DNA of 57,157 nucleotides, from positions 1 to 57,157 of IMG/VR virus record IMGVR_UViG_3300028829_000632; one strand, given 5' to 3'. The number at the start of each line of letters is the position of its first letter. Within the stretch, counting starts at the first letter, position 1. A program made the position numbers and the translations under genes. The notes below the pieces were generated by a model. That model worked only from the letters and a program-made list of their open reading frames with translations. It made no database searches and was not told where the DNA came from. Origin of the DNA: a virus. Of this stretch, positions 1 through 57,157 are shown piece by piece.

Positions 1-581
1 AAATTCATTATCATTTGGATCGTAACCTTCATTCTTTAGTTCCGCATCAATGGCTAGTGCCGCTGCGGTCATAACATTATTAGTACCAAACCAATCATTC
101 TCTGATGCCCACTCTTCTGCCTTGGGATCATTGGCCGCAGGTCTAGGAGCAACCTGCCGTTGCACTGGCTGTTCTACTGGAGCAGCTTCATAATTACGTT
201 TGGCACTGGAAACATTCTTCAGATCACCCTGCGCTTCATTTAGCATTGTCTGAGCCTGAAGAAGTTTCTCCTTCTCACCATTTTCAAATGCTTCTAAATA
301 AGCTGCCTGAGCTAACTGAATTTTATCTGTCAATTGCTTTTCTGAAGCATCAAGACTTAGTTTATTAATCTCTTGTACTTCAGAGTGCTTTGTTTTGAGG
401 TTAGTTTCTAATTCCTCATTCTTCTGCATGAGGGAGTAAATCTGTTCGTCACGTTCTTTACGCTGACGAATGAGTTGTCGGATACGTTTCTGAGCGCCAG
501 ACGTTTCAACTCCATCTAGCTCTGACCCACCTTTTTCTTTTTCTTTTTCTTCTTTTTCTTCAGGTGCAGAAACTGCAATAG
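1..581. repeat. Left copy of 581-bp terminal overlap
   Basis: Bases 1-581 match 56577-57157 without gaps but with 13 substitutions (left positions 136, 137, 158, 202, 256, 268, 277, 322, 352, 373, 385, 438 and 451). Several change an amino acid (for example Ala/Val, Arg/Gln and Tyr/His). The overlap lies wholly inside the scaffolding gene. The genome therefore closes as a circle of 56,576 bp. The mismatches argue against an exact direct terminal repeat and for a join between two strains or population variants. Confidence 0.95.
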
Positions 582-675
582 TTTGTTCAGAAGATTCTTC
601 AATTTCATACGCAACTTCATTCTCCTCTGCATTATCAGGAACAGATACTTCGCTCCACTCTTCTTTTTCGATCAT
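1..675 (-). CDS. Probable scaffolding protein, N-terminal part, cut by window start
   Basis: Seen: reading leftwards from an ATG at 675 the frame stays open for 225 codons to base 1. The first 50 or so residues are very acidic with an alternating Lys/Glu run, followed by a long charged, Gln/Glu/Ala-rich stretch likely to form coiled coil. The last ~190 codons recur at the right end of the window (56577-57157), where the same frame runs on to a stop at 56316. Joined across the ends the protein would be 311 aa. Inferred: its place between the portal/GroES-like genes and the capsid genes, its acidity and its helical look suggest the head scaffolding protein; I see no decisive family motif. A sigma-70 promoter (732-760) lies just upstream and the 5' leader holds a small hairpin (691-710). 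The start has only a weak ribosome-binding site. Confidence 0.55.
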   Translation of the reverse strand, partial: MIEKEEWSEVSVPDNAEENEVAYEIEESSEQTIAVSAPEEKEEKEKEKGGSELDGVETSGAQKRIRQLIRQRKERDEQIYSLMQKNEELETNLKTKHSEVQEINKLSLDASEKQLTDKIQLAQAAYLEAFENGEKEKLLQAQTMLNEAQGDLKNVSSAKRNYEAAPVEQPVQRQVAPRPAANDPKAEEWASENDWFGTNNVMTAAALAIDAELKNEGYDPNDNEF

Positions 676-731
676 TGTTTTTTTCTTTCCCGTTGTTTAC
701 GAAACAAACGATTTAACGATTATATCAGTAT

Positions 732-760
732 ATTATAGCATAGTATTGTTATATCTACAA
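732..760 (-). promoter_or_regulatory. Sigma-70 promoter before scaffold/head genes
   Basis: On the minus strand the sequence reads TTGTAG (760-755), a 17-bp spacer, then TATAAT (737-732) preceded by TGC, an extended -10. The start of transcription would fall near 725, followed by a leader with a hairpin at 691-710 (8 bp with one bulged base, 3-nt loop). It is placed to drive the scaffold, head and capsid genes. Confidence 0.7.
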
Positions 761-761
761 A

Positions 762-1190
762 TTAAGCTGATCCTGCACTAAGATTAAAGGTAGGATCAAG
801 ATCAGCAGGGTTTTCTACACGGAGCATGATCTGGTCATCAAACAATAGAATAAGCCGTACTCCTTTATAAAATAGCTTAGTTCCTGTATGCTTACCGTAG
901 CAAACATAGTCCCCTTCTTTACACCAGTTACCTTTAGGAAACTTATCCCGATCTCTATATGCAAGATCACCAAGGCTTAGAACTTTACCAATAGTTGTAA
1001 GATAAGACATATCTTCTTTGGTAGAGTCTGGAATAATAATACCACCCTTGGTTAATGACTTAACCGAGACAGGGCGGATTAGAACATGAAAGCCGGGAAG
1101 TGATGGTAGTACATCAGGGTCTGGCTGTTCAATAGGGTCTGTGATCCAGAGATCATTTTTAATAGAATTACCTAAATTTACTTGTTGCAT
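762..1190 (-). CDS. GroES-like co-chaperonin
   Basis: Seen: 142 aa. From residue ~35 the protein follows the Cpn10 pattern: a conserved opening (GFHVLIRPV), a mobile-loop-like stretch ending IIIPDSTKE, then GKVLSLGD, EGDYVCYGKHTG, YKGV and the final strand DDQIMLRVEN. Known: such proteins cap the GroEL chamber; T4 gp31 does this to fold the T4 capsid protein. Inferred: it retools host GroEL to fold a virion protein, most likely the capsid protein of the same arm. The ATG at 1190 is chosen because AGGAGT sits just before it; an earlier ATG at 1202 would place that ribosome-binding site inside the gene. It starts one base after the stop of the 64-aa gene. An N-terminal extension of ~35 residues is unusual for bacterial GroES (about 95 aa). 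Confidence 0.85.
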   Translation of the reverse strand: MQQVNLGNSIKNDLWITDPIEQPDPDVLPSLPGFHVLIRPVSVKSLTKGGIIIPDSTKEDMSYLTTIGKVLSLGDLAYRDRDKFPKGNWCKEGDYVCYGKHTGTKLFYKGVRLILLFDDQIMLRVENPADLDPTFNLSAGSA

Positions 1191-1191
1191 T

Positions 1192-1386
1192 TTACTCCTC
1201 ATCTTCGTCGTATATGCGTTTCTTTACAATATCAGTTAAACGGTCTCTTGACCACTCTAACCCTGCAAGAGTGCCTACCATTTGCTTATACTCAGCATAG
1301 TCACTGGCACTGCCATTACCAAGAGACACTCTTAGATTATTAATTTCTTCATTTAGTGTTTGAACAAATTCATCCCAGATAGTCAT
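1192..1386 (-). CDS. Small head-region protein (64 aa), unknown
   Basis: No family recognised. The protein is acidic and mostly helical by composition, ending in EDEE. Its ATG overlaps the stop of the 70-aa gene (TAATG) and its stop is one base from the GroES-like start, so it is translated within the portal-to-chaperonin gene run. Unannotated short genes in this position are common in podovirus-like head modules. Confidence 0.7.
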   Translation of the reverse strand: MTIWDEFVQTLNEEINNLRVSLGNGSASDYAEYKQMVGTLAGLEWSRDRLTDIVKKRIYDEDEE

Positions 1387-1598
1387 TACTTGAGTTTAGC
1401 AGGACCGGGAAATTCAAACGAGGACTTATCGAACTCGCCAAGAACACTACGATTCTTACGTGTGCCGTAGGACTCTTCCTTTACTACATCACCAAACGTA
1501 GCACGATTAGAAGACGGTACATGTGTAACGTATCCGTCAGTAATACCTTTAACATCGGGCTTCACATGATCGTGATAGCCCTTTCCTTTTGTCATCAT
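1386..1598 (-). CDS. Small protein (70 aa) after portal, unknown
   Basis: The protein is basic and polar, rich in Lys, Gly and Ser, with no membrane segment or recognisable motif. The start overlaps the portal stop codon (ATGATGA), with AGGAGA a suitable distance upstream; the ATG at 1595 is an equally possible start one codon later. Tight overlap with both neighbours marks it as part of the structural run. Function unknown. Confidence 0.7.
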   Translation of the reverse strand: MMTKGKGYHDHVKPDVKGITDGYVTHVPSSNRATFGDVVKEESYGTRKNRSVLGEFDKSSFEFPGPAKLK

Positions 1599-4066
1599 TG
1601 GTTGTCTCCTTGAAACTGTTTAAGAAATTCAAATATTTCTTGAGTTGTGTTTTCTTTTTCTTTACCTTGCTGCTTTTCAGCTTCAATAGCCAATAGTGTA
1701 AGAGCTTCAAGGGCTTTGATATCTTGCTTACTATTCCGATCTAGCTCGGCTTTCTCTCGTTTGAAGTTATCAGTAGAGTTAGTTTTCAACATACTAATAA
1801 TCTGATCGTTCTCTTCAAGCTCAAGTTTCTTATTCTTCAGTTCCATATCAGCCGCTGAGATAGCAGTATCATTCTGAAGTTTTTGTTTCTCAAGTTCTAC
1901 CTTGGCCTGTTCAAGTGAAACTAGCTGCTGCTCTGGCGACTGTGCCATGCCCATAGCCATGTTAGCATTGAGAACCTGCTGTGCAGCCTGTGCTGTAATC
2001 ATCTCGATTACCTGTGGGTTACGAGCAGCATCTGGTCCAGCTTCCTGCATCAACTGCTGAGTCATACCTGCCACCTGTTCCTGATACTTCATTACAGAAT
2101 GTTCCTGAATGTTAGCTTCAAGAATAGGACGGAGCCTACCCATAATAGGATTAGAGCCGTTCATAGGGTCTTGAAGGTAAGCCATCTTAGTCTGGATATG
2201 TGCATCATGGTTCTGACCAGCAAATGCCCCGATAGGAATACCCTTTGTTGCAGCCATGATATCAGACACTGGGTCCATAGCTTGAGGCTCAATCTTAGGA
2301 GGCAGTATCTGTTCTAGGTTAGGCATGTTAGCAGCATGTAGAATAGTTCTATTCAATGCTTCTAGGTTAAACATTCCCGGCGGGGACTGCTGTGCCATCT
2401 GTAATGCCATGTTAGCCAACATCATGCGATGGGCATTGGATGGAATGTTAGGATCAGATACAGGGATAATATCTACACGACCATCAAAGTCTTTTCGGAA
2501 AATACTACGCGACTCAAAGGGGACATCATATGGATATTCGTCAGGTAAGTAATCATAGTTAATACTGGCAAGGATTCTAAATTCATCCTTCTGTGATTTA
2601 TGCACTCGCTTGTGAATAGCCGAGAAAAACTTACTACTGGCTTCAAGCAACGCCATAGTCGTGCCAACGGGTCCATAAGAGGCAGCATCAGAAATTACTT
2701 GCTCTGTGCTATCTGCAAACTTTTGTCCTGTCAAAGCTACAAACTGTAGCATCTGATATAGAGTTGAGGAAGGCTCTTTGTAGGGGAGGGGAACAATAGC
2801 CTTTGATAAATCTATACCCGTTGCTTCAACCTCTTTGAACTCGCCCGGACTGATTGGATCATTATCTCCAACAATCCTGACACCCTTAGCTTTAAATCCG
2901 CCCGGAAGATTAGCAAACTGACCTGCGTCTATAAGAGACCGCATTGCTGCCGTCGCACTCATTGTCAGATTTCCAAGGAAATGAATTAAGCCAAGGCCGT
3001 AAAAACCAAAACCGGGAACAAACCTGTAATGAACAAAGTGACTCCGCTTCTCACGGTTAGGATCGTCTTGTTCATAGTTTCTACGAATACTTAGTACCTG
3101 TCGAGAATCCTGCTCAACAGTTACAATATATGGAAGTGCTTCATCAGCATCTTCAATATCTAAATAACAATGCTGTTCCAGTAAGACATACTGAGGATCA
3201 TTATCATAATCAGGATTGAAACCAAGAATAGTATCAATCTTTTCTGCAAAAGAAGTAATCCCTGATTGAGAAGGAGTAGGAAGATCAGCATCCTGATACA
3301 CTCCTGCATTGATATCTTTTTGAATATCTATAGGACTACGATAGATTACATGCGTATACCTGTCAGCATTTCTAAGATCAGTAGCATAGTAAGAAATATA
3401 AAACTGGTCAATAGGAATAAACTCTGAGACAGGGCGCTTCAGTGTAGAGCTATAGTAAATCTTTTTAAACGCTGAACCAATCAAGGGGAGATGGAAAAGC
3501 ATTCTTTCAAATTCGTCAAAGTATTCTGGCATCTGCTCAGTAACCTGATAGTTCATAAAGTTCTGAACACGGTTAGCTTGCATTTCCTTTTCAGGAGTAG
3601 CACTGCCTAGAATATTTGCTTTTACTGGACCACTTGCAGGAAAGAGTTCCTGTGAAGCCTTCGACTGAAACTTAACAGCCGACTCAATTAGTAGTGGGTG
3701 GACTGCCGTACATGCGCCCTCAAAAGGTTCTGAACCTTGCTCTAGCTTTAAGCCTAGCAAATCAAACCCACGTTCAAACATAGACTCCCATTCAGAACGG
3801 GACTCCTTATCTGCTTGAAAATTATCTATGACCATGCGGCCAATCTCAAGAAGTTCTTCTTCTTCTAATGTTTCTGTTAAATCACCATACCACTCAGCAA
3901 CTTCGTCAGTCGCTTCCATGCCTACAGCTTCAGTAAAATCTACAATGACGCCATCACCTTCAGGATCAATCTCAATGCTTGCTCCTGTTTCAGACTGCTC
4001 CATGAGAGGGATTACATTATCTTCTTCTTCAGGGATCGTGTCGAAAGGGTTACGTTCAGTTGCCAT
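1595..4066 (-). CDS. Portal protein
   Basis: Seen: 823 aa. It has an acidic N-terminus, a central mixed alpha/beta body, and a C-terminal ~130 residues rich in Gln, Glu, Lys and Ala that look like a long coiled coil (roughly residues 690-800). Known: podovirus portals of the P22 type are 700-850 aa with a long helical barrel at the C-terminus, and form the dodecameric ring through which DNA is packaged. Inferred: length, the helical tail and position two genes after the large terminase and before scaffold/capsid make portal the best call; the resemblance is to portals of marine podovirus-like phages. The start overlaps the stop of the 346-aa gene (TAATG). Confidence 0.8.
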   Translation of the reverse strand: MATERNPFDTIPEEEDNVIPLMEQSETGASIEIDPEGDGVIVDFTEAVGMEATDEVAEWYGDLTETLEEEELLEIGRMVIDNFQADKESRSEWESMFERGFDLLGLKLEQGSEPFEGACTAVHPLLIESAVKFQSKASQELFPASGPVKANILGSATPEKEMQANRVQNFMNYQVTEQMPEYFDEFERMLFHLPLIGSAFKKIYYSSTLKRPVSEFIPIDQFYISYYATDLRNADRYTHVIYRSPIDIQKDINAGVYQDADLPTPSQSGITSFAEKIDTILGFNPDYDNDPQYVLLEQHCYLDIEDADEALPYIVTVEQDSRQVLSIRRNYEQDDPNREKRSHFVHYRFVPGFGFYGLGLIHFLGNLTMSATAAMRSLIDAGQFANLPGGFKAKGVRIVGDNDPISPGEFKEVEATGIDLSKAIVPLPYKEPSSTLYQMLQFVALTGQKFADSTEQVISDAASYGPVGTTMALLEASSKFFSAIHKRVHKSQKDEFRILASINYDYLPDEYPYDVPFESRSIFRKDFDGRVDIIPVSDPNIPSNAHRMMLANMALQMAQQSPPGMFNLEALNRTILHAANMPNLEQILPPKIEPQAMDPVSDIMAATKGIPIGAFAGQNHDAHIQTKMAYLQDPMNGSNPIMGRLRPILEANIQEHSVMKYQEQVAGMTQQLMQEAGPDAARNPQVIEMITAQAAQQVLNANMAMGMAQSPEQQLVSLEQAKVELEKQKLQNDTAISAADMELKNKKLELEENDQIISMLKTNSTDNFKREKAELDRNSKQDIKALEALTLLAIEAEKQQGKEKENTTQEIFEFLKQFQGDNQ

Positions 4067-5106
4067 TATGCTGTTCCTGTATTATTTGTTGCAATGCCGA
4101 GTAGTCCTGCGCTTGAACCCGGCCCATAAATGCTATCTATTAAATCAGCGCGGTGGTTTATTTCTTCTTCTTCTTCTGTTAACTGCCTATTAATATTTAA
4201 TAGTCTATTAGCCTGTGCTACGCCATACATTTGTTTTATAATATCTTCAATATTTGTACCAGCAATACGTTCTTCGGCTGTCTGTCTGACTCTGGCGACA
4301 TCTGCATCTGACACATCTTCAACAGGGACTTCTTTAACTGCTGCAATTTTTTCTTTAATAATAATATCGTCTCCACCAGCATCGGTGCCATCATCGTCAC
4401 CATCGTCGTCATCTCCTTGATTACCACCCGGAGATGTAGTTGGGCCTGTGACAGTTGCTATACTGGGATCAAACCCAAGCGCCGCTGCGACAGCACTTGC
4501 AGTTCCGGGCATACCTATACCAATATTTTGTGAATAAGTCATATCAGGATTAACATTAAATCCTTTATCGGTAAGACCAACGAAACCCAGAGCAGCTCTG
4601 CCTACCATACCTTTACTAGGACCCGGCGTATTAAACGAAACTTGAGCATTCTGATTAGAACCTAATCCCATACTATTATTCTGACCGGGATCAGTAACAT
4701 CGCCAACAACTCCCATTGGGTCCATTCCAAAACTACCGGGATCATCGGGATCACCAAAACCCTGACCAGTAGTATCACCACTATCAGGATCAGAATCCTC
4801 ACCGGGACCGCCGGGTCCGGGACCACCTTGATCTGAGCCACCATCTACACTATCGTCGTAAGCTGGAATACCGTCAATCTTTCTACCACTACCACCAAGT
4901 GATTTTAATAAATCTTCTTCATTAGGATTAATGTAGGCCAGTCTGTGTGGCTGACCATTAATGTTCAGACTGTTCTGAACACTAGATAGACCACCTCCTT
5001 GCGCCATAGGCATAACAGGTTGCGTCCCCATGCTAATAGTAAGCATAGGTTTTTCACGTTCTAGTTTTCTGGATACTACTTCTTGTGCATATTCAAATAA
5101 AGACAT
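4066..5106 (-). CDS. Gly/Asp/Pro-rich virion-associated protein (346 aa)
   Basis: The N-terminal ~85 residues look folded and contain a stretch seen in many marine phage proteins (LAYINPNEEDLLKSLGGSG). Residues ~85-165 and 225-245 are low complexity, dominated by Asp, Gly and Pro, and probably unstructured. The last 90 residues are helical and charged. It lies between terminase and portal. Function unknown; a minor head or packaging-associated protein is a guess from position. It has its own promoter (5149-5177), and its leader carries a 5-bp hairpin (5118-5131) before the start. Confidence 0.7.
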   Translation of the reverse strand: MSLFEYAQEVVSRKLEREKPMLTISMGTQPVMPMAQGGGLSSVQNSLNINGQPHRLAYINPNEEDLLKSLGGSGRKIDGIPAYDDSVDGGSDQGGPGPGGPGEDSDPDSGDTTGQGFGDPDDPGSFGMDPMGVVGDVTDPGQNNSMGLGSNQNAQVSFNTPGPSKGMVGRAALGFVGLTDKGFNVNPDMTYSQNIGIGMPGTASAVAAALGFDPSIATVTGPTTSPGGNQGDDDDGDDDGTDAGGDDIIIKEKIAAVKEVPVEDVSDADVARVRQTAEERIAGTNIEDIIKQMYGVAQANRLLNINRQLTEEEEEINHRADLIDSIYGPGSSAGLLGIATNNTGTA

Positions 5107-5148
5107 TTAATTCCCCTGTAACAAAAGTTACCTCGCCTAACCCACTAT

Positions 5149-5177
5149 ATTATAGCACACTATTTTAAAATGTCCAA
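5149..5177 (-). promoter_or_regulatory. Sigma-70 promoter inside the end of terminase gene
   Basis: On the minus strand TTGGAC (5177-5172), 17 bp, TATAAT (5154-5149) with an extended -10 (TGC before TATAAT). The 11 bases TGCTATAATAT recur at the 732-760 promoter. Transcription would start near 5142 and read the 346-aa gene, portal and downstream genes independently of the terminase promoter. Confidence 0.6.
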
Positions 5178-6703
5178 TAGGTAGATTTCTTTTCCCTGAC
5201 AGGCTCATCCCAATCTGGATCGTCAGGATGTGCAAGGTTCCATGAGTCACGCATGTAATGTACTGCCATAGTCAACGCATCTACCTGATCGTCATGGGCT
5301 GAGTTTGGAAAACGGATTAACTCTTCTATAAGGTCATCTGCCCATTTCTTAGAGGTAGGTAGCCATAGCCGTCCTGCTTCCATGATAGGCGTAGCTGCAT
5401 AAACTCTGGATACCTTATCCCGATCTGGCATGTATTCCATGATGGGTAATCCTGATCTGCGTAAGTCCTGAATCAAAGACTGCCCACTTGCTTTCTTTTC
5501 AATCATGCAGACATCAGGTCTATACTGATTATACAGCTTCTGTGCAATACGCCTAAGCTCTGGGTACTCAAACCTACCCTTGACATTACCAAGTAAGATT
5601 AAGTTAGAAGCATAATCTTCTACCCCTTCTTCATCTTGGTCATACATGTAAAATATGCCCCATGTCTGGATAACACTGTAATCAGCCGTGTTACTTGTAG
5701 AGAAAGCAGTGTCCATCGTTTGTATAATAAACTCACAGGTAGGAGGCTCTTCGTATTCCCATTCCTGAATCCACTTCTTTTTAATTAACCCGCCTTCTTC
5801 GGGGGTAGGGTCTTGCATATAGAGAGCATTCCAGTATCTGCTACCATTACTGGCCTTGATCTCATGTTCATCAATACGTAATAGCGCATCAGACTTCCAT
5901 TCTGGAAAATAACTACTACCCACTGGTAAATCAAGCAGTTCTGCTGCTTCTTCGTCTACCCATGCAGGAATCTTAATTACTTCCCACGGGATTGTCTCAT
6001 AATCGCCCATGTCTTCCTGCTGTCGTAGCAACCATCCGCAGAGATCATCATGATGGTAGCGCGTATTAATAATAACAATCGCACCGTTGGGCATAATACG
6101 AGTACGTAGACCAGCAGGGTACCATTCTTTGATGTATCTTCTACCTGCATCTGAATATGAGTCCTCTTCAGACATCACATCATCCAGAATTGCTACATGA
6201 GCACCTCGTCCAGCAATTTGTGACCTGACACCAGCCGCATAGTAGGTACCATTCTGCGTGGTCTTCCACTTACCTGCTGCACGAACGTCACTACGTAGCG
6301 CAACACCGGGAAATATTTTAGAAAACTCTTCAGTATTAACCACATCTCGGACAGACCGACCAAAATCACTAGACAATTGGTCACTATGGGAGACAGTCAG
6401 TATCTCATGTTCTGGGTTTCTACCTATATACCATGCTGGAAACAACTTAGAACAGATAACAGACTTTGATGAACGTGGTGGAAGGAAGACCATCAGTCTT
6501 TTTATTTTTCCAGACTCTAAATCTTTCAGCTTTTCAGAGATTAGTTCAATATGTTTACCCATCTTCCAACCAGACACAAGGCTTGGAGCGACAAGACGTA
6601 CAAATGTGAGGAAATCTGTGTTGGCTTCTAGATTTATTTCTTGATTAAGAAGGTGCTGTAGGTCAATATATGAATCTAGAAAGTTATCTTCAATGTTTAA
6701 CAT
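5165..6703 (-). CDS. terL: Terminase large subunit
   Basis: Seen: 512 aa with both domains of a packaging motor. The ATPase has a Walker A-like PPRSSKS at residues 75-81 (the Gly-poor form typical of this group), Walker B ILDD at 172-175 and a coupling-type motif NTRYHHDDL near 210. The C-terminal RNase H-like nuclease has DTAFS, then IEKKASG, then HDDQVDALT, supplying the acidic metal ligands. Known: TerL pumps DNA through the portal and cuts the concatemer. The start is the only Met available; there is no ribosome-binding site, and the promoter at 6710-6738 predicts transcription starting on the A of this ATG. The small subunit is encoded far away on the other strand (28568-29056). Confidence 0.95.
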   Translation of the reverse strand: MLNIEDNFLDSYIDLQHLLNQEINLEANTDFLTFVRLVAPSLVSGWKMGKHIELISEKLKDLESGKIKRLMVFLPPRSSKSVICSKLFPAWYIGRNPEHEILTVSHSDQLSSDFGRSVRDVVNTEEFSKIFPGVALRSDVRAAGKWKTTQNGTYYAAGVRSQIAGRGAHVAILDDVMSEEDSYSDAGRRYIKEWYPAGLRTRIMPNGAIVIINTRYHHDDLCGWLLRQQEDMGDYETIPWEVIKIPAWVDEEAAELLDLPVGSSYFPEWKSDALLRIDEHEIKASNGSRYWNALYMQDPTPEEGGLIKKKWIQEWEYEEPPTCEFIIQTMDTAFSTSNTADYSVIQTWGIFYMYDQDEEGVEDYASNLILLGNVKGRFEYPELRRIAQKLYNQYRPDVCMIEKKASGQSLIQDLRRSGLPIMEYMPDRDKVSRVYAATPIMEAGRLWLPTSKKWADDLIEELIRFPNSAHDDQVDALTMAVHYMRDSWNLAHPDDPDWDEPVREKKSTYWTF

Positions 6704-6709
6704 AACATT

Positions 6710-6738
6710 ATTATAACATATATATTAATGTTAGACAA
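6710..6738 (-). promoter_or_regulatory. Sigma-70 promoter giving a leaderless terminase mRNA
   Basis: On the minus strand TTGTCT (6738-6733), 17 bp, TATAAT (6715-6710) preceded by TGT. Seven bases beyond the -10 is position 6703, the first base of the terminase start codon, so the mRNA would begin with AUG. Confidence 0.7.
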
Positions 6739-6926
6739 ATGTTAATTTATATCTTAATAGTGTAGTAGTATTGTTTATTAGTCTAATGGTTATATTAAGT
6801 GCGCGCTAAAAAATACTAGATTTTACTGCCCCATAGATTATGGGTACCCTTTCCTCCCTTTGGTATATTATATATATGTACGCGCCCGAGCATTTTCCGC
6901 GCAGGGTACGCGATTTAGTAAAAAAC

Positions 6927-6955
6927 TTTACAAAAAGCTGGAATAACAGATACCT
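6927..6955 (+). promoter_or_regulatory. Weak candidate early promoter
   Basis: TTTACA (6927-6932) matches the -35 consensus at five of six positions, but the element 16-17 bp downstream (GATACC/ATACCT) is a poor -10. If used, the transcript would start a few bases before the first 51-nt hairpin (6967) and carry the whole hairpin array as a leader. Confidence 0.3.
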
Positions 6956-6966
6956 TTTTCCAAGTT

Positions 6967-7017
6967 TAATTAATAAATACTACTTAGCTTCCTTTGGAAG
7001 CAGTATTTATTTAATTA
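6967..7017 (+). repeat. 51-nt bulged hairpin, copy 1 (variant)
   Basis: Architecture: 5-bp base TAATT/AATTA with one unpaired T on the 3' side (7012), a 10-bp stem (6972-6981 with 7002-7011), a 5-nt bulge ACTTA (6982-6986), a 6-bp inner stem GCTTCC/GGAAGC and loop TTT. Two base pairs of the 10-bp stem and one of the inner stem differ from the other copies but are compensated. No gene follows directly; the triloop array does. Confidence 0.85.
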
Positions 7018-7050
7018 TATACTAAATACCAACCCCAAACCTCCCCAAAT

Positions 7051-7209
7051 CATCCAAAGGATGTGTAGGGTGGCTAGTTCTGCTACAAGGTAGCAAGGCT
7101 AGTCTTCGACTAAACCTTTGGAAAGCTTATAACTTCTTAAGTTATCCACAGCAAAGCAAAGCTTTGTTGCACGATGAAGCAAGCAGAGCTTGACAAGGCT
7201 TTGCAAGCC
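7051..7209 (+). other. Run of seven perfect triloop hairpins
   Basis: Seven different perfect inverted repeats, each with a 3-nt loop, lie in 159 bases: CATCC/GGATG (7051-7063), TGCTAC/GTAGCA (7081-7095), TAGTC/GACTA (7100-7112), ATAACTT/AAGTTAT (7129-7145), a 9-bp stem with one G-U pair (7149-7169), CAAGC/GCTTG (7180-7192) and GGCTT/AAGCC (7197-7209). Their sequences are unrelated, so this is not an operator array for one repressor. It could be a structured RNA leader, single-strand DNA hairpins at an origin, or both. Confidence 0.75.
7142..7150 (+). promoter_or_regulatory. Perfect DnaA box
   Basis: TTATCCACA is the exact bacterial DnaA-box consensus. It overlaps the right arm of the 7-bp hairpin (7129-7145) and the foot of the next hairpin. 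Only one perfect copy was noticed here, so host DnaA use is a suggestion. Confidence 0.5.
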
Positions 7210-7217
7210 GCTATGAT
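7190..7217 (+). promoter_or_regulatory. Early sigma-70 promoter
   Basis: A perfect -35 TTGACA (7190-7195), 16 bp and TATGAT (7212-7217). Predicted transcription start is 7224, the first base of hairpin copy 2. Two of the triloop hairpins overlap the -35 and fill the spacer, so the promoter itself may be controlled through these inverted repeats. It is the best candidate for driving the rightward early genes. Confidence 0.75.
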
Positions 7218-7223
7218 GAAACC

Positions 7224-7274
7224 TAATTACTAACTACTACTTAGCTTACTACGTAAGCAGTAGTTAGTTAATTA
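7224..7274 (+). repeat. 51-nt bulged hairpin, copy 2
   Basis: Base TAATT/AATTA with a bulged T (7269), 10-bp stem ACTAACTACT/AGTAGTTAGT, bulge ACTTA (7239-7243), inner stem GCTTAC/GTAAGC and loop TAC. It begins at the predicted start of the early transcript and is followed by a leader ACAACTTGGAGT before the 54-aa gene. Confidence 0.9.
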
Positions 7275-7294
7275 AACAACTTGGAGTGAAATTT

Positions 7295-7459
7295 ATGAAC
7301 ATTGCAACAGCAATCCAAACTATCGAAGATAACAGCAACTTTGTTGCTTATGTCACCGTTGGTGGTAGTGAGCATCTCGACATCCATTCAGAGAATGGAG
7401 AGTTTATTTCTTGCATCCACACCGATGAAACCGACAGGTTTTTGGACATTCAAGGCTAA
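7295..7459 (+). CDS. Early small protein (54 aa), unknown
   Basis: ATG follows the ribosome-binding site TTGGAG by a normal distance and the frame closes with a TAA that is also the first three bases of hairpin copy 3. The protein is soluble and weakly acidic, with no recognisable motif. As the first gene after the early promoter it may act on the host early in infection, but this is only positional inference. Confidence 0.75.
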   Translation: MNIATAIQTIEDNSNFVAYVTVGGSEHLDIHSENGEFISCIHTDETDRFLDIQG

Positions 7460-7507
7460 TTACTAACTACTACTTAGCTTACTTTGTAAGCAGTAGTTAG
7501 TTAATTA
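7457..7507 (+). repeat. 51-nt bulged hairpin, copy 3
   Basis: Same architecture as copy 2 with loop TTT instead of TAC. The first three bases are the stop codon of the 54-aa gene; AAAGGAG for the next gene follows at once. Confidence 0.9.
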
Positions 7508-7519
7508 AAGGAGATTGAA

Positions 7520-7717
7520 ATGGAATATGGTCTAGTTGCCTTCGGCATTCTTGGAATAGTTTTTCTGGCTGCTATCAGTTGCTTTGCCGTTAGTACTACT
7601 AACGAGCTGACTAGAAGTAGCAGTGATAAAAGGAATTTCAATCGAAAGATTGAGAAAGCCGCTCGTGAGGAGAGACGGCATCAGCGAGTGATGGCACAAA
7701 TCAAGGCTAATTACTAA
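7520..7717 (+). CDS. Small single-pass membrane protein (65 aa)
   Basis: Residues 5-25 form one clear hydrophobic helix, followed by a strongly charged Arg/Lys/Glu tail of ~40 residues predicted to lie in the cytoplasm. AAAGGAG precedes the ATG. No family recognised. Small early phage membrane proteins often interfere with host membrane functions or exclude other phages, but nothing here shows which. The stop lies inside hairpin copy 4. Confidence 0.75.
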   Translation: MEYGLVAFGILGIVFLAAISCFAVSTTNELTRSSSDKRNFNRKIEKAAREERRHQRVMAQIKANY

Positions 7718-7758
7718 CTACTACTTAGCTTACTTTGTAAGCAGTAGTTAGTTAATTA
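7708..7758 (+). repeat. 51-nt bulged hairpin, copy 4
   Basis: Identical to copy 3. It begins two codons before the end of the 65-aa gene, so the hairpin overlaps the coding end. It is followed by the same ACAACTTGGAGT leader as copies 2 and 5. Confidence 0.9.
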
Positions 7759-7786
7759 AGTAAACAAACAACTTGGAGTTAAAATT

Positions 7787-8071
7787 ATGACTAAGACATT
7801 CAAAGCATTTGCTGGCAAGAACTGGGTAGCCCTGACAAGCCGAGAGGCTTTCAAGGAAGCTGACAAGGCTGGTAAGCCTATCCGAATTGAGTTCGACAAT
7901 GGCTCTTTCAGAGTCATCAAGAACGCTGACAAGTTGCCAGAAGGCAAGCCAGTTGGCTTTAGCAAAGCAGCAGCAGATCGGGAAGCTGCAAAGCAGAAGA
8001 AAGTAGTTAAGCCCGAAGTTGTGGAAGCGGTAGCAACTGCTACAAAGCTATCGCAGTGGCCTTCCCACTAA
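7787..8071 (+). CDS. Early basic protein (94 aa), unknown
   Basis: The first ~60 residues look like a small alpha/beta fold. The tail from ~62 is rich in Ala, Lys and Glu and probably extended. CTTGGAGT precedes the ATG. No family recognised. The stop codon starts a long hairpin (8069-8121). Confidence 0.75.
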   Translation: MTKTFKAFAGKNWVALTSREAFKEADKAGKPIRIEFDNGSFRVIKNADKLPEGKPVGFSKAAADREAAKQKKVVKPEVVEAVATATKLSQWPSH

Positions 8072-8121
8072 ATACTTTGTGCAGGGCATAGCTAGTTGCT
8101 ATGTCTTGTGCTAAGTATTTA
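8069..8121 (+). other. Long intercistronic hairpin (24-bp stem)
   Basis: Bases 8069-8092 pair with 8098-8121, with one mismatch and four G-U pairs; the loop is TAGTT. It starts on the stop codon of the 94-aa gene, like the 51-nt hairpins, but has no ACTTA bulge. The G-U pairs show that pairing is kept at RNA level. No T-run follows, so a simple terminator is unlikely; processing or mRNA protection fits better. Confidence 0.75.
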
Positions 8122-8144
8122 TATCTTTAACAAAAGGAAATAAA

Positions 8145-8312
8145 ATGTATGATTCCAGACTTCCAAAGTGTGACCAGTGTGGTGAAGCTGCAAAAGTAAA
8201 AGATAGCGGCTTGCTATTGTGTGCGCCATGCTATATGAAAGATGCGAAGCGATCAGCCAGAACGAAGTCTGAATACGTAGCTTCCATCGTAATTGAAACA
8301 CGGAAAGGTTAA
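8145..8312 (+). CDS. Zinc-ribbon microprotein (55 aa)
   Basis: Two CxxC pairs (Cys9/12 and Cys26/29), spaced 13 residues apart, form a zinc ribbon. The C-terminal half is basic and helical. AAAGGAA precedes the ATG. Nucleic-acid or protein binding is likely from the fold; the target is unknown. It is one of four small CxxC proteins in this genome. Confidence 0.75.
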   Translation: MYDSRLPKCDQCGEAAKVKDSGLLLCAPCYMKDAKRSARTKSEYVASIVIETRKG

Positions 8313-8317
8313 AGCTA

Positions 8318-8578
8318 ATGACGACAAATAATGAAATGAAACATACAGTTTTACTGTCCTTAAAGTATCTCACAGCTTTAGTTGAAGAGAAAATTGACTT
8401 ACTAAAAGCCATAGATTGTGATACTTATGAAGATGGTAGCTATGATTTAAACGATCAGATCATGACTTTTATTAGGACTGTTCAAGAATTAAAAGCTGTA
8501 ATCAATCGTTCAGTGGCAATCGTGCCAAACGACGAACTGTACTATGCCGGGACAATATGGGACGATTACGAAGACTAA
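8318..8578 (+). CDS. Early acidic helical protein (86 aa), unknown
   Basis: Starts five bases after the zinc-ribbon gene. Acidic and mostly helical by composition, ending with WDDYED. No recognised family. The stop is the first codon of hairpin copy 5. Confidence 0.75.
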   Translation: MTTNNEMKHTVLLSLKYLTALVEEKIDLLKAIDCDTYEDGSYDLNDQIMTFIRTVQELKAVINRSVAIVPNDELYYAGTIWDDYED

Positions 8579-8626
8579 TTACTAACTACTACTTAGCTTC
8601 CTTTGGAAGCAGTAGTTAGTTAATTA
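8576..8626 (+). repeat. 51-nt bulged hairpin, copy 5
   Basis: Same as copies 2-4 except that the inner stem is GCTTCC/GGAAGC, a compensated A-T to C-G change, with loop TTT. It is followed by ACAACTTGGAGT and the DUF2958 gene. Confidence 0.9.
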
Positions 8627-8647
8627 CTACAACTTGGAGTGTTGAAA

Positions 8648-8923
8648 ATGCAGATGCTAACAAAACAGAACGAAAAAGACTTAGGCAAAAAAGTAATTAA
8701 GTTTTTTACGCCTTGGTCGAACTGGTCTTGGTATGTCACCGAAGGTGAGCAAGAAAGCAACGGCGACTGGTTGTTCTTTGGCTTTGTAGAAGGCATGGAG
8801 CGAGAATGGGGTAGCTTTAGACTGTCGGAACTTACCAGTGTAACTGGTCCGATGGGTCTCAAGATTGAACGGGACCGTTGGTTTGATACCCCGGTCACAG
8901 AATTTTCAACTGAAAACGTCTAA
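8648..8923 (+). CDS. DUF2958 family protein
   Basis: Seen: 91 aa with the family signature: KFFTPWSNWSWYVTEGE, FFGFVEGMEREWGSF, LSELTSV, GPMGLKIERD. Known: DUF2958 proteins are small, occur on plasmids and phages, and have no settled function. The ATG at 8648 lies 8 bases after GGAG; upstream GTG and TTG codons in frame sit on or too close to that site. Confidence 0.85.
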   Translation: MQMLTKQNEKDLGKKVIKFFTPWSNWSWYVTEGEQESNGDWLFFGFVEGMEREWGSFRLSELTSVTGPMGLKIERDRWFDTPVTEFSTENV

Positions 8924-8933
8924 GGAAAATCTA

Positions 8934-9563
8934 ATGTATAACCGCGACAATAAAATGATCCAGAAGTATTCCGATCAAGGTTCAACCCAAACTGCTATTG
9001 CAGCAATGTTTGTTATCTCTAGCATTAGGACTTTTACTTGGCTGTTGCCAGATATGATGGACAACTATCGTGACAAAGGTATGAAATCATTTAATACTTT
9101 AATGCCAAAACAGAAAGAGGGTATTAAATATGTAATGAAAAATAAGGAATGGCTGTACGATTTGGTGCAGAGCTACAAGGCTGGAGATATTTATCCAGAA
9201 GAGTTTCTGATATCTTTGCAGCGTATCCCGTGCATTGGCTTGGTAAAAGCAGGGTTTATCATGCAACTCACCACTGGTGAAGCTGGATGCCTTGACTGTC
9301 ACAATCTAAAGCAGTATGATGTGGACGAAAACACATTCAAAGTAAATGGAAAAGACAAGGGCAAGATAACCGCCGCTAGCTTTAACAAAGCAAGAAAGTA
9401 TCTTGCAGTGTGTAAGGAAATCGGTGGCAGTGAAGTACTTTGGAATAACTGGTGCGATCTAGTAGCAGAAAAATATCCGAAGCACTTTGAAGCTGGTGAC
9501 GATGTATCTTGGTTGCATAGCAATGCTATCATGGGAATCCATCAGACAATGGCAAGGGCATAG
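8934..9563 (+). CDS. Helix-hairpin-helix protein, DNA-glycosylase-like
   Basis: Seen: 209 aa with ATG after AAGGA. The middle contains IPCIGLVKAGF, which fits a helix-hairpin-helix turn, and 15 residues after its Ala a LDCHN segment. Known: in HhH-GPD base-excision glycosylases the order is (L)PGVGxxTA, then VDTH about 16 residues on, the Asp being catalytic. Inferred: this is a diverged member or relative; the Lys of bifunctional enzymes such as EndoIII is not at the usual place. It could repair phage DNA or act on modified bases. A non-enzymatic DNA-binding role is also possible. The C-terminal ~60 residues are unassigned. Confidence 0.55.
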   Translation: MYNRDNKMIQKYSDQGSTQTAIAAMFVISSIRTFTWLLPDMMDNYRDKGMKSFNTLMPKQKEGIKYVMKNKEWLYDLVQSYKAGDIYPEEFLISLQRIPCIGLVKAGFIMQLTTGEAGCLDCHNLKQYDVDENTFKVNGKDKGKITAASFNKARKYLAVCKEIGGSEVLWNNWCDLVAEKYPKHFEAGDDVSWLHSNAIMGIHQTMARA

Positions 9564-9566
9564 ACT

Positions 9567-9791
9567 ATGACAAGTGAAGCAATATCAATCGAACCTAATA
9601 TGTATCAAGCCATAGCTTTGAAACATGGCTTGAGACTTTGGATCAGGCATGGTATAAAAGCTAATACTAGATGGACTGTCACCAACATGCTGCGAACTGT
9701 CGGCAAGTTTACTGGTAAAAGCTATAAGCGTAGTAAGCAAGGACAGGAAGAAGCATTGGCAGATATCATTGCATTTATAGAGGGTAATTAA
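9567..9791 (+). CDS. Small basic protein (74 aa), unknown
   Basis: Helical and basic, ending just before the start of the next gene. A Lys/Arg-rich stretch (residues 45-60) might contact nucleic acid. No family recognised. Confidence 0.7.
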   Translation: MTSEAISIEPNMYQAIALKHGLRLWIRHGIKANTRWTVTNMLRTVGKFTGKSYKRSKQGQEEALADIIAFIEGN

Positions 9792-10016
9792 ATGGAAGAT
9801 TTTTCGACACTTATGTTCCATGAAATGGACGAGGACCAACACGCAGCATTTGAAGCAGCGTGGATCATAGGCTGGGCAAAAGATTTACAGGTCGAATGTG
9901 GTATGTCCGCTAAAGAAGCAGAAGAGCAAGCACCTTATGATTATGAAAAGTATCTTAATCAAGAGGGGTATACGCAACGAGACATGTACATAGAATTAAA
10001 CAGAAGTAGAGGGTAA
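9792..10016 (+). CDS. Small acidic protein (74 aa), unknown
   Basis: Directly follows the previous stop; GAGGGTAATTAA provides the ribosome-binding site inside the upstream gene end. Very acidic, with aromatic residues spread along it. Small, strongly acidic early proteins are often DNA mimics or inhibitors, but nothing specific is visible here. Confidence 0.7.
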   Translation: MEDFSTLMFHEMDEDQHAAFEAAWIIGWAKDLQVECGMSAKEAEEQAPYDYEKYLNQEGYTQRDMYIELNRSRG

Positions 10017-10020
10017 TTAA

Positions 10021-10206
10021 ATGAATGCATATGTCACAGAAAAAATATGTAAAGTTTGCAAAGGCATGACAGAACGTATGGAATACATTCTAACTGTAGA
10101 TAACACTGATATATATTACTGTGATGCCTGTGAAACTGAACACCACTCAACGCCTGTGGAGTATGTAACTCCAGAGGTTATGCTTAGTGAACTATACGGA
10201 GAATAG
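10021..10206 (+). CDS. Zinc-ribbon microprotein (61 aa)
   Basis: CKVC (Cys10/13) and CDAC (Cys34/37) form a four-Cys zinc ribbon, followed by an acidic tail. The upstream sequence AGAGGGTAATTAA matches that before the preceding gene. Probably a nucleic-acid or protein-binding module; target unknown. Confidence 0.75.
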   Translation: MNAYVTEKICKVCKGMTERMEYILTVDNTDIYYCDACETEHHSTPVEYVTPEVMLSELYGE

Positions 10207-10208
10207 CT

Positions 10209-10391
10209 ATGAAGTATGAAAGCACTGACGACCTTTCTACCCTTCAAATTCTGGAACTTAGTGAGCGTATAGCAGAAGCTATGAAAGTAAAGGATGCGTT
10301 TACTACTGAGGCAGACGTTTTTTATTTTGAAACGAATGACTATCTTGCTGAACTTACAATCAATAAAAACACCATCAATATAAAAAACTAA
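10209..10391 (+). CDS. Small acidic protein (60 aa), unknown
   Basis: Starts two bases after the upstream stop, with GGAGAA overlapping that gene end. Acidic, with a helical first half and a beta-like second half. No motif recognised. Confidence 0.65.
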   Translation: MKYESTDDLSTLQILELSERIAEAMKVKDAFTTEADVFYFETNDYLAELTINKNTINIKN

Positions 10392-10439
10392 CGGAGAATG
10401 TGTAAGCAACAGTAATTAAATTTTATAAGGAAACAAAAT

Positions 10440-10541
10440 ATGTATGATACGACGACACTAAAAGTAATTACATTAGTTATTACTACTGTGGTGATAGTGG
10501 CAGTAGTATTTGTTGTATATAAATATACAAAGGATATGTAA
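10440..10541 (+). CDS. Single-TM micropeptide (33 aa)
   Basis: ATG follows AAGGA at a normal distance. Residues 7-27 are almost entirely Val, Ile, Thr, Leu and Ala, a single membrane helix, ending in a Lys/Asp tail. The next gene starts one base after its TAA. Function unknown. Confidence 0.6.
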   Translation: MYDTTTLKVITLVITTVVIVAVVFVVYKYTKDM

Positions 10542-10542
10542 T

Positions 10543-10773
10543 ATGGCTATGTTATTTCTGTATCCCAGTAAGAAAAATATGAGAGAAAATATTGGTAAGC
10601 CCTTGAAGTATGAGGAAACATCTTTCTTTGGGCCAGAGTACTTGACCGATGGCGAATTGTATGGTAGTAATAGGCCATCAGTTACGGGTATCAAAACCGC
10701 TGAAGGTAAGAAAGCTACTGAGTTTTTTGCTCAGGTTATTATGGAAAATTCTTTAATCAAGAGGGTAATATAA
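10543..10773 (+). CDS. Small protein (76 aa), unknown
   Basis: The ATG at 10543 follows AAGGA in the end of the micropeptide gene; ATG 10549 is possible. Mixed composition with conserved-looking Gly and aromatic residues but no family recognised. It abuts the next gene with no spacer. Confidence 0.65.
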   Translation: MAMLFLYPSKKNMRENIGKPLKYEETSFFGPEYLTDGELYGSNRPSVTGIKTAEGKKATEFFAQVIMENSLIKRVI

Positions 10774-11013
10774 ATGTTTAAGACTGTGAAACTTACTGCT
10801 CGTGTCAACGCCAAGTCACCAAAGTATGGTTATGGTTTCCATTTAATTAGTAATGGGTGGCGTGTAGATGTGCCTTACCATAGCATTACAGTGTTTGGTA
10901 AGTCATCTGTGAAGCCTACCATTCGATCAAAGCGTAGCGGTCTTCGCTGGATTGTGGAGAACAATCGCTCTCGCCTTGTTCGTGTGGCGCACAATGTAGG
11001 ACAAGGAAACTAA
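10774..11013 (+). CDS. Small basic protein (79 aa), unknown
   Basis: Strongly basic (many Arg/Lys in residues 40-75), probably beta-rich. A ribosome-binding site GAGGG lies in the preceding gene end. It directly precedes tRNA-Leu. Nucleic-acid binding is plausible from charge only. Confidence 0.65.
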   Translation: MFKTVKLTARVNAKSPKYGYGFHLISNGWRVDVPYHSITVFGKSSVKPTIRSKRSGLRWIVENNRSRLVRVAHNVGQGN

Positions 11014-11022
11014 TATAAACAA

Positions 11023-11109
11023 GTGAGCGTGGTGAAATTGGTAAACACAACAGACTTAAAATCTGTCGCCAGCTATGGCTTGCGGGTTCAAGTCCCGCCG
11101 CTCACACCA
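11023..11109 (+). tRNA. tRNA-Leu (UAA)
   Basis: Acceptor arms GTGAGCG/CGCTCAC, anticodon arm ACAGA/TCTGT with loop CTTAAAA (anticodon TAA), a long variable arm (GCC..GGC) typical of leucine tRNAs, T arm GCGGG/CCCGC and an encoded CCA end. It decodes TTA, a codon favoured by AT-rich phage genes. Confidence 0.97.
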
Positions 11110-11120
11110 AAGGAAAATAA

Positions 11121-11264
11121 ATGATAAAATCTAAATCAAATACAGTTATAGAACCGACCAAGAAAAAGACAAGTATTGGTGGTAATCATGCTATGGTATC
11201 AAGTAAAACTATGAATAAGAACAGGCGCTCCCGCTACAAAAAATATAGAGGGCAGGGACGATAG
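11121..11264 (+). CDS. Small basic protein (47 aa), unknown
   Basis: ATG follows AAAGGAAAATAA soon after the tRNA. Very basic, ending in an Arg/Lys/Tyr-rich tail. No motif; nucleic-acid binding is plausible from charge. Confidence 0.55.
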   Translation: MIKSKSNTVIEPTKKKTSIGGNHAMVSSKTMNKNRRSRYKKYRGQGR

Positions 11265-11266
11265 CA

Positions 11267-11380
11267 ATGGTTGAGATACTCACTTTAATAGTAGAAGCAA
11301 CTGTGTTGCTGGGTGTCTGGGTTAATACAGTTATTAATTTAATTCTTTACAGAAAAAGGAAAAAAGATGCCAAGGTTTAG
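11267..11380 (+). CDS. Single-TM micropeptide (37 aa)
   Basis: One hydrophobic helix (about residues 4-27) followed by a Lys/Arg-rich end. It starts two bases after the upstream stop and overlaps the next gene by 14 bases. GGGCAGGGACG upstream is a weak ribosome-binding site. Function unknown. Confidence 0.5.
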   Translation: MVEILTLIVEATVLLGVWVNTVINLILYRKRKKDAKV

Positions 11381-11606
11381 AGGCTGGGTTTTTCTTGAAG
11401 ATGAGCTACCCTATATAGGATCAGGTGCTAGGCTATTAGAGGCCAAAGTAGGATGGAAATGGGTAAGAGCTAAGTCAGCTACCTATCCTATCCCACAAAA
11501 CTATTCACGCATTTCTTTAACTAAATGGAAAAATATCTTGAGGCGTACTGAAAAGCGTGGCATACCTTGGGATACAACATGGGAGACAGGCAGTGATGGC
11601 AGATAA
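11367..11606 (+). CDS. Small basic protein (79 aa), unknown
   Basis: ATG follows AAAAAGGAAAAAAG. Rich in Trp and Arg, probably a compact beta fold. No family recognised. It overlaps the following gene by 11 bases. Confidence 0.65.
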   Translation: MPRFRGWVFLEDELPYIGSGARLLEAKVGWKWVRAKSATYPIPQNYSRISLTKWKNILRRTEKRGIPWDTTWETGSDGR

Positions 11607-11832
11607 TGGTTGGAAGACCAGAGGCAGAGACATCACCAGTTTCTATGAACTGTTTGGTGCCGAGATAGAGTACAATCTAACAGAAGGTAAGAACCCTATC
11701 GTTGTAGTCTATGGTTCATTGGCAGCAGCTATAGATGCAGCGTTCCATCATGCACCTTCCAATGAGGATGCTATGTTTGTAGTTACATCGTTATTGAATA
11801 AGAAGTTAGAAGACTTGACAAAAGAAGACTGA
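11596..11832 (+). CDS. Small protein (78 aa), unknown
   Basis: Start at the ATG 11596 within the end of the previous gene, after GGAGA; an earlier in-frame start at 11557 would overlap it more deeply. Mixed alpha/beta look with a central hydrophobic strand (NPIVVVYGSL). No family recognised. Confidence 0.65.
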   Translation: MADNGWKTRGRDITSFYELFGAEIEYNLTEGKNPIVVVYGSLAAAIDAAFHHAPSNEDAMFVVTSLLNKKLEDLTKED

Positions 11833-11842
11833 TATGTATATA

Positions 11843-11919
11843 CTCCACATAGCTCAACTGGATAGAGCAACAGCCTTCTAAGCTGTAGGTTGTAGGTTCG
11901 AGTCCTACTGTGGAGGCCA
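11843..11919 (+). tRNA. tRNA-Arg (UCU)
   Basis: Acceptor arms CTCCACA/TGTGGAG, D arm GCTC/GAGC, anticodon arm ACAGC/GCTGT with loop CTTCTAA (anticodon TCT), T arm GTAGG/CCTAC and an encoded CCA. It decodes AGA, common in AT-rich phage genes and scarcer in many GC-rich hosts. Confidence 0.97.
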
Positions 11920-11926
11920 ACCAACT

Positions 11927-11977
11927 CTATTAGTAACTACTACTTAGCTTACTACGTAAGCAGTAGTTACTTAATAG
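11927..11977 (+). repeat. 51-nt bulged hairpin, copy 6 (variant)
   Basis: Base CTATT/AATAG, bulged T (11972), stem AGTAACTACT/AGTAGTTACT, bulge ACTTA (11942-11946), inner stem GCTTAC/GTAAGC and loop TAC. Relative to copy 2, three base pairs are changed on both sides and still pair. It lies 3 kb from copy 5, between tRNA-Arg and the 60-aa gene. Confidence 0.9.
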
Positions 11978-11990
11978 TAAGGAGAATGAA

Positions 11991-12173
11991 ATGTATAGTG
12001 AGACCACAAGTTTTAAGGCTAGTAAGATCGTATGTGATACCCATCGTAACCCTTCCTATACTATTACAAAGGTAACTGTTACCGATATTGAAGGCAATGA
12101 GATTGAACATAAGATTTTTCACAATGACGACATGACTGTAGAAATAGAATTAAAAGAAGAAGTATTGACATGA
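11991..12173 (+). CDS. Small protein (60 aa), unknown
   Basis: AAGGAG precedes the ATG, immediately after hairpin copy 6. Beta-rich and acidic towards the C-terminus. No family recognised. Its stop overlaps the start of the DUF1289-like gene (ATGA). Confidence 0.7.
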   Translation: MYSETTSFKASKIVCDTHRNPSYTITKVTVTDIEGNEIEHKIFHNDDMTVEIELKEEVLT

Positions 12174-12316
12174 CAACAGCATGTTGTAATGTATGTAAGC
12201 TCGACAACAATAAAGAATACTGTGTTGGATGTAACCGCACAGTTGAGGAGATACGTCTAGCAGGCGTAGAAACTAAAAACAAAAGAAAGGAAAAAGATAA
12301 TGCTAGTAAAGTATGA
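12170..12316 (+). CDS. DUF1289-like zinc microprotein (48 aa)
   Basis: Cysteines are arranged as CCNVCKLD followed nine residues later by CVGCNRTVEEI. Known: DUF1289 proteins have CxxVCxxD...CxGCxRTxxEI, found widely in proteobacteria with no firm function. Inferred: a member of that family, likely binding one metal. It overlaps both neighbours, by 4 and 17 bases. Confidence 0.65.
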   Translation: MTTACCNVCKLDNNKEYCVGCNRTVEEIRLAGVETKNKRKEKDNASKV

Positions 12317-12527
12317 TTATAGTAAAGAAGGAATCTGCACGGCAGAGGAAGCCCTGCGCCGGGTATGTAACTCTGATCTCATCGACTCATTAGAACACAT
12401 GTACGAGATGGATGGTGACATGCTCGTCTCCACATACAATAAACTAATAACTACCATGCACACCTTGATGAGGATTAAGGGGTCTCTTGACAAGGGTGGT
12501 GAGGTTATAGGTGATGACAACAACTAA
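12300..12527 (+). CDS. Small acidic helical protein (75 aa), unknown
   Basis: ATG follows AAGGAAAAAGATA within the end of the upstream gene. Largely helical with regularly spaced Leu and Met. No family recognised. It overlaps the next gene by 14 bases. Confidence 0.65.
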   Translation: MLVKYDYSKEGICTAEEALRRVCNSDLIDSLEHMYEMDGDMLVSTYNKLITTMHTLMRIKGSLDKGGEVIGDDNN

Positions 12528-12729
12528 GTTTGAAAGTAAAGAAGAAGTTTTAAAGTATCTTAATGAAGTCTATGATCCGTGGATAACTCCAGTGCTGGAA
12601 GAGTACTGTAGTGTGTCTAATGATATACAATTAGACGAGGTAAACCACTGGGTTGAGAGTGAAATTCTAATCATGGAGAATGAATATGAGCAATGGATCA
12701 ACGACACTTACATCACTCCGGGTCGATGA
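12514..12729 (+). CDS. Small acidic protein (71 aa), unknown
   Basis: The ATG at 12514 follows GAGG in the previous gene; a GTG one codon earlier is possible. Very acidic with several Trp and Tyr. No family recognised. It overlaps the next gene. Confidence 0.65.
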   Translation: MTTTKFESKEEVLKYLNEVYDPWITPVLEEYCSVSNDIQLDEVNHWVESEILIMENEYEQWINDTYITPGR

Positions 12730-12877
12730 ACTGATGGCAGAGGGTAAAGCCTCACGCCGTAAGGCATGGGTAATGAGTGAGATTTTGGATACGCTTCAGC
12801 AAGAGGGTGGCGAACGTGCAAGAGAAGAGGCACGAGAATATATAATTAAATATTGTGGTATAAAGGTAGGTGACTGA
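12686..12877 (+). CDS. Small helical protein (63 aa), unknown
   Basis: The second of two nearby ATGs (12686) is preferred because GGAG (12675-12678) is seven bases upstream of it but only one base from the first (12680). Charged helix content is high. Stop overlaps the next start (TGATG). No family recognised. Confidence 0.65.
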   Translation: MSNGSTTLTSLRVDELMAEGKASRRKAWVMSEILDTLQQEGGERAREEAREYIIKYCGIKVGD

Positions 12878-13050
12878 TGTCTGGCAATGTAATCTACCCT
12901 GAGTGGACAACCAATCCTAAACTAGATGTCCCGTGGGAATCCGTTAGAGATTTTGTATTCTCATTTGGATACAACCCTGATGATACCAAAGAGTTGGATG
13001 AGTTTATCTACAAAGCTTTTGATCTTATAGTAACTGAGGATAACCAATGA
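12877..13050 (+). CDS. Small acidic protein (57 aa), unknown
   Basis: Begins on the last base of the previous stop and ends overlapping the cupin start (ATGA). Acidic with many aromatics. No family recognised. The perfect coupling on both sides supports it as a gene despite its size. Confidence 0.6.
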   Translation: MSGNVIYPEWTTNPKLDVPWESVRDFVFSFGYNPDDTKELDEFIYKAFDLIVTEDNQ

Positions 13051-13391
13051 ACATTGAAGGGAAAGTTTGGGGAAGCACACGCCCCTTGCTGCAAACACCA
13101 GCCATTGAAATCCATGAAATTAACATTGATCTCGGTGGTTTTTGTAGCACACATACACATCAAAGTAAGATCAATGCTTTCTATGTTTTGGAAGGAGAGT
13201 TAATTATTAAACGACATAAAGACTATGGCTTGATAGACGAAACACATTTGTTTATGGGAGATATGTGTGTGGTTCCTGCTGGAGAGAAGCATTCTTTTGA
13301 AGCCTGTCAGGAAACCAAAGCCCTTGAAATTTATTGGGCAGAGCTTAACTTTAATGATATCATTAGGGACAATGTGGGTGGCGTGGTATAA
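13047..13391 (+). CDS. Cupin-fold protein
   Basis: Seen: 114 aa with cupin motif 1 (THTHQSKINAFYVLEGEL: two His and Glu-type metal ligands, then Gly) and motif 2 (GDMCVVPAGEKHSF, ending with the metal His). Known: single-domain cupins bind a metal and include isomerases, dioxygenases and sugar-binding proteins. Inferred: metal-binding cupin of unknown substrate. It is joined to the next gene by a one-base overlap, so it may work with that nuclease-like protein, or simply share its mRNA. Confidence 0.75.
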   Translation: MNIEGKVWGSTRPLLQTPAIEIHEINIDLGGFCSTHTHQSKINAFYVLEGELIIKRHKDYGLIDETHLFMGDMCVVPAGEKHSFEACQETKALEIYWAELNFNDIIRDNVGGVV

Positions 13392-13891
13392 TGAAATTTA
13401 TGGACCTGACTGATTCTGATAGAGCCTTGGCCTCTAAATTAGCAGAGGAGATGGGAGTTCTTAACAACTCTATCGAGTCAGGTGGTGGTAGTCTCGCTGG
13501 GTTCCTCGGAGAGATAGCAGCACAAAAAATATATGGCGGTGAGATACAGCACACTTATCAGTATGACCTAGTGTTGCCAGATAAAAGGACCGCCGATGTT
13601 AAAACTAAACGTACATCAGTAGCTCCCAGAGATTACTACGAGTGCTCAGTATCTAACTTCAACCCTAACCAGAAGTGTGATGTCTATATCTTTACCCGTG
13701 TATCCTATGACAACAAAAAATGCTGGGTACTGGGACACTACGATAAGAAAAAATATATAGAAGACGCACGGTTTCTTAAAAAGGGACAGACGGATGGAGA
13801 CAATAACTTTACAGTACGTGCTGATTGCTATAACCTACCCATCCTTGACCTAGAAAAATGTCCAGAGGAGCAGCCATGTCATACATTATAG
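13391..13891 (+). CDS. PD-(D/E)XK nuclease-like protein
   Basis: Seen: 166 aa. A GEIAA helix gives Glu41, YDLVLP gives Asp59 and ADVKTK gives Asp69-x-Lys71. Known: this is the core of restriction-endonuclease-like folds (E...D...(D/E)xK). Inferred: a small DNA nuclease, perhaps for host DNA breakdown or recombination. It starts one base into the cupin stop. No family name recognised. Confidence 0.6.
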   Translation: MKFMDLTDSDRALASKLAEEMGVLNNSIESGGGSLAGFLGEIAAQKIYGGEIQHTYQYDLVLPDKRTADVKTKRTSVAPRDYYECSVSNFNPNQKCDVYIFTRVSYDNKKCWVLGHYDKKKYIEDARFLKKGQTDGDNNFTVRADCYNLPILDLEKCPEEQPCHTL

Positions 13892-14064
13892 TACAGGTTC
13901 CTGAAAAACCAGACCTTGAAGAAACAACACCCCTCGTATCGGAGGATGGTGATAGCTTAGAAACATTTGAAACTATGCTAGAAGCACAGCAATTCATGCA
14001 AGAAATTCTTGAGCCTTTCTTCGGAAACTATATATATGGCCTTGAAATTTTAAGGATACATTAA
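13876..14064 (+). CDS. Small acidic protein (62 aa), unknown
   Basis: The ATG at 13876 follows AGAGGAG; an earlier in-frame ATG (13858) would bury this site. Acidic with a helical C-terminal half. No family recognised. Ends on the first base of the hydrolase start codon. Confidence 0.65.
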   Translation: MSYIIVQVPEKPDLEETTPLVSEDGDSLETFETMLEAQQFMQEILEPFFGNYIYGLEILRIH

Positions 14065-14537
14065 TGTTTAAATATATTTTAAGCAGCCTGTTACTGCTCT
14101 TGCTTATCAGTCCTGCAAAAGCAGATGAACGTACATGCTTAGTCGAAGCAGTTTACTTTGAGGCTAGGTCAGAAACTTTAATAGGAAAGTTAGCAGTAGC
14201 TAATGTAATTCTAGAAAGAATGTACAATAAATCTTTCCCAAATACTATATGCGGAGTAGTTAAACAAGGTATGTATTGGGAAGGAAAGCCAGTAAGAAAC
14301 AAATGTCAATTTTCTTATTGGTGCGACGGTAAGACTGAGAGTATGAACAACAGCAAGGCGTTAGAGGACGTTGTTAAAGCAGTTAAATTAACATTAGATG
14401 GTGTGATGTTACGTAATACTTTAGGAGCTACACACTATCATGCAGTATATGTATCGCCATCATGGGCTGTGTCTAAAGAGTTTGTGCTTATGGATACAGT
14501 GGGTGAGCATATCTTTTATAAGAAAGCAAAGCAATGA
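14064..14537 (+). CDS. SleB-type cell-wall hydrolase with signal peptide
   Basis: Seen: 157 aa. Residues 1-20 are a Sec-type signal or signal-anchor (long Leu run, then SPAKA). The mature part has the Hydrolase_2 pattern: CLVEAVYFEARSE with the catalytic-type Glu, AVANVILERM, FPNTICGVVKQ, CQFSYWCDGK and, near the end, THYH. Known: SleB/CwlJ domains are lytic transglycosylases acting on peptidoglycan; alphaproteobacterial phages use them as endolysins. Inferred: an exported endolysin. It is oddly placed in the early arm, far from the M15 peptidase. Confidence 0.85.
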   Translation: MFKYILSSLLLLLLISPAKADERTCLVEAVYFEARSETLIGKLAVANVILERMYNKSFPNTICGVVKQGMYWEGKPVRNKCQFSYWCDGKTESMNNSKALEDVVKAVKLTLDGVMLRNTLGATHYHAVYVSPSWAVSKEFVLMDTVGEHIFYKKAKQ

Positions 14538-14668
14538 ATGATGCACAGAAAATTCTAAAGCTGGAGCAGTATATTTTTATCTTGAAGAAAGCTATAGAAG
14601 ATAAAGAAGAGACAATTAAAAAACTAAGCGCGCAACTAGGAATTAACAGAGGCAAGTGGGCAGAGTAA
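14534..14668 (+). CDS. Coiled-coil microprotein (44 aa)
   Basis: Starts with ATGA overlap on the hydrolase stop and ends overlapping the next start (TAATG). Heptad-like Leu/Ile spacing over residues 5-37 suggests a short coiled coil; no membrane segment, so it is not an obvious spanin. Unknown function. Confidence 0.55.
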   Translation: MNDAQKILKLEQYIFILKKAIEDKEETIKKLSAQLGINRGKWAE

Positions 14669-14853
14669 TGGCAAAAAATCTATGGGAAAAAGAACGTAAC
14701 CATTTGTTTCGTGATCTCACTAGACAGTACAGTGACGAAGGCTACACAGCCAAGGAAGCTAAGAAGCTTGCCAAGGAAGAGATTGACGAGATCATGGAGG
14801 ACAAGGAAAGCTTTGTAGATAATCTATGGGAGGAAACTTTCAATGATGGTTGA
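14668..14853 (+). CDS. Charged helical protein (61 aa), unknown
   Basis: ATG at 14668 shares its A with the upstream stop. Nearly all charged and helical, with many Lys and Glu. No family recognised. Overlaps the HNH gene by 11 bases. Confidence 0.65.
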   Translation: MAKNLWEKERNHLFRDLTRQYSDEGYTAKEAKKLAKEEIDEIMEDKESFVDNLWEETFNDG

Positions 14854-15361
14854 TGAAGAATACCTTAACTTGTTTAACGCGCTCGACAAACTTACAAAAC
14901 TTCCAGCAAAAGTATGTACCAAATGTAAAAAAAATAAACTAATAACTGAGTATTATAAAAAAGGTGATCGACGTTACTCACCTCTGCGTCGAAAAGCAGA
15001 ATGTAAAACATGTGTAAGAGAATCGCAACAAAAATATAAAAAAGAAAAACCTTTTAATATGAGACATTCTCGTATTAAAAACCGTTCTCGTATAAACAAA
15101 TTACCTTTTAATATAACAGTAGAATACTTAGAGTCTATTTGGACTGATACCTGTCCTATTCTGGGACTTAAGTTAGACCTTTTAGCCACTAAACATGCTG
15201 ACAATGCGGCACAATTAGATCGCATTGTACCTGATAAAGGATATGTAAAAGGAAATGTTTCTTGGTTATCTGCCAGAGCTAACCGATTAAAAGATGACGC
15301 AACAGCAAAAGAACATATGCAAATTGCACAATGGATGTTAGGACAACTGAATGACGGCTAA
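14843..15361 (+). CDS. HNH endonuclease
   Basis: Seen: 172 aa. The N-terminus has a zinc finger (CTKC at ~25 and CKTC at ~54). The C-terminal part has CPILGLKLD, then QLDRIVPDKGYVKGNVSWLS and AN.LKDDAT. Known: this LDRI...GY..GNV...AN pattern is the HNH fold of phage endonucleases, including homing types. Inferred: a free-standing HNH enzyme next to thyX, a favourite target neighbourhood of homing endonucleases, or a resolvase-like enzyme. It overlaps the thyX start by 11 bases. ATG 14846 is an alternative start. Confidence 0.8.
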   Translation: MMVDEEYLNLFNALDKLTKLPAKVCTKCKKNKLITEYYKKGDRRYSPLRRKAECKTCVRESQQKYKKEKPFNMRHSRIKNRSRINKLPFNITVEYLESIWTDTCPILGLKLDLLATKHADNAAQLDRIVPDKGYVKGNVSWLSARANRLKDDATAKEHMQIAQWMLGQLNDG

Positions 15362-15995
15362 ACTTATAGACCACATGGGCAGTGATGTTACTGTTGTAAA
15401 TGCAGCAAGGGTATCGTTCAACAAACGCTCACCCAAAAGTAAACCAATCTCTGACAAAGATGCTAAGTTAATTAACTATCTTGCCAAGCACAATCATTGG
15501 ACACCGTTCGGACACTGCTCCGCACAGTTCCACATGAGAGCGCCTATCTTTGTAGCTAGACAACTTGGTAAGCATCAGGTAGGGTTGGTATGGAACGAGG
15601 TGAGCCGTCGCTATGTGTCTGATGATCCAGAGATGTGGTACACAGAAGAATGGCGTAAAGTTGCTGACGATAAGAAACAAGGATCATCAGAAGAGTTAGT
15701 AATGTCACCAAAAATTATGAGCAACATCTACAAAAACGCTATAGATCATGCCACAGAAGCATACAAATCTTTACTCTCCCAAGGAGTATGTGAAGAACAG
15801 GCTAGGGCTGTGCTACCACAAGGTATGTATACTGAATGGTACTGGAGTGGTAGCATCGCAGCCTTTGCTAGGGTTTGTAAGCTACGCCTAGCTAGTGATA
15901 CGCAGAAGGAGACAAGGGATGTAGTTAAGAATATAAATAGGCAACTCGAACAAAGATTTCCTGTGTCATGGAGAGCTTTACAAGGAGCGATGTGA
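15351..15995 (+). CDS. thyX: Flavin-dependent thymidylate synthase
   Basis: Seen: 214 aa. The ThyX signature appears as KHQVGLVWNEVSRRYV at about residue 73 (usual form RHRxxSxNExSxRY, here with Lys first). Also present are FGHCSAQFHMRAPIFVARQ and the C-terminal substrate region ARAVLPQGMYTEWYWSGS with RLASDTQKE. Known: ThyX makes dTMP from dUMP using FAD, methylene-tetrahydrofolate and NADPH. Inferred: works with the class II RNR here to supply thymidine for replication. The start lies inside the end of the HNH gene. Confidence 0.95.
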   Translation: MTAKLIDHMGSDVTVVNAARVSFNKRSPKSKPISDKDAKLINYLAKHNHWTPFGHCSAQFHMRAPIFVARQLGKHQVGLVWNEVSRRYVSDDPEMWYTEEWRKVADDKKQGSSEELVMSPKIMSNIYKNAIDHATEAYKSLLSQGVCEEQARAVLPQGMYTEWYWSGSIAAFARVCKLRLASDTQKETRDVVKNINRQLEQRFPVSWRALQGAM

Positions 15996-16174
15996 TGGTA
16001 AAAAAATGGGCAGTTAGAAATATCAATACAAATACTTTAGTGAGTAAGGACATCAGAACAAGAGGCGAAGCCGAAGAAACTCTTGACTATTACAGCAAAT
16101 TGTATTATGCTATCTACTCAGAGCGACGTACAGATTATAAGAAACTCTATGAAATTGTATCTAACAGTGAGTAA
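15995..16174 (+). CDS. Small basic protein (59 aa), unknown
   Basis: The start at 15995 shares a base with the thyX stop (TGATG), with AAGGAG nine bases upstream; an upstream ATG at 15968 would hide that site. Basic, rich in Tyr and Arg. It directly precedes the primase-helicase gene. No family recognised. Confidence 0.65.
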   Translation: MVKKWAVRNINTNTLVSKDIRTRGEAEETLDYYSKLYYAIYSERRTDYKKLYEIVSNSE

Positions 16175-16177
16175 GCT

Positions 16178-17836
16178 ATGACAGACACAGCAACTTTCGT
16201 ACACCACCTACCATGTAAATCTTGTGGCTCTTCTGATGCAAACTCTTTGTACTCAGATGGTCACCAGTACTGTCACAAATGTGAAGAATTTATCCCATCC
16301 AATGAGGAAACAAGTATGCAAACTAATACAGTTGTATCTATTGATAAGACAAAGCCTTTGAATAAGTATGACAACGCTGTTATTTCTGATCTTGGTGATC
16401 GTAAGATTGCTGCTGATACGGCCAAGCTTTATGGTGTATCAGTTGTTAAAAACAATGCTACTATTACCCATCACCTATACTCTTACAGAGGATCAGACGG
16501 TGAGTTGATTGGTCGTAAGATCAGAGGCGTTGAAGGTAAGAAGTTCTGGTCGGAGGGCAACCTCTCCGATGCAGGTTTGTTTGGTCAGCATCTATTCCCT
16601 CGCAAGGGCAAGTATGTCACTGTCTGTGAGGGTGAGCTTGATGCTATGTCAGCTTATGAGATACTGGGTTCCAAGTGGCCCGTTGTCTCTCTCAAGAACG
16701 GTGCTGGTGCAGCAGTAAAGAACTGTAAGGAATCATTTGATTTCCTTAACATGTTTGATAACATTGTTCTGTGCTTTGACAATGACAAGGAAGGACGCGA
16801 AGCAGCACAGAAGGTAGGCCAACTGTTTGAGCCTAACAAATGTAAGATTGTCCATCTTGCCATGAAGGATGCTAATGAGTACCTGAAGACAGGTCAGCGT
16901 CAGCAGTTTGTTGAGATGTGGTGGAACGCTAAGTCCTATACACCAGCAGGTATCCTAAATCTTAATGAGCTAGGTTCTTCGTTGTATGACGAAGCATACT
17001 TTGAATCAGTCCAATACCCTTGGTCTAAGCTCAACGAGAAGACATACGGTATGCGTACAGGTGAACTAGTTACGTTTACGAGTGGTGCTGGTATGGGTAA
17101 GAGTAGTATCATTCGAGAACTTATGCATCATATTATGTGTACTACTAAGTACAACATTGGTGTACTAGCACTAGAAGAAAGTGTACGTAACACTGCATTC
17201 AATCTTATGTCAGTGGAAGCTAACGCAAGATTGTATATCAAAGAGATCAGGGACCAGTTCACACAAGAACAGTTGAATGATTGGCAGGAGAAGACAGTAG
17301 GTACTGGTAGGTTCTTTGCCTTCGATCACTTTGGTTCTATCTCTAACGACGAGATACTAGACCGTGTTCGTTACATGGCAAAGGCTCTTGATTGTAAATG
17401 GATTTTCCTCGATCATCTGTCCATCCTTGTATCAGGACAGGAAGATAAGGGTGATGAGCGTAAGTCTATTGATATCCTTATGACTAAGCTACGTTCTCTT
17501 GTTGAGGAGACAGGCATTGGCTTGCTACTTGTCAGCCACCTACGCCGTCCATCAGGCGACAAGGGCCATGAGGATGGTCGCGAGGTAAGCCTGTCACATC
17601 TTCGTGGGTCAGCATCTATTGCACATCTCAGTGATAGTGTGATAGCATTGGAGCGTAACCAACAGGCTACCGATGAGGTAGAAGCCAACACAACTACACT
17701 ACGCATCTTGAAGAACCGTTACACAGGAGACACAGGAGTATCGACACATCTCCATTACGACAGTGAGACAGGACGTATGACACAGATTGACAATCCTTTT
17801 GTTGATAATGAAGATGATCAAGATATTCCTTTCTAA
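16178..17836 (+). CDS. T7 gp4-like primase-helicase
   Basis: Seen: 552 aa with a full set of domains. Zinc ribbon Cys13/16/32/35; TOPRIM primase motifs CEGELDAMSAYE (~150) and LCFDNDKEG; RecA-type helicase with Walker A GAGMGKSS (~303), Walker B IFLDH (~407) and sensor LLLVSHLRRP (~447), then SLSHLRGSASIAHLSDSV. Known: T7 gp4 makes primers and unwinds DNA as a ring, paired with the family A polymerase. Inferred: same role here; the polymerase starts two bases after its stop. No internal start for a separate helicase-only form was examined further. Confidence 0.95.
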   Translation: MTDTATFVHHLPCKSCGSSDANSLYSDGHQYCHKCEEFIPSNEETSMQTNTVVSIDKTKPLNKYDNAVISDLGDRKIAADTAKLYGVSVVKNNATITHHLYSYRGSDGELIGRKIRGVEGKKFWSEGNLSDAGLFGQHLFPRKGKYVTVCEGELDAMSAYEILGSKWPVVSLKNGAGAAVKNCKESFDFLNMFDNIVLCFDNDKEGREAAQKVGQLFEPNKCKIVHLAMKDANEYLKTGQRQQFVEMWWNAKSYTPAGILNLNELGSSLYDEAYFESVQYPWSKLNEKTYGMRTGELVTFTSGAGMGKSSIIRELMHHIMCTTKYNIGVLALEESVRNTAFNLMSVEANARLYIKEIRDQFTQEQLNDWQEKTVGTGRFFAFDHFGSISNDEILDRVRYMAKALDCKWIFLDHLSILVSGQEDKGDERKSIDILMTKLRSLVEETGIGLLLVSHLRRPSGDKGHEDGREVSLSHLRGSASIAHLSDSVIALERNQQATDEVEANTTTLRILKNRYTGDTGVSTHLHYDSETGRMTQIDNPFVDNEDDQDIPF

Positions 17837-17838
17837 AT

Positions 17839-19470
17839 ATGAGAGCTATTGTAGACATAGAAACAGATGCTATTGATGCTACAGTTATCCACTGCATCGT
17901 AGCAAGAGACTACGACAACGGTACTGAGTGGTCGTGGGTAGGTGAGGAGTGTCACGAGTTTGTTTCGTGGGCTAAGAATGTAGAACAATTTATAATGCAC
18001 AATGGCATTAGCTTTGATGCACCTGTCTTAAACAGACTGATAGGTTCTACAATACAGCTACGACAGATTCGTGACACCCTCATTGAATCACAGTTGTTTA
18101 ACCCTGTCAGAGAAGGAGGACATTCCCTCAAGGCATGGGGCGAGAGACTGAGTGATATTAAGATAGAGTTCAAAGAGTTTGATTGTTACACGCCAGAGAT
18201 GCTAGAGTATTGTAAGCAGGACGTTAGGCTTACACACAAGGTAGCACAACAGCTAGACAAGGAGGGAGTAAAGTTTTCTACAAAAAGCATACGCTTAGAA
18301 AATTGTGTTAGAGCTATCGTAGATCAGCAAGAGAAGAATGGTTTTACTCTTAACCTTCGTGGAGCCATGATGCTGCTATCTGAGTTACAAGAAGAAGAGG
18401 AAGGCTTAGTGGCTACAGCAACTGAGATGTTCCCGCCTAAAGAACTACAGCTAAAGACAAAGATTAAATACATACCCTTCAACATTGCTTCTCGTAAGCA
18501 GATAGCAGAACGCCTGATGGCTAAAGGCTGGAAGCCTACTAAGCATACAGACAAAGGTAATGTTATTGTCAATGAAGAAACTCTAAGCCACATTAAGATG
18601 CCAGAAGCTCAGATGTTCAGTAGGTTTTTCTTGCTACAGAAAAGAACAGGTATGCTTAAATCGTGGATCAAAGAGTGTCACGATGACGACAAGGTACGAG
18701 GCAGGGTAATGACACTGAAGACTATCACGGGCCGTATGGCTCACAATAGTCCTAACATGGCACAAGTCCCAGCCTCGTACAGTCCTTATGGTAAAGAGTT
18801 CAGATCACTATGGACCATCTCTGATCCAGACAATTATAATTTAATTGGTACTGATGCTTCTGGTCTAGAGCTACGGTGCCTTGCACATTACATGAAAGAC
18901 AAGGAGTATATACATGAAGTAGTTAATGGAGATGTACACACAGCCAACATGAAGATGGCAGGTCTCACCAACAGAGATCAGGCAAAGACTTTTATCTATG
19001 CCTTTCTCTATGGTGCTGGTCCTGCTAAGATTGGTAAGGTTGTTGGAGGTGGAGCGGCACAGGGCAGAGAGCTTATAGAAAGGTTTCTAAGCAACATGCC
19101 AGCTCTGAAAAGACTTCGTACACAAGTCACTGAAGCTGCAACCCAAGGGTCCATCAAAGGATTAGATGGTAGGTGGTTGCAGATACGGTCTGAACATGCT
19201 GCGCTCAATACCTTGTTGCAAGGTGCAGGAGCAATCATCTGTAAGGAATGGTTGGTTCAGATGACAAAGCAAATCAATGAGATGAAACTAAATGCCAAGC
19301 TTGTAGGTTCTATTCACGATGAGTATCAGTTTGAAGTTAGCATAGAAGATACTCCTCAGTTTTGTGAGATAACCAAGCAAGCTATTCTGGACACTGAGAA
19401 AATACTAGGAGTTATCTGCCCCTTAGATTCAGAATATAAAGTAGGAAAAACATGGGCAGAGACCCATTAA
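17839..19470 (+). CDS. Family A DNA polymerase, T7-like
   Basis: Seen: 543 aa. 3'-5' exonuclease motifs: DIETDA (Exo I, residue 5), NGISFDAPVL (Exo II) and YCKQDVRLTHKV (Exo III). Polymerase motif A TDASGLELRCLAHY (~337), motif B RDQAKTFIYAFLYG (~378) and motif C HDEY (~492). Known: the residue aligned with E. coli Pol I 762 is Tyr, as in T7, a state linked to fast, virulent replication. Shorter than T7 polymerase (704 aa), with less sequence between exonuclease and polymerase parts. Two promoters and the SSB gene follow. Confidence 0.95.
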   Translation: MRAIVDIETDAIDATVIHCIVARDYDNGTEWSWVGEECHEFVSWAKNVEQFIMHNGISFDAPVLNRLIGSTIQLRQIRDTLIESQLFNPVREGGHSLKAWGERLSDIKIEFKEFDCYTPEMLEYCKQDVRLTHKVAQQLDKEGVKFSTKSIRLENCVRAIVDQQEKNGFTLNLRGAMMLLSELQEEEEGLVATATEMFPPKELQLKTKIKYIPFNIASRKQIAERLMAKGWKPTKHTDKGNVIVNEETLSHIKMPEAQMFSRFFLLQKRTGMLKSWIKECHDDDKVRGRVMTLKTITGRMAHNSPNMAQVPASYSPYGKEFRSLWTISDPDNYNLIGTDASGLELRCLAHYMKDKEYIHEVVNGDVHTANMKMAGLTNRDQAKTFIYAFLYGAGPAKIGKVVGGGAAQGRELIERFLSNMPALKRLRTQVTEAATQGSIKGLDGRWLQIRSEHAALNTLLQGAGAIICKEWLVQMTKQINEMKLNAKLVGSIHDEYQFEVSIEDTPQFCEITKQAILDTEKILGVICPLDSEYKVGKTWAETH

Positions 19471-19474
19471 TAAG

Positions 19475-19503
19475 TTGACAAGCCTACTTAAAGAGAGTAT
19501 GAT
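19475..19503 (+). promoter_or_regulatory. Sigma-70 promoter, upstream of two before SSB
   Basis: Perfect -35 TTGACA (19475-19480), 17 bp, TATGAT (19498-19503). The -10 word equals that of the early promoter at 7212-7217. Confidence 0.7.
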
Positions 19504-19526
19504 GTAAAAATAAAGTACAAGGAAGT

Positions 19527-19543
19527 GTTGATTTCATATCAAC
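19527..19543 (+). promoter_or_regulatory. Dyad overlapping the SSB promoter -35
   Basis: GTTGAT, five bases, ATCAAC. The left arm contains the -35 hexamer and the right arm lies in the spacer, the typical place for a repressor operator. No second copy was noticed, so an RNA hairpin from the upstream promoter's transcript is an alternative. Confidence 0.4.
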
Positions 19544-19556
19544 CTTATGTTATAAT
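19528..19556 (+). promoter_or_regulatory. Sigma-70 promoter before SSB
   Basis: TTGATT (19528-19533), 17 bp, TATAAT (19551-19556) with TGT before it. Predicted start 19563 is the first base of a hairpin TCTTGT/ACAAGA (19563-19581). Confidence 0.8.
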
Positions 19557-19615
19557 GTTTGTTCTTGTGTAGTAGACAAGATGGAAACTAAATAGAAACT
19601 CTAGGAGAAATTAAA

Positions 19616-20122
19616 ATGACTACCACCGAATATGCAGCCCCTATTTTTATTACTGGTGAAGCTTACTGGGCAAAGGTGTTTGAGCCTAACACGATCAACC
19701 CTGAGAAGCCTGAGTACACGATTGACATTTGTAATCTTGACCCAGAAAATCTGAAGATTGCACAGGATGCAGGACTATCTGTTAAGAATGTATCAGCACA
19801 GAAGCCAGATGATAAGCGTGGTAATTTTGTTACGCTGAAACAGTTTACCACTAACTACAATGGTGATCCCCGTAGCATTCGAGTAGTGGATGCACAACGT
19901 AATTCTTTCCCTGCCAATACCTTGATTGGTAATGGTTCAAAGGTATGTGCAAAAGCTTTTGCTAAAGCATGGACCTTTGGTGGTAAAGAAGGTGTTAAGG
20001 GATACCTTGACTCCTTGCAGGTACGTGAGCTTGTTGAGTATGCAAGCAGCGGTCCTGACTTTGATGTGGTCCCTGATGGGTACACGAGTAACGAAGCAGT
20101 AGACTTCCCCCTAGCTTCGTAA
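19616..20122 (+). CDS. Single-stranded DNA-binding protein
   Basis: Seen: 168 aa, acidic overall, beta-rich OB-fold-like core with IGNGSKVCAKAF and later GVKGYLDSLQVRELVEY. Known: T7 gp2.5-type SSBs of marine podoviruses share the GNGS..V and QV..LVEY pattern. Inferred: coats single-stranded DNA at the fork. Unlike T7 gp2.5 the extreme C-terminus is hydrophobic (DFPLAS), not a pure acidic tail with a final aromatic. It has two promoters upstream, GGAG before the ATG and a terminator after, so it forms its own highly expressed unit. Confidence 0.8.
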   Translation: MTTTEYAAPIFITGEAYWAKVFEPNTINPEKPEYTIDICNLDPENLKIAQDAGLSVKNVSAQKPDDKRGNFVTLKQFTTNYNGDPRSIRVVDAQRNSFPANTLIGNGSKVCAKAFAKAWTFGGKEGVKGYLDSLQVRELVEYASSGPDFDVVPDGYTSNEAVDFPLAS

Positions 20123-20134
20123 TTTAAAAGGAGA

Positions 20135-20173
20135 AGAGGGGCATCTATTAATTTAGGTGTCCCTCTAATTTTT
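20135..20173 (+). terminator. Rho-independent terminator after SSB
   Basis: 9-bp stem AGAGGGGCA/TGTCCCTCT (one G-U pair), then AA and five T. The T-run touches the ATG of the next gene (20174), which has no ribosome-binding site outside the hairpin. Confidence 0.75.
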
Positions 20174-21037
20174 ATGACAAAAACAATTGATACTTTAGTT
20201 GAAGATATTTATAAGCTATTTACTTTTGATCCTATTGATATGGATGAAGCCGAGGTAGACAAGCACATTGATACCTTTGGAGAGATGTTGAAGACACACG
20301 TTAAAGACTTCATGAACGAAACTCCAAGGGATCGTAGAGGTCTACGGCTATCAGCCATTGGCAAACCAAACAGACAGTTATGGTATGACTCAAGAGACCA
20401 AACAACTGAAGATCATATTCAACCAAGCACAAGAATTAAATTCTTATACGGATATATCTTAGAAGAACTGTTGTTGCTATGTGCTACTGTCTCAGGACAT
20501 ACAGTCACTGACCAGCAACGAGAGCTAACCTTAGAGGGTGTTAAGGGACATCAAGATTCACTTATTGATGGTGTCCTTATTGATTGTAAGAGTGCATCTG
20601 GCAGGAGCTTTGATAAGTTTAAGCGCAACGATCTAGTGAACGACGATCCTTTCGGTTACATCGCACAGATTTCAGCCTATGCACAAGCAAATGGATTGAG
20701 CGAGGCTGGGTTCTTGGTCATTGATAAATCAACTGGTGAGATATGTCTATCAAAAGTACATTCAATGGAGATGATAAATGCGTCTGAACGTATCAAAGAA
20801 CTCAAGGAAGTGGTTGCACCGTCGTCCACGGTCCCTGATAGGTGCTACTCTGCTGTTCCTGATGGTAAGTCTGGTAACATGCGTCTTCCTATTGGTTGTG
20901 TTTATTGCCGCCATAACAGAGAATGTTGGCAAGATGCGAATCAAGGCCAAGGCTTACGTACTTTTAAATATGCGTCGGGTAAAAGACATCTTGTCCAAGT
21001 AAACAAGACACCTGATGTTGAAGAGGTTGCATACTAA
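20174..21037 (+). CDS. RecB/Cas4-like PD-(D/E)XK exonuclease
   Basis: Seen: 287 aa. GYILEE (~93-98), GHQD (Asp128), DCK (Asp137-x-Lys139) and QISAY (Gln165-Tyr169) are the successive motifs of RecB-type nucleases. Cys224, 242, 245 and 251 near the C-terminus are arranged as in Fe-S-stabilised Cas4/AddB nucleases. Known: such phage enzymes replace T7 gp6 for 5' end processing and recombination. Inferred: exonuclease acting in replication/recombination. Translation start follows the terminator hairpin directly, so initiation may be weak or coupled to read-through. Confidence 0.85.
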   Translation: MTKTIDTLVEDIYKLFTFDPIDMDEAEVDKHIDTFGEMLKTHVKDFMNETPRDRRGLRLSAIGKPNRQLWYDSRDQTTEDHIQPSTRIKFLYGYILEELLLLCATVSGHTVTDQQRELTLEGVKGHQDSLIDGVLIDCKSASGRSFDKFKRNDLVNDDPFGYIAQISAYAQANGLSEAGFLVIDKSTGEICLSKVHSMEMINASERIKELKEVVAPSSTVPDRCYSAVPDGKSGNMRLPIGCVYCRHNRECWQDANQGQGLRTFKYASGKRHLVQVNKTPDVEEVAY

Positions 21038-21436
21038 ATGCACTGGGAGTATGATAAGGACAGCAACATCCACAAATACTTTGGATTTGTTTACTGCATT
21101 ACAAACAAGAAAACAAAGAAAGCCTACATAGGCTGTAAGCAGTACTGGTCTTTCCGTAAGGGTAAGAAAAAAACTGAATCCAACTGGAAAGTATATGCAG
21201 GTTCTAGTCGTCACCTCAAGGAAGACATTGATAAGCACGGTAAAGATAATTTTAGATTTGAAATTCTAGGAGAGTTTAAAAATAAAAGAAGCATGAAGTA
21301 TTATGAGTGCTACCACCAAGTAACACGGCATGTTCTGACTGCTACACTGGAAGGTACAGATGAGCCAGCCTACTACAACAACTGGGTAGGCGGTAAGTTC
21401 TACAGACCAGTACAGGATTTTAATTTAGATGAATGA
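21038..21436 (+). CDS. GIY-YIG-like endonuclease
   Basis: Seen: 132 aa. The start FGFVYCITNKKTKKAYIG resembles a GIY-YIG opening (F-V-Y ... Y-I-G), followed by YAGSSRHLKEDI and DNFRFEIL. Known: GIY-YIG enzymes cut DNA at junctions or as homing nucleases. Inferred: probable endonuclease; the usual GIY is replaced by FVY, so activity is uncertain. Starts on the base after the exonuclease stop and overlaps the next gene by 8. Confidence 0.65.
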   Translation: MHWEYDKDSNIHKYFGFVYCITNKKTKKAYIGCKQYWSFRKGKKKTESNWKVYAGSSRHLKEDIDKHGKDNFRFEILGEFKNKRSMKYYECYHQVTRHVLTATLEGTDEPAYYNNWVGGKFYRPVQDFNLDE

Positions 21437-21746
21437 GCCTTTACTAGAATCTTTATACGATCAATTAAATAAAGACCCACATAAAGTTTTATACGTATCT
21501 GTTATCTTACAGGCTTTCTTAGATTTGTTTAAAGAGAAACGAAGCTATGAAGCCAGCAGTATTACACTTGAAAGAGATCAAGCTAAGGCATGGTTCTTTG
21601 CATCTGTTGGTGTGACAAGCGAAGACTTTGAAATAATCTGTACCCATGCAGGGCTTGAACCTCACAAGGTAAGGAGCTTTGCTTTGAAGGTAATCGAAAC
21701 AGGAGATCAAGAGAATGTCAGAAGAAGGATCAACACGCTCCTCTAG
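21429..21746 (+). CDS. Replication-region protein (105 aa), unknown
   Basis: Helical, with a hydrophobic core and a basic end; residues 70-100 could hold a helix-turn-helix, but the match is weak. Overlaps the neighbours on both sides (8 and 32 bases). No family recognised. Confidence 0.7.
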   Translation: MNEPLLESLYDQLNKDPHKVLYVSVILQAFLDLFKEKRSYEASSITLERDQAKAWFFASVGVTSEDFEIICTHAGLEPHKVRSFALKVIETGDQENVRRRINTLL

Positions 21747-22005
21747 AGAAGGATCAGAAGAGTACTATCTAAGACGTTATAAAGAAGACACCAACAACAC
21801 TCTGACCAAGCAGGTTGGAGGCAATCACTACAAAGACTGCGGCATCCAGCCAGTAGAATATATTCATGCTAATAGCCTTGACTATTTTGAGGGTAATGTA
21901 GTAAAGTATATCACACGCCATCGTGCCAAAGGAGAAGGGGAGAAAGACATTAAGAAAGCTATCCACTATGCAGAGTTAATCTTAGAATTGTATTACAATA
22001 AATAG
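21715..22005 (+). CDS. DUF3310 protein (96 aa)
   Basis: Seen: after a Ser/Arg/Glu-rich N-terminus of ~30 residues comes VGGNHYKDCGIQPVEYI, then NVVKYITRH and KKAIHYAELIL. Known: DUF3310 is common in phages near nucleotide-metabolism genes and is often listed as a nucleotide kinase-like protein. Inferred: same family; substrate unknown. Its start lies inside the previous gene. Confidence 0.85.
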   Translation: MSEEGSTRSSREGSEEYYLRRYKEDTNNTLTKQVGGNHYKDCGIQPVEYIHANSLDYFEGNVVKYITRHRAKGEGEKDIKKAIHYAELILELYYNK

Positions 22006-22024
22006 AAGTACGAAGGGGAAGTGT

Positions 22025-23701
22025 ATGTTTAAATCAAATAGAAATCCACAGTTCAGGTCTAAGTTCAGTGAAGATATTTTCAATACTAAATACTCACACA
22101 CAGGTGCAGAAACTATGCACGAACTGGCATGTACTCTGGTTGAAGATGTATGTCAGAGCTATCTAACTCGTGACGAGAAGGACGAACTGATTGACCACAT
22201 GTCTAACCTCCGCTTCCTTCCGGGTGGTAGATATTTATACTATGCAGGACGCGAAAAGAAATTCTTTAATAATTGTTACCTTCTTCGAGCAGAAAAAGAT
22301 ACCAGAGAAGATTGGGCTGACCTGTCTTGGAAGTCTGAGTCATGCTTGATGACAGGTGGTGGTATTGGTATTGATTACTCTGTCTATCGTGGAGAAGGGG
22401 CGGTCCTTAAAGGCACAGGTGGGACAGCTAGTGGTCCTATCCCTAAGATGCAGATGATTAACGAGATTGGCCGCAGGGTTATGCAGGGTGGTAGCAGACG
22501 TAGTGCTATCTATGCTTCGCTTAACCATCAGCATCCAGACATCATGCAATTCCTTAATGCTAAGAACTGGAATGACATGCCTGTAGGAAAAACAGGGCAG
22601 ACTTATTTCGATGTTAAGCAAGATGACTTTGACTTCCCTTGTCCTCTTGATATGACAAATATCAGTGTGAATTATGATACTGATTGGTTGTTGAATTACT
22701 GGGAGACAGGAGAAATTGGAGATGTCTTTAGGTACAATGTGCAACAGGCTCTTAGAAGTGCCGAACCCGGATTTAGTTTTAACTTCTTTGAGAAAGAAAA
22801 TGAGACCCTTCGTAATGCTTGTACTGAGGTTACGTCCGAAGACGACAGTGATGTCTGTAACCTTGGCAGTCTTAATTTTGCTAGGATTGATGACCTCGGC
22901 CAACTCAAAGATGTTGTTCAACTCGCAACCAAGTTTCTCTTGTGTGGAACATTACGAGCACAGCTACCTTATGATAAGATTAAAACTGTCCGTGAGAAAA
23001 ACAGGCGGCTTGGCTTGGGACTCATGGGGCTTCACGAATGGCTTATCCAACGAGGACATAGGTACGAGACTACCCCAGAACTGCATCGCTGGCTTAAAGT
23101 TTACGAGGCAGAGTCCGACAGAATTGCCAGAGACTTTTCAAAAACACTTTCTGTTTCACGACCAGCAGCGGTTAGAGCGGTTGCGCCTACTGGAACAATC
23201 GGTATTCTGGCTGGAACTTCCACAGGTGTTGAGCCTATATTTGCAGTGGCATACAAACGACGCTACCTCAAGTCAAAGAAGTGGCACTACCAGTATGTGG
23301 TAGACAGTGCCGCTCAAGAGATGATTGATCTCTATGATACTAAGCCAGAGAAAATTGAATCAGCAATTGATCTTGCCACTGACTACGAACGACGACTAAG
23401 TTTCCAAGCTAACGTGCAGGAGTATGTAGATATGTCTATTTCTAGCACTATCAATCTTCCTGCATGGGGAACACCTAACAACAATGAAGATGGTGTAGAA
23501 GACTTTGCACAGACGTTGGCTAAGTATGCTCACAGACTACGTGGCTTCACTTGCTTCCCTGACGGGTGCCGTGGTGGTCAGCCTTTGACTGCTGTTCCTT
23601 ATGCGGAAGCAGTTGTAAAGCTGGGCGAAGAATTTGAAGACAACGTACAGACACATGACATCTGCGACATTAGTGGGAGCGGTGGGGTTTGTGGAGTGTA
23701 A
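22025..23701 (+). CDS. Class II (B12-dependent) ribonucleotide reductase
   Basis: Seen: 558 aa. It has FNNCYLL (first redox Cys), SCLMTGGGIGIDYS, the active-site NACTEV (~262) and VCNLGS, APTGTIGILAGTSTGVEPIF, and a C-terminal pair of Cys in ICDISGSGGVCGV for re-reduction. Known: the PTGTIG and GIEPIF-type motifs with no radical-subunit gene nearby are typical of NrdJ, which uses adenosylcobalamin and needs no NrdB. Inferred: makes dNDP/dNTPs from host pools, dependent on host cobalamin. Shorter than many cellular class II enzymes; no nrdB, thioredoxin or glutaredoxin is seen in the window. Confidence 0.9.
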   Translation: MFKSNRNPQFRSKFSEDIFNTKYSHTGAETMHELACTLVEDVCQSYLTRDEKDELIDHMSNLRFLPGGRYLYYAGREKKFFNNCYLLRAEKDTREDWADLSWKSESCLMTGGGIGIDYSVYRGEGAVLKGTGGTASGPIPKMQMINEIGRRVMQGGSRRSAIYASLNHQHPDIMQFLNAKNWNDMPVGKTGQTYFDVKQDDFDFPCPLDMTNISVNYDTDWLLNYWETGEIGDVFRYNVQQALRSAEPGFSFNFFEKENETLRNACTEVTSEDDSDVCNLGSLNFARIDDLGQLKDVVQLATKFLLCGTLRAQLPYDKIKTVREKNRRLGLGLMGLHEWLIQRGHRYETTPELHRWLKVYEAESDRIARDFSKTLSVSRPAAVRAVAPTGTIGILAGTSTGVEPIFAVAYKRRYLKSKKWHYQYVVDSAAQEMIDLYDTKPEKIESAIDLATDYERRLSFQANVQEYVDMSISSTINLPAWGTPNNNEDGVEDFAQTLAKYAHRLRGFTCFPDGCRGGQPLTAVPYAEAVVKLGEEFEDNVQTHDICDISGSGGVCGV

Positions 23702-23708
23702 AAAAGAC

Positions 23709-23737
23709 TTGCACTATAAATAAAAATACTATATAAT
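23709..23737 (+). promoter_or_regulatory. Sigma-70 promoter before hsp20
   Basis: TTGCAC (23709-23714), 17 bp, TATAAT (23732-23737). Predicted start 23743-23744 coincides with a hairpin TGAAGC/GCTTCA (23743-23766). It rules out the ATG at 23742 as the hsp20 start. Confidence 0.8.
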
Positions 23738-23792
23738 ATATATGAAGCTGCTAAAACAGGGCTTCACTAACTCGCCAAAGGAGAAAAATATT

Positions 23793-24203
23793 ATGCCAAA
23801 TATTACAAGAACAGTATTAAGTAACTATGCAATTGGGTTTGATTCTTTATTTCAGGAACTGGAAAATATCAAAGATCAGTTTAGTAGCAACTATCCACCA
23901 CATAACATTACCAAGATTGACGAAAATAATTTTAAATTAAGTCTTGCTGTAGCAGGATTTACTAAAGAGGAATTATCAATTACCTCTGAAGATGGTTTGG
24001 TTTCTGTCAAAGGTAGCAGAGATACAAAAAATAAAACTGAAAACTTATACAACGGTATTGCAGAAAGAGATTTTTATAAAAGGTTTAAGATGAGTGAGCA
24101 TATGGAAGTTGTTGATTCTAAACTCATGAATGGTATTTTAACTTTGTCTCTTCAAAGAGAAGTTCCAAAAGAAAAGCAACCCAAGACTATTAAAATTAAC
24201 TAA
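23793..24203 (+). CDS. Small heat-shock protein, Hsp20/IbpA type
   Basis: Seen: 136 aa. The alpha-crystallin domain spans about residues 38-130, with LAVAGFTKEELSI, DGLVSVKG, FYKRFKM and the signature NGILTLSLQRE. Known: Hsp20 proteins hold unfolding proteins; marine phages carry them, usually near structural genes. Inferred: aids folding of phage proteins during infection. The C-terminal I-x-I anchor may be IKIN. The ATG at 23793 has AAGGAG at the right distance; the gene has its own promoter and a terminator-like hairpin, so it is expressed alone. Confidence 0.9.
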   Translation: MPNITRTVLSNYAIGFDSLFQELENIKDQFSSNYPPHNITKIDENNFKLSLAVAGFTKEELSITSEDGLVSVKGSRDTKNKTENLYNGIAERDFYKRFKMSEHMEVVDSKLMNGILTLSLQREVPKEKQPKTIKIN

Positions 24204-24211
24204 GGAAAGGA

Positions 24212-24243
24212 TGTAGAGAGGGGGTTGTAGCTTCCTCTCTACA
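24212..24243 (+). terminator. Terminator-like hairpin after hsp20
   Basis: 10-bp perfect stem TGTAGAGAGG/CCTCTCTACA with a 12-nt loop, followed by ACTATTTAT, a weak T-run. The next ATG (24253) is nine bases further on with no ribosome-binding site outside the hairpin. Confidence 0.6.
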
Positions 24244-24252
24244 ACTATTTAT

Positions 24253-25032
24253 ATGTCTAAAGAATTACCATTTACTGTATACATAGGATACGATCCACGC
24301 GAACAAACAGCCTATGATGTATGTAAGTTTGCTATCGAACGTACCGCATCTAAAGCTGTACGAATTATACCCATTAAACGCCCCACTGTTGAGCGCATGG
24401 GTCTATACTACAGACAGTTTGATATTGTAGACGATCAGTTCATTGACCTGAAAGATGGTCGCCCTTTCTCTACTGATTTTAGTTTTACTAGGTTCCTTGT
24501 GCCAGCACTTAATATGTACGAGGGCTGGGCTTTATATATGGACTGTGATATGTATATGCGGACAGACATTAATGATTTGTTTGAAGAGTATACTACTCAG
24601 GAGTACTCAGATTTTTATCCTTTGTTTTGTGTGCAGCATGATTATGCTCCTACAGAAACAGTTAAGATGGATGGTAAGCTACAAGAAAATTATTTTAGAA
24701 AGAACTGGTCTAGCTTTGTACTATGGAACTGTGCTCACCCAGCACATCAGAAGCTAACAATTAATGAGATCAATTCAAACAGTGGGTCTTGGCTACATAA
24801 GTTTGGCTGGCTTTCTGATAAAGCATCTGACATTGGCAAGATCACAGAGGACTGGAACTGGCTTGATGGACATTCAGATGTAAACCTTAATGCTAAAAAT
24901 GTTCACTTCACAACTGGTGGTCCTTGGTTTAAGGATTGGAATTGTCAGAGAACTATGGATGCACAGTATGCCTCCGAGTGGAATATGGATTATTCTTATT
25001 TACTTTTACATGGACTGACTAATGAAATATAA
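24253..25032 (+). CDS. GT-A fold glycosyltransferase
   Basis: Seen: 259 aa. An opening strand TVYIGYDPREQTAYDV, later FLVPALNMYEGWALYMDCDMY, whose D-C-D is a DxD metal/nucleotide-sugar site, and VHFTTGGPWFKDW near the end. Known: this layout fits GT8-like retaining transferases. Inferred: transfers a sugar from a nucleotide-sugar donor; acceptor unknown. It leads a three-gene cassette with the Maf-like protein and a methyltransferase. Its start just after the hsp20 hairpin lacks a clear ribosome-binding site. Confidence 0.8.
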   Translation: MSKELPFTVYIGYDPREQTAYDVCKFAIERTASKAVRIIPIKRPTVERMGLYYRQFDIVDDQFIDLKDGRPFSTDFSFTRFLVPALNMYEGWALYMDCDMYMRTDINDLFEEYTTQEYSDFYPLFCVQHDYAPTETVKMDGKLQENYFRKNWSSFVLWNCAHPAHQKLTINEINSNSGSWLHKFGWLSDKASDIGKITEDWNWLDGHSDVNLNAKNVHFTTGGPWFKDWNCQRTMDAQYASEWNMDYSYLLLHGLTNEI

Positions 25033-27421
25033 AGTTGTAACTTGTTTTAACGAAGACATTCTAAATCAAACAGGAAACATAGTTCTAAATCAATTTAAAG
25101 ATTCTTGGTCACGAGATATTGAGTTTCATTTATATCACTATGATATGGATATTACTAAGCATAGTCTACCTCAAGGGTCGAATATTTTTTACCATGCTCT
25201 GGATAAGCTAGAGGACTATGTTAATTTTTCCAGTGAGTACGCAGAACATAACGGTACTGAGGGAGGACAGATTCCATATCAGGATATCCTAGACCCACAT
25301 AAGTTTATGCCTCGTGTCTTAGCTATGACAGAGTGTGCATTTAATAATGTTGATGCATGGATGGTCTGGTTAGACCCTGACGTAATCTCACAGAAAAAGA
25401 TTACAGTAGCAGAACTAGATAAACTATTTCCTGATGGGAAAGAAAAGATTGATATGGTATGTCTTGATGACTCAGGTCATTTTGCTGCTTACAATCTTTC
25501 TAGACAGACAGCAGTAGACTTGCTTGGAGATTTTAGAGGAGCGTTTATTTCTGGAGAGTTTTTGAACTATCGTGAGTGGCATGACAGCTTTATTTTAAAT
25601 AGGCTTCGTACCATTTACGTAGCTCATGGCATGAGGGTACATGAAATTTCTAGTAAGTCTTCCTATGTTAATGATTTATTTGCTTGTCTCAGAGATAAGA
25701 AGAATGCTTCCCTTAGAGACAAAGAAGGCAACAGGCTTATTCAACTGTCTGATACCGAAACATCTCCAGACATTCTACCCAACAGGTATCGCCAGCTTGC
25801 TGACTTAATCAGGCACTACAAGCCAAGCACTCTGCTAGAGACAGGCACATGGAATGCAGGTCGGGCTGTTGAGATGGCTCTGGCAGCGTTTGAAAATACA
25901 GACAGTGTACATTATGTTGGCTTTGATTTGTTTGAAGATGCTACGTCAGCCACAGATGCTTTAGAATTTAATGCCAAGCCACACAACACAGAGAAGGCTG
26001 TCTCAGCTAGGCTTGACGAGTTTAAGGAACACATGAAAGAGAAAGAGAAGAAAGATTTCTCTTTTGAAATAGTAAAAGGAAATGTAAGAGAGAGCCTAGC
26101 CAAACACTATAAGCTAGATAATCTTAAAAAATATCCACATCAATTAGAGTCTGTAGACTTTGCTTTAATTGGCAGCGGCAACAGTAAAGAAACCGTAGAG
26201 ATTGAGTATGAGTTTTTAAAAGATGTTCCAGTTGTTGTCATGGATCATTACTTTACAAAGGATGACGACGACAATATTCCACAGGAAGAAGCTCAGGGTG
26301 TTAAAAAAGTTTTTGATGGTATTGCCATACAGAAATTAGAAGAAAAACCTGCGGTAGAAGATGGGTGGACTGTCTTTGACGAGAAGAGTGTAGTTAGAAA
26401 ATACATCTTACCTTCTGGAGATAAGGTAGTTGATGGTGGACATACACATCTTGCGGTTGTTCTAAGCGATTTAGACTTGGAAGAAGTTCCAGACACATTG
26501 AAACGTGTGCCTATTATTGTACATCCAAGAGACTCGGTTCCTAGAGAGTACATTACAAATAATATCCAAACCAATATGAAACTTATTGGAGATAAGAAGT
26601 GGGTAACTAAACATCCTGCCAATAAAGAAATGGGTATTATTGTTTCTGCTGGGCCGTACATCGACTACGATGCACTGAAAAAATTTATCAGTGATAACCC
26701 ACATGCTAAATTACTTACAGTTAAACACGCGTATCCACAGCTACTTGCTCAAGGTATCAAGCCTTGGGGTTGTGTTGTCTTAGACCCTCGACCTATTACA
26801 GGTAAGAGTACACACAACATTATTCGTAAAGACTTGTTTGCAACCGTTGATCCTACTACAAGATTCTTTGTTGCCTCTATGACTGATCCTTCTGTTACTG
26901 AGCACTTGATTGAGAACAAGGCTTCTATCTATGGTTGGCATGCCTATACTGATTCCCTTCGTCAAGAAGAAGAGCAGGGTAAAGAAATTGTTAATCAGCA
27001 GGTTAAGGTAGAAGATAACCTTGGCATCCCTCAAGGAGCTACGCTTATTACTGGCGGTACGTGTGCAGCCATGAGAGCTATTGGCGTCTTCCATACAATG
27101 GGTGTTAGAAATATTCATCTATGGGGCTTTGATTGTTGTAGAGAAGAGCCTACGAAAGAAGAAAAAACAGAGACTACGGGTGATGTAGAAGGAGGAGAAG
27201 TTCCTAAGCCTAAGTACATTGAAGTTAATGTAGAAGATAAAACTTATTGGACTACAGGTGAGCTTCTAGCTATGGCACAAGATTGCGAGAAAGTCTTTTC
27301 AGATCAAGGCATGGAAGGTGTGTTAGATTTCCACGGAGAAAATACAATGGTTGCTGATCTTTGGAAAATAAATAACAGTAGGGACAAGCGCCCTCAATTT
27401 AAGGATTACTACAATGACTGA
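25022..27421 (+). CDS. Three-domain glycosyl/methyl transferase with Maf/MptE-like domain
   Basis: Seen: 799 aa. Residues 1-225 resemble a glycosyltransferase (VVTCFNEDILNQTG; later DAWMVWLDPDV). Residues ~260-440 look like a SAM methyltransferase fold (LLETGTWNAGRAVEM, VGFDLFED, FEIVKGN). Residues ~535-710 match the DUF115/Maf pattern: GIIVSAGPYID, QGIKPWGCVVLDPRP, then ATLITGGTCAAMRAIG and NIHLWGFDCC. Known: DUF115 covers MptE pterin enzymes and Maf flagellin glycosyltransferases. Inferred: a fused sugar-transfer enzyme modifying the host surface or the virion. It overlaps both neighbours (11 and 8 bases). Confidence 0.7.
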   Translation: MKYKVVTCFNEDILNQTGNIVLNQFKDSWSRDIEFHLYHYDMDITKHSLPQGSNIFYHALDKLEDYVNFSSEYAEHNGTEGGQIPYQDILDPHKFMPRVLAMTECAFNNVDAWMVWLDPDVISQKKITVAELDKLFPDGKEKIDMVCLDDSGHFAAYNLSRQTAVDLLGDFRGAFISGEFLNYREWHDSFILNRLRTIYVAHGMRVHEISSKSSYVNDLFACLRDKKNASLRDKEGNRLIQLSDTETSPDILPNRYRQLADLIRHYKPSTLLETGTWNAGRAVEMALAAFENTDSVHYVGFDLFEDATSATDALEFNAKPHNTEKAVSARLDEFKEHMKEKEKKDFSFEIVKGNVRESLAKHYKLDNLKKYPHQLESVDFALIGSGNSKETVEIEYEFLKDVPVVVMDHYFTKDDDDNIPQEEAQGVKKVFDGIAIQKLEEKPAVEDGWTVFDEKSVVRKYILPSGDKVVDGGHTHLAVVLSDLDLEEVPDTLKRVPIIVHPRDSVPREYITNNIQTNMKLIGDKKWVTKHPANKEMGIIVSAGPYIDYDALKKFISDNPHAKLLTVKHAYPQLLAQGIKPWGCVVLDPRPITGKSTHNIIRKDLFATVDPTTRFFVASMTDPSVTEHLIENKASIYGWHAYTDSLRQEEEQGKEIVNQQVKVEDNLGIPQGATLITGGTCAAMRAIGVFHTMGVRNIHLWGFDCCREEPTKEEKTETTGDVEGGEVPKPKYIEVNVEDKTYWTTGELLAMAQDCEKVFSDQGMEGVLDFHGENTMVADLWKINNSRDKRPQFKDYYND

Positions 27422-28157
27422 TAATAGCTGGGAAAAAACCAAGCTTTCTAAATGGGGACATGTTCCAGACAGAGAGATTGATTATGAGTCGTCCCATACT
27501 CATAAGCACAACGCATCTGAAAAGTACCATGAGCTTCTTTCAGAATATAAGGAGATGCACTCAGCAGCTAAAGGAATGTTTAACGGTAAGAGCCTATTAA
27601 AATTTGTAGATATTATTGGAAGCTATCTAGAAAAGAACGACTGCATTAGTTTGCTAGACTATGGTGCTGGTAAGGGTGTTCTTTACGGCGATGACTTTAA
27701 AGAACTATCTGATGAAATAGATAAGCCCCTTGGAGAACTTTGGAATTTAGATTCTTTCAGACTGTACGACCCAGCATATGAGCAGCATAATGCGCTGCCT
27801 GATCCTTGGGAGAAGGGTAACTTTGATGCAGTAATTTGTACTGATGTGTTGGAACATATTCCAGAGACAGACTTGAAGTGGGTAGTGGATGAAATTCTAT
27901 CCTATGCAGGTAAGATGGTGTTCTTTAATATTGCGTGTGTCCCTGCGCTAAAGAAGTTTGCTGACGGAACTAACGTACATATCTCTGTCTTTGAACCTCA
28001 GTCATGGTTAAACTTCTTTGCTGACATGTCTTTTAAATATCCTGAATTAAAAATATATTTGTTCTTCGATACTGTAGATAAAGAAACTGACAAATTAATT
28101 ATGGATGGTTATAAGCTAGAGATGTATCCACAAGTTACAAAACTTAAACACAAGTAG
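27414..28157 (+). CDS. Class I SAM-dependent methyltransferase
   Basis: Seen: 247 aa. Motif I LLDYGAGKGVLYG (~80), then LYDPAY as the acidic strand end, and ICTDVLEHIPE (~141), the motif IV form of small-molecule methyltransferases. Known: this arrangement binds S-adenosylmethionine. Inferred: methylates a sugar or related product of the two preceding transferases. Overlaps the upstream gene by 8 bases. Confidence 0.8.
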   Translation: MTDNSWEKTKLSKWGHVPDREIDYESSHTHKHNASEKYHELLSEYKEMHSAAKGMFNGKSLLKFVDIIGSYLEKNDCISLLDYGAGKGVLYGDDFKELSDEIDKPLGELWNLDSFRLYDPAYEQHNALPDPWEKGNFDAVICTDVLEHIPETDLKWVVDEILSYAGKMVFFNIACVPALKKFADGTNVHISVFEPQSWLNFFADMSFKYPELKIYLFFDTVDKETDKLIMDGYKLEMYPQVTKLKHK

Positions 28158-28166
28158 GAGATCATA

Positions 28167-28565
28167 ATGATTGTAGATTCAATTATAGGAGTGGCGGGTA
28201 AAGTCCTTGATAAGTTTGTTGAAGACAAAGACCTGCGGGTTAAGCTAGAGTCTGAATTAAAGTCTCAGCTTATCACACTAGACATGGCTCAGGCACAGGC
28301 TAACATCGAACAGGCCAAGCATCCATCTGTCTTTGTAAGCGGAGCTAGACCAGCTATCATGTGGGTCTGTTGCTTTGCACTATCATGGCAGTTTATTGTT
28401 GCCCCTATTGTAAGTTGGGGACTAGCTATCTGGTATCCTATTATTATTCTTCCTACATTAGACACACAAGCTCTGATGACTTTGCTTCTTTCCCTTCTCG
28501 GTCTTGGTGGGATGCGTACAGCAGAGAAGTGGAAAGGTGTTGCTCGTAACAACATGAAAAATTAA
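28167..28565 (+). CDS. Holin of the 3-TM (GTA-type) superfamily
   Basis: Seen: 132 aa. Residues 1-50 form an amphipathic/charged N-terminal helix; then KHPSVFVSGARPAIMWVC leads into three hydrophobic segments (about 60-80, 83-100, 104-118), ending with a basic tail. Known: the R.P...W motif before the membrane helices marks the GTA_holin_3TM family, common in alphaproteobacterial phages. Inferred: makes the inner-membrane hole at lysis. GGAG precedes the ATG. Confidence 0.75.
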   Translation: MIVDSIIGVAGKVLDKFVEDKDLRVKLESELKSQLITLDMAQAQANIEQAKHPSVFVSGARPAIMWVCCFALSWQFIVAPIVSWGLAIWYPIIILPTLDTQALMTLLLSLLGLGGMRTAEKWKGVARNNMKN

Positions 28566-28567
28566 TC

Positions 28568-29056
28568 ATGGCCTTAAACGAAAAGCAAGAGAAGTTTGCA
28601 CAGGCTTATGTGCTGCACCGCAATGCAACTGAGGCAGCTAAGGCCGCAGGGTATTCGGATAAGTCAGCCTATAACCAAGGCTATCGACTGCTACAGCTAG
28701 ACGAGGTTGTAGAACGAGTTCATACATTAGAGAATGAACTAGAAACTAATGTTAATGTTATTGAAGAAATTGAAAAGCAGTACTCATATGCTGCCACTAA
28801 TGGACACACTAATAGCGCCATCAAAGCACTTGAATTACTAGGTAGAGTACGTGGAGCTAACTCAGATACAGGCGTACCGAAAGACCGAGAAGCACTAGAA
28901 GCTGCGATTATAAAATGCCTTAACGTATTAGGGCAAGAAAAACTAATTGACCTGCTATCTAGGACAGATTATGCAGATTTGTTCTTTGAAGCAGAAGATT
29001 TAAAAGAAAACGCTGCCGAGGATGCGTCAGGAGAGCCGTTGGAGAGCGTTGGGTAG
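28568..29056 (+). CDS. terS: Terminase small subunit
   Basis: Seen: 162 aa. The N-terminus LNEKQEKFAQAYVLHRNAT then EAAKAAGYS is the helix-turn-helix of the Terminase_2 family; the rest is helical with an acidic C-terminal tail (~135-162) expected to touch the large subunit. Known: TerS recognises phage DNA and delivers it to TerL. Unusual: it lies at the end of the rightward arm, more than 22 kb from TerL and on the opposite strand. It starts two bases after the holin stop. Confidence 0.85.
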   Translation: MALNEKQEKFAQAYVLHRNATEAAKAAGYSDKSAYNQGYRLLQLDEVVERVHTLENELETNVNVIEEIEKQYSYAATNGHTNSAIKALELLGRVRGANSDTGVPKDREALEAAIIKCLNVLGQEKLIDLLSRTDYADLFFEAEDLKENAAEDASGEPLESVG

Positions 29057-29130
29057 GTAACCTAGCCTAAACAAGCTACATGCTCTGTACGGCGCTCTCT
29101 ACCCCCTTAGCGTTGATATCGCTATTTCCT
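29057..29130. terminator. Convergence point with candidate terminators
   Basis: The two arms meet here. A small stem TAGCG/CGCTA (29108-29124) is followed by TTTCCTTT on the plus strand, a modest terminator for the rightward arm. GAGAGCG (29042-29048) also pairs with CGCTCTC (29093-29099) across a large loop. Neither is strong. Confidence 0.4.
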
Positions 29131-29511
29131 TTACTTATAACTCCACACCCAAGGCCGAGGGTGGTCTTCACCGCTCATATCGTCTAGATGAATGAACCTT
29201 CTTTCGATTGGCCCTCTCTGAGCTACACCGATACCTGTCATACCCATCTCCATTGCAATACGAATCAGACGGTAAGCATCTTTACCTGACACAGCTACGT
29301 CAACTGCTCGACCATAAATATGTGGTGACTTAGGCGCACCGTTAATAGCAGAGTTATGGGCTATATGTCGGTAACCTGAATTGATAATCATAGGGGTATT
29401 AAACTTTTTACGGACTGCTATTAACTTCTCCATGAAGCTATCGTCCATTTCACATTCACCTGTGCCGTGACAGGACATTTCTTTTCTTGTGAAAAACAAA
29501 TTCTCTAACAT
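29131..29511 (-). CDS. M15-family peptidase (endolysin or virion peptidase)
   Basis: Seen: 126 aa. The pattern of Peptidase_M15_3: SGYR, HN, KSPHIYGRAVDVAVSG with zinc ligands His and Asp, then RFIHLDD and RPWVWSY near the end (third ligand His). Known: these D,D-peptidases cut peptidoglycan cross-links. Inferred: a late lysis enzyme, complementing the SleB-type hydrolase encoded early, or a virion-associated peptidase. It shares one base with the upstream 81-aa gene. Confidence 0.85.
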   Translation of the reverse strand: MLENLFFTRKEMSCHGTGECEMDDSFMEKLIAVRKKFNTPMIINSGYRHIAHNSAINGAPKSPHIYGRAVDVAVSGKDAYRLIRIAMEMGMTGIGVAQRGPIERRFIHLDDMSGEDHPRPWVWSYK

Positions 29512-29756
29512 TATTTTACCTTTACTAAAAATGAATCTAACTTAGCGTCTAGTCTATCAAACCTATCCATAATTTTACCAAGGTCTTTCTCTACGTCTGC
29601 CTTAGTCGCATAGGTCTTGGCAACCTCTTCTCGTGTGTCGGCAATACGCCTCTTAGTTTCTTGTACCTGTTGGCTAATGCCGCGCACCCACCATACAAAG
29701 GAACCACCGGCTATACTTAGTATTGCATTCCAAATCATAGTGGGATCGCTAGGCAT
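29511..29756 (-). CDS. Small TM plus coiled-coil protein (81 aa)
   Basis: One hydrophobic helix at ~7-25, then a long charged helix with heptad-like spacing to the end. Adjacent to the M15 peptidase, so a holin-like or spanin-like lysis partner is possible; the family is not recognised. No lipoprotein signal is present. Confidence 0.65.
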   Translation of the reverse strand: MPSDPTMIWNAILSIAGGSFVWWVRGISQQVQETKRRIADTREEVAKTYATKADVEKDLGKIMDRFDRLDAKLDSFLVKVK

Positions 29757-29768
29757 TATATTTACTCC

Positions 29769-32700
29769 TTAATTTTTTTCTGCTTGAGGTCTTAAAGATA
29801 TACCAGCATACTCTTGATATATGTTATACAAATCATTAACTAATTCTATAGGTAAACTTTTGCTTCTTATATATTGATTTATAACCTCATCGGCTGGATT
29901 ATCAGGCATAAAGGCACCTTCCTTAGATGAGCTATTGCCAACAATATCAAGCGGATTGCCAGCATATCCAGCATAAATAATATCATCCTTAACATCATAC
30001 CAGCCATCATCACTTATAATTCTATAAAGTTTAGTACCATCAATAGTTTTATCTTGTCCTTTTGCATCAGTGTATTTTATTTGTTTAATGCGATCTATTT
30101 TACCAGCAAGGTCTTGCATACCTTTATACTTTAAGTCTTGATAATATCTATACTTATCTAAGATATCTTGACGGCGTTCTGAAGTATAAACTTCGCTAGG
30201 CAAGTCCCTTAAATAACTTACAAATTCATTACCAGTTTGCTGAATTGCTTTTACATCTTGAGATAAAGTATAACCAATAGACTTATCAACATTCATAGTC
30301 TGAGGTTTAATGCCTGTCCCCATATGCCACTCAATATCTTTACGTTCAAGTGGAAATCCTTTAGAGGTTCTGGCAGCTAATTTTACTTCTTCAGCTTTCT
30401 CTTCAGCTTTAAGAGACGCCCAGTATTGTCTAATAATCTGTGTAGTTCCGGGTTCAAAAGACTCAGCTAATTCTAACAAAGCTCGTTGTGTATTTTCTAA
30501 GGACAGCCCTTGCTCACCAACTGCACCAGAATAAATACCTCCTTGATCTTTAGTATCCCCATCTATAATATTTAACAAAGCTTGTGTTAAAAACTTTGGA
30601 TTGGTATAAGGACCAACAGCAGCACCAGCAAGACCAGATAAAGACTCTTCTACTTCTGTATCAGTTAGTTCTTTACCGCCCAGAAGGCTTCCCATTATAA
30701 CTCTGATGGGTTGCTTTGCAAAATCATAAGCATCATACTGGGAAGAGTTTCTAAAGTTAGTAATAATTTCACCGTCTTCGTTTTCTACAAGAGCAGTGTT
30801 GTGCTGACGCACAGTATTTTTATACCAAGGAGCCATTACTTGCTCAAGACCAAAGGCAGTTTCTTTATCAATACCTAAGTTCTCATTAGAGTTATTAATC
30901 ATAGCTTCTGTACCAGCAGTTACTGCTCCAAAAGCAGCTAGGCGGTTTAACCCTGCTCTAATCTGTGCAGCATTCTTATTTTTAATACCATCCCTGACAT
31001 CAGTAACACCCAGCTTAATAACATTCTTTGTTGTTCGTACAATCTCAGAGGGGAACAAAGCATATGTACCAATAGGCAAACGAGATAGCTGACGAGCAAG
31101 AGGAGCCGCTGCATTGTATGTAGGTATGGTTGCCCTAACCCTATCAATAGCTAACTTTTCTAATGCCGCAGTATTTAAATCAGGAAACATTTTCTTTACA
31201 GAATTAAGTTCACTTTCAAAAGACAATAACTTAGCATAGGTATCAGGTAGACCATAAGCCTTACCAGCTTTTTCAATACCTTTTCTATAGCCAGTAGTTA
31301 TAATATTCTTAGGATTAGTAAGCGATTGATTAACATTTCTTACAATCATTTCTGCTGAAAGATCAGAGTCAATAAGCCCTGATCTTTTGAGCATTTCTAA
31401 TTTTGTAATAGCAGCAGGATTATTTAATTTTATTTGTTCTATAGTAGTCTTAACCGCTTCTCTAGCTGCCTTATAAACAAAAGGATTTAAGATGTGTCCG
31501 TTAGCAGCGGTCATAGTTATAGCGCCTATGGTATTTAAAGCATAGGCTGGGATGTCAAAAATAGTTTGTGATGCCTGACCAAGCGCAGCAAGGTTTTGCA
31601 CAGGAGCCATGAACTTATTAGCTTGCTTACTAGAATCAAACAAGTTTACACCGTTACGAATGTATTCAGCCATGTTGTCGCTCATATACATACCCTGTAA
31701 GACACGAGCATTGTTTGCTCTATTACCAAGATTTTCTCTTACAAAATTATCTATGTTACTTTCAGGTCTTATGTACTCAGTTTTTTTCTTATTCTGTCCT
31801 TTGCGAGGACCACTTTTATATTTTACTTGATTACCGTCAGCGTCTAAAACATCTACTTTTTTTGCTATAAGTTTTTTTCTTTCTATCTTTTCAATACGTG
31901 TAGGAAGCTTTGGAAATAAACCACCCATAACAACGAGGCCATCACCTTCCATAACTTTTCTAGCATATTTATCTACATCAGCTAAGTACTGAGCCTGACC
32001 AATAAGTCTTTGTTGAGTATCAAAAGTTTTTTCTATTTTCTTCAGAGGATCGTCTACCTCACCTAAGAGTTCTTTTACTTCTTTGTCAAGAACTTTCTTT
32101 TTAAGTAGAGATTTAACTGCTGGCCTATTGGGAACACTTTCAGATAATCGTACAGCAGCATCAGTAAATAAATCACCATCTCTCTTGGCAAGACTTTTAA
32201 CCATAGCTACAATAGTTTCGTTCTGATCTCCAGCTTCAGTAATGCCCTGCTTGTCTAATAGCTTTCTCATGTTTGTAACTCTACTGGCTATTACGTCGCT
32301 TGTACCCTTAGACCATGTAGCTCTGTTACCAGCAACAGCCTTTTTTATCTGGTTTAAATATGCAGGATTATTTTCTGCCTCATAGAATGTAGTAAAATAA
32401 ACTTCTCCATCCTTGTGACCAAAACCTAACTTGTTCTTTCCTTTAAGCCCTGCTGCTGTATTAAATAATTCTTCATTTGCAGGAATATATTCTCTAATTT
32501 CATCTACAGCTTTTCGGAAGCCTTCTGAAAATTCATCTCCACCCTCACCAGTGCTCAGATAATTATTAACTTTATCTTTCTGAGCTTGACCTAATGTCTT
32601 GTATTCCTTTTTAAAAGCTTTTACTAATCTCTTACCTTGGAATTGTAGGGCGTTAACATTTTCTCTAGATACTCCAGCATCTGCAAGAGGTTTAGCTAAT

Positions 32701-33923
32701 GCGCCGTCACTTCTCAGCAGCCTACCAAGGAATGTGTTTGCATTGCCAATAGTTTCAATTACTTTTCCACGGCTATCTACATTAGGACCAGTAGTATCAA
32801 GGTCTTTGAAAGCAGCTTCTTCAGCGTCTTCTAATCTTTTCTGAACTTCAGGAGTTCGGAAATATCCTTTCTTACGAAAAGCTGCTTCAGTATCTGCTTG
32901 CCCTACAATGTCATCTTCAAACTTAGCTAGTTCAGATTGTTTACCTCTGAGCTTGCTAATACCCTTACCAATACCAGACAAACCGACACCAGCAACAGCG
33001 CCTAGCCCTGTCATAGCTGCAAATTGTTCGTAGTTAAAGTCTTTGCTATCATCAATATTCATGCCAAACTGTTGTTCAGAAGCATCAAATGCTCCCGTAT
33101 AACCAGCACCTGTAGCAGCAGCTTTGCCAACTTTTTTAACAGCGGCTTTAGTGGCAGCAGATTTAGCATGTGTTTTTAAAATTTCTGCTGGGATAGCACG
33201 AGACACGCCTTCGGTAACAGCACGATTAACTGCACCTTTTTGATACCCTGCCTGTGTAAGACTTTTAATTAATTCCTTTTTAAATAAATTAATTGCAACC
33301 TTAGATGCCCCTCTTTGACCAGCCATTTTGGCTACGCCACCCACACCAAAACCAAATACTAAACTACCCCATGTAGTAGGATCAAGTGCTATTTGTTTAG
33401 CGGCACGCGCTCTTGAACCCCAATCACTGTCAGTCTTTTCATACATATCAAGTGAGTCAATCCATGCTTGTTTGGCATCATCCTTCATATCAAATGTAGT
33501 TAAAGCAGTTTCAGCTATACCTTTACCAGCTACATTAGCAAGACTCCAACCAATCTCAGAATGTCTTTCCTTTAGCCACTGAGCAAGTTTAGCTGGGTCA
33601 CGCTGCATTTCAATAGGTATTGGACCCTTTTCACTTTGATAAATCTTTCTGGCAGAATCAAGCCATGCTTTATTAGTATCAAGACTATCCATAGTAAATG
33701 TTGCATCAGTAGGTTGTGGGCCTTCTGCTGCTGCCTGTTCCATAGGACTAGGAATAGGTTCTGCTAAATTATCAAAAAGATTTGTTGTAGGTTTAGATTC
33801 TAAATTATCAAAAAGATTTGTTGTAGGTTTAGATTCTAAACTACTAATAGGTTTAGTTTCTAAACTGTCAAAAAGATTTGTTGTAGGTTTAGATTCTAAA
33901 CTATCAAAAAGATTTTCAGCCAC
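29769..33923 (-). CDS. Very large internal virion protein (1384 aa)
   Basis: Seen: 1384 aa, the longest gene. The N-terminal ~55 residues hold repeats of NLFDSLESKPTT (36-bp DNA units). Residues ~170-320 are Ala/Gly-rich with amphipathic and hydrophobic stretches (AATGAGYTGAFD, GLGAVAGVGLSG). The rest is highly helical and charged. Known: podovirus ejection proteins such as T7 gp16 are this size and precede or follow a second internal protein. Inferred: an internal/ejected virion protein. No lytic transglycosylase motif was recognised. Confidence 0.7.
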   Translation of the reverse strand: MAENLFDSLESKPTTNLFDSLETKPISSLESKPTTNLFDNLESKPTTNLFDNLAEPIPSPMEQAAAEGPQPTDATFTMDSLDTNKAWLDSARKIYQSEKGPIPIEMQRDPAKLAQWLKERHSEIGWSLANVAGKGIAETALTTFDMKDDAKQAWIDSLDMYEKTDSDWGSRARAAKQIALDPTTWGSLVFGFGVGGVAKMAGQRGASKVAINLFKKELIKSLTQAGYQKGAVNRAVTEGVSRAIPAEILKTHAKSAATKAAVKKVGKAAATGAGYTGAFDASEQQFGMNIDDSKDFNYEQFAAMTGLGAVAGVGLSGIGKGISKLRGKQSELAKFEDDIVGQADTEAAFRKKGYFRTPEVQKRLEDAEEAAFKDLDTTGPNVDSRGKVIETIGNANTFLGRLLRSDGALAKPLADAGVSRENVNALQFQGKRLVKAFKKEYKTLGQAQKDKVNNYLSTGEGGDEFSEGFRKAVDEIREYIPANEELFNTAAGLKGKNKLGFGHKDGEVYFTTFYEAENNPAYLNQIKKAVAGNRATWSKGTSDVIASRVTNMRKLLDKQGITEAGDQNETIVAMVKSLAKRDGDLFTDAAVRLSESVPNRPAVKSLLKKKVLDKEVKELLGEVDDPLKKIEKTFDTQQRLIGQAQYLADVDKYARKVMEGDGLVVMGGLFPKLPTRIEKIERKKLIAKKVDVLDADGNQVKYKSGPRKGQNKKKTEYIRPESNIDNFVRENLGNRANNARVLQGMYMSDNMAEYIRNGVNLFDSSKQANKFMAPVQNLAALGQASQTIFDIPAYALNTIGAITMTAANGHILNPFVYKAAREAVKTTIEQIKLNNPAAITKLEMLKRSGLIDSDLSAEMIVRNVNQSLTNPKNIITTGYRKGIEKAGKAYGLPDTYAKLLSFESELNSVKKMFPDLNTAALEKLAIDRVRATIPTYNAAAPLARQLSRLPIGTYALFPSEIVRTTKNVIKLGVTDVRDGIKNKNAAQIRAGLNRLAAFGAVTAGTEAMINNSNENLGIDKETAFGLEQVMAPWYKNTVRQHNTALVENEDGEIITNFRNSSQYDAYDFAKQPIRVIMGSLLGGKELTDTEVEESLSGLAGAAVGPYTNPKFLTQALLNIIDGDTKDQGGIYSGAVGEQGLSLENTQRALLELAESFEPGTTQIIRQYWASLKAEEKAEEVKLAARTSKGFPLERKDIEWHMGTGIKPQTMNVDKSIGYTLSQDVKAIQQTGNEFVSYLRDLPSEVYTSERRQDILDKYRYYQDLKYKGMQDLAGKIDRIKQIKYTDAKGQDKTIDGTKLYRIISDDGWYDVKDDIIYAGYAGNPLDIVGNSSSKEGAFMPDNPADEVINQYIRSKSLPIELVNDLYNIYQEYAGISLRPQAEKN
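33774..33912 (-). repeat. 36-bp repeats in the large internal protein
   Basis: About four units encoding NLFDSLESKPTT-like 12-mers (one degenerate) lie at the start of the 1384-aa gene. Unit-to-unit DNA identity is high, pointing to recent slippage or conversion. Confidence 0.8.
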
Positions 33924-33938
33924 TAAATAATTCCTTTA

Positions 33939-36437
33939 CTATTGAGAGGCTTTGTCAAAAGCCGCTTGACCAAACTTAGAAACAAAATCTCTTTCTACTC
34001 TATCATTATCAAATTTAGGATCAGCTAAAAGCTTTTTTAACATACTTTCTGGAGTAGCAGCCGGTGCAGTACTGCCACGCATTGCTGTTTCTAATCGTTC
34101 CTCAGTAGCATCCTTGCCAAGTGCGTCCATTCTTTTTCTTGCTGCTTCGGCCATTTCCTGTGCCTCAACATAAGCAGCAGAACTGCCTTGTGCAGTTGGG
34201 TTTGCTTGATATCTATTATTTAGTATTTTAATAGCATACTCTGAAAGATTAGACATTTTTCTAGCATCGGCTCCTTGTAAAGGATTACCATTTTTTGTTA
34301 CCGTTCCTGTTTGTCTATCAAATGTAAATCCAAACTTTTGTGCAATAGCGCCTCTTAAATCTTCTCTTGTTGCAGTAATATCAAAAGCTTTAGTACTATC
34401 AGCATCAGGAAGCAGATCGTCAAAAATACTAGCAAGAGAAGCTGCATTTGCAAGTATGTCTTTTCTTTTCTGTGCAGGAAGAGCAGCAAGTTCTTTTTGT
34501 CCAGCACGGTCTAGGTTAAGAATAGATAAATCCTGTGCATTATTTTTTTGCAGAGTCTCTAGATTTCTTTCTAGTTTTCTATCAATAATTAAAGTCTCTT
34601 TATCAAACTCTTCTTTATCAAGTTCACTAAGCTGTTCTCTTTGCAACAGTCTTTCAGCAACCACTGTCTCAGTCATACCACCCATAGCACCAGAAATTTG
34701 CTGGACAATACTTAAATTAGGATCACTGAATGATTTAGCAGCTACACCAAAAGCCTTAGACAAAGTTATGTTGCCATCACGACCAGTAATTTCTTCTCTA
34801 CGTCTAAGCATTTCATCAGCAAGTCGTTTAGTCTGGCTATCAGATAATGTATTAAATGCATCTGACTCAGCAGTACGCTGCTCTTTCATAAGTCTATTAC
34901 GCTCTGTTCTATATGTTAAATCTTCTGCTCTTGCAGCAGCAACTTCACTAGCAACTCTGTCATCCATACCAGCTAGTCGTCTAAGAATATCTGTTCCTAC
35001 ATCATATGGTTTTTCATTAGGAGGAGCAGCAGGAGGAGAAGAAGGAGTTCTAGATTTTACAGTTTCTGGAGCCATGAGACCCCCAACTTCTAGATTAGGA
35101 GAAACAACTCCTCTACTAATATCTTCATCAACAGCAGCAGTAGGCACAGGATTCTTAATACTAGAAGATTGATCTATTAATCCTAAAACACCAGCTTGTC
35201 TAGCAGACGGACTTAAATTATCTTGTAACATATAATTTTTACCAGTTCTTTTGCCCCGTGCGTCTGGATATTCTAATTTACTGCGTTGCGGTCCGTCTCT
35301 TTCAATTTGCTCTGCTCTAGCAATATCATCAGGTTCCTTTGTTGCCCTTAACTCTGTTGCTAGTTGCGCCAAAGCTAACGATATGTTTTCTGAATTTCTA
35401 TCTTGAGTAATTCTTTTTTCTTCTTCTCCAATTATCTGTCCTGATTCTTTCCTATAAACCACACCAGACAGACCATCATTTAAACGACCGCCCTCGGCTC
35501 TAGTCACACCAGCGCCCATTCCTCCAAAACCACCACCATAGTACATACTAGCAGCCTGTAGACCAAGGCCCAGTAACTGTGATCCCGTACTCGGACCTTG
35601 CTGCCCCGGAGCAGTAGTCTGCCTATTCATGGAAGGAATAGTATTTAAAGGATTAGCATATACAGTACCAGAATACTCTGCTAATGCAGCCTGTGGTTCA
35701 CCACGCTGCTCAAGAAATCTAAAGTAAGCCTCATCTAAAGCTTCCTGTGCTAGTCCTCTACGTTGTTCGCCAACGCCTGCTAAAGCACCCTGCTCTGCTA
35801 AACCAGAAGCAAACATAGCTGGTCCCGCCTTAGCTAAATCTTGAGCTTGTCCTCGTTCTCTAGCTTTTTGAGCATTAAATTCTTGACGACCCTGAAGAAA
35901 AGCTTGCTGTAAGCCTTTAGATTGAATATCTCCAAGACGTTGGCCTTGAGCTTCGCCAAGTAATGCAGCCTGTACACCAGCCCTAGAACCAAGACCACTC
36001 ATACCACCAGCACTTACTGCTTGCTTTTCAAACTGAGGTAAGATTCTAGTTTCAAAATCTTCTTGAGCTTTACGTTTTTCAACATCAATAACAGCTTGCT
36101 GATAAGGATTCATATACTGTTGTGCAGTATCAGCCGTAAACTTTTCACCCTGTTGGCGTGTAATACCTAGAGCTTCTTGCTGAATAGGCGCTGATAAACC
36201 TACAAGACCTTCAATACCTGCTTGAGCATCTAGTTCCTGTTGAGTAAACGGAGCAATAGTTGCACCTTCATAAGGAACATAGCCTTCAGCAACACGCTCA
36301 TCGTAAAGTCGTTTTGCCTCATCGGCAATTTCTGCAACCTTTGGCGCAATCTCTTCAGGTAGCTTTTGTGTCTGTTGAACCATAGTAGTCTGCGGTTGAC
36401 TCTTAGAACTACCAAATAGTGAAGATAGGAAACCCAT
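33939..36437 (-). CDS. Internal virion protein (832 aa)
   Basis: Starts MGFLSSLFGSSKS, an opening typical of marine podovirus internal proteins. The first ~270 residues are Gln/Ala-rich helices with a Gly-rich turn (SAGGMSGLGSRAG); residues ~310-330 are Gly-rich; the C-terminal half is long charged helix. It lies between the 270-aa protein and the 1384-aa protein. Inferred: internal or ejection protein working with its neighbour; enzyme motifs were not seen. Confidence 0.65.
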   Translation of the reverse strand: MGFLSSLFGSSKSQPQTTMVQQTQKLPEEIAPKVAEIADEAKRLYDERVAEGYVPYEGATIAPFTQQELDAQAGIEGLVGLSAPIQQEALGITRQQGEKFTADTAQQYMNPYQQAVIDVEKRKAQEDFETRILPQFEKQAVSAGGMSGLGSRAGVQAALLGEAQGQRLGDIQSKGLQQAFLQGRQEFNAQKARERGQAQDLAKAGPAMFASGLAEQGALAGVGEQRRGLAQEALDEAYFRFLEQRGEPQAALAEYSGTVYANPLNTIPSMNRQTTAPGQQGPSTGSQLLGLGLQAASMYYGGGFGGMGAGVTRAEGGRLNDGLSGVVYRKESGQIIGEEEKRITQDRNSENISLALAQLATELRATKEPDDIARAEQIERDGPQRSKLEYPDARGKRTGKNYMLQDNLSPSARQAGVLGLIDQSSSIKNPVPTAAVDEDISRGVVSPNLEVGGLMAPETVKSRTPSSPPAAPPNEKPYDVGTDILRRLAGMDDRVASEVAAARAEDLTYRTERNRLMKEQRTAESDAFNTLSDSQTKRLADEMLRRREEITGRDGNITLSKAFGVAAKSFSDPNLSIVQQISGAMGGMTETVVAERLLQREQLSELDKEEFDKETLIIDRKLERNLETLQKNNAQDLSILNLDRAGQKELAALPAQKRKDILANAASLASIFDDLLPDADSTKAFDITATREDLRGAIAQKFGFTFDRQTGTVTKNGNPLQGADARKMSNLSEYAIKILNNRYQANPTAQGSSAAYVEAQEMAEAARKRMDALGKDATEERLETAMRGSTAPAATPESMLKKLLADPKFDNDRVERDFVSKFGQAAFDKASQ

Positions 36438-36439
36438 CG

Positions 36440-37252
36440 TTATGTCCTCTCATTTATTGAAGATGTTAAGGAAGCCAAGCCATTAATTTCATTAGGCTGT
36501 TTAGTATTTCCATAAGCATCTTTACGAATATCTTTTACAACATTATCCATGATATCTGCACCTTCATCTGCATTACCATTTCCTAGTGCTGCCATTGTAT
36601 GACTATCAATTACATACTCAGAAGGGCTAACTGCTAGTGTACCTACTTGTTTAGGATTGTCAAGTGTACCTACTTGCTGTCCCATAGCTCGTTCAACAAT
36701 AGGCATGTATACATTATCTTCCATGCCACCACCGTCTCCTTCAACTCTACCTGAGAACTCTCCACCAGCCTTCAGTCCCATAATACCACCACCATACCTA
36801 GCATTAAATTCCATAGGATCAGTATCTTCCATCATAGCCATTTCCATAAACGGCTGGGCTGCTTGAGTATCAGCTAAACTATACTGTGTTTCTACTGCTT
36901 CAGTAGTATCCACACCGGAATTTTTAGTCAGAACTTCAAGTGCCTTAGCTGCTAGTGAGTCTCCATCAGGAAGCGTAGCTGTAAGAATTTCATTTACATT
37001 CTGCTTTACATCCATCTCTGCCATATCTCTGCCTGACATAGGAATAGGAACAGGGATAGGAGCCTGTGTATTCATAGGCACACCAGCCAGTCCAGAAGGT
37101 GCTTGAGGAGCCATAGGAGCTTGCACAGGAGCCGCTGGATTAGGCATACCCGTCATAGGGTTAGGCACACCTTGAGCTACTCTCATGGCTTCCATAGGCT
37201 GTGCATTAGCCATGTTTCTATACTTCATAGCTTGATCTACTGGCATATTCAT
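36440..37252 (-). CDS. Pro/Met-rich virion protein (270 aa)
   Basis: The first ~75 residues are rich in Pro, Met, Ala and Gln. Later come GGGIMGLKAGGEFSGRVEG and SPSEYVIDSHTMAALGNGNAD. Known: the GG.F.GRV.G.GDGM...LSPGEYV pattern recurs in uncharacterised structural proteins of marine phages. Inferred: virion structural or assembly protein. It overlaps the upstream 67-aa gene by 4 bases, and a candidate promoter lies at 37300-37328. Confidence 0.65.
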   Translation of the reverse strand: MNMPVDQAMKYRNMANAQPMEAMRVAQGVPNPMTGMPNPAAPVQAPMAPQAPSGLAGVPMNTQAPIPVPIPMSGRDMAEMDVKQNVNEILTATLPDGDSLAAKALEVLTKNSGVDTTEAVETQYSLADTQAAQPFMEMAMMEDTDPMEFNARYGGGIMGLKAGGEFSGRVEGDGGGMEDNVYMPIVERAMGQQVGTLDNPKQVGTLAVSPSEYVIDSHTMAALGNGNADEGADIMDNVVKDIRKDAYGNTKQPNEINGLASLTSSINERT

Positions 37253-37452
37253 TTGTTCTGTCCATAATCTGATTCAGGAGAACCTAAGTAATCATTACTA
37301 TTATACTGTATTTTCTTTATATTCCCAAATGTTTGGTTCTTTTCATTTAAGTTATGACGAGTAGGATCAATAAACTGTCCCGTATTAAGATTACCAAAAT
37401 ACGTACTATCGTTTACTAAACTAAAATGTGTTCCTAATTCAGATTTTGCCAT
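37249..37452 (-). CDS. Small polar protein (67 aa), unknown
   Basis: Rich in Asn, Gly, Tyr and Ser, probably extended or part of a virion surface. Overlaps both neighbours (4 and 19 bases). No family recognised. Confidence 0.65.
   Translation of the reverse strand: MAKSELGTHFSLVNDSTYFGNLNTGQFIDPTRHNLNEKNQTFGNIKKIQYNSNDYLGSPESDYGQNK
37300..37328 (-). promoter_or_regulatory. Candidate promoter for internal virion protein genes
   Basis: On the minus strand TTGGGA (37328-37323), 17 bp, TATAAT (37305-37300), inside the 67-aa gene and ~50 bases before the 270-aa gene. Same spacing as the better-supported promoters, but without an extended -10. Confidence 0.5.
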
Positions 37453-37709
37453 GATGTCTCTACTCCTAAACTAACATATCCTTTAAACTTACCAGTGCTT
37501 GCTGAATATGCTATGTCACCCTTCTGTGGTCTACCAATTTCTGTTACTGTAACAACAGTATAAATATTTGTAGATGGTTTACTATTAACTTGTAAATCTC
37601 TTGAGTTTAGCTCTTGTACTAAAACTGATCCCCATCTTTGAATACTACTATACATTTCAATAGGGTCTTTAAAATATCTTCTTTTAAATAAAGTAGGGTA
37701 TCTTGCCAT
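37434..37709 (-). CDS. Small tail-region protein (91 aa), unknown
   Basis: Beta-rich second half with VTVTEIGRPQKGD and a Trp near the end. It sits between the nozzle-like protein and internal proteins, overlapping each by one or more bases. Possibly a tail or neck component; no family recognised. Confidence 0.65.
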   Translation of the reverse strand: MARYPTLFKRRYFKDPIEMYSSIQRWGSVLVQELNSRDLQVNSKPSTNIYTVVTVTEIGRPQKGDIAYSASTGKFKGYVSLGVETSWQNLN

Positions 37710-39877
37710 TATCTTTCACCATCACCTTGGACTGCCAGTCGGATTGATCCCCATCTCCAACTAGCATTATTTGAATCACAAGATACCCTTACTACCCCTT
37801 GCCTTCCTCTTGACCTTAAATCAACTTTTTGAGTTGTTTCTGTCACATCAAATTCTTTTGTAGTTTTTTCCGTACTTTCTGGAAACTGTTTAGTAATAAG
37901 TTTTAGTTTGATCTTACCACCGCTTAAATCAAAATCAGGAATAAGTCTGCTCATATACATCAAAGCATTACCATCATCAATATCAAAATCACCTGACTCT
38001 ACAAATGAAGTAAGTGTTTCACCGTTAGCAGTAAAGACACTAGGCGGTTCATTATCATATACTAAGTTACCGCCAACTGTAGCACCAGTTGTAATTGTAT
38101 TACCAAACACTTCTCTATCAGCAAAGGTAGTAAAGATCATATCCCCATAAACCCAGTACCCTTCTTCAGGAGAATAGATAACATAACTATCACACTCAGT
38201 ACTGTTAAGTGAAGGATAGAGCCAGATAATTTCCTGAAACTCAGAGTTAATACCAGCAAATACTTTATCAGTATAGTCTTGGTTTATATTTTCAAAAATA
38301 TATCTTCTAACTGTGCAGTTTAATGTTTCTACTTGACCAGCAAAAGAATAGAAGTTATCACTACCCATCCAGTATGTAACACCATTATAATCTAGTCCTG
38401 CATGTTGTCCTACTAAACCACAATTAGAACCAACCTGTTCAAAATTAAAAATAAATGGTGGCCCTGCATAACTCATAGTCCATAATGAATTATCAGTCCA
38501 AATATTAATAGCATTCTTTGACCGTGCTGCCCCTACAATTTCTGTACCATCTGTTAGTACAACCTCACCTGATGTAGTACTAAGAGAAGGAACCCAATTT
38601 GTTCTGTCATCTTGATCTGACCAACGAACAAGCATAGGATCAAAAGGACCGCTAATGCTTGCCGTAGCTGTGTAACTATTAGACCCAAGAGCAATTAGGT
38701 GTCTGTCATTAGGAGAAACAATAATAGAGTTGACACTGATAGGAGATGTTGTTACAGTTGTAGCGTGTAAAGGTGTTGTACTGGCATCACTATCAAAATA
38801 GAAAATGTTAGAACCTTTTCTATTTGCAACAATATCCTCGCCCCAGTTATCAAGACTCCAGTTAGCTAGTGTTAATCTAATATCACTAGCAGATACAGAG
38901 GAAGGGCTGTTCCATCCTCTACCAACAGACTGCTGATAGATCAATGCGGTCATATTAAGACTGGCTGTTATATTAGTAGTAGCACTAGCCGCTGTATCAG
39001 TTGATATAATAAGTTGAGTACTAGCAACAGATACAATAGTAAACTCAGGTCCGCCTACACTGACTGTTGTCCCTGCACCATTAACAATAAACGGCTGAGA
39101 TAGAATTAAATTACCACCTACTGTAGCAGGAGTCACGCTTGTATTAGCAGGTCTAAATACTACAAAGTCTCCAGCAGTTCCGCTATGAGCGGCATCACAA
39201 GATATAGTAACTAATACATTACTCCCTGTGGTTGAGATTTTACTTATCCCTACTGAAGTAGGAGGCGTAGCATTATATATAGCAGCAGAATAACCAAGAC
39301 CTGCGGTAGCTACAGAAGGGCCAGTAGGAATATAGTAGTTAAAAGTAGCAGCACCTGCATCTGCTGAAGTAGCTGCTGCTGCGGTTGTAACTTCAATTGT
39401 AAAAACATTAGAACTTGTAATAGAAGTAATTGGATAAACATTTCCTGTCAGACTAACATTGCCACCAAAAACAGCAGCAGAAGTAAAATAAACATAATCA
39501 CCTATAGCTTTACTGTGTCCGGTATCAGACACGCACACTCTTGTTTGCCCAGCACTTGTTCCAAAAACAGCCGTTAAAGTTACAGTAGAAGCAATAGGAG
39601 TAATATCATACAACTGATCTCCGCTCATTGTGTACAGTTTATCTGGTGTACCAAAAATAGCACGGGCAATTCTATCTGAATCACGCCATGTAACTAAATC
39701 TCTAGCAGAACCGTCAAAGGCTGCGCTTACTCTAGTCGTGTATCCTCGCATGTTCTCAGGTTTCTGAGCACGGAAACGCACTCGATTGCCATCAAACCAT
39801 TTATCACCTTCAGCAAACTGAGTGGTTTCTCTATGAAACCCTTGCTGAAACTCAAACTTTGCAAGTTTACTTGTCAT
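37709..39877 (-). CDS. Tail nozzle/tail tube-like protein (722 aa)
   Basis: The first ~120 residues (FHRETTQFAEGDKWFDGNRVRFR, then LVTWRDSDRIARAIFGT) are typical of large beta-propeller-like podovirus tail proteins. The long middle is Thr/Ser/Val-rich beta, and the end returns to charged beta (VDLRSRGRQGVVRVS). Known: P22 gp10 (472 aa) and T7 gp12 (794 aa) form tail nozzles and lie near connector and fibre genes. Inferred: nozzle/hub protein. Overlaps the next gene by one base. Confidence 0.6.
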   Translation of the reverse strand: MTSKLAKFEFQQGFHRETTQFAEGDKWFDGNRVRFRAQKPENMRGYTTRVSAAFDGSARDLVTWRDSDRIARAIFGTPDKLYTMSGDQLYDITPIASTVTLTAVFGTSAGQTRVCVSDTGHSKAIGDYVYFTSAAVFGGNVSLTGNVYPITSITSSNVFTIEVTTAAAATSADAGAATFNYYIPTGPSVATAGLGYSAAIYNATPPTSVGISKISTTGSNVLVTISCDAAHSGTAGDFVVFRPANTSVTPATVGGNLILSQPFIVNGAGTTVSVGGPEFTIVSVASTQLIISTDTAASATTNITASLNMTALIYQQSVGRGWNSPSSVSASDIRLTLANWSLDNWGEDIVANRKGSNIFYFDSDASTTPLHATTVTTSPISVNSIIVSPNDRHLIALGSNSYTATASISGPFDPMLVRWSDQDDRTNWVPSLSTTSGEVVLTDGTEIVGAARSKNAINIWTDNSLWTMSYAGPPFIFNFEQVGSNCGLVGQHAGLDYNGVTYWMGSDNFYSFAGQVETLNCTVRRYIFENINQDYTDKVFAGINSEFQEIIWLYPSLNSTECDSYVIYSPEEGYWVYGDMIFTTFADREVFGNTITTGATVGGNLVYDNEPPSVFTANGETLTSFVESGDFDIDDGNALMYMSRLIPDFDLSGGKIKLKLITKQFPESTEKTTKEFDVTETTQKVDLRSRGRQGVVRVSCDSNNASWRWGSIRLAVQGDGER

Positions 39878-40806
39878 TATCTAGTCATATTGTTAAGCAT
39901 TACCGCATCAATTGTGGTAGCACTTCTTGCTGTATAGAAAAGAATATCAGTTGATCCTGATGTAGATGTTGCGGTAGGTACTGTTCCTCCAGCAAATTTA
40001 AATACAGAGTTAAAACTAATTGTTCTTCCACCAGTAGCATCCTGAATTAGATAGTAATGTCCTGATTGACCAGCATCCATATTACTAGGTGCAGCCAAGG
40101 TTCTGTTACCGCCCAGTGTTACTAGAAAAATATTACCAGTATCAGCATCTGAAACAACAGACGCTGCATCAGTCAGAGTTGTAATGAAAGACTTTACAGC
40201 ACTAGATACTTTAATCATTGCTGCATCGCCATAAGCTACTGTAGCATTAAATGTTTTAGCAGCAGTGATAGTATCTGTAGCAGACACCTTTACATAACGA
40301 ATATCACCAAGAGAGGTATCAGGAATTTCTGTAGCACAGACTCCTACATTACGTACAGCAGCGGTTCCTAGACCTAACCCAGTACTATCTAGTTGATAAA
40401 CAGATGTGCCATTAGTAAAGAAATAACCATGACCTCCATTAGCAACAGTAGTACCGGCATTACCAGCAACACGTAAAATAACAGCATTGGTCGTAGCATT
40501 AGTTGATACTGCGTTTTTAATTACATAGGTTTTAGAATTATTAGGAATTAAAACAAAGATAGATGTATGAGCAGTCCCGATTGATCCAGAAAATTGTAGG
40601 ATAGCAGATCGTGACTGGTCTCCGCTACCTTGATTTTCTGATAGCGTAACAGTTGCAGCACTGCCTAAACTTACCGTGGTATAGCCAGCAACAGCATCAT
40701 CAACAAGACTAATAACACCGTCATTGAGAACCTGTCCCCAAGTATTAGGATTATCACCATTACCTTGTTTTGTCAGCCTAATGTTTGTTGTATAAGTTGA
40801 GGCCAT
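39877..40806 (-). CDS. Tail fibre-like protein (309 aa)
   Basis: Thr/Ser/Ala/Gly-rich beta sequence from MASTYTTNIRLTKQGNGDNP onwards, with a moderately conserved C-terminal motif GHYYLIQDATGGRTI. Known: this opening is common in small fibre or appendage proteins of marine phages. Inferred: tail fibre or adaptor; no enzymatic signature. Confidence 0.65.
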   Translation of the reverse strand: MASTYTTNIRLTKQGNGDNPNTWGQVLNDGVISLVDDAVAGYTTVSLGSAATVTLSENQGSGDQSRSAILQFSGSIGTAHTSIFVLIPNNSKTYVIKNAVSTNATTNAVILRVAGNAGTTVANGGHGYFFTNGTSVYQLDSTGLGLGTAAVRNVGVCATEIPDTSLGDIRYVKVSATDTITAAKTFNATVAYGDAAMIKVSSAVKSFITTLTDAASVVSDADTGNIFLVTLGGNRTLAAPSNMDAGQSGHYYLIQDATGGRTISFNSVFKFAGGTVPTATSTSGSTDILFYTARSATTIDAVMLNNMTR

Positions 40807-40807
40807 A

Positions 40808-41101
40808 TTACGTACCTTTTCCGTTGTTAAGTTTTAATTTTGGAATTATAGTTCCTGTATAAGTAGGTCCAGTACAAAGCTTTCCTTCATTAGTTAAAAA
40901 AAGAATTGTAAAACTATCCTTACCTTTATAAATAGTAATGGGAGTTCCTGCCGTAGTTACTCCTGAAAAAACAAACTCTTCATTATATTTTAGTAGGCTT
41001 TTTTCAATATCTTGAGCATCTTCATTAAAACAAAAGACTTGCGCTGATACTGGAAATACAAACCACAAAGTTATTAAAATATATGTTAGTATAAATTTCA
41101 T
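40808..41101 (-). CDS. Small secreted protein (97 aa)
   Basis: Residues 1-20 are a clear signal peptide (hydrophobic run then PVSAQ). The mature ~77 residues include two Cys (FCFNEDAQ and KLCTGP) that could form a disulphide. It lies inside the fibre module, one base from its neighbours. An exported phage protein here could act in the periplasm, for instance in superinfection exclusion; no family recognised. Confidence 0.65.
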   Translation of the reverse strand: MKFILTYILITLWFVFPVSAQVFCFNEDAQDIEKSLLKYNEEFVFSGVTTAGTPITIYKGKDSFTILFLTNEGKLCTGPTYTGTIIPKLKLNNGKGT

Positions 41102-41668
41102 TTAAATACTTTCAGGCCAGTCATAAATCGGCGCGTTACCGATCGGATTGCCATCAGCGTCCGTCGAGGTGACGAACAGAGCCTTAAATGCGTCGAGATC
41201 GGCACACTGATTAATCTGATCTTCGATTATACCAGCCGCCAGACGAACCTCGTTGCGGTACTGCTGAATGTCAGCCGGAACTTCAATGCCGGTATCCTGC
41301 TTACGAATATATGCCCAATCCGTCTGAGACAAAAGGCTACCCTGTGTCTGCTTAGTCTGGGCAATCCAGTTGGACTTCAGCCCCAACGTGACCATCTGCA
41401 CACCATCTGCATCTAGCAACGGATCACCGTTGTCATCTACTTCATTAGTGTCTTCCAGAACCTTCGGCGTAGTCGTGTACGTGCCGTCAGCGTTTTGTGA
41501 GAACCAGTAGAAGCGTTCATCTGGCTTTGGCTGGGCGTCTACCCAGACAAGACCGTGGGCAACCTTCTCGTCCTCAGACCAGATAGCCCAGTTGGCCGGA
41601 TGCTGGACGCCGTTGTCGTCCGTCCATGCCCGACCCTCTCGAATACGTTTTCCGTTATATGTCCACAT
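41102..41668 (-). CDS. Tail fibre-assembly-like protein (188 aa)
   Basis: The C-terminal region has LLSQTDWAYIRKQDTG then ADIQQYRNEVRLAAG, the pattern of tail-fibre assembly proteins and their fused N-terminal relatives. The N-terminus (MWTYNGKRIREGR) may be a separate small domain. GC content is clearly higher than in the flanking genes to the left. Inferred: chaperone or baseplate-type protein for the adjacent 785-aa spike. Confidence 0.65.
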   Translation of the reverse strand: MWTYNGKRIREGRAWTDDNGVQHPANWAIWSEDEKVAHGLVWVDAQPKPDERFYWFSQNADGTYTTTPKVLEDTNEVDDNGDPLLDADGVQMVTLGLKSNWIAQTKQTQGSLLSQTDWAYIRKQDTGIEVPADIQQYRNEVRLAAGIIEDQINQCADLDAFKALFVTSTDADGNPIGNAPIYDWPESI

Positions 41669-41677
41669 TGTCTTCTC

Positions 41678-44035
41678 CTATCGAGCCGGGACGGAGGCGA
41701 CACCATCGCCGCCAAAGGGGTGTTTGGCAAATGCCATAAAGATGTAAGTGCTGCCAGAGCCGTTTACGCCACCATCACTGGCGCGAAGTTTAAATCCATT
41801 AGACAACAAATCATGCGTTGTGGATGTGAGGTCGGCATTACTGGTGTCTGGATAAAGCCTAAGATTTGCTACGTTGTACAGGTTACGACCTGCATCAACT
41901 GTCACCCAGTTATCGGCAGAATTTGTCCGCTTCACCAGCACAAATGCAGGTTTGAATCCGCAGTAGACAAAGGGGCCATTGGTAGAACCGTTGCCGGTAT
42001 AGGTGCCAAACTTGCTAAAGCCCTCTACTTCTGCAAACGCATAAGCAATCATTGTGCCTGTGTTATTAGTTGCGCTTGAGTTACCGAGTGTAATGACGCT
42101 GCTAGTTGGCGCAGTGTTATTCCACGCGGCGCTATCGGTAAATGCGGCGCTGTTGTCGTTAAGACGCATATATTTCGTTGCGCCATTTAAATGATGGTAA
42201 ACGTACCAATGATAGCTGCTGCTGCTTCGTGACTTCGTGATGACCACTGAAGGAGCAGCGCCAAGTCCGTGCCCTATAGTGGCTCCGCTTGTTTCATTTC
42301 CTGTGTAACCGATAACACTAAACCCCGCATCCACGTTAGCCGACACCGTGGACGTAATGCTACCGTCTTCGTTTGAAGCTGTGCCGTTACCGGCTAACCA
42401 TTGCCACGCTGCGTAAGTATTTCCTGAGTTATTAACAAATGGACCAGAGCCAACAGTAAAGCCATCGGCATCAAAACTTGTCAAACTTGCAGAACTGGTG
42501 CTTTCAGCATCTTTTTCGTTTGTTTGTAAGTATTTTTCAACACCACGCACTTCATCATAGACAGTATGAACGCGAGTGCCGTTTCGCTCTTTAATCCATA
42601 CCCACGAAGGCTGGAACGTACTGTTGCCCGACTGATTAATCTCCTGTGTCGAACTATTTCCGCTATACAACGAAGTCTGAAAATACGCCGAGCCGTCAGC
42701 TATTGTAGGTGTAGGCAATGTGCTGCTGTCAATTTGCGAGAAGCCTGTCGGCGGTGTGTACGTCAGTCCACCAGTCTGACCAAAGTTTGCAATAAGGCGA
42801 CTTGTGCCTGTGCCATAATCTACCGCAAATGCTGGAGCAAATGTTCCTGACAGTCCTGAATAGGCTTCGCTCGTTCCAGCAGCAGGATTGCCGGACGCTT
42901 GAAACGTGCCGTTTACTGACCACCAGATTTTTCCGTTATCAAGATCAAGTGCTACACCAACAATGTCTCCGGCAGAAAGCGCAGAGCCGTAGGATGCCGC
43001 ACTGCCGTTATTTAGCTTTTGCCCAACGGTATTATAAGCATATCCCGTACTGTCCTGAGAAAAATTAGAACCTGCTGAACCTGAATCAAGCCGCCACTCA
43101 GGAGATACAACGCCAATAAATTCTCGACCAACGCCAGATTGACCGAGAGAGTCAGCTTCGACTTCCCAGTACCATTTGCCGCTGCTGACAGCAAAAGTAG
43201 CACGGGCATCGTTAGCTGATCCGCTGTTTGCGTTTTGGAACGTAAGGTTTCCGTCGCTAATAGTAACATTGCTTCCGGTCTGGTAATCAATCGGGCTGAT
43301 GACTGGGAAGTTAAGAGTCGGACTGTCAGTAACCTGATCGTCGCTGGTCAGCCCTGACGAGGTGAAGTCGTTGCTGTTGCCGGAGTAATCTGCGCCAAGA
43401 TCAGCACTGTCCTCGCCTGTGATATAGAAGCCGTTGGTGCCGTATGATCCTGTGTATTTTTTCGGCACCCACACGCCATCGTCGTTGTATTCGCCAAATG
43501 AGGTTGGGTCGGCAACGGTGTTGTCTAGCTTAACGATTTCGGAAAGGTAACCGTCATAGTAGTTACCTCCACCGCCTTGACTGCCAAGGCTAAAAAACTC
43601 GCCGCTTTTGTTGTAGTATGTTTCGCCAGACGATCCCGTCCCGCTAATTAAGCTGACATTGTTCTGCCAGAGGTTGTAGGCCCCAGTTGATCCATTCCAG
43701 TTAGCGACAAAATGATACCAAGCTGACGGATCGCGGAAGACCGCAGTGGTTGTATTGTCAATGCTGCGACTAAAAATACGGAAACGGATTTTTTCGCTTG
43801 TTTCAAACCGAATGTAATCAGGATATGCGTTGCCGCCGTTTATAAACCACATCTCAGAGGCATCAATTTTACCCCGCTTCATCCACCATGAAAGCGTCCA
43901 ACTAGTCCCATCCGGGGTGCCCTGAGTTAGTTGCAGCCTAGAACTCGCCGTTTTATCAAACCGGATCGACTGGTCAATCTCGTAGCCGCCGCCCTGACCA
44001 GCAGCACCCATAAGTAAGTTATTGCGAAATACCAT
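41678..44035 (-). CDS. Tail spike with LamG- and SPRY-like domains (785 aa)
   Basis: Seen: residues ~20-185 are a concanavalin/LamG-like jelly-roll (SWTLSWWMKRGKI, WYHFVANWNGSTGAYNLW); ~265-415 are SPRY-like (WYWEVEADS, VGVALDLDNGKIWWSVNG); 420-780 are Gly/Ser/Asn-rich beta with WVWIKERNGT and WVTVDAGRN, as in DUF7483-like marine phage proteins. Known: these lectin-like domains bind glycans. Inferred: a host-binding spike. High GC and distinct composition suggest module exchange. Confidence 0.75.
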   Translation of the reverse strand: MVFRNNLLMGAAGQGGGYEIDQSIRFDKTASSRLQLTQGTPDGTSWTLSWWMKRGKIDASEMWFINGGNAYPDYIRFETSEKIRFRIFSRSIDNTTTAVFRDPSAWYHFVANWNGSTGAYNLWQNNVSLISGTGSSGETYYNKSGEFFSLGSQGGGGNYYDGYLSEIVKLDNTVADPTSFGEYNDDGVWVPKKYTGSYGTNGFYITGEDSADLGADYSGNSNDFTSSGLTSDDQVTDSPTLNFPVISPIDYQTGSNVTISDGNLTFQNANSGSANDARATFAVSSGKWYWEVEADSLGQSGVGREFIGVVSPEWRLDSGSAGSNFSQDSTGYAYNTVGQKLNNGSAASYGSALSAGDIVGVALDLDNGKIWWSVNGTFQASGNPAAGTSEAYSGLSGTFAPAFAVDYGTGTSRLIANFGQTGGLTYTPPTGFSQIDSSTLPTPTIADGSAYFQTSLYSGNSSTQEINQSGNSTFQPSWVWIKERNGTRVHTVYDEVRGVEKYLQTNEKDAESTSSASLTSFDADGFTVGSGPFVNNSGNTYAAWQWLAGNGTASNEDGSITSTVSANVDAGFSVIGYTGNETSGATIGHGLGAAPSVVITKSRSSSSYHWYVYHHLNGATKYMRLNDNSAAFTDSAAWNNTAPTSSVITLGNSSATNNTGTMIAYAFAEVEGFSKFGTYTGNGSTNGPFVYCGFKPAFVLVKRTNSADNWVTVDAGRNLYNVANLRLYPDTSNADLTSTTHDLLSNGFKLRASDGGVNGSGSTYIFMAFAKHPFGGDGVASVPAR

Positions 44036-44041
44036 TATTAA

Positions 44042-44257
44042 TTATTCCTCAGTCTTTAACGACCCTGTCAGCATATTGACAAAAGCAGATTTTCCAACTT
44101 CTAATTGATCTACATTAAATTTTGCAGCCGAAAGTTTACGTTCCAGATCAGCAATATGATTAACAATCATCTGCTGTTCCTCGGTCATGTCTTCATACTT
44201 ATATTCTACGTCGTCGATAATAATTGGGGTTTTTTCATTTTTTCCCATTTTTCCCAC
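44042..44257 (-). CDS. DUF6447-like small protein (71 aa)
   Basis: Pattern of a short beta start (IIIDDVEYKYEDMT), then a helix EEQQMIVNHIADLERKL and a final LEVGKSAF helix, as in the DUF6447 family of phage appendage regions. Met codons at 44257 and 44248 are both possible starts; the longer overlaps the next gene by 52 bases. Function unknown. Confidence 0.65.
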   Translation of the reverse strand: MGKMGKNEKTPIIIDDVEYKYEDMTEEQQMIVNHIADLERKLSAAKFNVDQLEVGKSAFVNMLTGSLKTEE

Positions 44258-44568
44258 GGGGTGCCACTACCCTCCGTAGGGTTTTCGATAAGCTGCAACT
44301 GAGCAGCCACGTTTGCTTCGATAGATGCAACCTCTTCAGCACCAAGAGCAGTCTTGGTCCACTCAAGAGCCTTTGCCTCAGTGATGTCGGCATATGGAAT
44401 AAAATCTGCAATGTCATCCGTTGGGATAGCGACAGAGCCATAGACCCTACCCTGATTACCAGCGTCATCTTCGTCAATGCACTGCCAGTGAGAATTGTTA
44501 ACCACGTCAGATTCGCCGTCGAGAGATACAGCGTAATCAAGCTGCACGATTGACCATGTAATTGCCAT
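44206..44568 (-). CDS. DUF7936-like protein (120 aa)
   Basis: Begins MAITWSIVQLDYAVS and has VNNSHWQCID, GSVAIPTDDI and ITEAKALEWTKTALG, the pattern of a small family common next to fibre genes in cyanophages and other marine phages. The C-terminal ~20 residues after GTPW are extra and overlap the next gene. Likely structural or fibre-associated. Confidence 0.7.
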   Translation of the reverse strand: MAITWSIVQLDYAVSLDGESDVVNNSHWQCIDEDDAGNQGRVYGSVAIPTDDIADFIPYADITEAKALEWTKTALGAEEVASIEANVAAQLQLIENPTEGSGTPWEKWEKMKKPQLLSTT

Positions 44569-44579
44569 TTGTTTGTTCC

Positions 44580-44735
44580 TTATCCTAATGGGTTCCAGCC
44601 CGAGTTATCCGGGTTGATTTGGTTAAGCCACGTTTCGCGCAGCTTTGGGTTTTCTTGCGTGTGTTCCTGCCACTGCCGTTCGCTGATTTGTCCGCTTCGA
44701 TAACAGGCGATGAGAAGTTCTTGCTCGGTCATCAT
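44580..44735 (-). CDS. Small fibre-linked protein (51 aa)
   Basis: Starts ATGATGA, overlapping the TGA that would end the original long fibre reading frame (44732-44734), so it was coupled to that frame. Polar, Gln/Trp-rich, ending NSGWNPLG. The same type of short gene after an S74 fibre is common; function unknown. ATG 44732 is an alternative start. Confidence 0.6.
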   Translation of the reverse strand: MMTEQELLIACYRSGQISERQWQEHTQENPKLRETWLNQINPDNSGWNPLG

Positions 44736-44898
44736 AACGCTGCGATCATAAATGCGAGGAGTTCATCGTACCGGATGCCGTAACGCTCACCAGCTTCGAT
44801 GCCCGGATTGATTACGTTGCCGTTTTTATCGACTTCTTCCGGCTCTGCTTCCCATGTATCGTGGCACAGCAGCGCATAGCGTGTGGCGTCAAGACCTT
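44732..44898 (-). pseudogene. Displaced C-terminus of fibre autochaperone domain
   Basis: About 55 codons (AEGLDATRYALLCHDTW... ending GIRYDELLAFMIAAL) complete the S74-type chaperone domain of the upstream fibre, but in a frame shifted by +1. It has no start codon of its own. The shift coincides with a tandem duplication GCAG GCAG (44906-44899) on the minus strand; removing one unit joins the two parts. Confidence 0.8.
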
Positions 44899-47800
44899 CT
44901 GCCTGCCGCAAATGCCGCGATAACTTCCTGTGCAATTACGCCGACATGGATTCGTGCATCGTCGCCTTTCAACGCTACTGCGTCGTTATATTTGTATTTT
45001 TTGACAAGACCCTTGATCGCCACGGCAACGCGACGTTCTGCGTCATCGAGATCGGCAATCTGCTGTTTTTCCCGCTCGTCAGATGTATTGATCGTTCCGG
45101 TTCCAGCATAAACAACCGACCAACGATTTGCAGCGGCTCCAAGGGGCTGTACGTTGTCAGTTGCTGGGCGGACAACGCCGTTATTGACGATTCTTAAACG
45201 CTCTATGTTATTAGTGCCGATTCGGACGTAGTCATTGAAGTCGTTCCAGATGTCAATGCCGTTCGTGTTGTTGCCGTAGCCGAGGTGACCAGTGGTGGCA
45301 CCACCATCCTGTGACAGCTCAATTCGAGCGTTGTCACTTTCGGTTACATTATCTGTGTCTGCTTCCAGCGTCAGGATTGCGTTTCCAGTTGATGCTAGAT
45401 GCAGGAGTGTGCTGGGTGACGCAGTCCCAATACCGACCCTGCCGGTGGGGGCGATACGCATAGTCTCAATGTTATCTTCCTTAAAAATAACACTGTTGCC
45501 GGTATCAATAGTGATTGGATAACCGCCTATAGTATGAAGCAATAACCCTACAGATGCTCTTGTGTCGTAGGGCAAAGAAATATCGCCATATGAAGTGCTG
45601 TTAGTAGTAAACGTCCAACGAAGTGCACCAGTTGTTCCCCCACCGCCAGACTTTAACTTGATGTCAGCGTTTGTAGCATCGAGAATAATGTTGCCAGTAA
45701 CCTCCAACTTTTCCGCAGGAGAAGTAGTGCCGATACCAACGTTACCCGCGCTGGTGATACGCATACGTTCTGAGGCATTAGTCGTAAACGACATAAAATC
45801 ACTAGCATGACTGTACCGAATGATTCCGATATTTACGTCGTCAAGATCACCAAAATAAATGTAGTTACTTTGACCATTGTCAGCGACTAGATTTTCAAAA
45901 ATAGTATCTGCGCCGCCACCCGTGTCTGAAGCTCTAAGACGTATATACGCATCTCCAGAGGCTTCCTCAACTTCAAAAAGTCGGTCAGGTGTCAAAGCAC
46001 CAATACCGACATTGCCGCTGCTGTCGATGATCATCCGAGTACTATTATTATACCCACGAATCTGAAGATCGTTTTCGCTAGTGTCATAGAACAGCCCCGC
46101 ACGTACAGTATCTGCAACATCGCCAAGATATATAGCGGCATCGCCGCCACTTGGGCCGATGGTAAGCGTTTCGGCAACCGTGCCATTTTGTCTAAACCGT
46201 AGACTTGATGATCCATCTAGGACGTGAAACTTAGTTGCTGGTGACGAAGTACCAATACCGACGTTACCCGATGAGTCGATACGCATACGTTCTGTACCAA
46301 TAGCAGTTTTGAATGTTAAAAACCCATTTGATTTATGCGTACCGACTTGTAGCTCATTATCATCATGCACCCATCTGATAATTGAACCGATATTATCGCT
46401 CGGACTTCCAAAAATTAAATTTGCTTGGTTATTATCTGGCGCAAGAATACTTATGCCCGTTGCCCCGTTTGTTTCGATAACGACATCGTCGGCGTTAGCC
46501 CAAGGACTAGCCCCAGAAGAACCTGATGCTACATTTAATTTACCACTTGGCGACGATGTACCAATACCGACCAGACCCGCGCTGGTGATATGTACTAGTT
46601 CGGAAGCTAATTTTGTATCTGTACTTGCATCTCCAGAGCGTATTTGAAAACCGTTTGCATCAACAAAAAACTGAAAATCTGTTGCAGAGCCGGAAAGGTC
46701 TTCAAGGACAATGTTTGGACGAAACTGCGAAACCAAAACATTAAAATTATCCGAAGCGCCTCCAGCCGGTTGAACGTGCAATGGTGCACGAGGAGCCGAA
46801 ATACCAATACCGACATTGCCGCCAATATTTACATCACCGCTTACTGATACGTCTCCATCAAATGTAATGTCACCTGTTGCAAAAATAGTACCGCCTACTG
46901 ATACATTGCCTGCTACATCAAGTGTGCTAGCCATTGTTGCAGCACCACTAACTCTAACAGTGCTTAAGAAACCTGTAGCACCTACTACTGTAACTGTACT
47001 TAATAAATTAGTAGCGCCACCAACACTCAAGGCACCGCCGATGCTCATTGCTCCAACAACTGTCGCAGTTCCGCCGACAACTAATCCAGCACTGATTGAA
47101 ACAGTACTATCAAATGTACCAGCACCTGTTACAAACAGTGTTCCGCCAACAGATGTGTTACCTGCTACATCCAATGTACCACCAACTGTGACATTAGATT
47201 TTAAAGCAGCAGCGCCTACTACAGTAACTGTAGATGCAAATGTTGCAGCACCTGTTTGAATTAATGTACCACCAATTGATGTGTTACCTGCTACATTAAG
47301 AGTACCACTGACTGATACATTACTATCAAATGTTGCAGCACCTGTTTGAATTAATGTACCGCCAATTGATGTGTTACCTACTACAGCTAGAGTACCACCA
47401 ACATTTAAAAATCCTGATATAGAAACACTATCTGGAAGTACACCTATAGAAGCTATAACACCAGTTAGATTAGTACCGTCACCATAGAAAGCAGAAGCAG
47501 TCACATTACCAACAACATTAAGCTTACCGCTGACAGATACATCAGCAGCAAAATTACTAATACCTGTTACATTTAAAACACTTCCTACTGAAACAGAAGA
47601 AGCAGTATCAATCCTACCGCTAACTGACACATCATTACTGAATGTAGACTTACTTGTAAAAGCAGCCGTACCAGTTACAGCTAACGTACCTCCAATAGAT
47701 ACATTTTCATTTACATCAAGCTGACCACTGACAGACACATCACCTTCTACAACAAGCTTCCCACCTACTGTAACATTACTGACAAAAGTTGCTACACCTG

Positions 47801-48239
47801 TTTGAGTTAGTGTGCCACCAAGAGACGCATTACCTGCTACATTTAAAGCACCACTTACAGATGTATCACCTTTTACAACTAAGCTACCACCAACATTAGC
47901 ACTGCCAGCTACAGTAATAGAATTGACAGAGATATCGCCACCAATACTAGCAGTTAAGCCCGTAAGATTAGAACCATCTCCAAAGAAAGCAGAAGCACAG
48001 ACTCTATCACTAACAACTAAATCATTAGTAATTGTTGCTGTACCGTTTACACGTAGAGCAGTTTCAACAACTACTTGATTTGTAGCTACTTTTAATGCAG
48101 TATTAGTACCATCACCAGTTTGAACAGCAACAATAGACGTGCCAACGCCTTCGTTAGTAGTGCTACTATTAATGAGCAATAACTGCTGATATGTTCCCGA
48201 AATTAATTTACCTGTTAAATCTGTCATATTAGTTGCCAA
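44889..48239 (-). CDS. Long tail fibre with S74-type autochaperone, frameshifted
   Basis: Seen: 1116 aa as read. Residues ~1-475 are a Val/Gly/Ser/Thr beta-solenoid of VSVGGTL-like repeats. From ~480, at least six GNVGIGTSSP-type units. Near residue ~1060, TSDEREKQQIADLDDAE and HVGVIAQEVIAAF are the start of a Peptidase_S74 intramolecular chaperone, whose Ser is the usual self-cleavage site. Then a 4-bp duplication throws the frame and it stops at 44889, about 55 residues early. Known: S74 domains trimerise the fibre and cut themselves off. The first half is AT-rich, the second GC-rich. Confidence 0.8.
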   Translation of the reverse strand: MATNMTDLTGKLISGTYQQLLLINSSTTNEGVGTSIVAVQTGDGTNTALKVATNQVVVETALRVNGTATITNDLVVSDRVCASAFFGDGSNLTGLTASIGGDISVNSITVAGSANVGGSLVVKGDTSVSGALNVAGNASLGGTLTQTGVATFVSNVTVGGKLVVEGDVSVSGQLDVNENVSIGGTLAVTGTAAFTSKSTFSNDVSVSGRIDTASSVSVGSVLNVTGISNFAADVSVSGKLNVVGNVTASAFYGDGTNLTGVIASIGVLPDSVSISGFLNVGGTLAVVGNTSIGGTLIQTGAATFDSNVSVSGTLNVAGNTSIGGTLIQTGAATFASTVTVVGAAALKSNVTVGGTLDVAGNTSVGGTLFVTGAGTFDSTVSISAGLVVGGTATVVGAMSIGGALSVGGATNLLSTVTVVGATGFLSTVRVSGAATMASTLDVAGNVSVGGTIFATGDITFDGDVSVSGDVNIGGNVGIGISAPRAPLHVQPAGGASDNFNVLVSQFRPNIVLEDLSGSATDFQFFVDANGFQIRSGDASTDTKLASELVHITSAGLVGIGTSSPSGKLNVASGSSGASPWANADDVVIETNGATGISILAPDNNQANLIFGSPSDNIGSIIRWVHDDNELQVGTHKSNGFLTFKTAIGTERMRIDSSGNVGIGTSSPATKFHVLDGSSSLRFRQNGTVAETLTIGPSGGDAAIYLGDVADTVRAGLFYDTSENDLQIRGYNNSTRMIIDSSGNVGIGALTPDRLFEVEEASGDAYIRLRASDTGGGADTIFENLVADNGQSNYIYFGDLDDVNIGIIRYSHASDFMSFTTNASERMRITSAGNVGIGTTSPAEKLEVTGNIILDATNADIKLKSGGGGTTGALRWTFTTNSTSYGDISLPYDTRASVGLLLHTIGGYPITIDTGNSVIFKEDNIETMRIAPTGRVGIGTASPSTLLHLASTGNAILTLEADTDNVTESDNARIELSQDGGATTGHLGYGNNTNGIDIWNDFNDYVRIGTNNIERLRIVNNGVVRPATDNVQPLGAAANRWSVVYAGTGTINTSDEREKQQIADLDDAERRVAVAIKGLVKKYKYNDAVALKGDDARIHVGVIAQEVIAAFAAGRRS
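47237..47381 (-). repeat. 90-bp direct repeat in fibre solenoid
   Basis: Bases from 47237 (about 53 bp) recur from 47327 with one mismatch, a 90-bp, 30-codon period encoding GNTSIGGTLIQTGAATF twice. It reflects internal duplication of solenoid rungs. Confidence 0.75.
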
Positions 48240-48499
48240 TACTCATCTGTTGAATCCCAAGTGGTTGCTACTTGATCCCATGTTAAATTCCTGCCGCCTG
48301 TGTCAGGTCTAGGATTACGTATAGCAGGATTGTCTCGAACATCAGGAATTTTATTCTGAGGATGGTTTTTTAAATCAAAGTTACCCTCAAAATCTGATGG
48401 ACAAACAATAAGGCCGTAGCTATTTTCTTGCATAAGTCTATGCGGATAAACCCATCCACATACATCACACATAGCTAGTGCATTTTTATTACTTGCCAT
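48224..48499 (-). CDS. Zinc-ribbon protein before the long fibre (91 aa)
   Basis: MASNKNALAMCDVCGWVYPHR and, about 20 residues on, LIVCPSDFEG; the tail is Asn/Pro-rich. Known: proteins with this CxxCGF.Y...L.VC pattern are common in marine phages near fibre genes. The ATG 48499 is favoured over an upstream start at 48520, which has no family support. It overlaps the previous gene end. Confidence 0.7.
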   Translation of the reverse strand: MASNKNALAMCDVCGWVYPHRLMQENSYGLIVCPSDFEGNFDLKNHPQNKIPDVRDNPAIRNPRPDTGGRNLTWDQVATTWDSTDEYWQLI

Positions 48500-48644
48500 T
48501 TTTATTATTCCAAAGCTCAAACAAAGTTTTTACTTTTTCTTTTATAATTTCTATATCACCGTGCATTTTAGCCAATACAATAATCAAAGTAATTATTCCT
48601 AAAAATACAGGCCATGATTTTATAATAGCTTCTGCTATGGTCAT
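48489..48644 (-). CDS. Single-TM microprotein (51 aa)
   Basis: One membrane helix (about residues 9-26) then a charged helix with Lys/Glu. Start overlaps the connector stop (TAATG) and the end overlaps the zinc-ribbon start. Holin- or spanin-like role possible; nothing specific seen. Confidence 0.6.
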   Translation of the reverse strand: MTIAEAIIKSWPVFLGIITLIIVLAKMHGDIEIIKEKVKTLFELWNNKNGK

Positions 48645-49318
48645 TAGATATACCTAAGTCTAGGTCGAACAAACATGCTTGAGCGTTCACGATCCTCCTG
48701 CATAGCTCTTGCAAGTGTTTCCTCATAATTAGTTTTTAACATGCCGATACGTTCAGAAGATACTCCTGCTCGTTTCATTGACATGTAGTAAGATAACCCT
48801 GCCGTAAGACAAGGAAAAAATCTTTTAGGTAGATCAGCGTTTTGTTCTGCGGATTTATTAATATCCTGTAGTTCGCTGATTACTTCTATCTTTAAAATGT
48901 CTGTGGAATTATCTGGAAGGGGCCAAACGGACATTACAGGATTATCTCTACTTCTACGAATAGAATACTGAGAAGGTCGTCCTGTCTGTGTTTTATTAGG
49001 TATCAATAAATACTCTTCTGATGTAATACGTGTCAACTGTAAATCAGTACTGTCTCTATTTAAAACTACTTCAAGTGCATCAATAGTATTAGAAGATAGA
49101 TTATATACTCCAGTAGAAGCTGCTACCGTTATAGAAGAAACACTCGTACTCCATAACAGTATACCACGGTTTTGCCAATCCTTCAACATAATATTAATAG
49201 AACGACGAGCAGAAGCAGGTTCATGACCGAGAGTGCTTTCGCCTCCAATCATTTCCATTGCTTCTTGAATAACCTCGTCAATATCGAGATTAAAATTATA
49301 TGTTCCTGATACAGCCAT
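48644..49318 (-). CDS. P22 gp4-like connector (tail accessory) protein
   Basis: Seen: 224 aa. LDIDEVIQEAMEMIGGE, then SARRSINIMLKDWQNRGI, are features of the neck/tail accessory proteins of podoviruses. Known: P22 gp4 (166 aa) completes the portal vertex. Inferred: second connector ring with the 231-aa protein. Its start overlaps the upstream stop. Confidence 0.65.
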   Translation of the reverse strand: MAVSGTYNFNLDIDEVIQEAMEMIGGESTLGHEPASARRSINIMLKDWQNRGILLWSTSVSSITVAASTGVYNLSSNTIDALEVVLNRDSTDLQLTRITSEEYLLIPNKTQTGRPSQYSIRRSRDNPVMSVWPLPDNSTDILKIEVISELQDINKSAEQNADLPKRFFPCLTAGLSYYMSMKRAGVSSERIGMLKTNYEETLARAMQEDRERSSMFVRPRLRYI

Positions 49319-49719
49319 TATGTTTTCCTATATCTCTTAACCTTACGCGCAATACGTTTAGGTTGTTTGGAGTATTGCTTCCCCGCAGCAGTCGCTTTTC
49401 TCTTTGTTCTCGTGGTCGCAGCATACTCTTTTGACGACAGGGCTTTGATTGCTTTCTCTGGAAGATATCTCTCCCCTGTTTTGCTGCTTGGTTTCCCTGA
49501 CTTTGTTTTCCATTTTTGCTTAGTCCACTTTGATAATTTATTAGTAGTTTTTTTCTTACCTTTATAACTTCCACCAGATTCTTTATAATACTTAACAGCA
49601 AGCTGCATAGCTCTGGCAGAATGCTTACCACCCATTTTAGCTTTAGCTCTGGCCTTTGCTCTAGCCCACTTAGCAGGGTTACGCTTGGTAGCTGTACCGG
49701 CTTTCTTTTTTACTGCCAT
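49318..49719 (-). CDS. DUF5872-like basic protein (133 aa)
   Basis: Seen: very Lys/Arg-rich with RNPAKWARAKARAKAKMGGK, SARAMQLAVKYYKESGG, WTKQKWKTKSGKP and RYLPEKAIKALSSKE in that order, matching the DUF5872 family. Known: the family occurs in phages and giant viruses without a proven function. Inferred: DNA or RNA contact in the virion, given the charge and the position in a block of basic proteins. Confidence 0.75.
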   Translation of the reverse strand: MAVKKKAGTATKRNPAKWARAKARAKAKMGGKHSARAMQLAVKYYKESGGSYKGKKKTTNKLSKWTKQKWKTKSGKPSSKTGERYLPEKAIKALSSKEYAATTRTKRKATAAGKQYSKQPKRIARKVKRYRKT

Positions 49720-49727
49720 TGTGTGTT

Positions 49728-49880
49728 TTATTTCTTATGTATAGTTTGAACTTCAAAGCTTGCTTTTTTTGATGCACCCTTATGTGGAGCATAACCAGTA
49801 CGAGGATTTTTCATAAGTTTAAATCCTTTACCAGCTTTCATCCAGTGAAAACCTTTAGGTGCGTCTACTGCTTTTTTCAT
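49728..49880 (-). CDS. Small basic protein (50 aa), marine-phage type
   Basis: AGAGG precedes the ATG. The pattern KAVDAPKGFHWMKAGKG...APHKGASKKA is a recurrent small protein of marine phages. Basic; function unknown. Confidence 0.65.
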   Translation of the reverse strand: MKKAVDAPKGFHWMKAGKGFKLMKNPRTGYAPHKGASKKASFEVQTIHKK

Positions 49881-49881
49881 A

Positions 49882-50223
49882 TCAACCTCTTCTTTTTATG
49901 CCACGTACAAGCTTCTGAGACTTAGGGGGACTTTTTTTAGAACCGCTAGGTCCAGCCCAGAAAAGTTTATTTGCCCAGTAAGCTGCACTTGTTTTACCTT
50001 TGGCAATATTCTTACCATGTCTTGCTTTAAAAGATTTACGAGCTTCAGGAGAATAGTTATGTCCCATCTTCTGATCGCCAAACCTAATAATTTTAATACC
50101 ACCATTATTACTTACAGCAACAATACCTTTTTTAGTAGGATGATTTGGTGTACGCTTCGGTTTGTTCAGACCGCTTAATCTATAGCGTTTAAGTTTTTTC
50201 TTATCAGAATCAGATAAAGCCAT
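49882..50223 (-). CDS. Basic protein (113 aa), DUF6321-like
   Basis: GLNKPKRTPNHPTKKG, IKIIRFGDQKMGHNYSPEA, RKSFKARHGKNIAKGK and SAAYWANKLFW follow a pattern familiar from phages and some algal viruses. Strongly basic. Likely nucleic-acid associated; function unproven. Confidence 0.7.
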   Translation of the reverse strand: MALSDSDKKKLKRYRLSGLNKPKRTPNHPTKKGIVAVSNNGGIKIIRFGDQKMGHNYSPEARKSFKARHGKNIAKGKTSAAYWANKLFWAGPSGSKKSPPKSQKLVRGIKRRG

Positions 50224-50393
50224 TATTTTTTCCTACAGTTAGTATTCTTATATTTTTCTACCATATAGTTACAAAACTCAATCCAGTACTCGTCCCAATT
50301 TTTATAATCTTTTTCTATAGGACGTTCTATATCCCAATTTATTCCTACTTTTTCAGGAAGACTATTAAAATTAGTTTCCGCGAGTTTCGACAC
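50223..50393 (-). CDS. Small protein (56 aa), unknown
   Basis: A GTG at 50393 follows AAAGAGG well; the frame is open further up to 50414. It overlaps the end of the 272-aa gene by 23 bases. Acidic, Trp/Tyr/Asn-rich, unlike its basic neighbours. Weak support as a gene. Confidence 0.5.
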   Translation of the reverse strand: MSKLAETNFNSLPEKVGINWDIERPIEKDYKNWDEYWIEFCNYMVEKYKNTNCRKK

Positions 50394-51189
50394 CAAAGCC
50401 TCTTTTTGCTGCACGTTTACGAACAGATGACTTTTTCTTTTTCATAGTCTTTTCTATACCGCCACCTGATCGGCTACCAAAAACATCTTCATTCATATCG
50501 TAGTCACTAAGCCCACGTTTCTTTCTATCAGCCGTAGCTCGATCACCCGCTACCTTAATAGAATCAAAAGCACGTTCTAGCATGTTCATATCTTTACGTC
50601 TATTTTTTTCAGAAAGATTGTACATCTTATCAGCATCAGGAGATGCAAAAGCTTCTGAATATTCATCAACATCTTTTTTAGATAGTGTTCCACCGCCCGG
50701 AGGAGTGGCAGCAATCATATTACCTCCAGCAGTAGGCCGTCTAGGCGGGTTAGGTTTAGACCGAGGCTGTGCTTTTCGAGTCCCTGTACCAGAAGTAGAT
50801 CGTGTTATTGGAGCATCTGAACCACGAGGAGTATTTTTTAATAAATTTGCTGCTTTAAGAACATCAGGATTCATAGCTGGTTTAGGTAAATTACGCACAG
50901 AAACAGCATCAGGATTCTTAGCTGGTTTAGGTAAATTACGCACAGAAACAGCATCAGGATTCTTAGCTGGTTTAGGTAAATTACGCACAGAAACAGCATC
51001 AGGATTCTTAGCTGGTTTAGGTAAATTACGTACAGAAACAGCATCAGGATTTTTAGCTGGAACGTCCTCGCCACCTATTCTTCTAAGCTGTCCTTGCAAT
51101 CTGGCAAGTCTATTTTTACTAGGATTTGACTTAGCTCTTTCTCTCGAAATAGCTTCTAATAAATTATCTCTTGCATTTTCTTTTGCCAT
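50371..51189 (-). CDS. Basic repeat protein (272 aa), unknown
   Basis: Residues ~45-105 are four tandem copies of AKNPDAVSVRNLPKP; flanks are Pro/Arg/Lys-rich and the C-terminal half is charged helix, ending in a Lys/Arg cluster. No family recognised. It abuts the 246-aa gene by one base. Probably a disordered, virion-associated protein. Confidence 0.6.
   Translation of the reverse strand: MAKENARDNLLEAISRERAKSNPSKNRLARLQGQLRRIGGEDVPAKNPDAVSVRNLPKPAKNPDAVSVRNLPKPAKNPDAVSVRNLPKPAKNPDAVSVRNLPKPAMNPDVLKAANLLKNTPRGSDAPITRSTSGTGTRKAQPRSKPNPPRRPTAGGNMIAATPPGGGTLSKKDVDEYSEAFASPDADKMYNLSEKNRRKDMNMLERAFDSIKVAGDRATADRKKRGLSDYDMNEDVFGSRSGGGIEKTMKKKKSSVRKRAAKRGFGVETRGN
50876..51055 (-). repeat. Four tandem 45-bp repeats
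   Basis: Units 50876-50920, 50921-50965, 50966-51010 and 51011-51055, the first three identical and the fourth with two changes. They encode 15-residue repeats and keep an opposite-strand frame open. Recent expansion is likely. Confidence 0.9.
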
Positions 51190-51930
51190 TTATTTGCTCC
51201 TTACGGCTCCGCCACCACGAAGAGCAGCACCGCATCCACGGCCAACACGGCCACCTTTTTTACGAATTTCAAATCCTTGTCCGCCTTCACCAGCAGTTAG
51301 GTTTCTAATTTCTTTTTCACTAATTTTACCACGGCCCGTTAAGCCCATCTTCTCAGCTACTTCTCCTTTAGGAGGAGAATACTGTCCAGTAGTAACAAGT
51401 TTAGTCTTACCATTTTTCATTCTAACAATTTTAGCTTGACCAGTTTTAATAAAGCGTCTAAGCTGCGCTCTTGAATATTGTTTTAACTCAGGGTCTAGTT
51501 GGACTTTAGAAAGAAGGTCTGTATTAACACCGCCTTCAACTTTATTACCAGCACTGTCTGTTGTAGATGTACGCCTACCTGAAGGTACTTCTCCTTCAGA
51601 CTGTTTATTTAATATTGCTCGTTGTTCTGCAACAGTTTTTTTATTAAAGTTTCTTGGACTAATACCTGTAAGTCTTTGAATTTCTCTAGCCTGTGCTTTT
51701 CCAAATTTACTGGGCTTTTTATCTGAGGGTCTCTCACCCTTAACTGTTTTAGAAACAGGTTTAGCATCTTCTTTAATCTGGGCTTTAGCTGCTTTCTTAT
51801 AAGCATCAACAGACATATCATTAGACTTAGCAGCTTTAGCAATAGCAGCATTAGCGGCTCTGCTGTTTTTACCTTTACTTGTTAAAGCTTTTAAAATAAT
51901 TCCAGATACTTTACCAGTAAGCCCTGACAT
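51190..51930 (-). CDS. Basic protein with GRGCGAALRGGG tail (246 aa)
   Basis: Lys/Ala-rich, with a mid segment RLTGISPRNFNKKTV and a C-terminal KKGGRVGRGCGAALRGGG motif. Known: the GRGCGAA.RGGG tail is a recurrent end in marine phage proteins. Function unknown; nucleic-acid contact plausible. Confidence 0.65.
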   Translation of the reverse strand: MSGLTGKVSGIILKALTSKGKNSRAANAAIAKAAKSNDMSVDAYKKAAKAQIKEDAKPVSKTVKGERPSDKKPSKFGKAQAREIQRLTGISPRNFNKKTVAEQRAILNKQSEGEVPSGRRTSTTDSAGNKVEGGVNTDLLSKVQLDPELKQYSRAQLRRFIKTGQAKIVRMKNGKTKLVTTGQYSPPKGEVAEKMGLTGRGKISEKEIRNLTAGEGGQGFEIRKKGGRVGRGCGAALRGGGAVRSK

Positions 51931-51932
51931 AA

Positions 51933-52130
51933 TTACTCTCCAGCTTTTTCTGTGTAAATAACTTTCTCATCCATAGAATAATCTACAACTACATTTTCAG
52001 GTTTGCCTACAACAGACGGACCCTTACGTGCAGCACCGAAACCCTGACCAGTAGGCTTACCAGTAATAGCATCAAGGTCAGCAGGATAAGCCAGCAAACT
52101 GTGCGGCCCTCTTAAATAAGTTTTCTTCAT
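51933..52130 (-). CDS. Small protein (65 aa), unknown
   Basis: Mixed composition with LRGPHSLLAYPADLDAITG; its start overlaps the end of the next upstream gene. No family recognised. Confidence 0.65.
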   Translation of the reverse strand: MKKTYLRGPHSLLAYPADLDAITGKPTGQGFGAARKGPSVVGKPENVVVDYSMDEKVIYTEKAGE

Positions 52131-52348
52131 GATCTTCTCCTTCTTCCCTTTGCAGCCATCGCGGCCATTTTTTTAGCACCGTACTTTTTTCTTCCAATGT
52201 ATGCTGCTAAAGCTTTAGGGTTTCTAGCCCCACGTTTTTTTAAATTAGAAACTGTTTTTTTAAATCGTTTGCCAGAACCAAGAGGTGGCTTTTTCTTTCG
52301 ACCACCCTTAGTAACTTGCTGTCTAATGCTGGCGCGACTAGTAGCCAT
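52127..52348 (-). CDS. Highly basic protein (73 aa)
   Basis: More than a third Lys/Arg, ending KGRRRRS, with helical YIGRKKYGAKKM. Histone- or protamine-like charge; may condense DNA or contact the genome in the head. No family recognised. Overlaps neighbours by 1-4 bases. Confidence 0.65.
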   Translation of the reverse strand: MATSRASIRQQVTKGGRKKKPPLGSGKRFKKTVSNLKKRGARNPKALAAYIGRKKYGAKKMAAMAAKGRRRRS

Positions 52349-53109
52349 TAGTCATAACAAGAAGCAATAAGACTATCACCACCACTAGCAGCTTTTACAA
52401 CACCGCCATGTTTCTTATATACCATGCCGCCCTTCTTATACTTCATCACCTGACCACCGCCCATTTTCTTGTTCATAGCTTTAGCAGAATCGGCTTCCAT
52501 CTCAGACATGCGATTGCCACGTTCTACTGCACCTTTACCAATAGGAGGAGTCGGCTTGTCCTTTGGCTTTGCATTTATTGTATCAAAATCTTTTTTAGTT
52601 ATCTTACCATCGTTATTTACATCTAGCTTCTTTTGATTACCTTTTAAAACTTGTCCGGGTTTTTTACGATAAACAATTTTACCACCAGCTTTTTTATTTG
52701 TTGCTCTACGAGCAGCAACGTTTCTTTTACGTTGTGCTACTTGTTTAGGAGTAGGAGTAAAACCTTCTAATATTTCACCTGTTTTCATATATGTAGCTAC
52801 CGCATCTTTTGGCTTTTTAGGTTTAGTAGGCATAACGCCTTTTTGCTTTCTGCGGGCCTCATCAGCCTTAACTCTTGCTCTTAAAGTATCTGCTTTATCC
52901 GCAGCCTCTAGTTTTTTTAATTTAGCTATTTCTGTTTTAGATGCAGTGTTGTTGTTAACTTTCTTTTCAAGAGCTACTTTGTTTCTAGCTCTAGGACTTA
53001 CCAAACCTTGTCCTGCTCTACCTGTGCTTGATCCTGAACCAGCAGATGGATTCTTAAGTAATTTTTTTGCAACGCCTGAAGCGCCTTTAGTAAAAAGTCT
53101 TGATACCAT
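52348..53109 (-). CDS. Basic protein with EF-hand-like loop (253 aa)
   Basis: Seen: Lys/Ala-rich helices, then at about residue 164 DVNNDGKITKKD, a complete 12-residue calcium-binding EF-hand/dockerin-type loop (Asp1, Asn3, Asp5, Thr9, Asp12). The C-terminus is Gly/Lys-rich (MKYKKGGMVYKK) and ends GGDSLIASCYD, a recurrent marine-phage ending. Inferred: virion-associated protein that may bind calcium. No enzyme motif. Confidence 0.65.
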   Translation of the reverse strand: MVSRLFTKGASGVAKKLLKNPSAGSGSSTGRAGQGLVSPRARNKVALEKKVNNNTASKTEIAKLKKLEAADKADTLRARVKADEARRKQKGVMPTKPKKPKDAVATYMKTGEILEGFTPTPKQVAQRKRNVAARRATNKKAGGKIVYRKKPGQVLKGNQKKLDVNNDGKITKKDFDTINAKPKDKPTPPIGKGAVERGNRMSEMEADSAKAMNKKMGGGQVMKYKKGGMVYKKHGGVVKAASGGDSLIASCYD

Positions 53110-53804
53110 TAGCTTGTTCCTTGTATAATTGTGTCGGGTCCGCCAGCAGGACTAGCAGCGATTTCCATATCGTCTTGTCTAGTTCTACGTGCCTGATTAC
53201 GAAGTGATGTGATTGCGTTATCATACTGTCCCTGCCAAACTGGAAGAGTAGCCCAGTCTTTCATATACATAGTGGCTTCTAACATACAACCATAGAACAA
53301 AGCATTATAGCAATACTCACTGTAATAGTTTGAAACCGTCACACTTGTACCTGTTGCCGAAGCAAGAGCTAAAGGCCGTGACGCTGTTTGAACAATACCT
53401 GACAAAGTTGATGTAGGTGTTGGTACGATGTAAATTGATCCATTCGTTTTCCGTGAATAGTAACGGGGAGTTCCTGTAGATGTAGCAATAGGCCAGTAGT
53501 CTGTAGCATACTCATAAGTTCTTAGTAACAAGTTTACCTTTGAAGAGGCTGGAACTCCAGTTACACTGACACTTGTGGTGTAATTTACATTACGAACAAT
53601 ACGCACTCGATCATTAAGTGCAATACTGGCATTAGTCGCTACATATGAAATAGCGGTATACTCATCTAAACCAACATCGTCTAAATCTTTAGTAAGACGT
53701 AGTTCTGTTTTTTCAATCAACTTAGGAATTTGATCCGCAAACTCAGTCGAATCATTCTCAGTTGTATTAATAATGTCAGTCTTCAGATAAGAATAAGAAG
53801 GCAT
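53109..53804 (-). CDS. Head-tail adaptor protein (231 aa)
   Basis: Seen: helical start (EFADQIPKLIEKTELRLTKDLD), a beta middle including PRYYSRKTNGSIYIVPTP, and a helical end with CYNALFYGCMLEA. Known: this alternation is typical of adaptor rings of podoviruses (SU10/T7 gp11-like). Inferred: first connector on the portal. Confidence 0.7.
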   Translation of the reverse strand: MPSYSYLKTDIINTTENDSTEFADQIPKLIEKTELRLTKDLDDVGLDEYTAISYVATNASIALNDRVRIVRNVNYTTSVSVTGVPASSKVNLLLRTYEYATDYWPIATSTGTPRYYSRKTNGSIYIVPTPTSTLSGIVQTASRPLALASATGTSVTVSNYYSEYCYNALFYGCMLEATMYMKDWATLPVWQGQYDNAITSLRNQARRTRQDDMEIAASPAGGPDTIIQGTS

Positions 53805-53805
53805 G

Positions 53806-54165
53806 TCAGCCTACATATAGTGTAATCGTGGGAGTCATAACGCCAGTACCTGAGTTGGCAACACTAAGCACACCATAAACACCAACACCCATATCTCCAA
53901 TATACATATCATTAGAATCTAAAGCACCAACACGATATCGAATAGCCGTACCCTTGGCAGTCTTATTGGTAATCTGATTTGCACCAGTAATTACAATCTC
54001 ACCAGCAAGAGTAGCATAAGTATGGATAGCCATAACACGAGTTGTTTGAGGAACTGGTCCACCACCATTTGCTCCAACAGTTAAATTACTGTCTACATAT
54101 CTGAAGCCATTAATAATAGCACCGTCGCTACTTACATTTTGAGCAACTTTAATATTTGTACCCAT
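53806..54165 (-). CDS. Small virion protein (119 aa), unknown
   Basis: Gly/Thr/Val-rich beta protein between capsid and adaptor genes. It could be a head decoration or fastening protein; no family recognised. A hairpin lies between it and the capsid gene. Confidence 0.65.
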   Translation of the reverse strand: MGTNIKVAQNVSSDGAIINGFRYVDSNLTVGANGGGPVPQTTRVMAIHTYATLAGEIVITGANQITNKTAKGTAIRYRVGALDSNDMYIGDMGVGVYGVLSVANSGTGVMTPTITLYVG

Positions 54166-54192
54166 ATTTAATTCCTTTATAAATAAAGAGTC

Positions 54193-54227
54193 GAAGGAGA
54201 AAGCAACATTTAGCCGCTCTCTCCTTC
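54193..54227 (-). terminator. Hairpin after the capsid gene
   Basis: A 12-bp stem (one G-U on the RNA) with an 11-nt loop, 54227-54193 on the minus strand, then a weak T-rich stretch. Likely an attenuator or mRNA 3' protector that keeps capsid mRNA abundant relative to downstream genes. Bases 54166-54235 contain no gene. Confidence 0.5.
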
Positions 54228-54235
54228 TATCTTAA

Positions 54236-55153
54236 TTAACCTTCGCTACCGAAGAAGCCACGCCAATCAGAGACACCGAAGCTATAACGCTCCCGAGCCT
54301 TAAATCGGATGTTTCCAGTATCGAAGTCAGGTTCCATCTTCGTCTGAAGCGGAGTACGAACAAACATCTTAGTGCCGTTCGGAACATCCGTCTTGACAAA
54401 CCACGCATCAGTGTCGGTAAACCGACGATTGATGTAGTAGCCTTCAGGAACCATACCCAAGTGACGAGTCGCGTTAATAGCGTTGTTATTTGGGTTAGCC
54501 TGTGCAGCACTCGTCTGAGTGTTACCGGGGCTGCTTAGAACGCGATCTGCAATGGCCCACGAATCAACGGGAACATGCAGCGAAACCGCGCTGGCACCAA
54601 TAAGAATACCACGATCATCTTCAATCTTCTGAATAGCAGTCAGAGCCGCCTCAAGAGTGGCTTCCGAAAGATCGGCAGCACCAAGAAGGTTGGACTGATT
54701 ACCAGCAGAGATGGTCGGATGAGCAGCAGAGAAGAACGCAGCACCGTCACCAATAGCGGTCGAGAAACCATTATTGAAAAGTGCAGCAGCCTTGACCTGC
54801 TTGGTATTCGCCATCGCACGAGCGAGACCGCGCGCACGAAGCTTGGCAAACGTGTCATACAGATTGTCTTCCATTGCTTCTTCCGTAACCGCGAAAGCAA
54901 GCGCAATAGTTTCAGCCGTATAACGGGCAGTGTAACTTTCCTGAGCGTCGTCATAGGAGACAGCAGCACCTTCACCCTTGGTCGGCGCAGAGCCGAAACC
55001 AGTGAAGAGAACTTCTTCCTCGAATGCACGATCAGAATTCTCAATATCAAAAAGAGGTTCGTGTTCGTTATTAACCTCTCCATACTCCATTCCAAATACG
55101 GCATTCAGGCCCGGAAGGAGTTCTTTTGAAATACTAGCTCTATTAATAGCCAT
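54236..55153 (-). CDS. Major capsid protein
   Basis: Seen: 305 aa with AFAVTEEAMEDNLYDTF, then RALARAMANTKQ-like helix, FFSAAHPT, LEAALTAIQKIEDDRG and WFVKTDVPNGTKMFVR. Known: this order is that of HK97-fold capsids of the Mu-gpT-like/marine type. Composition is more GC-rich and codon-regular than neighbours, as often for highly expressed capsid genes. GGAGG precedes the ATG. Confidence 0.85.
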   Translation of the reverse strand: MAINRASISKELLPGLNAVFGMEYGEVNNEHEPLFDIENSDRAFEEEVLFTGFGSAPTKGEGAAVSYDDAQESYTARYTAETIALAFAVTEEAMEDNLYDTFAKLRARGLARAMANTKQVKAAALFNNGFSTAIGDGAAFFSAAHPTISAGNQSNLLGAADLSEATLEAALTAIQKIEDDRGILIGASAVSLHVPVDSWAIADRVLSSPGNTQTSAAQANPNNNAINATRHLGMVPEGYYINRRFTDTDAWFVKTDVPNGTKMFVRTPLQTKMEPDFDTGNIRFKARERYSFGVSDWRGFFGSEG

Positions 55154-55168
55154 GATTAATCCTCCCTA

Positions 55169-55783
55169 TTAAGCCGTTGAAGCCGTAGCAGTGACATAAC
55201 GATCCCGATGGGTGTTAAGCCAAACTTCGACAATTGGATAAGCGTCATTGTTACCTTCGTCAGGATACTGAGCGCGGCCAACAACACGAGCAGCAAGCTC
55301 GGTTTCAGCACCAGAACTAGCCATCAGGTAATAGCTGGACTGCCCAGTTACCGTGCTGCCCGAACTAGCGGTAGAACTAACTGTAACAGTGTAGTTCTTA
55401 GCAATCGCTGCTTCAGCAGCAGAAAGAGTCAAAGAACACTGAATGTAGTAAGTCTGTGCCGGATCAGTAATAACAAAGAATTTAATATCTGTGGCGGATG
55501 TCCCACCATTCCAATAACGAGAGAACTTCTGTTCTCCATTTTCAACATACTGACAGCCCATGAAAACGCCCGAGGGCTTCAAGGTACCGGCAATAAACGG
55601 CGAGATCGTTGCAAAGTTCGCGCCCGGAAGCACGACAGGATCGCCTGTAAAAATGTTGTTACTAGGTGACTGCGCCTGACCCGTCGAGGTAAGCGTAATC
55701 ATATCGGTGACGGCCTCATTATTATAAGCGCCGCCTCTCTTACGAGCAGGGACAAAACCACGAAATGCTTTAGTAGTAGACAT
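55169..55783 (-). CDS. Head protein next to capsid (204 aa), possible decoration protein
   Basis: Ser/Thr/Ala-rich beta protein with MITLTSTGQAQSPSN and VVGRAQYPDEGNNDA. Directly precedes the capsid gene by 15 bases, where decoration or minor head proteins often lie. GGAGA precedes its ATG. Family not recognised with confidence. Confidence 0.65.
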   Translation of the reverse strand: MSTTKAFRGFVPARKRGGAYNNEAVTDMITLTSTGQAQSPSNNIFTGDPVVLPGANFATISPFIAGTLKPSGVFMGCQYVENGEQKFSRYWNGGTSATDIKFFVITDPAQTYYIQCSLTLSAAEAAIAKNYTVTVSSTASSGSTVTGQSSYYLMASSGAETELAARVVGRAQYPDEGNNDAYPIVEVWLNTHRDRYVTATASTA

Positions 55784-55809
55784 GTGTCATCTCCTTAAAG
55801 TTAAAGACG

Positions 55810-56298
55810 CTAACCCTGAAAATCGGGTCGTCGCCCTTTCGTTACTGTGGTTTTACTATTATTGGAAATTGGCATACGAGAATCAGAACTGTTCATAAGT
55901 TGAGCGTTTACGGCTTGCATCATATTATCAGCCTTGTTTTCGTAGAATTTCCGTTTAGCCGCTACCTTACCCGCTGGCATTTTTGCTAATGCCAAGTCTC
56001 CACGACAGACTGTGCCTTGGTAACGACCGTCTTCCCTTACGAAGGATGTAATCGACATTTCAGGAACTTCATCAGGAGTTACGAAAACCCATCCCTCTTG
56101 TAGTTTCTTACCTACATTTGAGATGTCGTCTGTGCCTTTGATGGAGATGCGTATCCAACGTAAAGCCATTCCTTCACTATCAAATCGTGCTTGCACATGA
56201 TCTGGAATAGATAAGGCGTTAGGCTCTTCAAAGGTCCATTCTTCTTCCTGTGTGTTATTCTCTCTAAGTTGACTACTACGTGTTTCATTTCGTGTCAT
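55810..56298 (-). CDS. Conserved head-region protein (162 aa)
   Basis: EGMALRWIRISIKGTDD, EGWVFVTPDEVP and GDLALAKMPAGKV form a pattern seen in marine podovirus head modules between scaffold and capsid genes. The C-terminus is basic and Ser/Asn-rich. Function unknown; head assembly is likely from position. Confidence 0.7.
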   Translation of the reverse strand: MTRNETRSSQLRENNTQEEEWTFEEPNALSIPDHVQARFDSEGMALRWIRISIKGTDDISNVGKKLQEGWVFVTPDEVPEMSITSFVREDGRYQGTVCRGDLALAKMPAGKVAAKRKFYENKADNMMQAVNAQLMNSSDSRMPISNNSKTTVTKGRRPDFQG

Positions 56299-56315
56299 AA
56301 TAATTCTCCGCGCTT

Positions 56316-57157
56316 CTATTTAATATTTGTGTATTCACCGTCAAGCCCATTTACTTTGAGCTTTTCGGCAGCATATCTTTCAAGTGGAATATTCCATTTC
56401 TGTGCTAGTCGGATATCTTCTTGAGATAACTTAACCTTTTTAGAATTGGATGAGGAGGAACGCGATCCCCCCGAAACCACTTGAGCAGGACTTGACGTAC
56501 TGTCCTGCACACGTTGAATATCTTCCCCAAACTGTTGAGGAAAAGATTGCTTCATTCTGTTACTAATCTCCTGATAAAATTCATTATCATTTGGATCGTA
56601 ACCTTCATTCTTTAGTTCCGCATCAATGGCTAGTGCCGCTGCGGTCATAACATTATTAGTACCAAACCAATCATTCTCTGATGCCCACTCTTCTGCCTTG
56701 GGATCATTGGCAACAGGTCTAGGAGCAACCTGCTGTTGCACTGGCTGTTCTACTGGAGCAGCTTCATAATTACGTTTAGCACTGGAAACATTCTTCAGAT
56801 CACCCTGCGCTTCATTTAGCATTGTCTGAGCTTGAAGAAGTTTTTCCTTCTCGCCATTTTCAAATGCTTCTAAATAAGCTGCCTGAGCTAACTGAATCTT
56901 ATCTGTCAATTGCTTTTCTGAAGCATCGAGACTTAGTTTATTAATCTCCTGTACTTCAGAATGCTTTGTTTTGAGGTTAGTTTCTAATTCCTCATTCTTC
57001 TGCATGAGGGAGTGAATCTGTTCGTCGCGTTCTTTACGCTGACGAATGAGTTGTCGGATACGTTTCTGAGCGCCAGACGTTTCAACTCCATCTAGCTCTG
57101 ACCCACCTTTTTCTTTTTCTTTTTCTTCTTTTTCTTCAGGTGCAGAAACTGCAATAG
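56316..57157 (-). CDS. Probable scaffolding protein, C-terminal part, cut by window end
   Basis: The frame enters from the right end and is open from 57157 to a TAG at 56316. An internal Met lies at 57005 but the gene surely begins further up, as shown by the left-end copy (start 675). The C-terminal third contains AEEWASENDWFGTNNV then Ser-rich and Lys-rich stretches. Coiled-coil-like helices with Gln/Glu/Lys and position before the head genes suggest scaffolding. Confidence 0.6.
   Translation of the reverse strand, partial: IAVSAPEEKEEKEKEKGGSELDGVETSGAQKRIRQLIRQRKERDEQIHSLMQKNEELETNLKTKHSEVQEINKLSLDASEKQLTDKIQLAQAAYLEAFENGEKEKLLQAQTMLNEAQGDLKNVSSAKRNYEAAPVEQPVQQQVAPRPVANDPKAEEWASENDWFGTNNVMTAAALAIDAELKNEGYDPNDNEFYQEISNRMKQSFPQQFGEDIQRVQDSTSSPAQVVSGGSRSSSSNSKKVKLSQEDIRLAQKWNIPLERYAAEKLKVNGLDGEYTNIK
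56577..57157. repeat. Right copy of 581-bp terminal overlap
   Basis: Matches bases 1-581 with 13 substitutions and no gaps; see the left copy. Collapsing the two gives a circular unit of 56,576 bp. Confidence 0.95.

Follow-up and report, generated by a model that had tools for sequence, protein, structure and literature searches.

What function would a phage early region gain from repeating one bulged hairpin six times? The locus in question lies in a 57,157-nt stretch of viral DNA (the window). The first-pass annotation of the window placed copies of the hairpin at positions 6967, 7224, 7457, 7708, 8576 and 11927. All six were confirmed, each 51 nt long, and folding reproduced the claimed structure for every copy (-15.2 to -19.8 kcal/mol). 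This architecture, which we call class I, consists of a 5-bp base, a single bulged T on the 3′ side, a 10-bp stem, a 5-nt 5′ bulge (ACTTA), a 6-bp inner stem and a 3-nt loop.

Organisation of the early region

Transcription of the terminase large-subunit gene (5165–6703, minus strand), which served as the family marker for placing relatives, runs away from the early genes. All features described below are on the plus strand. The leader carries a promoter-like element, TTTACA-N16-GATACC (6927–6954), recognised from sequence; several relatives keep it close to their first hairpin, there as TTGACA. In the window it is followed by copy 1 (6967–7017), supported by folding, a model scan and covariation. 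The other five copies were supported by folding and the model scan. Upstream of copy 2 (7224–7274) lies a sigma70-like promoter, TTGACA-16-TATGAT, with an 11/12 match (7190–7217), and its expected start site is the 5′ edge of the hairpin; copies 1 and 2 are both located at expected transcript 5′ ends. Copy 2 ends 20 nt 5′ of the ATG (7295) of a 54-aa early gene (7295–7459), whose stop codon falls within the base of copy 3 (7457–7507). Next comes a 65-aa early gene (7520–7717), the 3′ end of which overlaps copy 4 (7708–7758), and then the gene for a 94-aa early protein (7787–8071), the most widely shared early gene, found in 17 lineages. Copy 5 (8576–8626) begins at the stop codon of ORF 8318–8578. 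Copy 6 (11927–11977) lies between a tRNA-Arg(TCT) (11843–11919), which ends 7 nt 5′ of it, and an ATG at 11991, 13 nt beyond it. All six hairpins are on the early-gene strand and none is within a gene. The original description of them as lying between early genes fits most copies, but copy 1 is in the untranslated leader and copy 6 is behind a tRNA.

The annotation had also counted at least six compensated stem pairs. Our count among the window copies is slightly higher, with seven compensated cells in five pair columns: outer pairs 2 and 6 and inner pair 5 in copy 1, inner pair 5 in copy 5, and two pairs of the base plus outer pair 2 in copy 6. An unbiased scan of both strands of the window for any hairpin with a one-sided bulge of 4–6 nt found eight 5′-bulged hairpins on the plus strand, namely the six class I copies and two with unrelated bulges (19730 and 54455), and none on the minus strand. 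The same type of scan on comparable 50-kb shuffles of other phages returned 0–4 hairpins.

Conservation across the phage family

The same early region carries class I hairpins in no fewer than 20 distinct lineages, all from a single uncultivated family of marine phages whose terminases are 72–100% identical. A covariance-model search of related contigs, proposed in the annotation as a check, was strongly positive, with compensated stems across the relatives. Among 67 distinct class I hairpins, 97.3% of cells are paired and 174 are doubly compensated, against a shuffle mean of 50.3, and none of 500 shuffles scored as high. With the first copy of each lineage placed on the terminase tree, at least 50 pair-to-pair changes are required, and one wobble pair is seen. 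Wobble pairs are nearly absent from class I as a whole (3 of 1060 cells), and template switching may for this reason add to the covariation.

The bulge, first described as never changing, is constant in the six window copies and almost invariant beyond them, the relatives showing the variants TCTTA, ACTTAA and GCTTGA. When the bulge sequence was left unconstrained in a scan of IMG/VR, ACTTA was recovered in 38 of 40 contig stretches. The 3′ bulged T, present in all six window copies, is less constant: in relatives another single defect (a bulged G, an A.G mismatch or T.G), about 8–10 bp below the main bulge, often takes its place, or it is missing. The central claim of the annotation, that selection acts on a folded element whose bulge is recognised, is well supported, both by the covariation and because the bulge stays fixed even when the search leaves it free. 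With a bulge that is nearly constant and paired arms that covary, the hairpins almost certainly function as signals in the early messages.

Searches outside the family returned little. At the gathering score, Rfam matched only the two tRNAs of the window, leaving the hairpins without a family, and the exact class I pattern had no match in 84,980 bacterial and archaeal genomes. The class I model found nothing in the closest isolates (HTVC115P, HTVC103P, HTVC027P and DSL-LC04), which also have no excess of 5′-bulged hairpins, and a blastn search of the hairpin against annotated phages yielded one weak, irrelevant match in a structural-gene region. No description of such hairpins was found in the open-licence literature.

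Placement and alternative hairpin classes

The 5′-bulged hairpins are biased in orientation, with 181 sense and 25 antisense in the early region and 7–12 per strand in a larger late region; of 81 hairpins, none lies within a gene. The distance from stop codon to hairpin is mostly -5 to 17 nt and that from hairpin to ATG mostly 17–45 nt, with ribosome-binding sites falling outside the hairpins. Leader copies stand off from the first gene by about 200–300 nt. In one relative (G003) a copy precedes a promoter-like sequence, and some 770 nt of additional sequence arrived with a copy there. The hairpin therefore does not in every case form the 5′ UTR of the gene that follows. In most lineages the leader copy lies behind the early promoter region, which a pattern search matched in the window and in three relatives and which was recognised by eye in others. 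In 14 lineages a simple 6–10-bp hairpin ends 1–9 nt upstream of the leader copy, giving a two-stem element of ~70 nt; this companion is absent at copy 1 of the window and at intergenic copies. A repeated GATGA motif of the leaders was considered as hammerhead- or kink-turn-like and dropped by eye, as the conserved core is missing.

Relatives carry two further covarying classes, II and III, with 5′ bulges of the GTAA/GTGA/GGAA type and TAGAG and with wobble pairs in 6 of 335 cells of their outer stems. These classes occupy the same type of gap, 0–17 nt past a stop codon and about 17–45 nt before the next start, and take the place of class I before orthologous genes. Upstream of the 94-aa protein family, for instance, ten lineages have class I and three or four have class III. 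Close relatives differ in the order of the genes that lie between hairpins. The replacement of one class by another before orthologous genes argues for generic punctuation rather than gene-specific control, and on this view the three classes would be variants of one signal.

A proposed model of early mRNA punctuation

We propose, with a probability of roughly 0.45, that the hairpins act as generic punctuation signals in early mRNA, marking processing or decay-block sites of defined mRNA units. Their likeliest role would be to mark points of cutting or protection in the message. A host or phage trans-acting factor would read the bulge and the adjacent 4–5 bp; the early transcript would be processed, or its decay blocked, at each hairpin, and short mRNA units with defined, structured ends would result. 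The outcome would resemble that at the RNase III sites of T7 early mRNA, with the difference that the bulge is coded in sequence. Because RNase III of bacteria can act without any particular bulge sequence, the invariant ACTTA calls for a reader of higher specificity. Somewhat short of even odds, the hairpins may form an undescribed phage RNA family with interchangeable bulge codes (ACUUA; GUAA/GUGA/GGAA; UAGAG), free helices and a specific trans-factor, which would set the mRNA ends or the state of the polymerase for early gene units. Such a family could be a sequence-coded counterpart of the T7 processing sites, or else a bacterial exonuclease-blocking or TAR-like element.

Candidate readers were sought among the window proteins scanned, where Pfam found no RNA-processing-type nuclease and no RNA-binding family. 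For the 94-aa shared early protein, structure prediction and fold searches gave no significant match and no recognisable RNA-binding fold; it has no relative among annotated phages, and its gene was not seen in some hairpin-carrying lineages, in which the loci are partial. The early genes are probably transcribed by the host RNA polymerase, because no phage RNA polymerase family appeared in the scans (very divergent ones could escape). On the same grounds N4-type hairpin promoters were set aside, as were integron attC sites, whose box sequences misfit by eye and for which the scans of window proteins contained no integrase family.

Comparison with known systems

There are five cleavage sites in T7 early mRNA (PMC4858673). 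The likeness to T7, suggested in the annotation, holds for position but not for the detailed shape of the unpaired region. As at R0.3, R0.5, R1, R1.1 and R1.3, several hairpins with interrupted stems lie on the sense strand in early-gene gaps, ~30 nt before starts; the T7 cut sites are 27–35 nt upstream of four of the five start codons, a spacing that matches class I. When folded for comparison, the T7 sites showed an internal loop whose 3′ strand has unpaired bases, which are cut, and they contain G-U pairs, whereas class I has a one-sided, sequence-fixed 5′ bulge, almost pure Watson-Crick stems and no unpaired 3′-strand segment at bulge level. The class I model had no match in T7 positions 1–7000. 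Repeated hairpins inside a phage early mRNA also occur in the Bacillus phage SP82, where they are cut by an RNase III-like enzyme; phage and host differ there.

The HK022 put site, of ~70 nt, comprises two stem-loops just past an early promoter, and stem II has a bulged U in its lower part (PMC9378689). Put RNA suppresses termination by binding the beta′ zinc-binding domain of RNA polymerase. Points of likeness are the leader copies past the early promoter, the two adjacent stem-loops of ~70 nt in the leaders of 14 lineages, though not in the window or at intergenic copies, and an additional bulged base in the lower part of the second stem, but there is no sequence match, and our hairpins are present in many copies per operon, mostly single. 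HIV TAR has a 5′ bulge below a conserved 4-bp upper stem, close to the transcript 5′ end, and class I is likewise 5′-bulged. Lambda boxB differs in being read via its loop, which is variable in class I. No N-like or Tat-like protein was identified.

Weighing the alternatives

The main rival is antitermination or antipolarity, which we regard as possible though unlikely. The nascent hairpin would bind RNA polymerase, in the manner of put, or a small phage or host protein, in the manner of boxB or TAR, making transcription resistant to pausing and to Rho-dependent or intrinsic termination, and the repeats would renew the effect along the operon. The position of leader copies behind the early promoter region, the put-like two-stem leaders and the probable use of the host enzyme are all consistent with this. 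However, put is one site per operon, against up to 6–8 copies here, most of them without a companion stem; window copy 1 itself has none, and HK022 has no match to the class I model. It is very improbable that the hairpins are transcription terminators separating the early genes, even if they are stable and lie directly past stop codons: no U-tract follows any of the six full hairpins, leader copies just behind promoters would block the operon, a fixed bulge is not a terminator feature, and a terminator scan flagged only one of the six (copy 1, via its inner stem).

An early phage protein could instead bind the hairpins 5′ of ribosome-binding sites and shut the early genes off together. Such a translational operator would suit the short distance from most copies to a start codon, and several classes could bind several proteins, but it appears improbable given that the hairpins exclude the ribosome-binding sites, that leader copies are remote from any start, that one copy in the relatives precedes a promoter-like sequence, and that the most conserved early protein lacks a recognisable RNA-binding fold and is unseen in some (partial) hairpin loci. 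Quite improbable, too, is an element acting as DNA, in which an extruded or single-stranded hairpin would serve as a promoter, replication site or cassette recombination site and template switching between the arms would produce Watson-Crick-only covariation. The scarcity of wobble pairs in all three classes, the permutation of small genes between hairpins and the extra sequence that accompanied the G003 copy agree with it; the strict sense orientation and the exclusion from genes do not, template switching should have erased the bulge that persists, and neither an integrase nor an RNA polymerase family is among the Pfam hits.

The hairpins provide a clear RNA signal across a whole family of uncultivated marine phages. 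Should a dedicated factor recognise the bulge, this would be a new RNA-protein recognition code serving as modular punctuation, and it would help to explain how small early genes are shuffled with expression maintained. The covariance models can flag early operons of such phages in metagenomes. The window also contains a long hairpin of another kind ('class IV', 8069–8121, plus strand), which has paired TTTGTGC internal-loop strands and an upper stem that covaries with its counterparts in two relatives (L039 and L025).

Hairpins of the window and its relatives

Six class I hairpins: The first-pass annotation had described six 51-nt hairpins with the 5' bulge ACTTA (class I) on the + strand at 6967, 7224, 7457, 7708, 8576, and 11927 (copies 1–6), and their coordinates, length, and anatomy were all confirmed. 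When the whole window was scanned without bias for hairpins bulged by 4–6 nt on one side, the 5'-bulged hairpins of the + strand were these six copies and two others, at 19730 and 54455, whose bulges are unrelated, and the minus strand gave no 5'-bulged hairpin; shuffled 50-kb sequences from other phages gave 0–4 hairpins per scan. Rfam matches nothing in the region but two tRNAs, and phage-encoded tRNA-Leu(TAA) (11023–11109) and tRNA-Arg(TCT) (11843–11919) lie among the early genes. The early hairpins of the window belong to class I only, plus one different internal-loop hairpin at 8069–8121. This long structure lies between early genes with its internal-loop strands TTTGTGC paired, and its upper stem is compensated between the window and the equivalents in lineages L039 and L025.

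Distribution: A conserved-core pattern scan of IMG/VR yielded 60 stretches, the true ones comprising 49 distinct hairpins, in all of which the inner stem begins GCTT/AAGC and among which compensated change is widespread. Contigs extending into the neighbouring gene carry a terminase 72–100% identical to the window's (one exception is a partial match at 64%), and most window genes are common to the longer related records, so we regard the class I carriers as one phage family. The nearest isolates are pelagiphages, with just 47% identity in DNA polymerase and 40% in terminase; the class I element is absent from the isolates checked, and its exact pattern has no match among 84,980 bacterial and archaeal species. 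The hairpin set is real and family-wide and, as far as Rfam and the open literature were searched, is a previously undescribed set of RNA elements.

Covariation and the fixed bulge: That the fold and its near-constant bulge are under selection is well supported by compensation beyond that of shuffles, by changes counted on a tree, and by retention of the bulge where the search left it free. Across 67 distinct class I hairpins from the window and related contigs, 97.3% of cells hold standard pairs. Both partners have changed in 174 cells, whereas the shuffle mean is 50.3 and none of 500 shuffles reaches 174; the signal is lost when partner columns are slid by 1–3. Because relatedness inflates such counts, one hairpin per lineage was taken for the terminase tree (20 distinct hairpins, the first class I hairpin of each lineage, a few of which, e.g., in L009, L017, and L034, are not strictly orthologous), which gave at least 50 pair-type-to-pair-type changes over 12 pairs and one wobble pair. 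At one orthologous place, after tRNA-Arg, the pairing reads GTAAC/GTTAC in the window, CTAAC/GTTAG in L025, and CTCAC/GTGAG in L054. With the five bulge positions free, ACTTA was read in every contig stretch except those of L029 and L035, which have TCTTA; in relatives the bulge is thus nearly, but not entirely, constant. With the neighbouring stem free instead, CTCTCT, CCTTAAT, ATATAAT, and ATTAATT were recovered, fully compensated and with ACTTA unchanged.

Classes II and III: In 6-kb early regions, the unbiased scan found 181 sense-strand versus 25 antisense 5'-bulged hairpins; a larger late region holds just 6–12 bulged hairpins per strand and side. Class II has the bulges GTAA, GTGA, GGAA, GGGA, GTTAA, or GTGAA and the inner stem GTTC-TTAC-GAAC or GTAC-TTAC-GTAC; class III has TAGAG, rarely TAGAC or TAGTC, and TATC-TTAC-GATA. 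Covariation is strong, with 81 and 31 compensated cells, respectively, matched by 0 of 500 shuffles for both. Carriers include the early regions of L006, L024, L034, L035, L073, L092, and others, in the same type of gap as class I. In class II (e.g., L092 and L066), bulge GTAA and loop TTAC are complementary, making an alternative inner stem GTAA-GTTC-TTAC possible. In one class III lineage (L041 and L017), the final base of the bulge, adjoining the inner stem, and that of the loop have changed together, from G/C to C/G.

Scarce wobble pairs: Wobble pairs occupy 3 of 1060 class I cells and, in class II and III outer stems, 6 of 335. Such a near-lack is unusual for covarying RNA. Many pair changes are swaps of A-U to U-A or of C-G to A-U; these cannot proceed by way of a wobble. 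Either the helices must be perfect, or some of the covariation stems from template switching between the two arms, but the latter would leave the retention of the bulge unexplained.

Placement and putative role

Position: All 81 class I–III hairpins fall outside predicted genes. Most start between -5 and 17 nt from the preceding stop codon, and for most the next ATG follows after 17–45 nt; copies 3, 4, and 5 start at or over the preceding gene's stop codon. Leader copies, which in most lineages follow the early promoter region, are mostly 140–335 nt from the first gene. A sigma70-like promoter (11/12 match) at 7190–7217 has its expected transcription start at the beginning of copy 2, and TTGACA lies upstream of 14 of 96 hairpins (background 5.75%), most of these being the hairpin ahead of the first gene.

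Interchangeability: Ahead of the gene for a shared early protein family (94 residues, 7787–8071 in the window), ten lineages carry a class I hairpin and L078, L092, and L084/L008 a class III one. Among close relatives, small genes change places between hairpins, and the same gene is preceded alternately by a class I or an internal-loop hairpin. In contig G003 (L087, ~16028–16067), a class I copy that matches copy 6 at 96% identity sits directly at the DNA polymerase stop codon, with ~770 nt absent from the window. This alternation of classes, permutation of genes, and location at the polymerase stop argue for a generic role rather than control of one gene. A TTGACA promoter-like sequence follows the polymerase-stop copy in L087/G003, L060, and L003. 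The 94-residue family has homologues in 17 lineages with the motif PIR[IV]..GSF[KR]V..N...LPEG, no relatives among annotated phages, and no recognisable match in fold searches.

Possible mechanism: In where they lie and what they probably do, the hairpins resemble a known kind of element, but the feature by which they would be recognised is distinct. The comparison with RNase III processing sites of T7 early mRNA was sustained for placement but not for anatomy. At the Dunn and Studier coordinates, the T7 sequence folds into interrupted hairpins, cut 27–35 nt ahead of the ATG at four of five sites; T7 sites have unpaired 3'-strand bases at the cut position, whereas class I anatomy differs, and the class I model has no match in T7. 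We tentatively favour, with a probability of roughly 0.45, a putative function as punctuation recognised in trans, because the invariant bulge calls for a specific reader. Such a reader would recognise the bulge, and the hairpins would set the ends of early mRNA units by processing or protection. Pfam scans of the window proteins, covering all but a handful of small ORFs, and the 25 PHROGs families listed revealed neither an RNA polymerase nor an RNase III nor an integrase, and no RNA-binding family that is known.

The main rival is binding of the polymerase or an antiterminator. Its precedent is HK022 put, an RNA of ~70 nt that forms two stems and lies downstream of an early promoter (PMC9378689). 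Leader copies resemble put in their arrangement, unlike the copies between genes. In 14 lineages, a simple hairpin ends 1–9 nt before the leader copy of class I, giving a two-stem element. These simple hairpins are unrelated in sequence and occur in L024, L006, L016, L035, L036, L045, L078, L092, L096, L101, and others. The motif GATGA is repeated in the leaders of L008, L017, L034, L059, L073, and L092, upstream of the first gene's hairpin, and in one case makes up the loop of a small hairpin that covaries, CTT-GATG-AAG, immediately before TTGACA. Other long AT-rich hairpins occupy early gaps in the low-GC members L068 (505–557 and 1302–1354 of its early region) and L040; their unpaired bases are differently placed, in L068 on the 3' side.

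Follow-up and report, generated by a model that had tools for sequence, protein, structure and literature searches.

A tandem four-base duplication divides the S74-type chaperone domain of a phage tail-fibre gene between two reading frames

The question raised by this locus is why a phage tail-fibre gene has its terminal chaperone domain spread over two reading frames, and whether the break belongs to the phage or to its record. The stretch of DNA analysed here (the window) comprises the 57,157 bases of a virus record from a tailed phage, with genes for a terminase, a portal, a major head protein, a primase/helicase, a DNA polymerase and a ribonucleotide reductase. In a preliminary description of the locus, GCAG was reported to occur twice in tandem at 44906-44899 and to shift the frame inside an S74-type domain, and both the description and its coordinates were right: read directly, the minus strand from 44912 to 44889 is TTTGCGGCAGGCAGAAGGTCTTGA. 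The features concerned are as follows.

44889..48239, minus strand: tail-fibre open reading frame (ORF) in its present form, 1116 amino acids from a TTG start, truncated within the S74 domain
44901..45110, minus strand: first half of the Peptidase_S74 chaperone domain, still in frame and containing the TSDEREK Ser/Lys site (PF13884, E=1.6e-12; PDB matches 6eu4, 3gw6, 7y5s and 4uw8)
44899..44906, minus strand: tandem GCAG duplication GCAGGCAG, the exact inserted copy being ambiguous by a few bases
44889..44891, minus strand: premature TGA stop, shortly past the duplication
44732..44905, minus strand: second half of the S74 domain, out of frame and comprising the hairpin and the C-terminal helix (phrog_7121, tail fiber, E=9e-19)
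44580..44735, minus strand: next small gene, 51 amino acids, sharing ATGA with the normal stop of the fibre gene

As it stands, the fibre ORF 48239-44889 ends in GVIAQEVIAAFAAGRRS followed by the stop codon. The rest of the domain had been said to run in the next frame and to end at the start of the following gene, which agrees with our reading: positions 44905-44735 translate to QAEGLDATRYALLCHDTWEAEPEEVDKNGNVINPGIEAGERYGIRYDELLAFMIAAL, beginning with QAEGLDATRYALLCHDTWEAEP and ending with RYGIRYDELLAFMIAAL, and the TGA stop at 44734-44732 forms a 4-nt ATGA overlap with the ATG of the next gene at 44735. The sequence GCAGGCAG occurs a single time in the whole window, at 44899-44906, and about 1.5 occurrences are expected per window of the same composition, so the repeat itself is unremarkable. 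The feature that is not due to chance is the division of one homologous domain between two frames, not the repeat as such. The idea that the second half is translated on its own was rejected; a TTG-started ORF of 67 amino acids exists at 44935, with no support for its use.

The domain is a frameshifted S74 autochaperone in a fibre, as had been claimed, with a PF13884 match in its first half and its second half out of frame. The in-frame half scored 48 bits against PF13884 in a profile search (cut-off 22), and in phrog_7121, an example of the PHROG tail-fibre families, the two halves match adjoining positions (788-855 and 854-908). The corresponding domain of an intact relative matches the solved chaperone domains 7y5s, 6eu4, 3gud, 9vvr, 4uw8 and 3gw6 by sequence, and its predicted fold (mean pLDDT 84.6) matches 3gud, 3gw6 and 4uw8. 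A protein search of phage GenBank records returned tail fibres and spikes only (best identity about 62%), and a DNA search of the same records returned no match. The window's domain thus resembles the Peptidase_S74 or endosialidase intramolecular chaperone (PF13884; PDB 3GUD, 3GW6, 4UW8) in its sequence family, its position at the fibre C-terminus, the Ser and Lys five residues apart at the cleavage site and, for the intact relative, the fold. It differs in being cut after the third helix, with the hairpin and the C-terminal helix out of frame.

The self-cleavage site is kept in the truncated protein. The S and K of TSDEREK are five residues apart in the window and both are invariant in 31 relatives; in pb1 of phage T5, the self-cleavage residues are Ser1264 and Lys1269 (PMC4690869). 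Placed on the model of the intact relative, the break lies at about domain residue 69, where helix 60-69 ends, and the elements lost beyond it are strands 80-85, 98-100 and 106-111 and helix 113-122. Many invariant or near-invariant positions are lost with them, including L72, Y77, C81, D83, W85, R112, Y113, E115, L116 and F119. The T5 pb1 counterparts of the lost elements are the hairpin tentacles (1332-1371) and the trimeric coiled-coil helix (1371-1394), which the Ser/Lys cleavage site precedes (PMC4690869). All relatives carry the hairpin and the C-terminal helix in the same chain, and the window does not. Because the break removes the hairpin, the C-terminal helix and conserved positions, a loss of function is expected: the truncated domain retains the Ser/Lys dyad and should not work.

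The 11 close relatives, contigs identical to the window over the 26 surrounding bases, carry a single GCAG copy each and are read without a break, with 84-96% DNA identity over the domain, and each half used as a separate query finds the same close contigs. In 80 of 80 viral S74 loci (56 distinct sequences), picked with the first half alone, the frame is kept into the second half, and it also continues past the break in all cellular (bacterial) loci (28/28). The preliminary description had suggested a comparison with relatives whose domain might work although it ends at the early stop codon, and none was found among these 80 viral and 28 cellular loci. The two-unit form was absent, under exact and codon-degenerate patterns, from a collection of viral contigs from which records very near the window may be missing. 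In the alignment, the second half of the window's domain had zero substitutions unshared with any relative, and the first half had few private substitutions, all of them synonymous. Because the conserved sequence can still be read in the lost half, with no sign of decay, the lesion should be either very recent or artificial. Judging from these alignments, it is private to this record among the relatives found.

A separate observation concerns the DNA around the duplication. About 80 bp (about 44850-44930, minus strand; columns 325-406 of alignment A1) are near-identical across relatives that are 12-13% different on the flanks, in a comparison set that carries some bias, having been chosen by an exact 26-base match within the block; 11 of the 12 nearest contigs of an unbiased protein search belong to this set. 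A nucleotide-level signal in the block was rejected as a candidate. Because synonymous positions vary freely in 55 broader relatives, the conservation of the block points to local homogenisation, not to a general element.

The explanation that we prefer, and to which we give an even chance, is a recent, private loss-of-function mutation of the fibre gene. Its observed basis is the broken frame together with the intactness of every relative found and the undecayed state of the lost half. About 21 kb of the window aligns to relatives, and the other recurrent net frame-affecting differences from close relatives are located only at gene boundaries or in intergenic DNA, so the contig is not generally indel-ridden. 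In such a mutation, a 4-bp tandem duplication would have arisen de novo in the fibre gene of one phage, probably by polymerase slippage or a small repair error. The truncated chaperone would keep the dyad and lack both the fibre-embracing hairpin and the C-terminal coiled-coil helix, and the fibre trimer may in consequence be misfolded or unmatured. Translation would stop about 155 nt before the overlapping next gene, which may then be translated less, and the carrier phage would be defective, reliant on other tail proteins or a minority genotype. A precedent is lambda, which loses its side tail fibres through stf frameshifts under selection, and in which such frameshifts were readily selected (15 of 21 isolates) (PMC2762979). 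The window resembles the stf frameshifts of lambda PaPa and of the experimentally selected mutants in that a small indel lies towards the 3' end of a fibre gene and is presumed to abolish function (PMC2762979). However, it involves another fibre in another phage, nearly all lambda indels are in short homonucleotide runs, and the phenotype and selection belong to lambda, whereas the window's case is read from sequence alone. The mutation also has points against it: an assembly artefact predicts an identical sequence, a contig consensus normally represents the majority genotype, and few majority genotypes would be expected to carry a broken fibre, and the near-identical block of about 80 bp around the lesion is where short-read assemblies are least reliable.

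Only slightly below an even chance, in our estimate, is that the gene is normal in the phage and that the extra four bases were made at contig joining or consensus calling, within the short block common to related phages. Such an artefact would fit the presence of the duplication in one record only and the lack of decay in the lost half. It would also fit the block, where relatives 12-13% apart on the flanks are 0.7% apart and which, if such phages occur together in one sample, would act as a repeat for short k-mers; the block is likely to be a recombination point as well as an assembly trouble spot. However, no other recurrent frame-breaking indel was found inside genes over the approximately 21 kb compared, the site is not a homopolymer, and the nearest relative is the same contig (L098) on both sides of the site, with no chimera visible there. 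This shared nearest relative speaks against a chimeric join at the very position of the duplication.

A fresh mutation, an assembly or sequencing error and a phase-variation switch had all been offered initially, and the first two both stand, as one-unit relatives fit either of them. The switch, in which gain or loss of a GCAG unit would turn fibre maturation off or on, is very unlikely. One copy gives a full domain in the relatives and two copies give a broken domain here, but two-copy tandem tetramers are at chance frequency in the window (195 observed against 177 expected, with a range of 145-199 in simulated sequence), and no tetramer array of three or more copies is present there. In addition, two units occur in no relative, the domain being intact in 108 of 108 relatives checked (80 viral and 28 cellular), and no length variants were found among them; all are in frame, and the close ones have one copy. 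Tetranucleotide-repeat phase variation in Haemophilus and Neisseria involves tracts with many copies and variable length. The window is similar in that a 4-bp unit alters the reading frame, but only two copies are present, and in a single record. Finding one metagenomic contig with a broken fibre is no evidence of a switch and matters little as biology; the phenomenon is ordinary, a one-off mutation or an assembly slip and not a switch. It is just as improbable that the population keeps both gene forms, the fraction of particles without mature fibre being a selected adsorption-rate polymorphism; coexistence of both forms would give the lambda stf adsorption trade-off a counterpart in nature.

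Least credible of all is programmed +1 frameshifting, in which ribosomes would slip at AGG TCT TGA C and make full-length fibre, loosely as in prfB (RF2): the Shine-Dalgarno-like AGAAGG upstream of the TGA-C stop and the intact, conserved downstream frame would suit it, but the same bases are ordinary in-frame EGLD codons in all close relatives and therefore are not selected as a signal, no conserved shift site was found, with no split and no shift in any of the 80 viral or 28 cellular loci, and the P-site codon and Shine-Dalgarno spacing of prfB are unlike those at this site.

The fibre gene also appears to be mosaic. Its C-terminal module and the two following genes (about 44147-45443) match another set of phages than the N-terminal part, and by these matches the module is derived from a different phage pool. 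The repetitive N-terminal part (46817-48239), with VSVGGTL-type repeats, is common to sister phages found via the neighbouring adaptor gene, and the fibre C-terminus differs among them. Two contigs (L101 and L105) are alike before the conserved block but not beyond it, a pattern suggesting a crossover point at which fibre ends are swapped. Compared with its relatives, the window is about 22-36 bp shorter at 44206-44257, where the DUF7936 gene meets the gene that follows; the usual stop of the DUF7936 gene and the Shine-Dalgarno sequence of the next gene are gone, and TGGGAAAAA occurs twice. This shortened junction, near 44250, is also where the imported module has its other edge. Finally, 148 bp at 44042-44189 are 100% identical to a sister contig (L113), compared with about 96% in the adaptor gene, suggesting a recent exchange.
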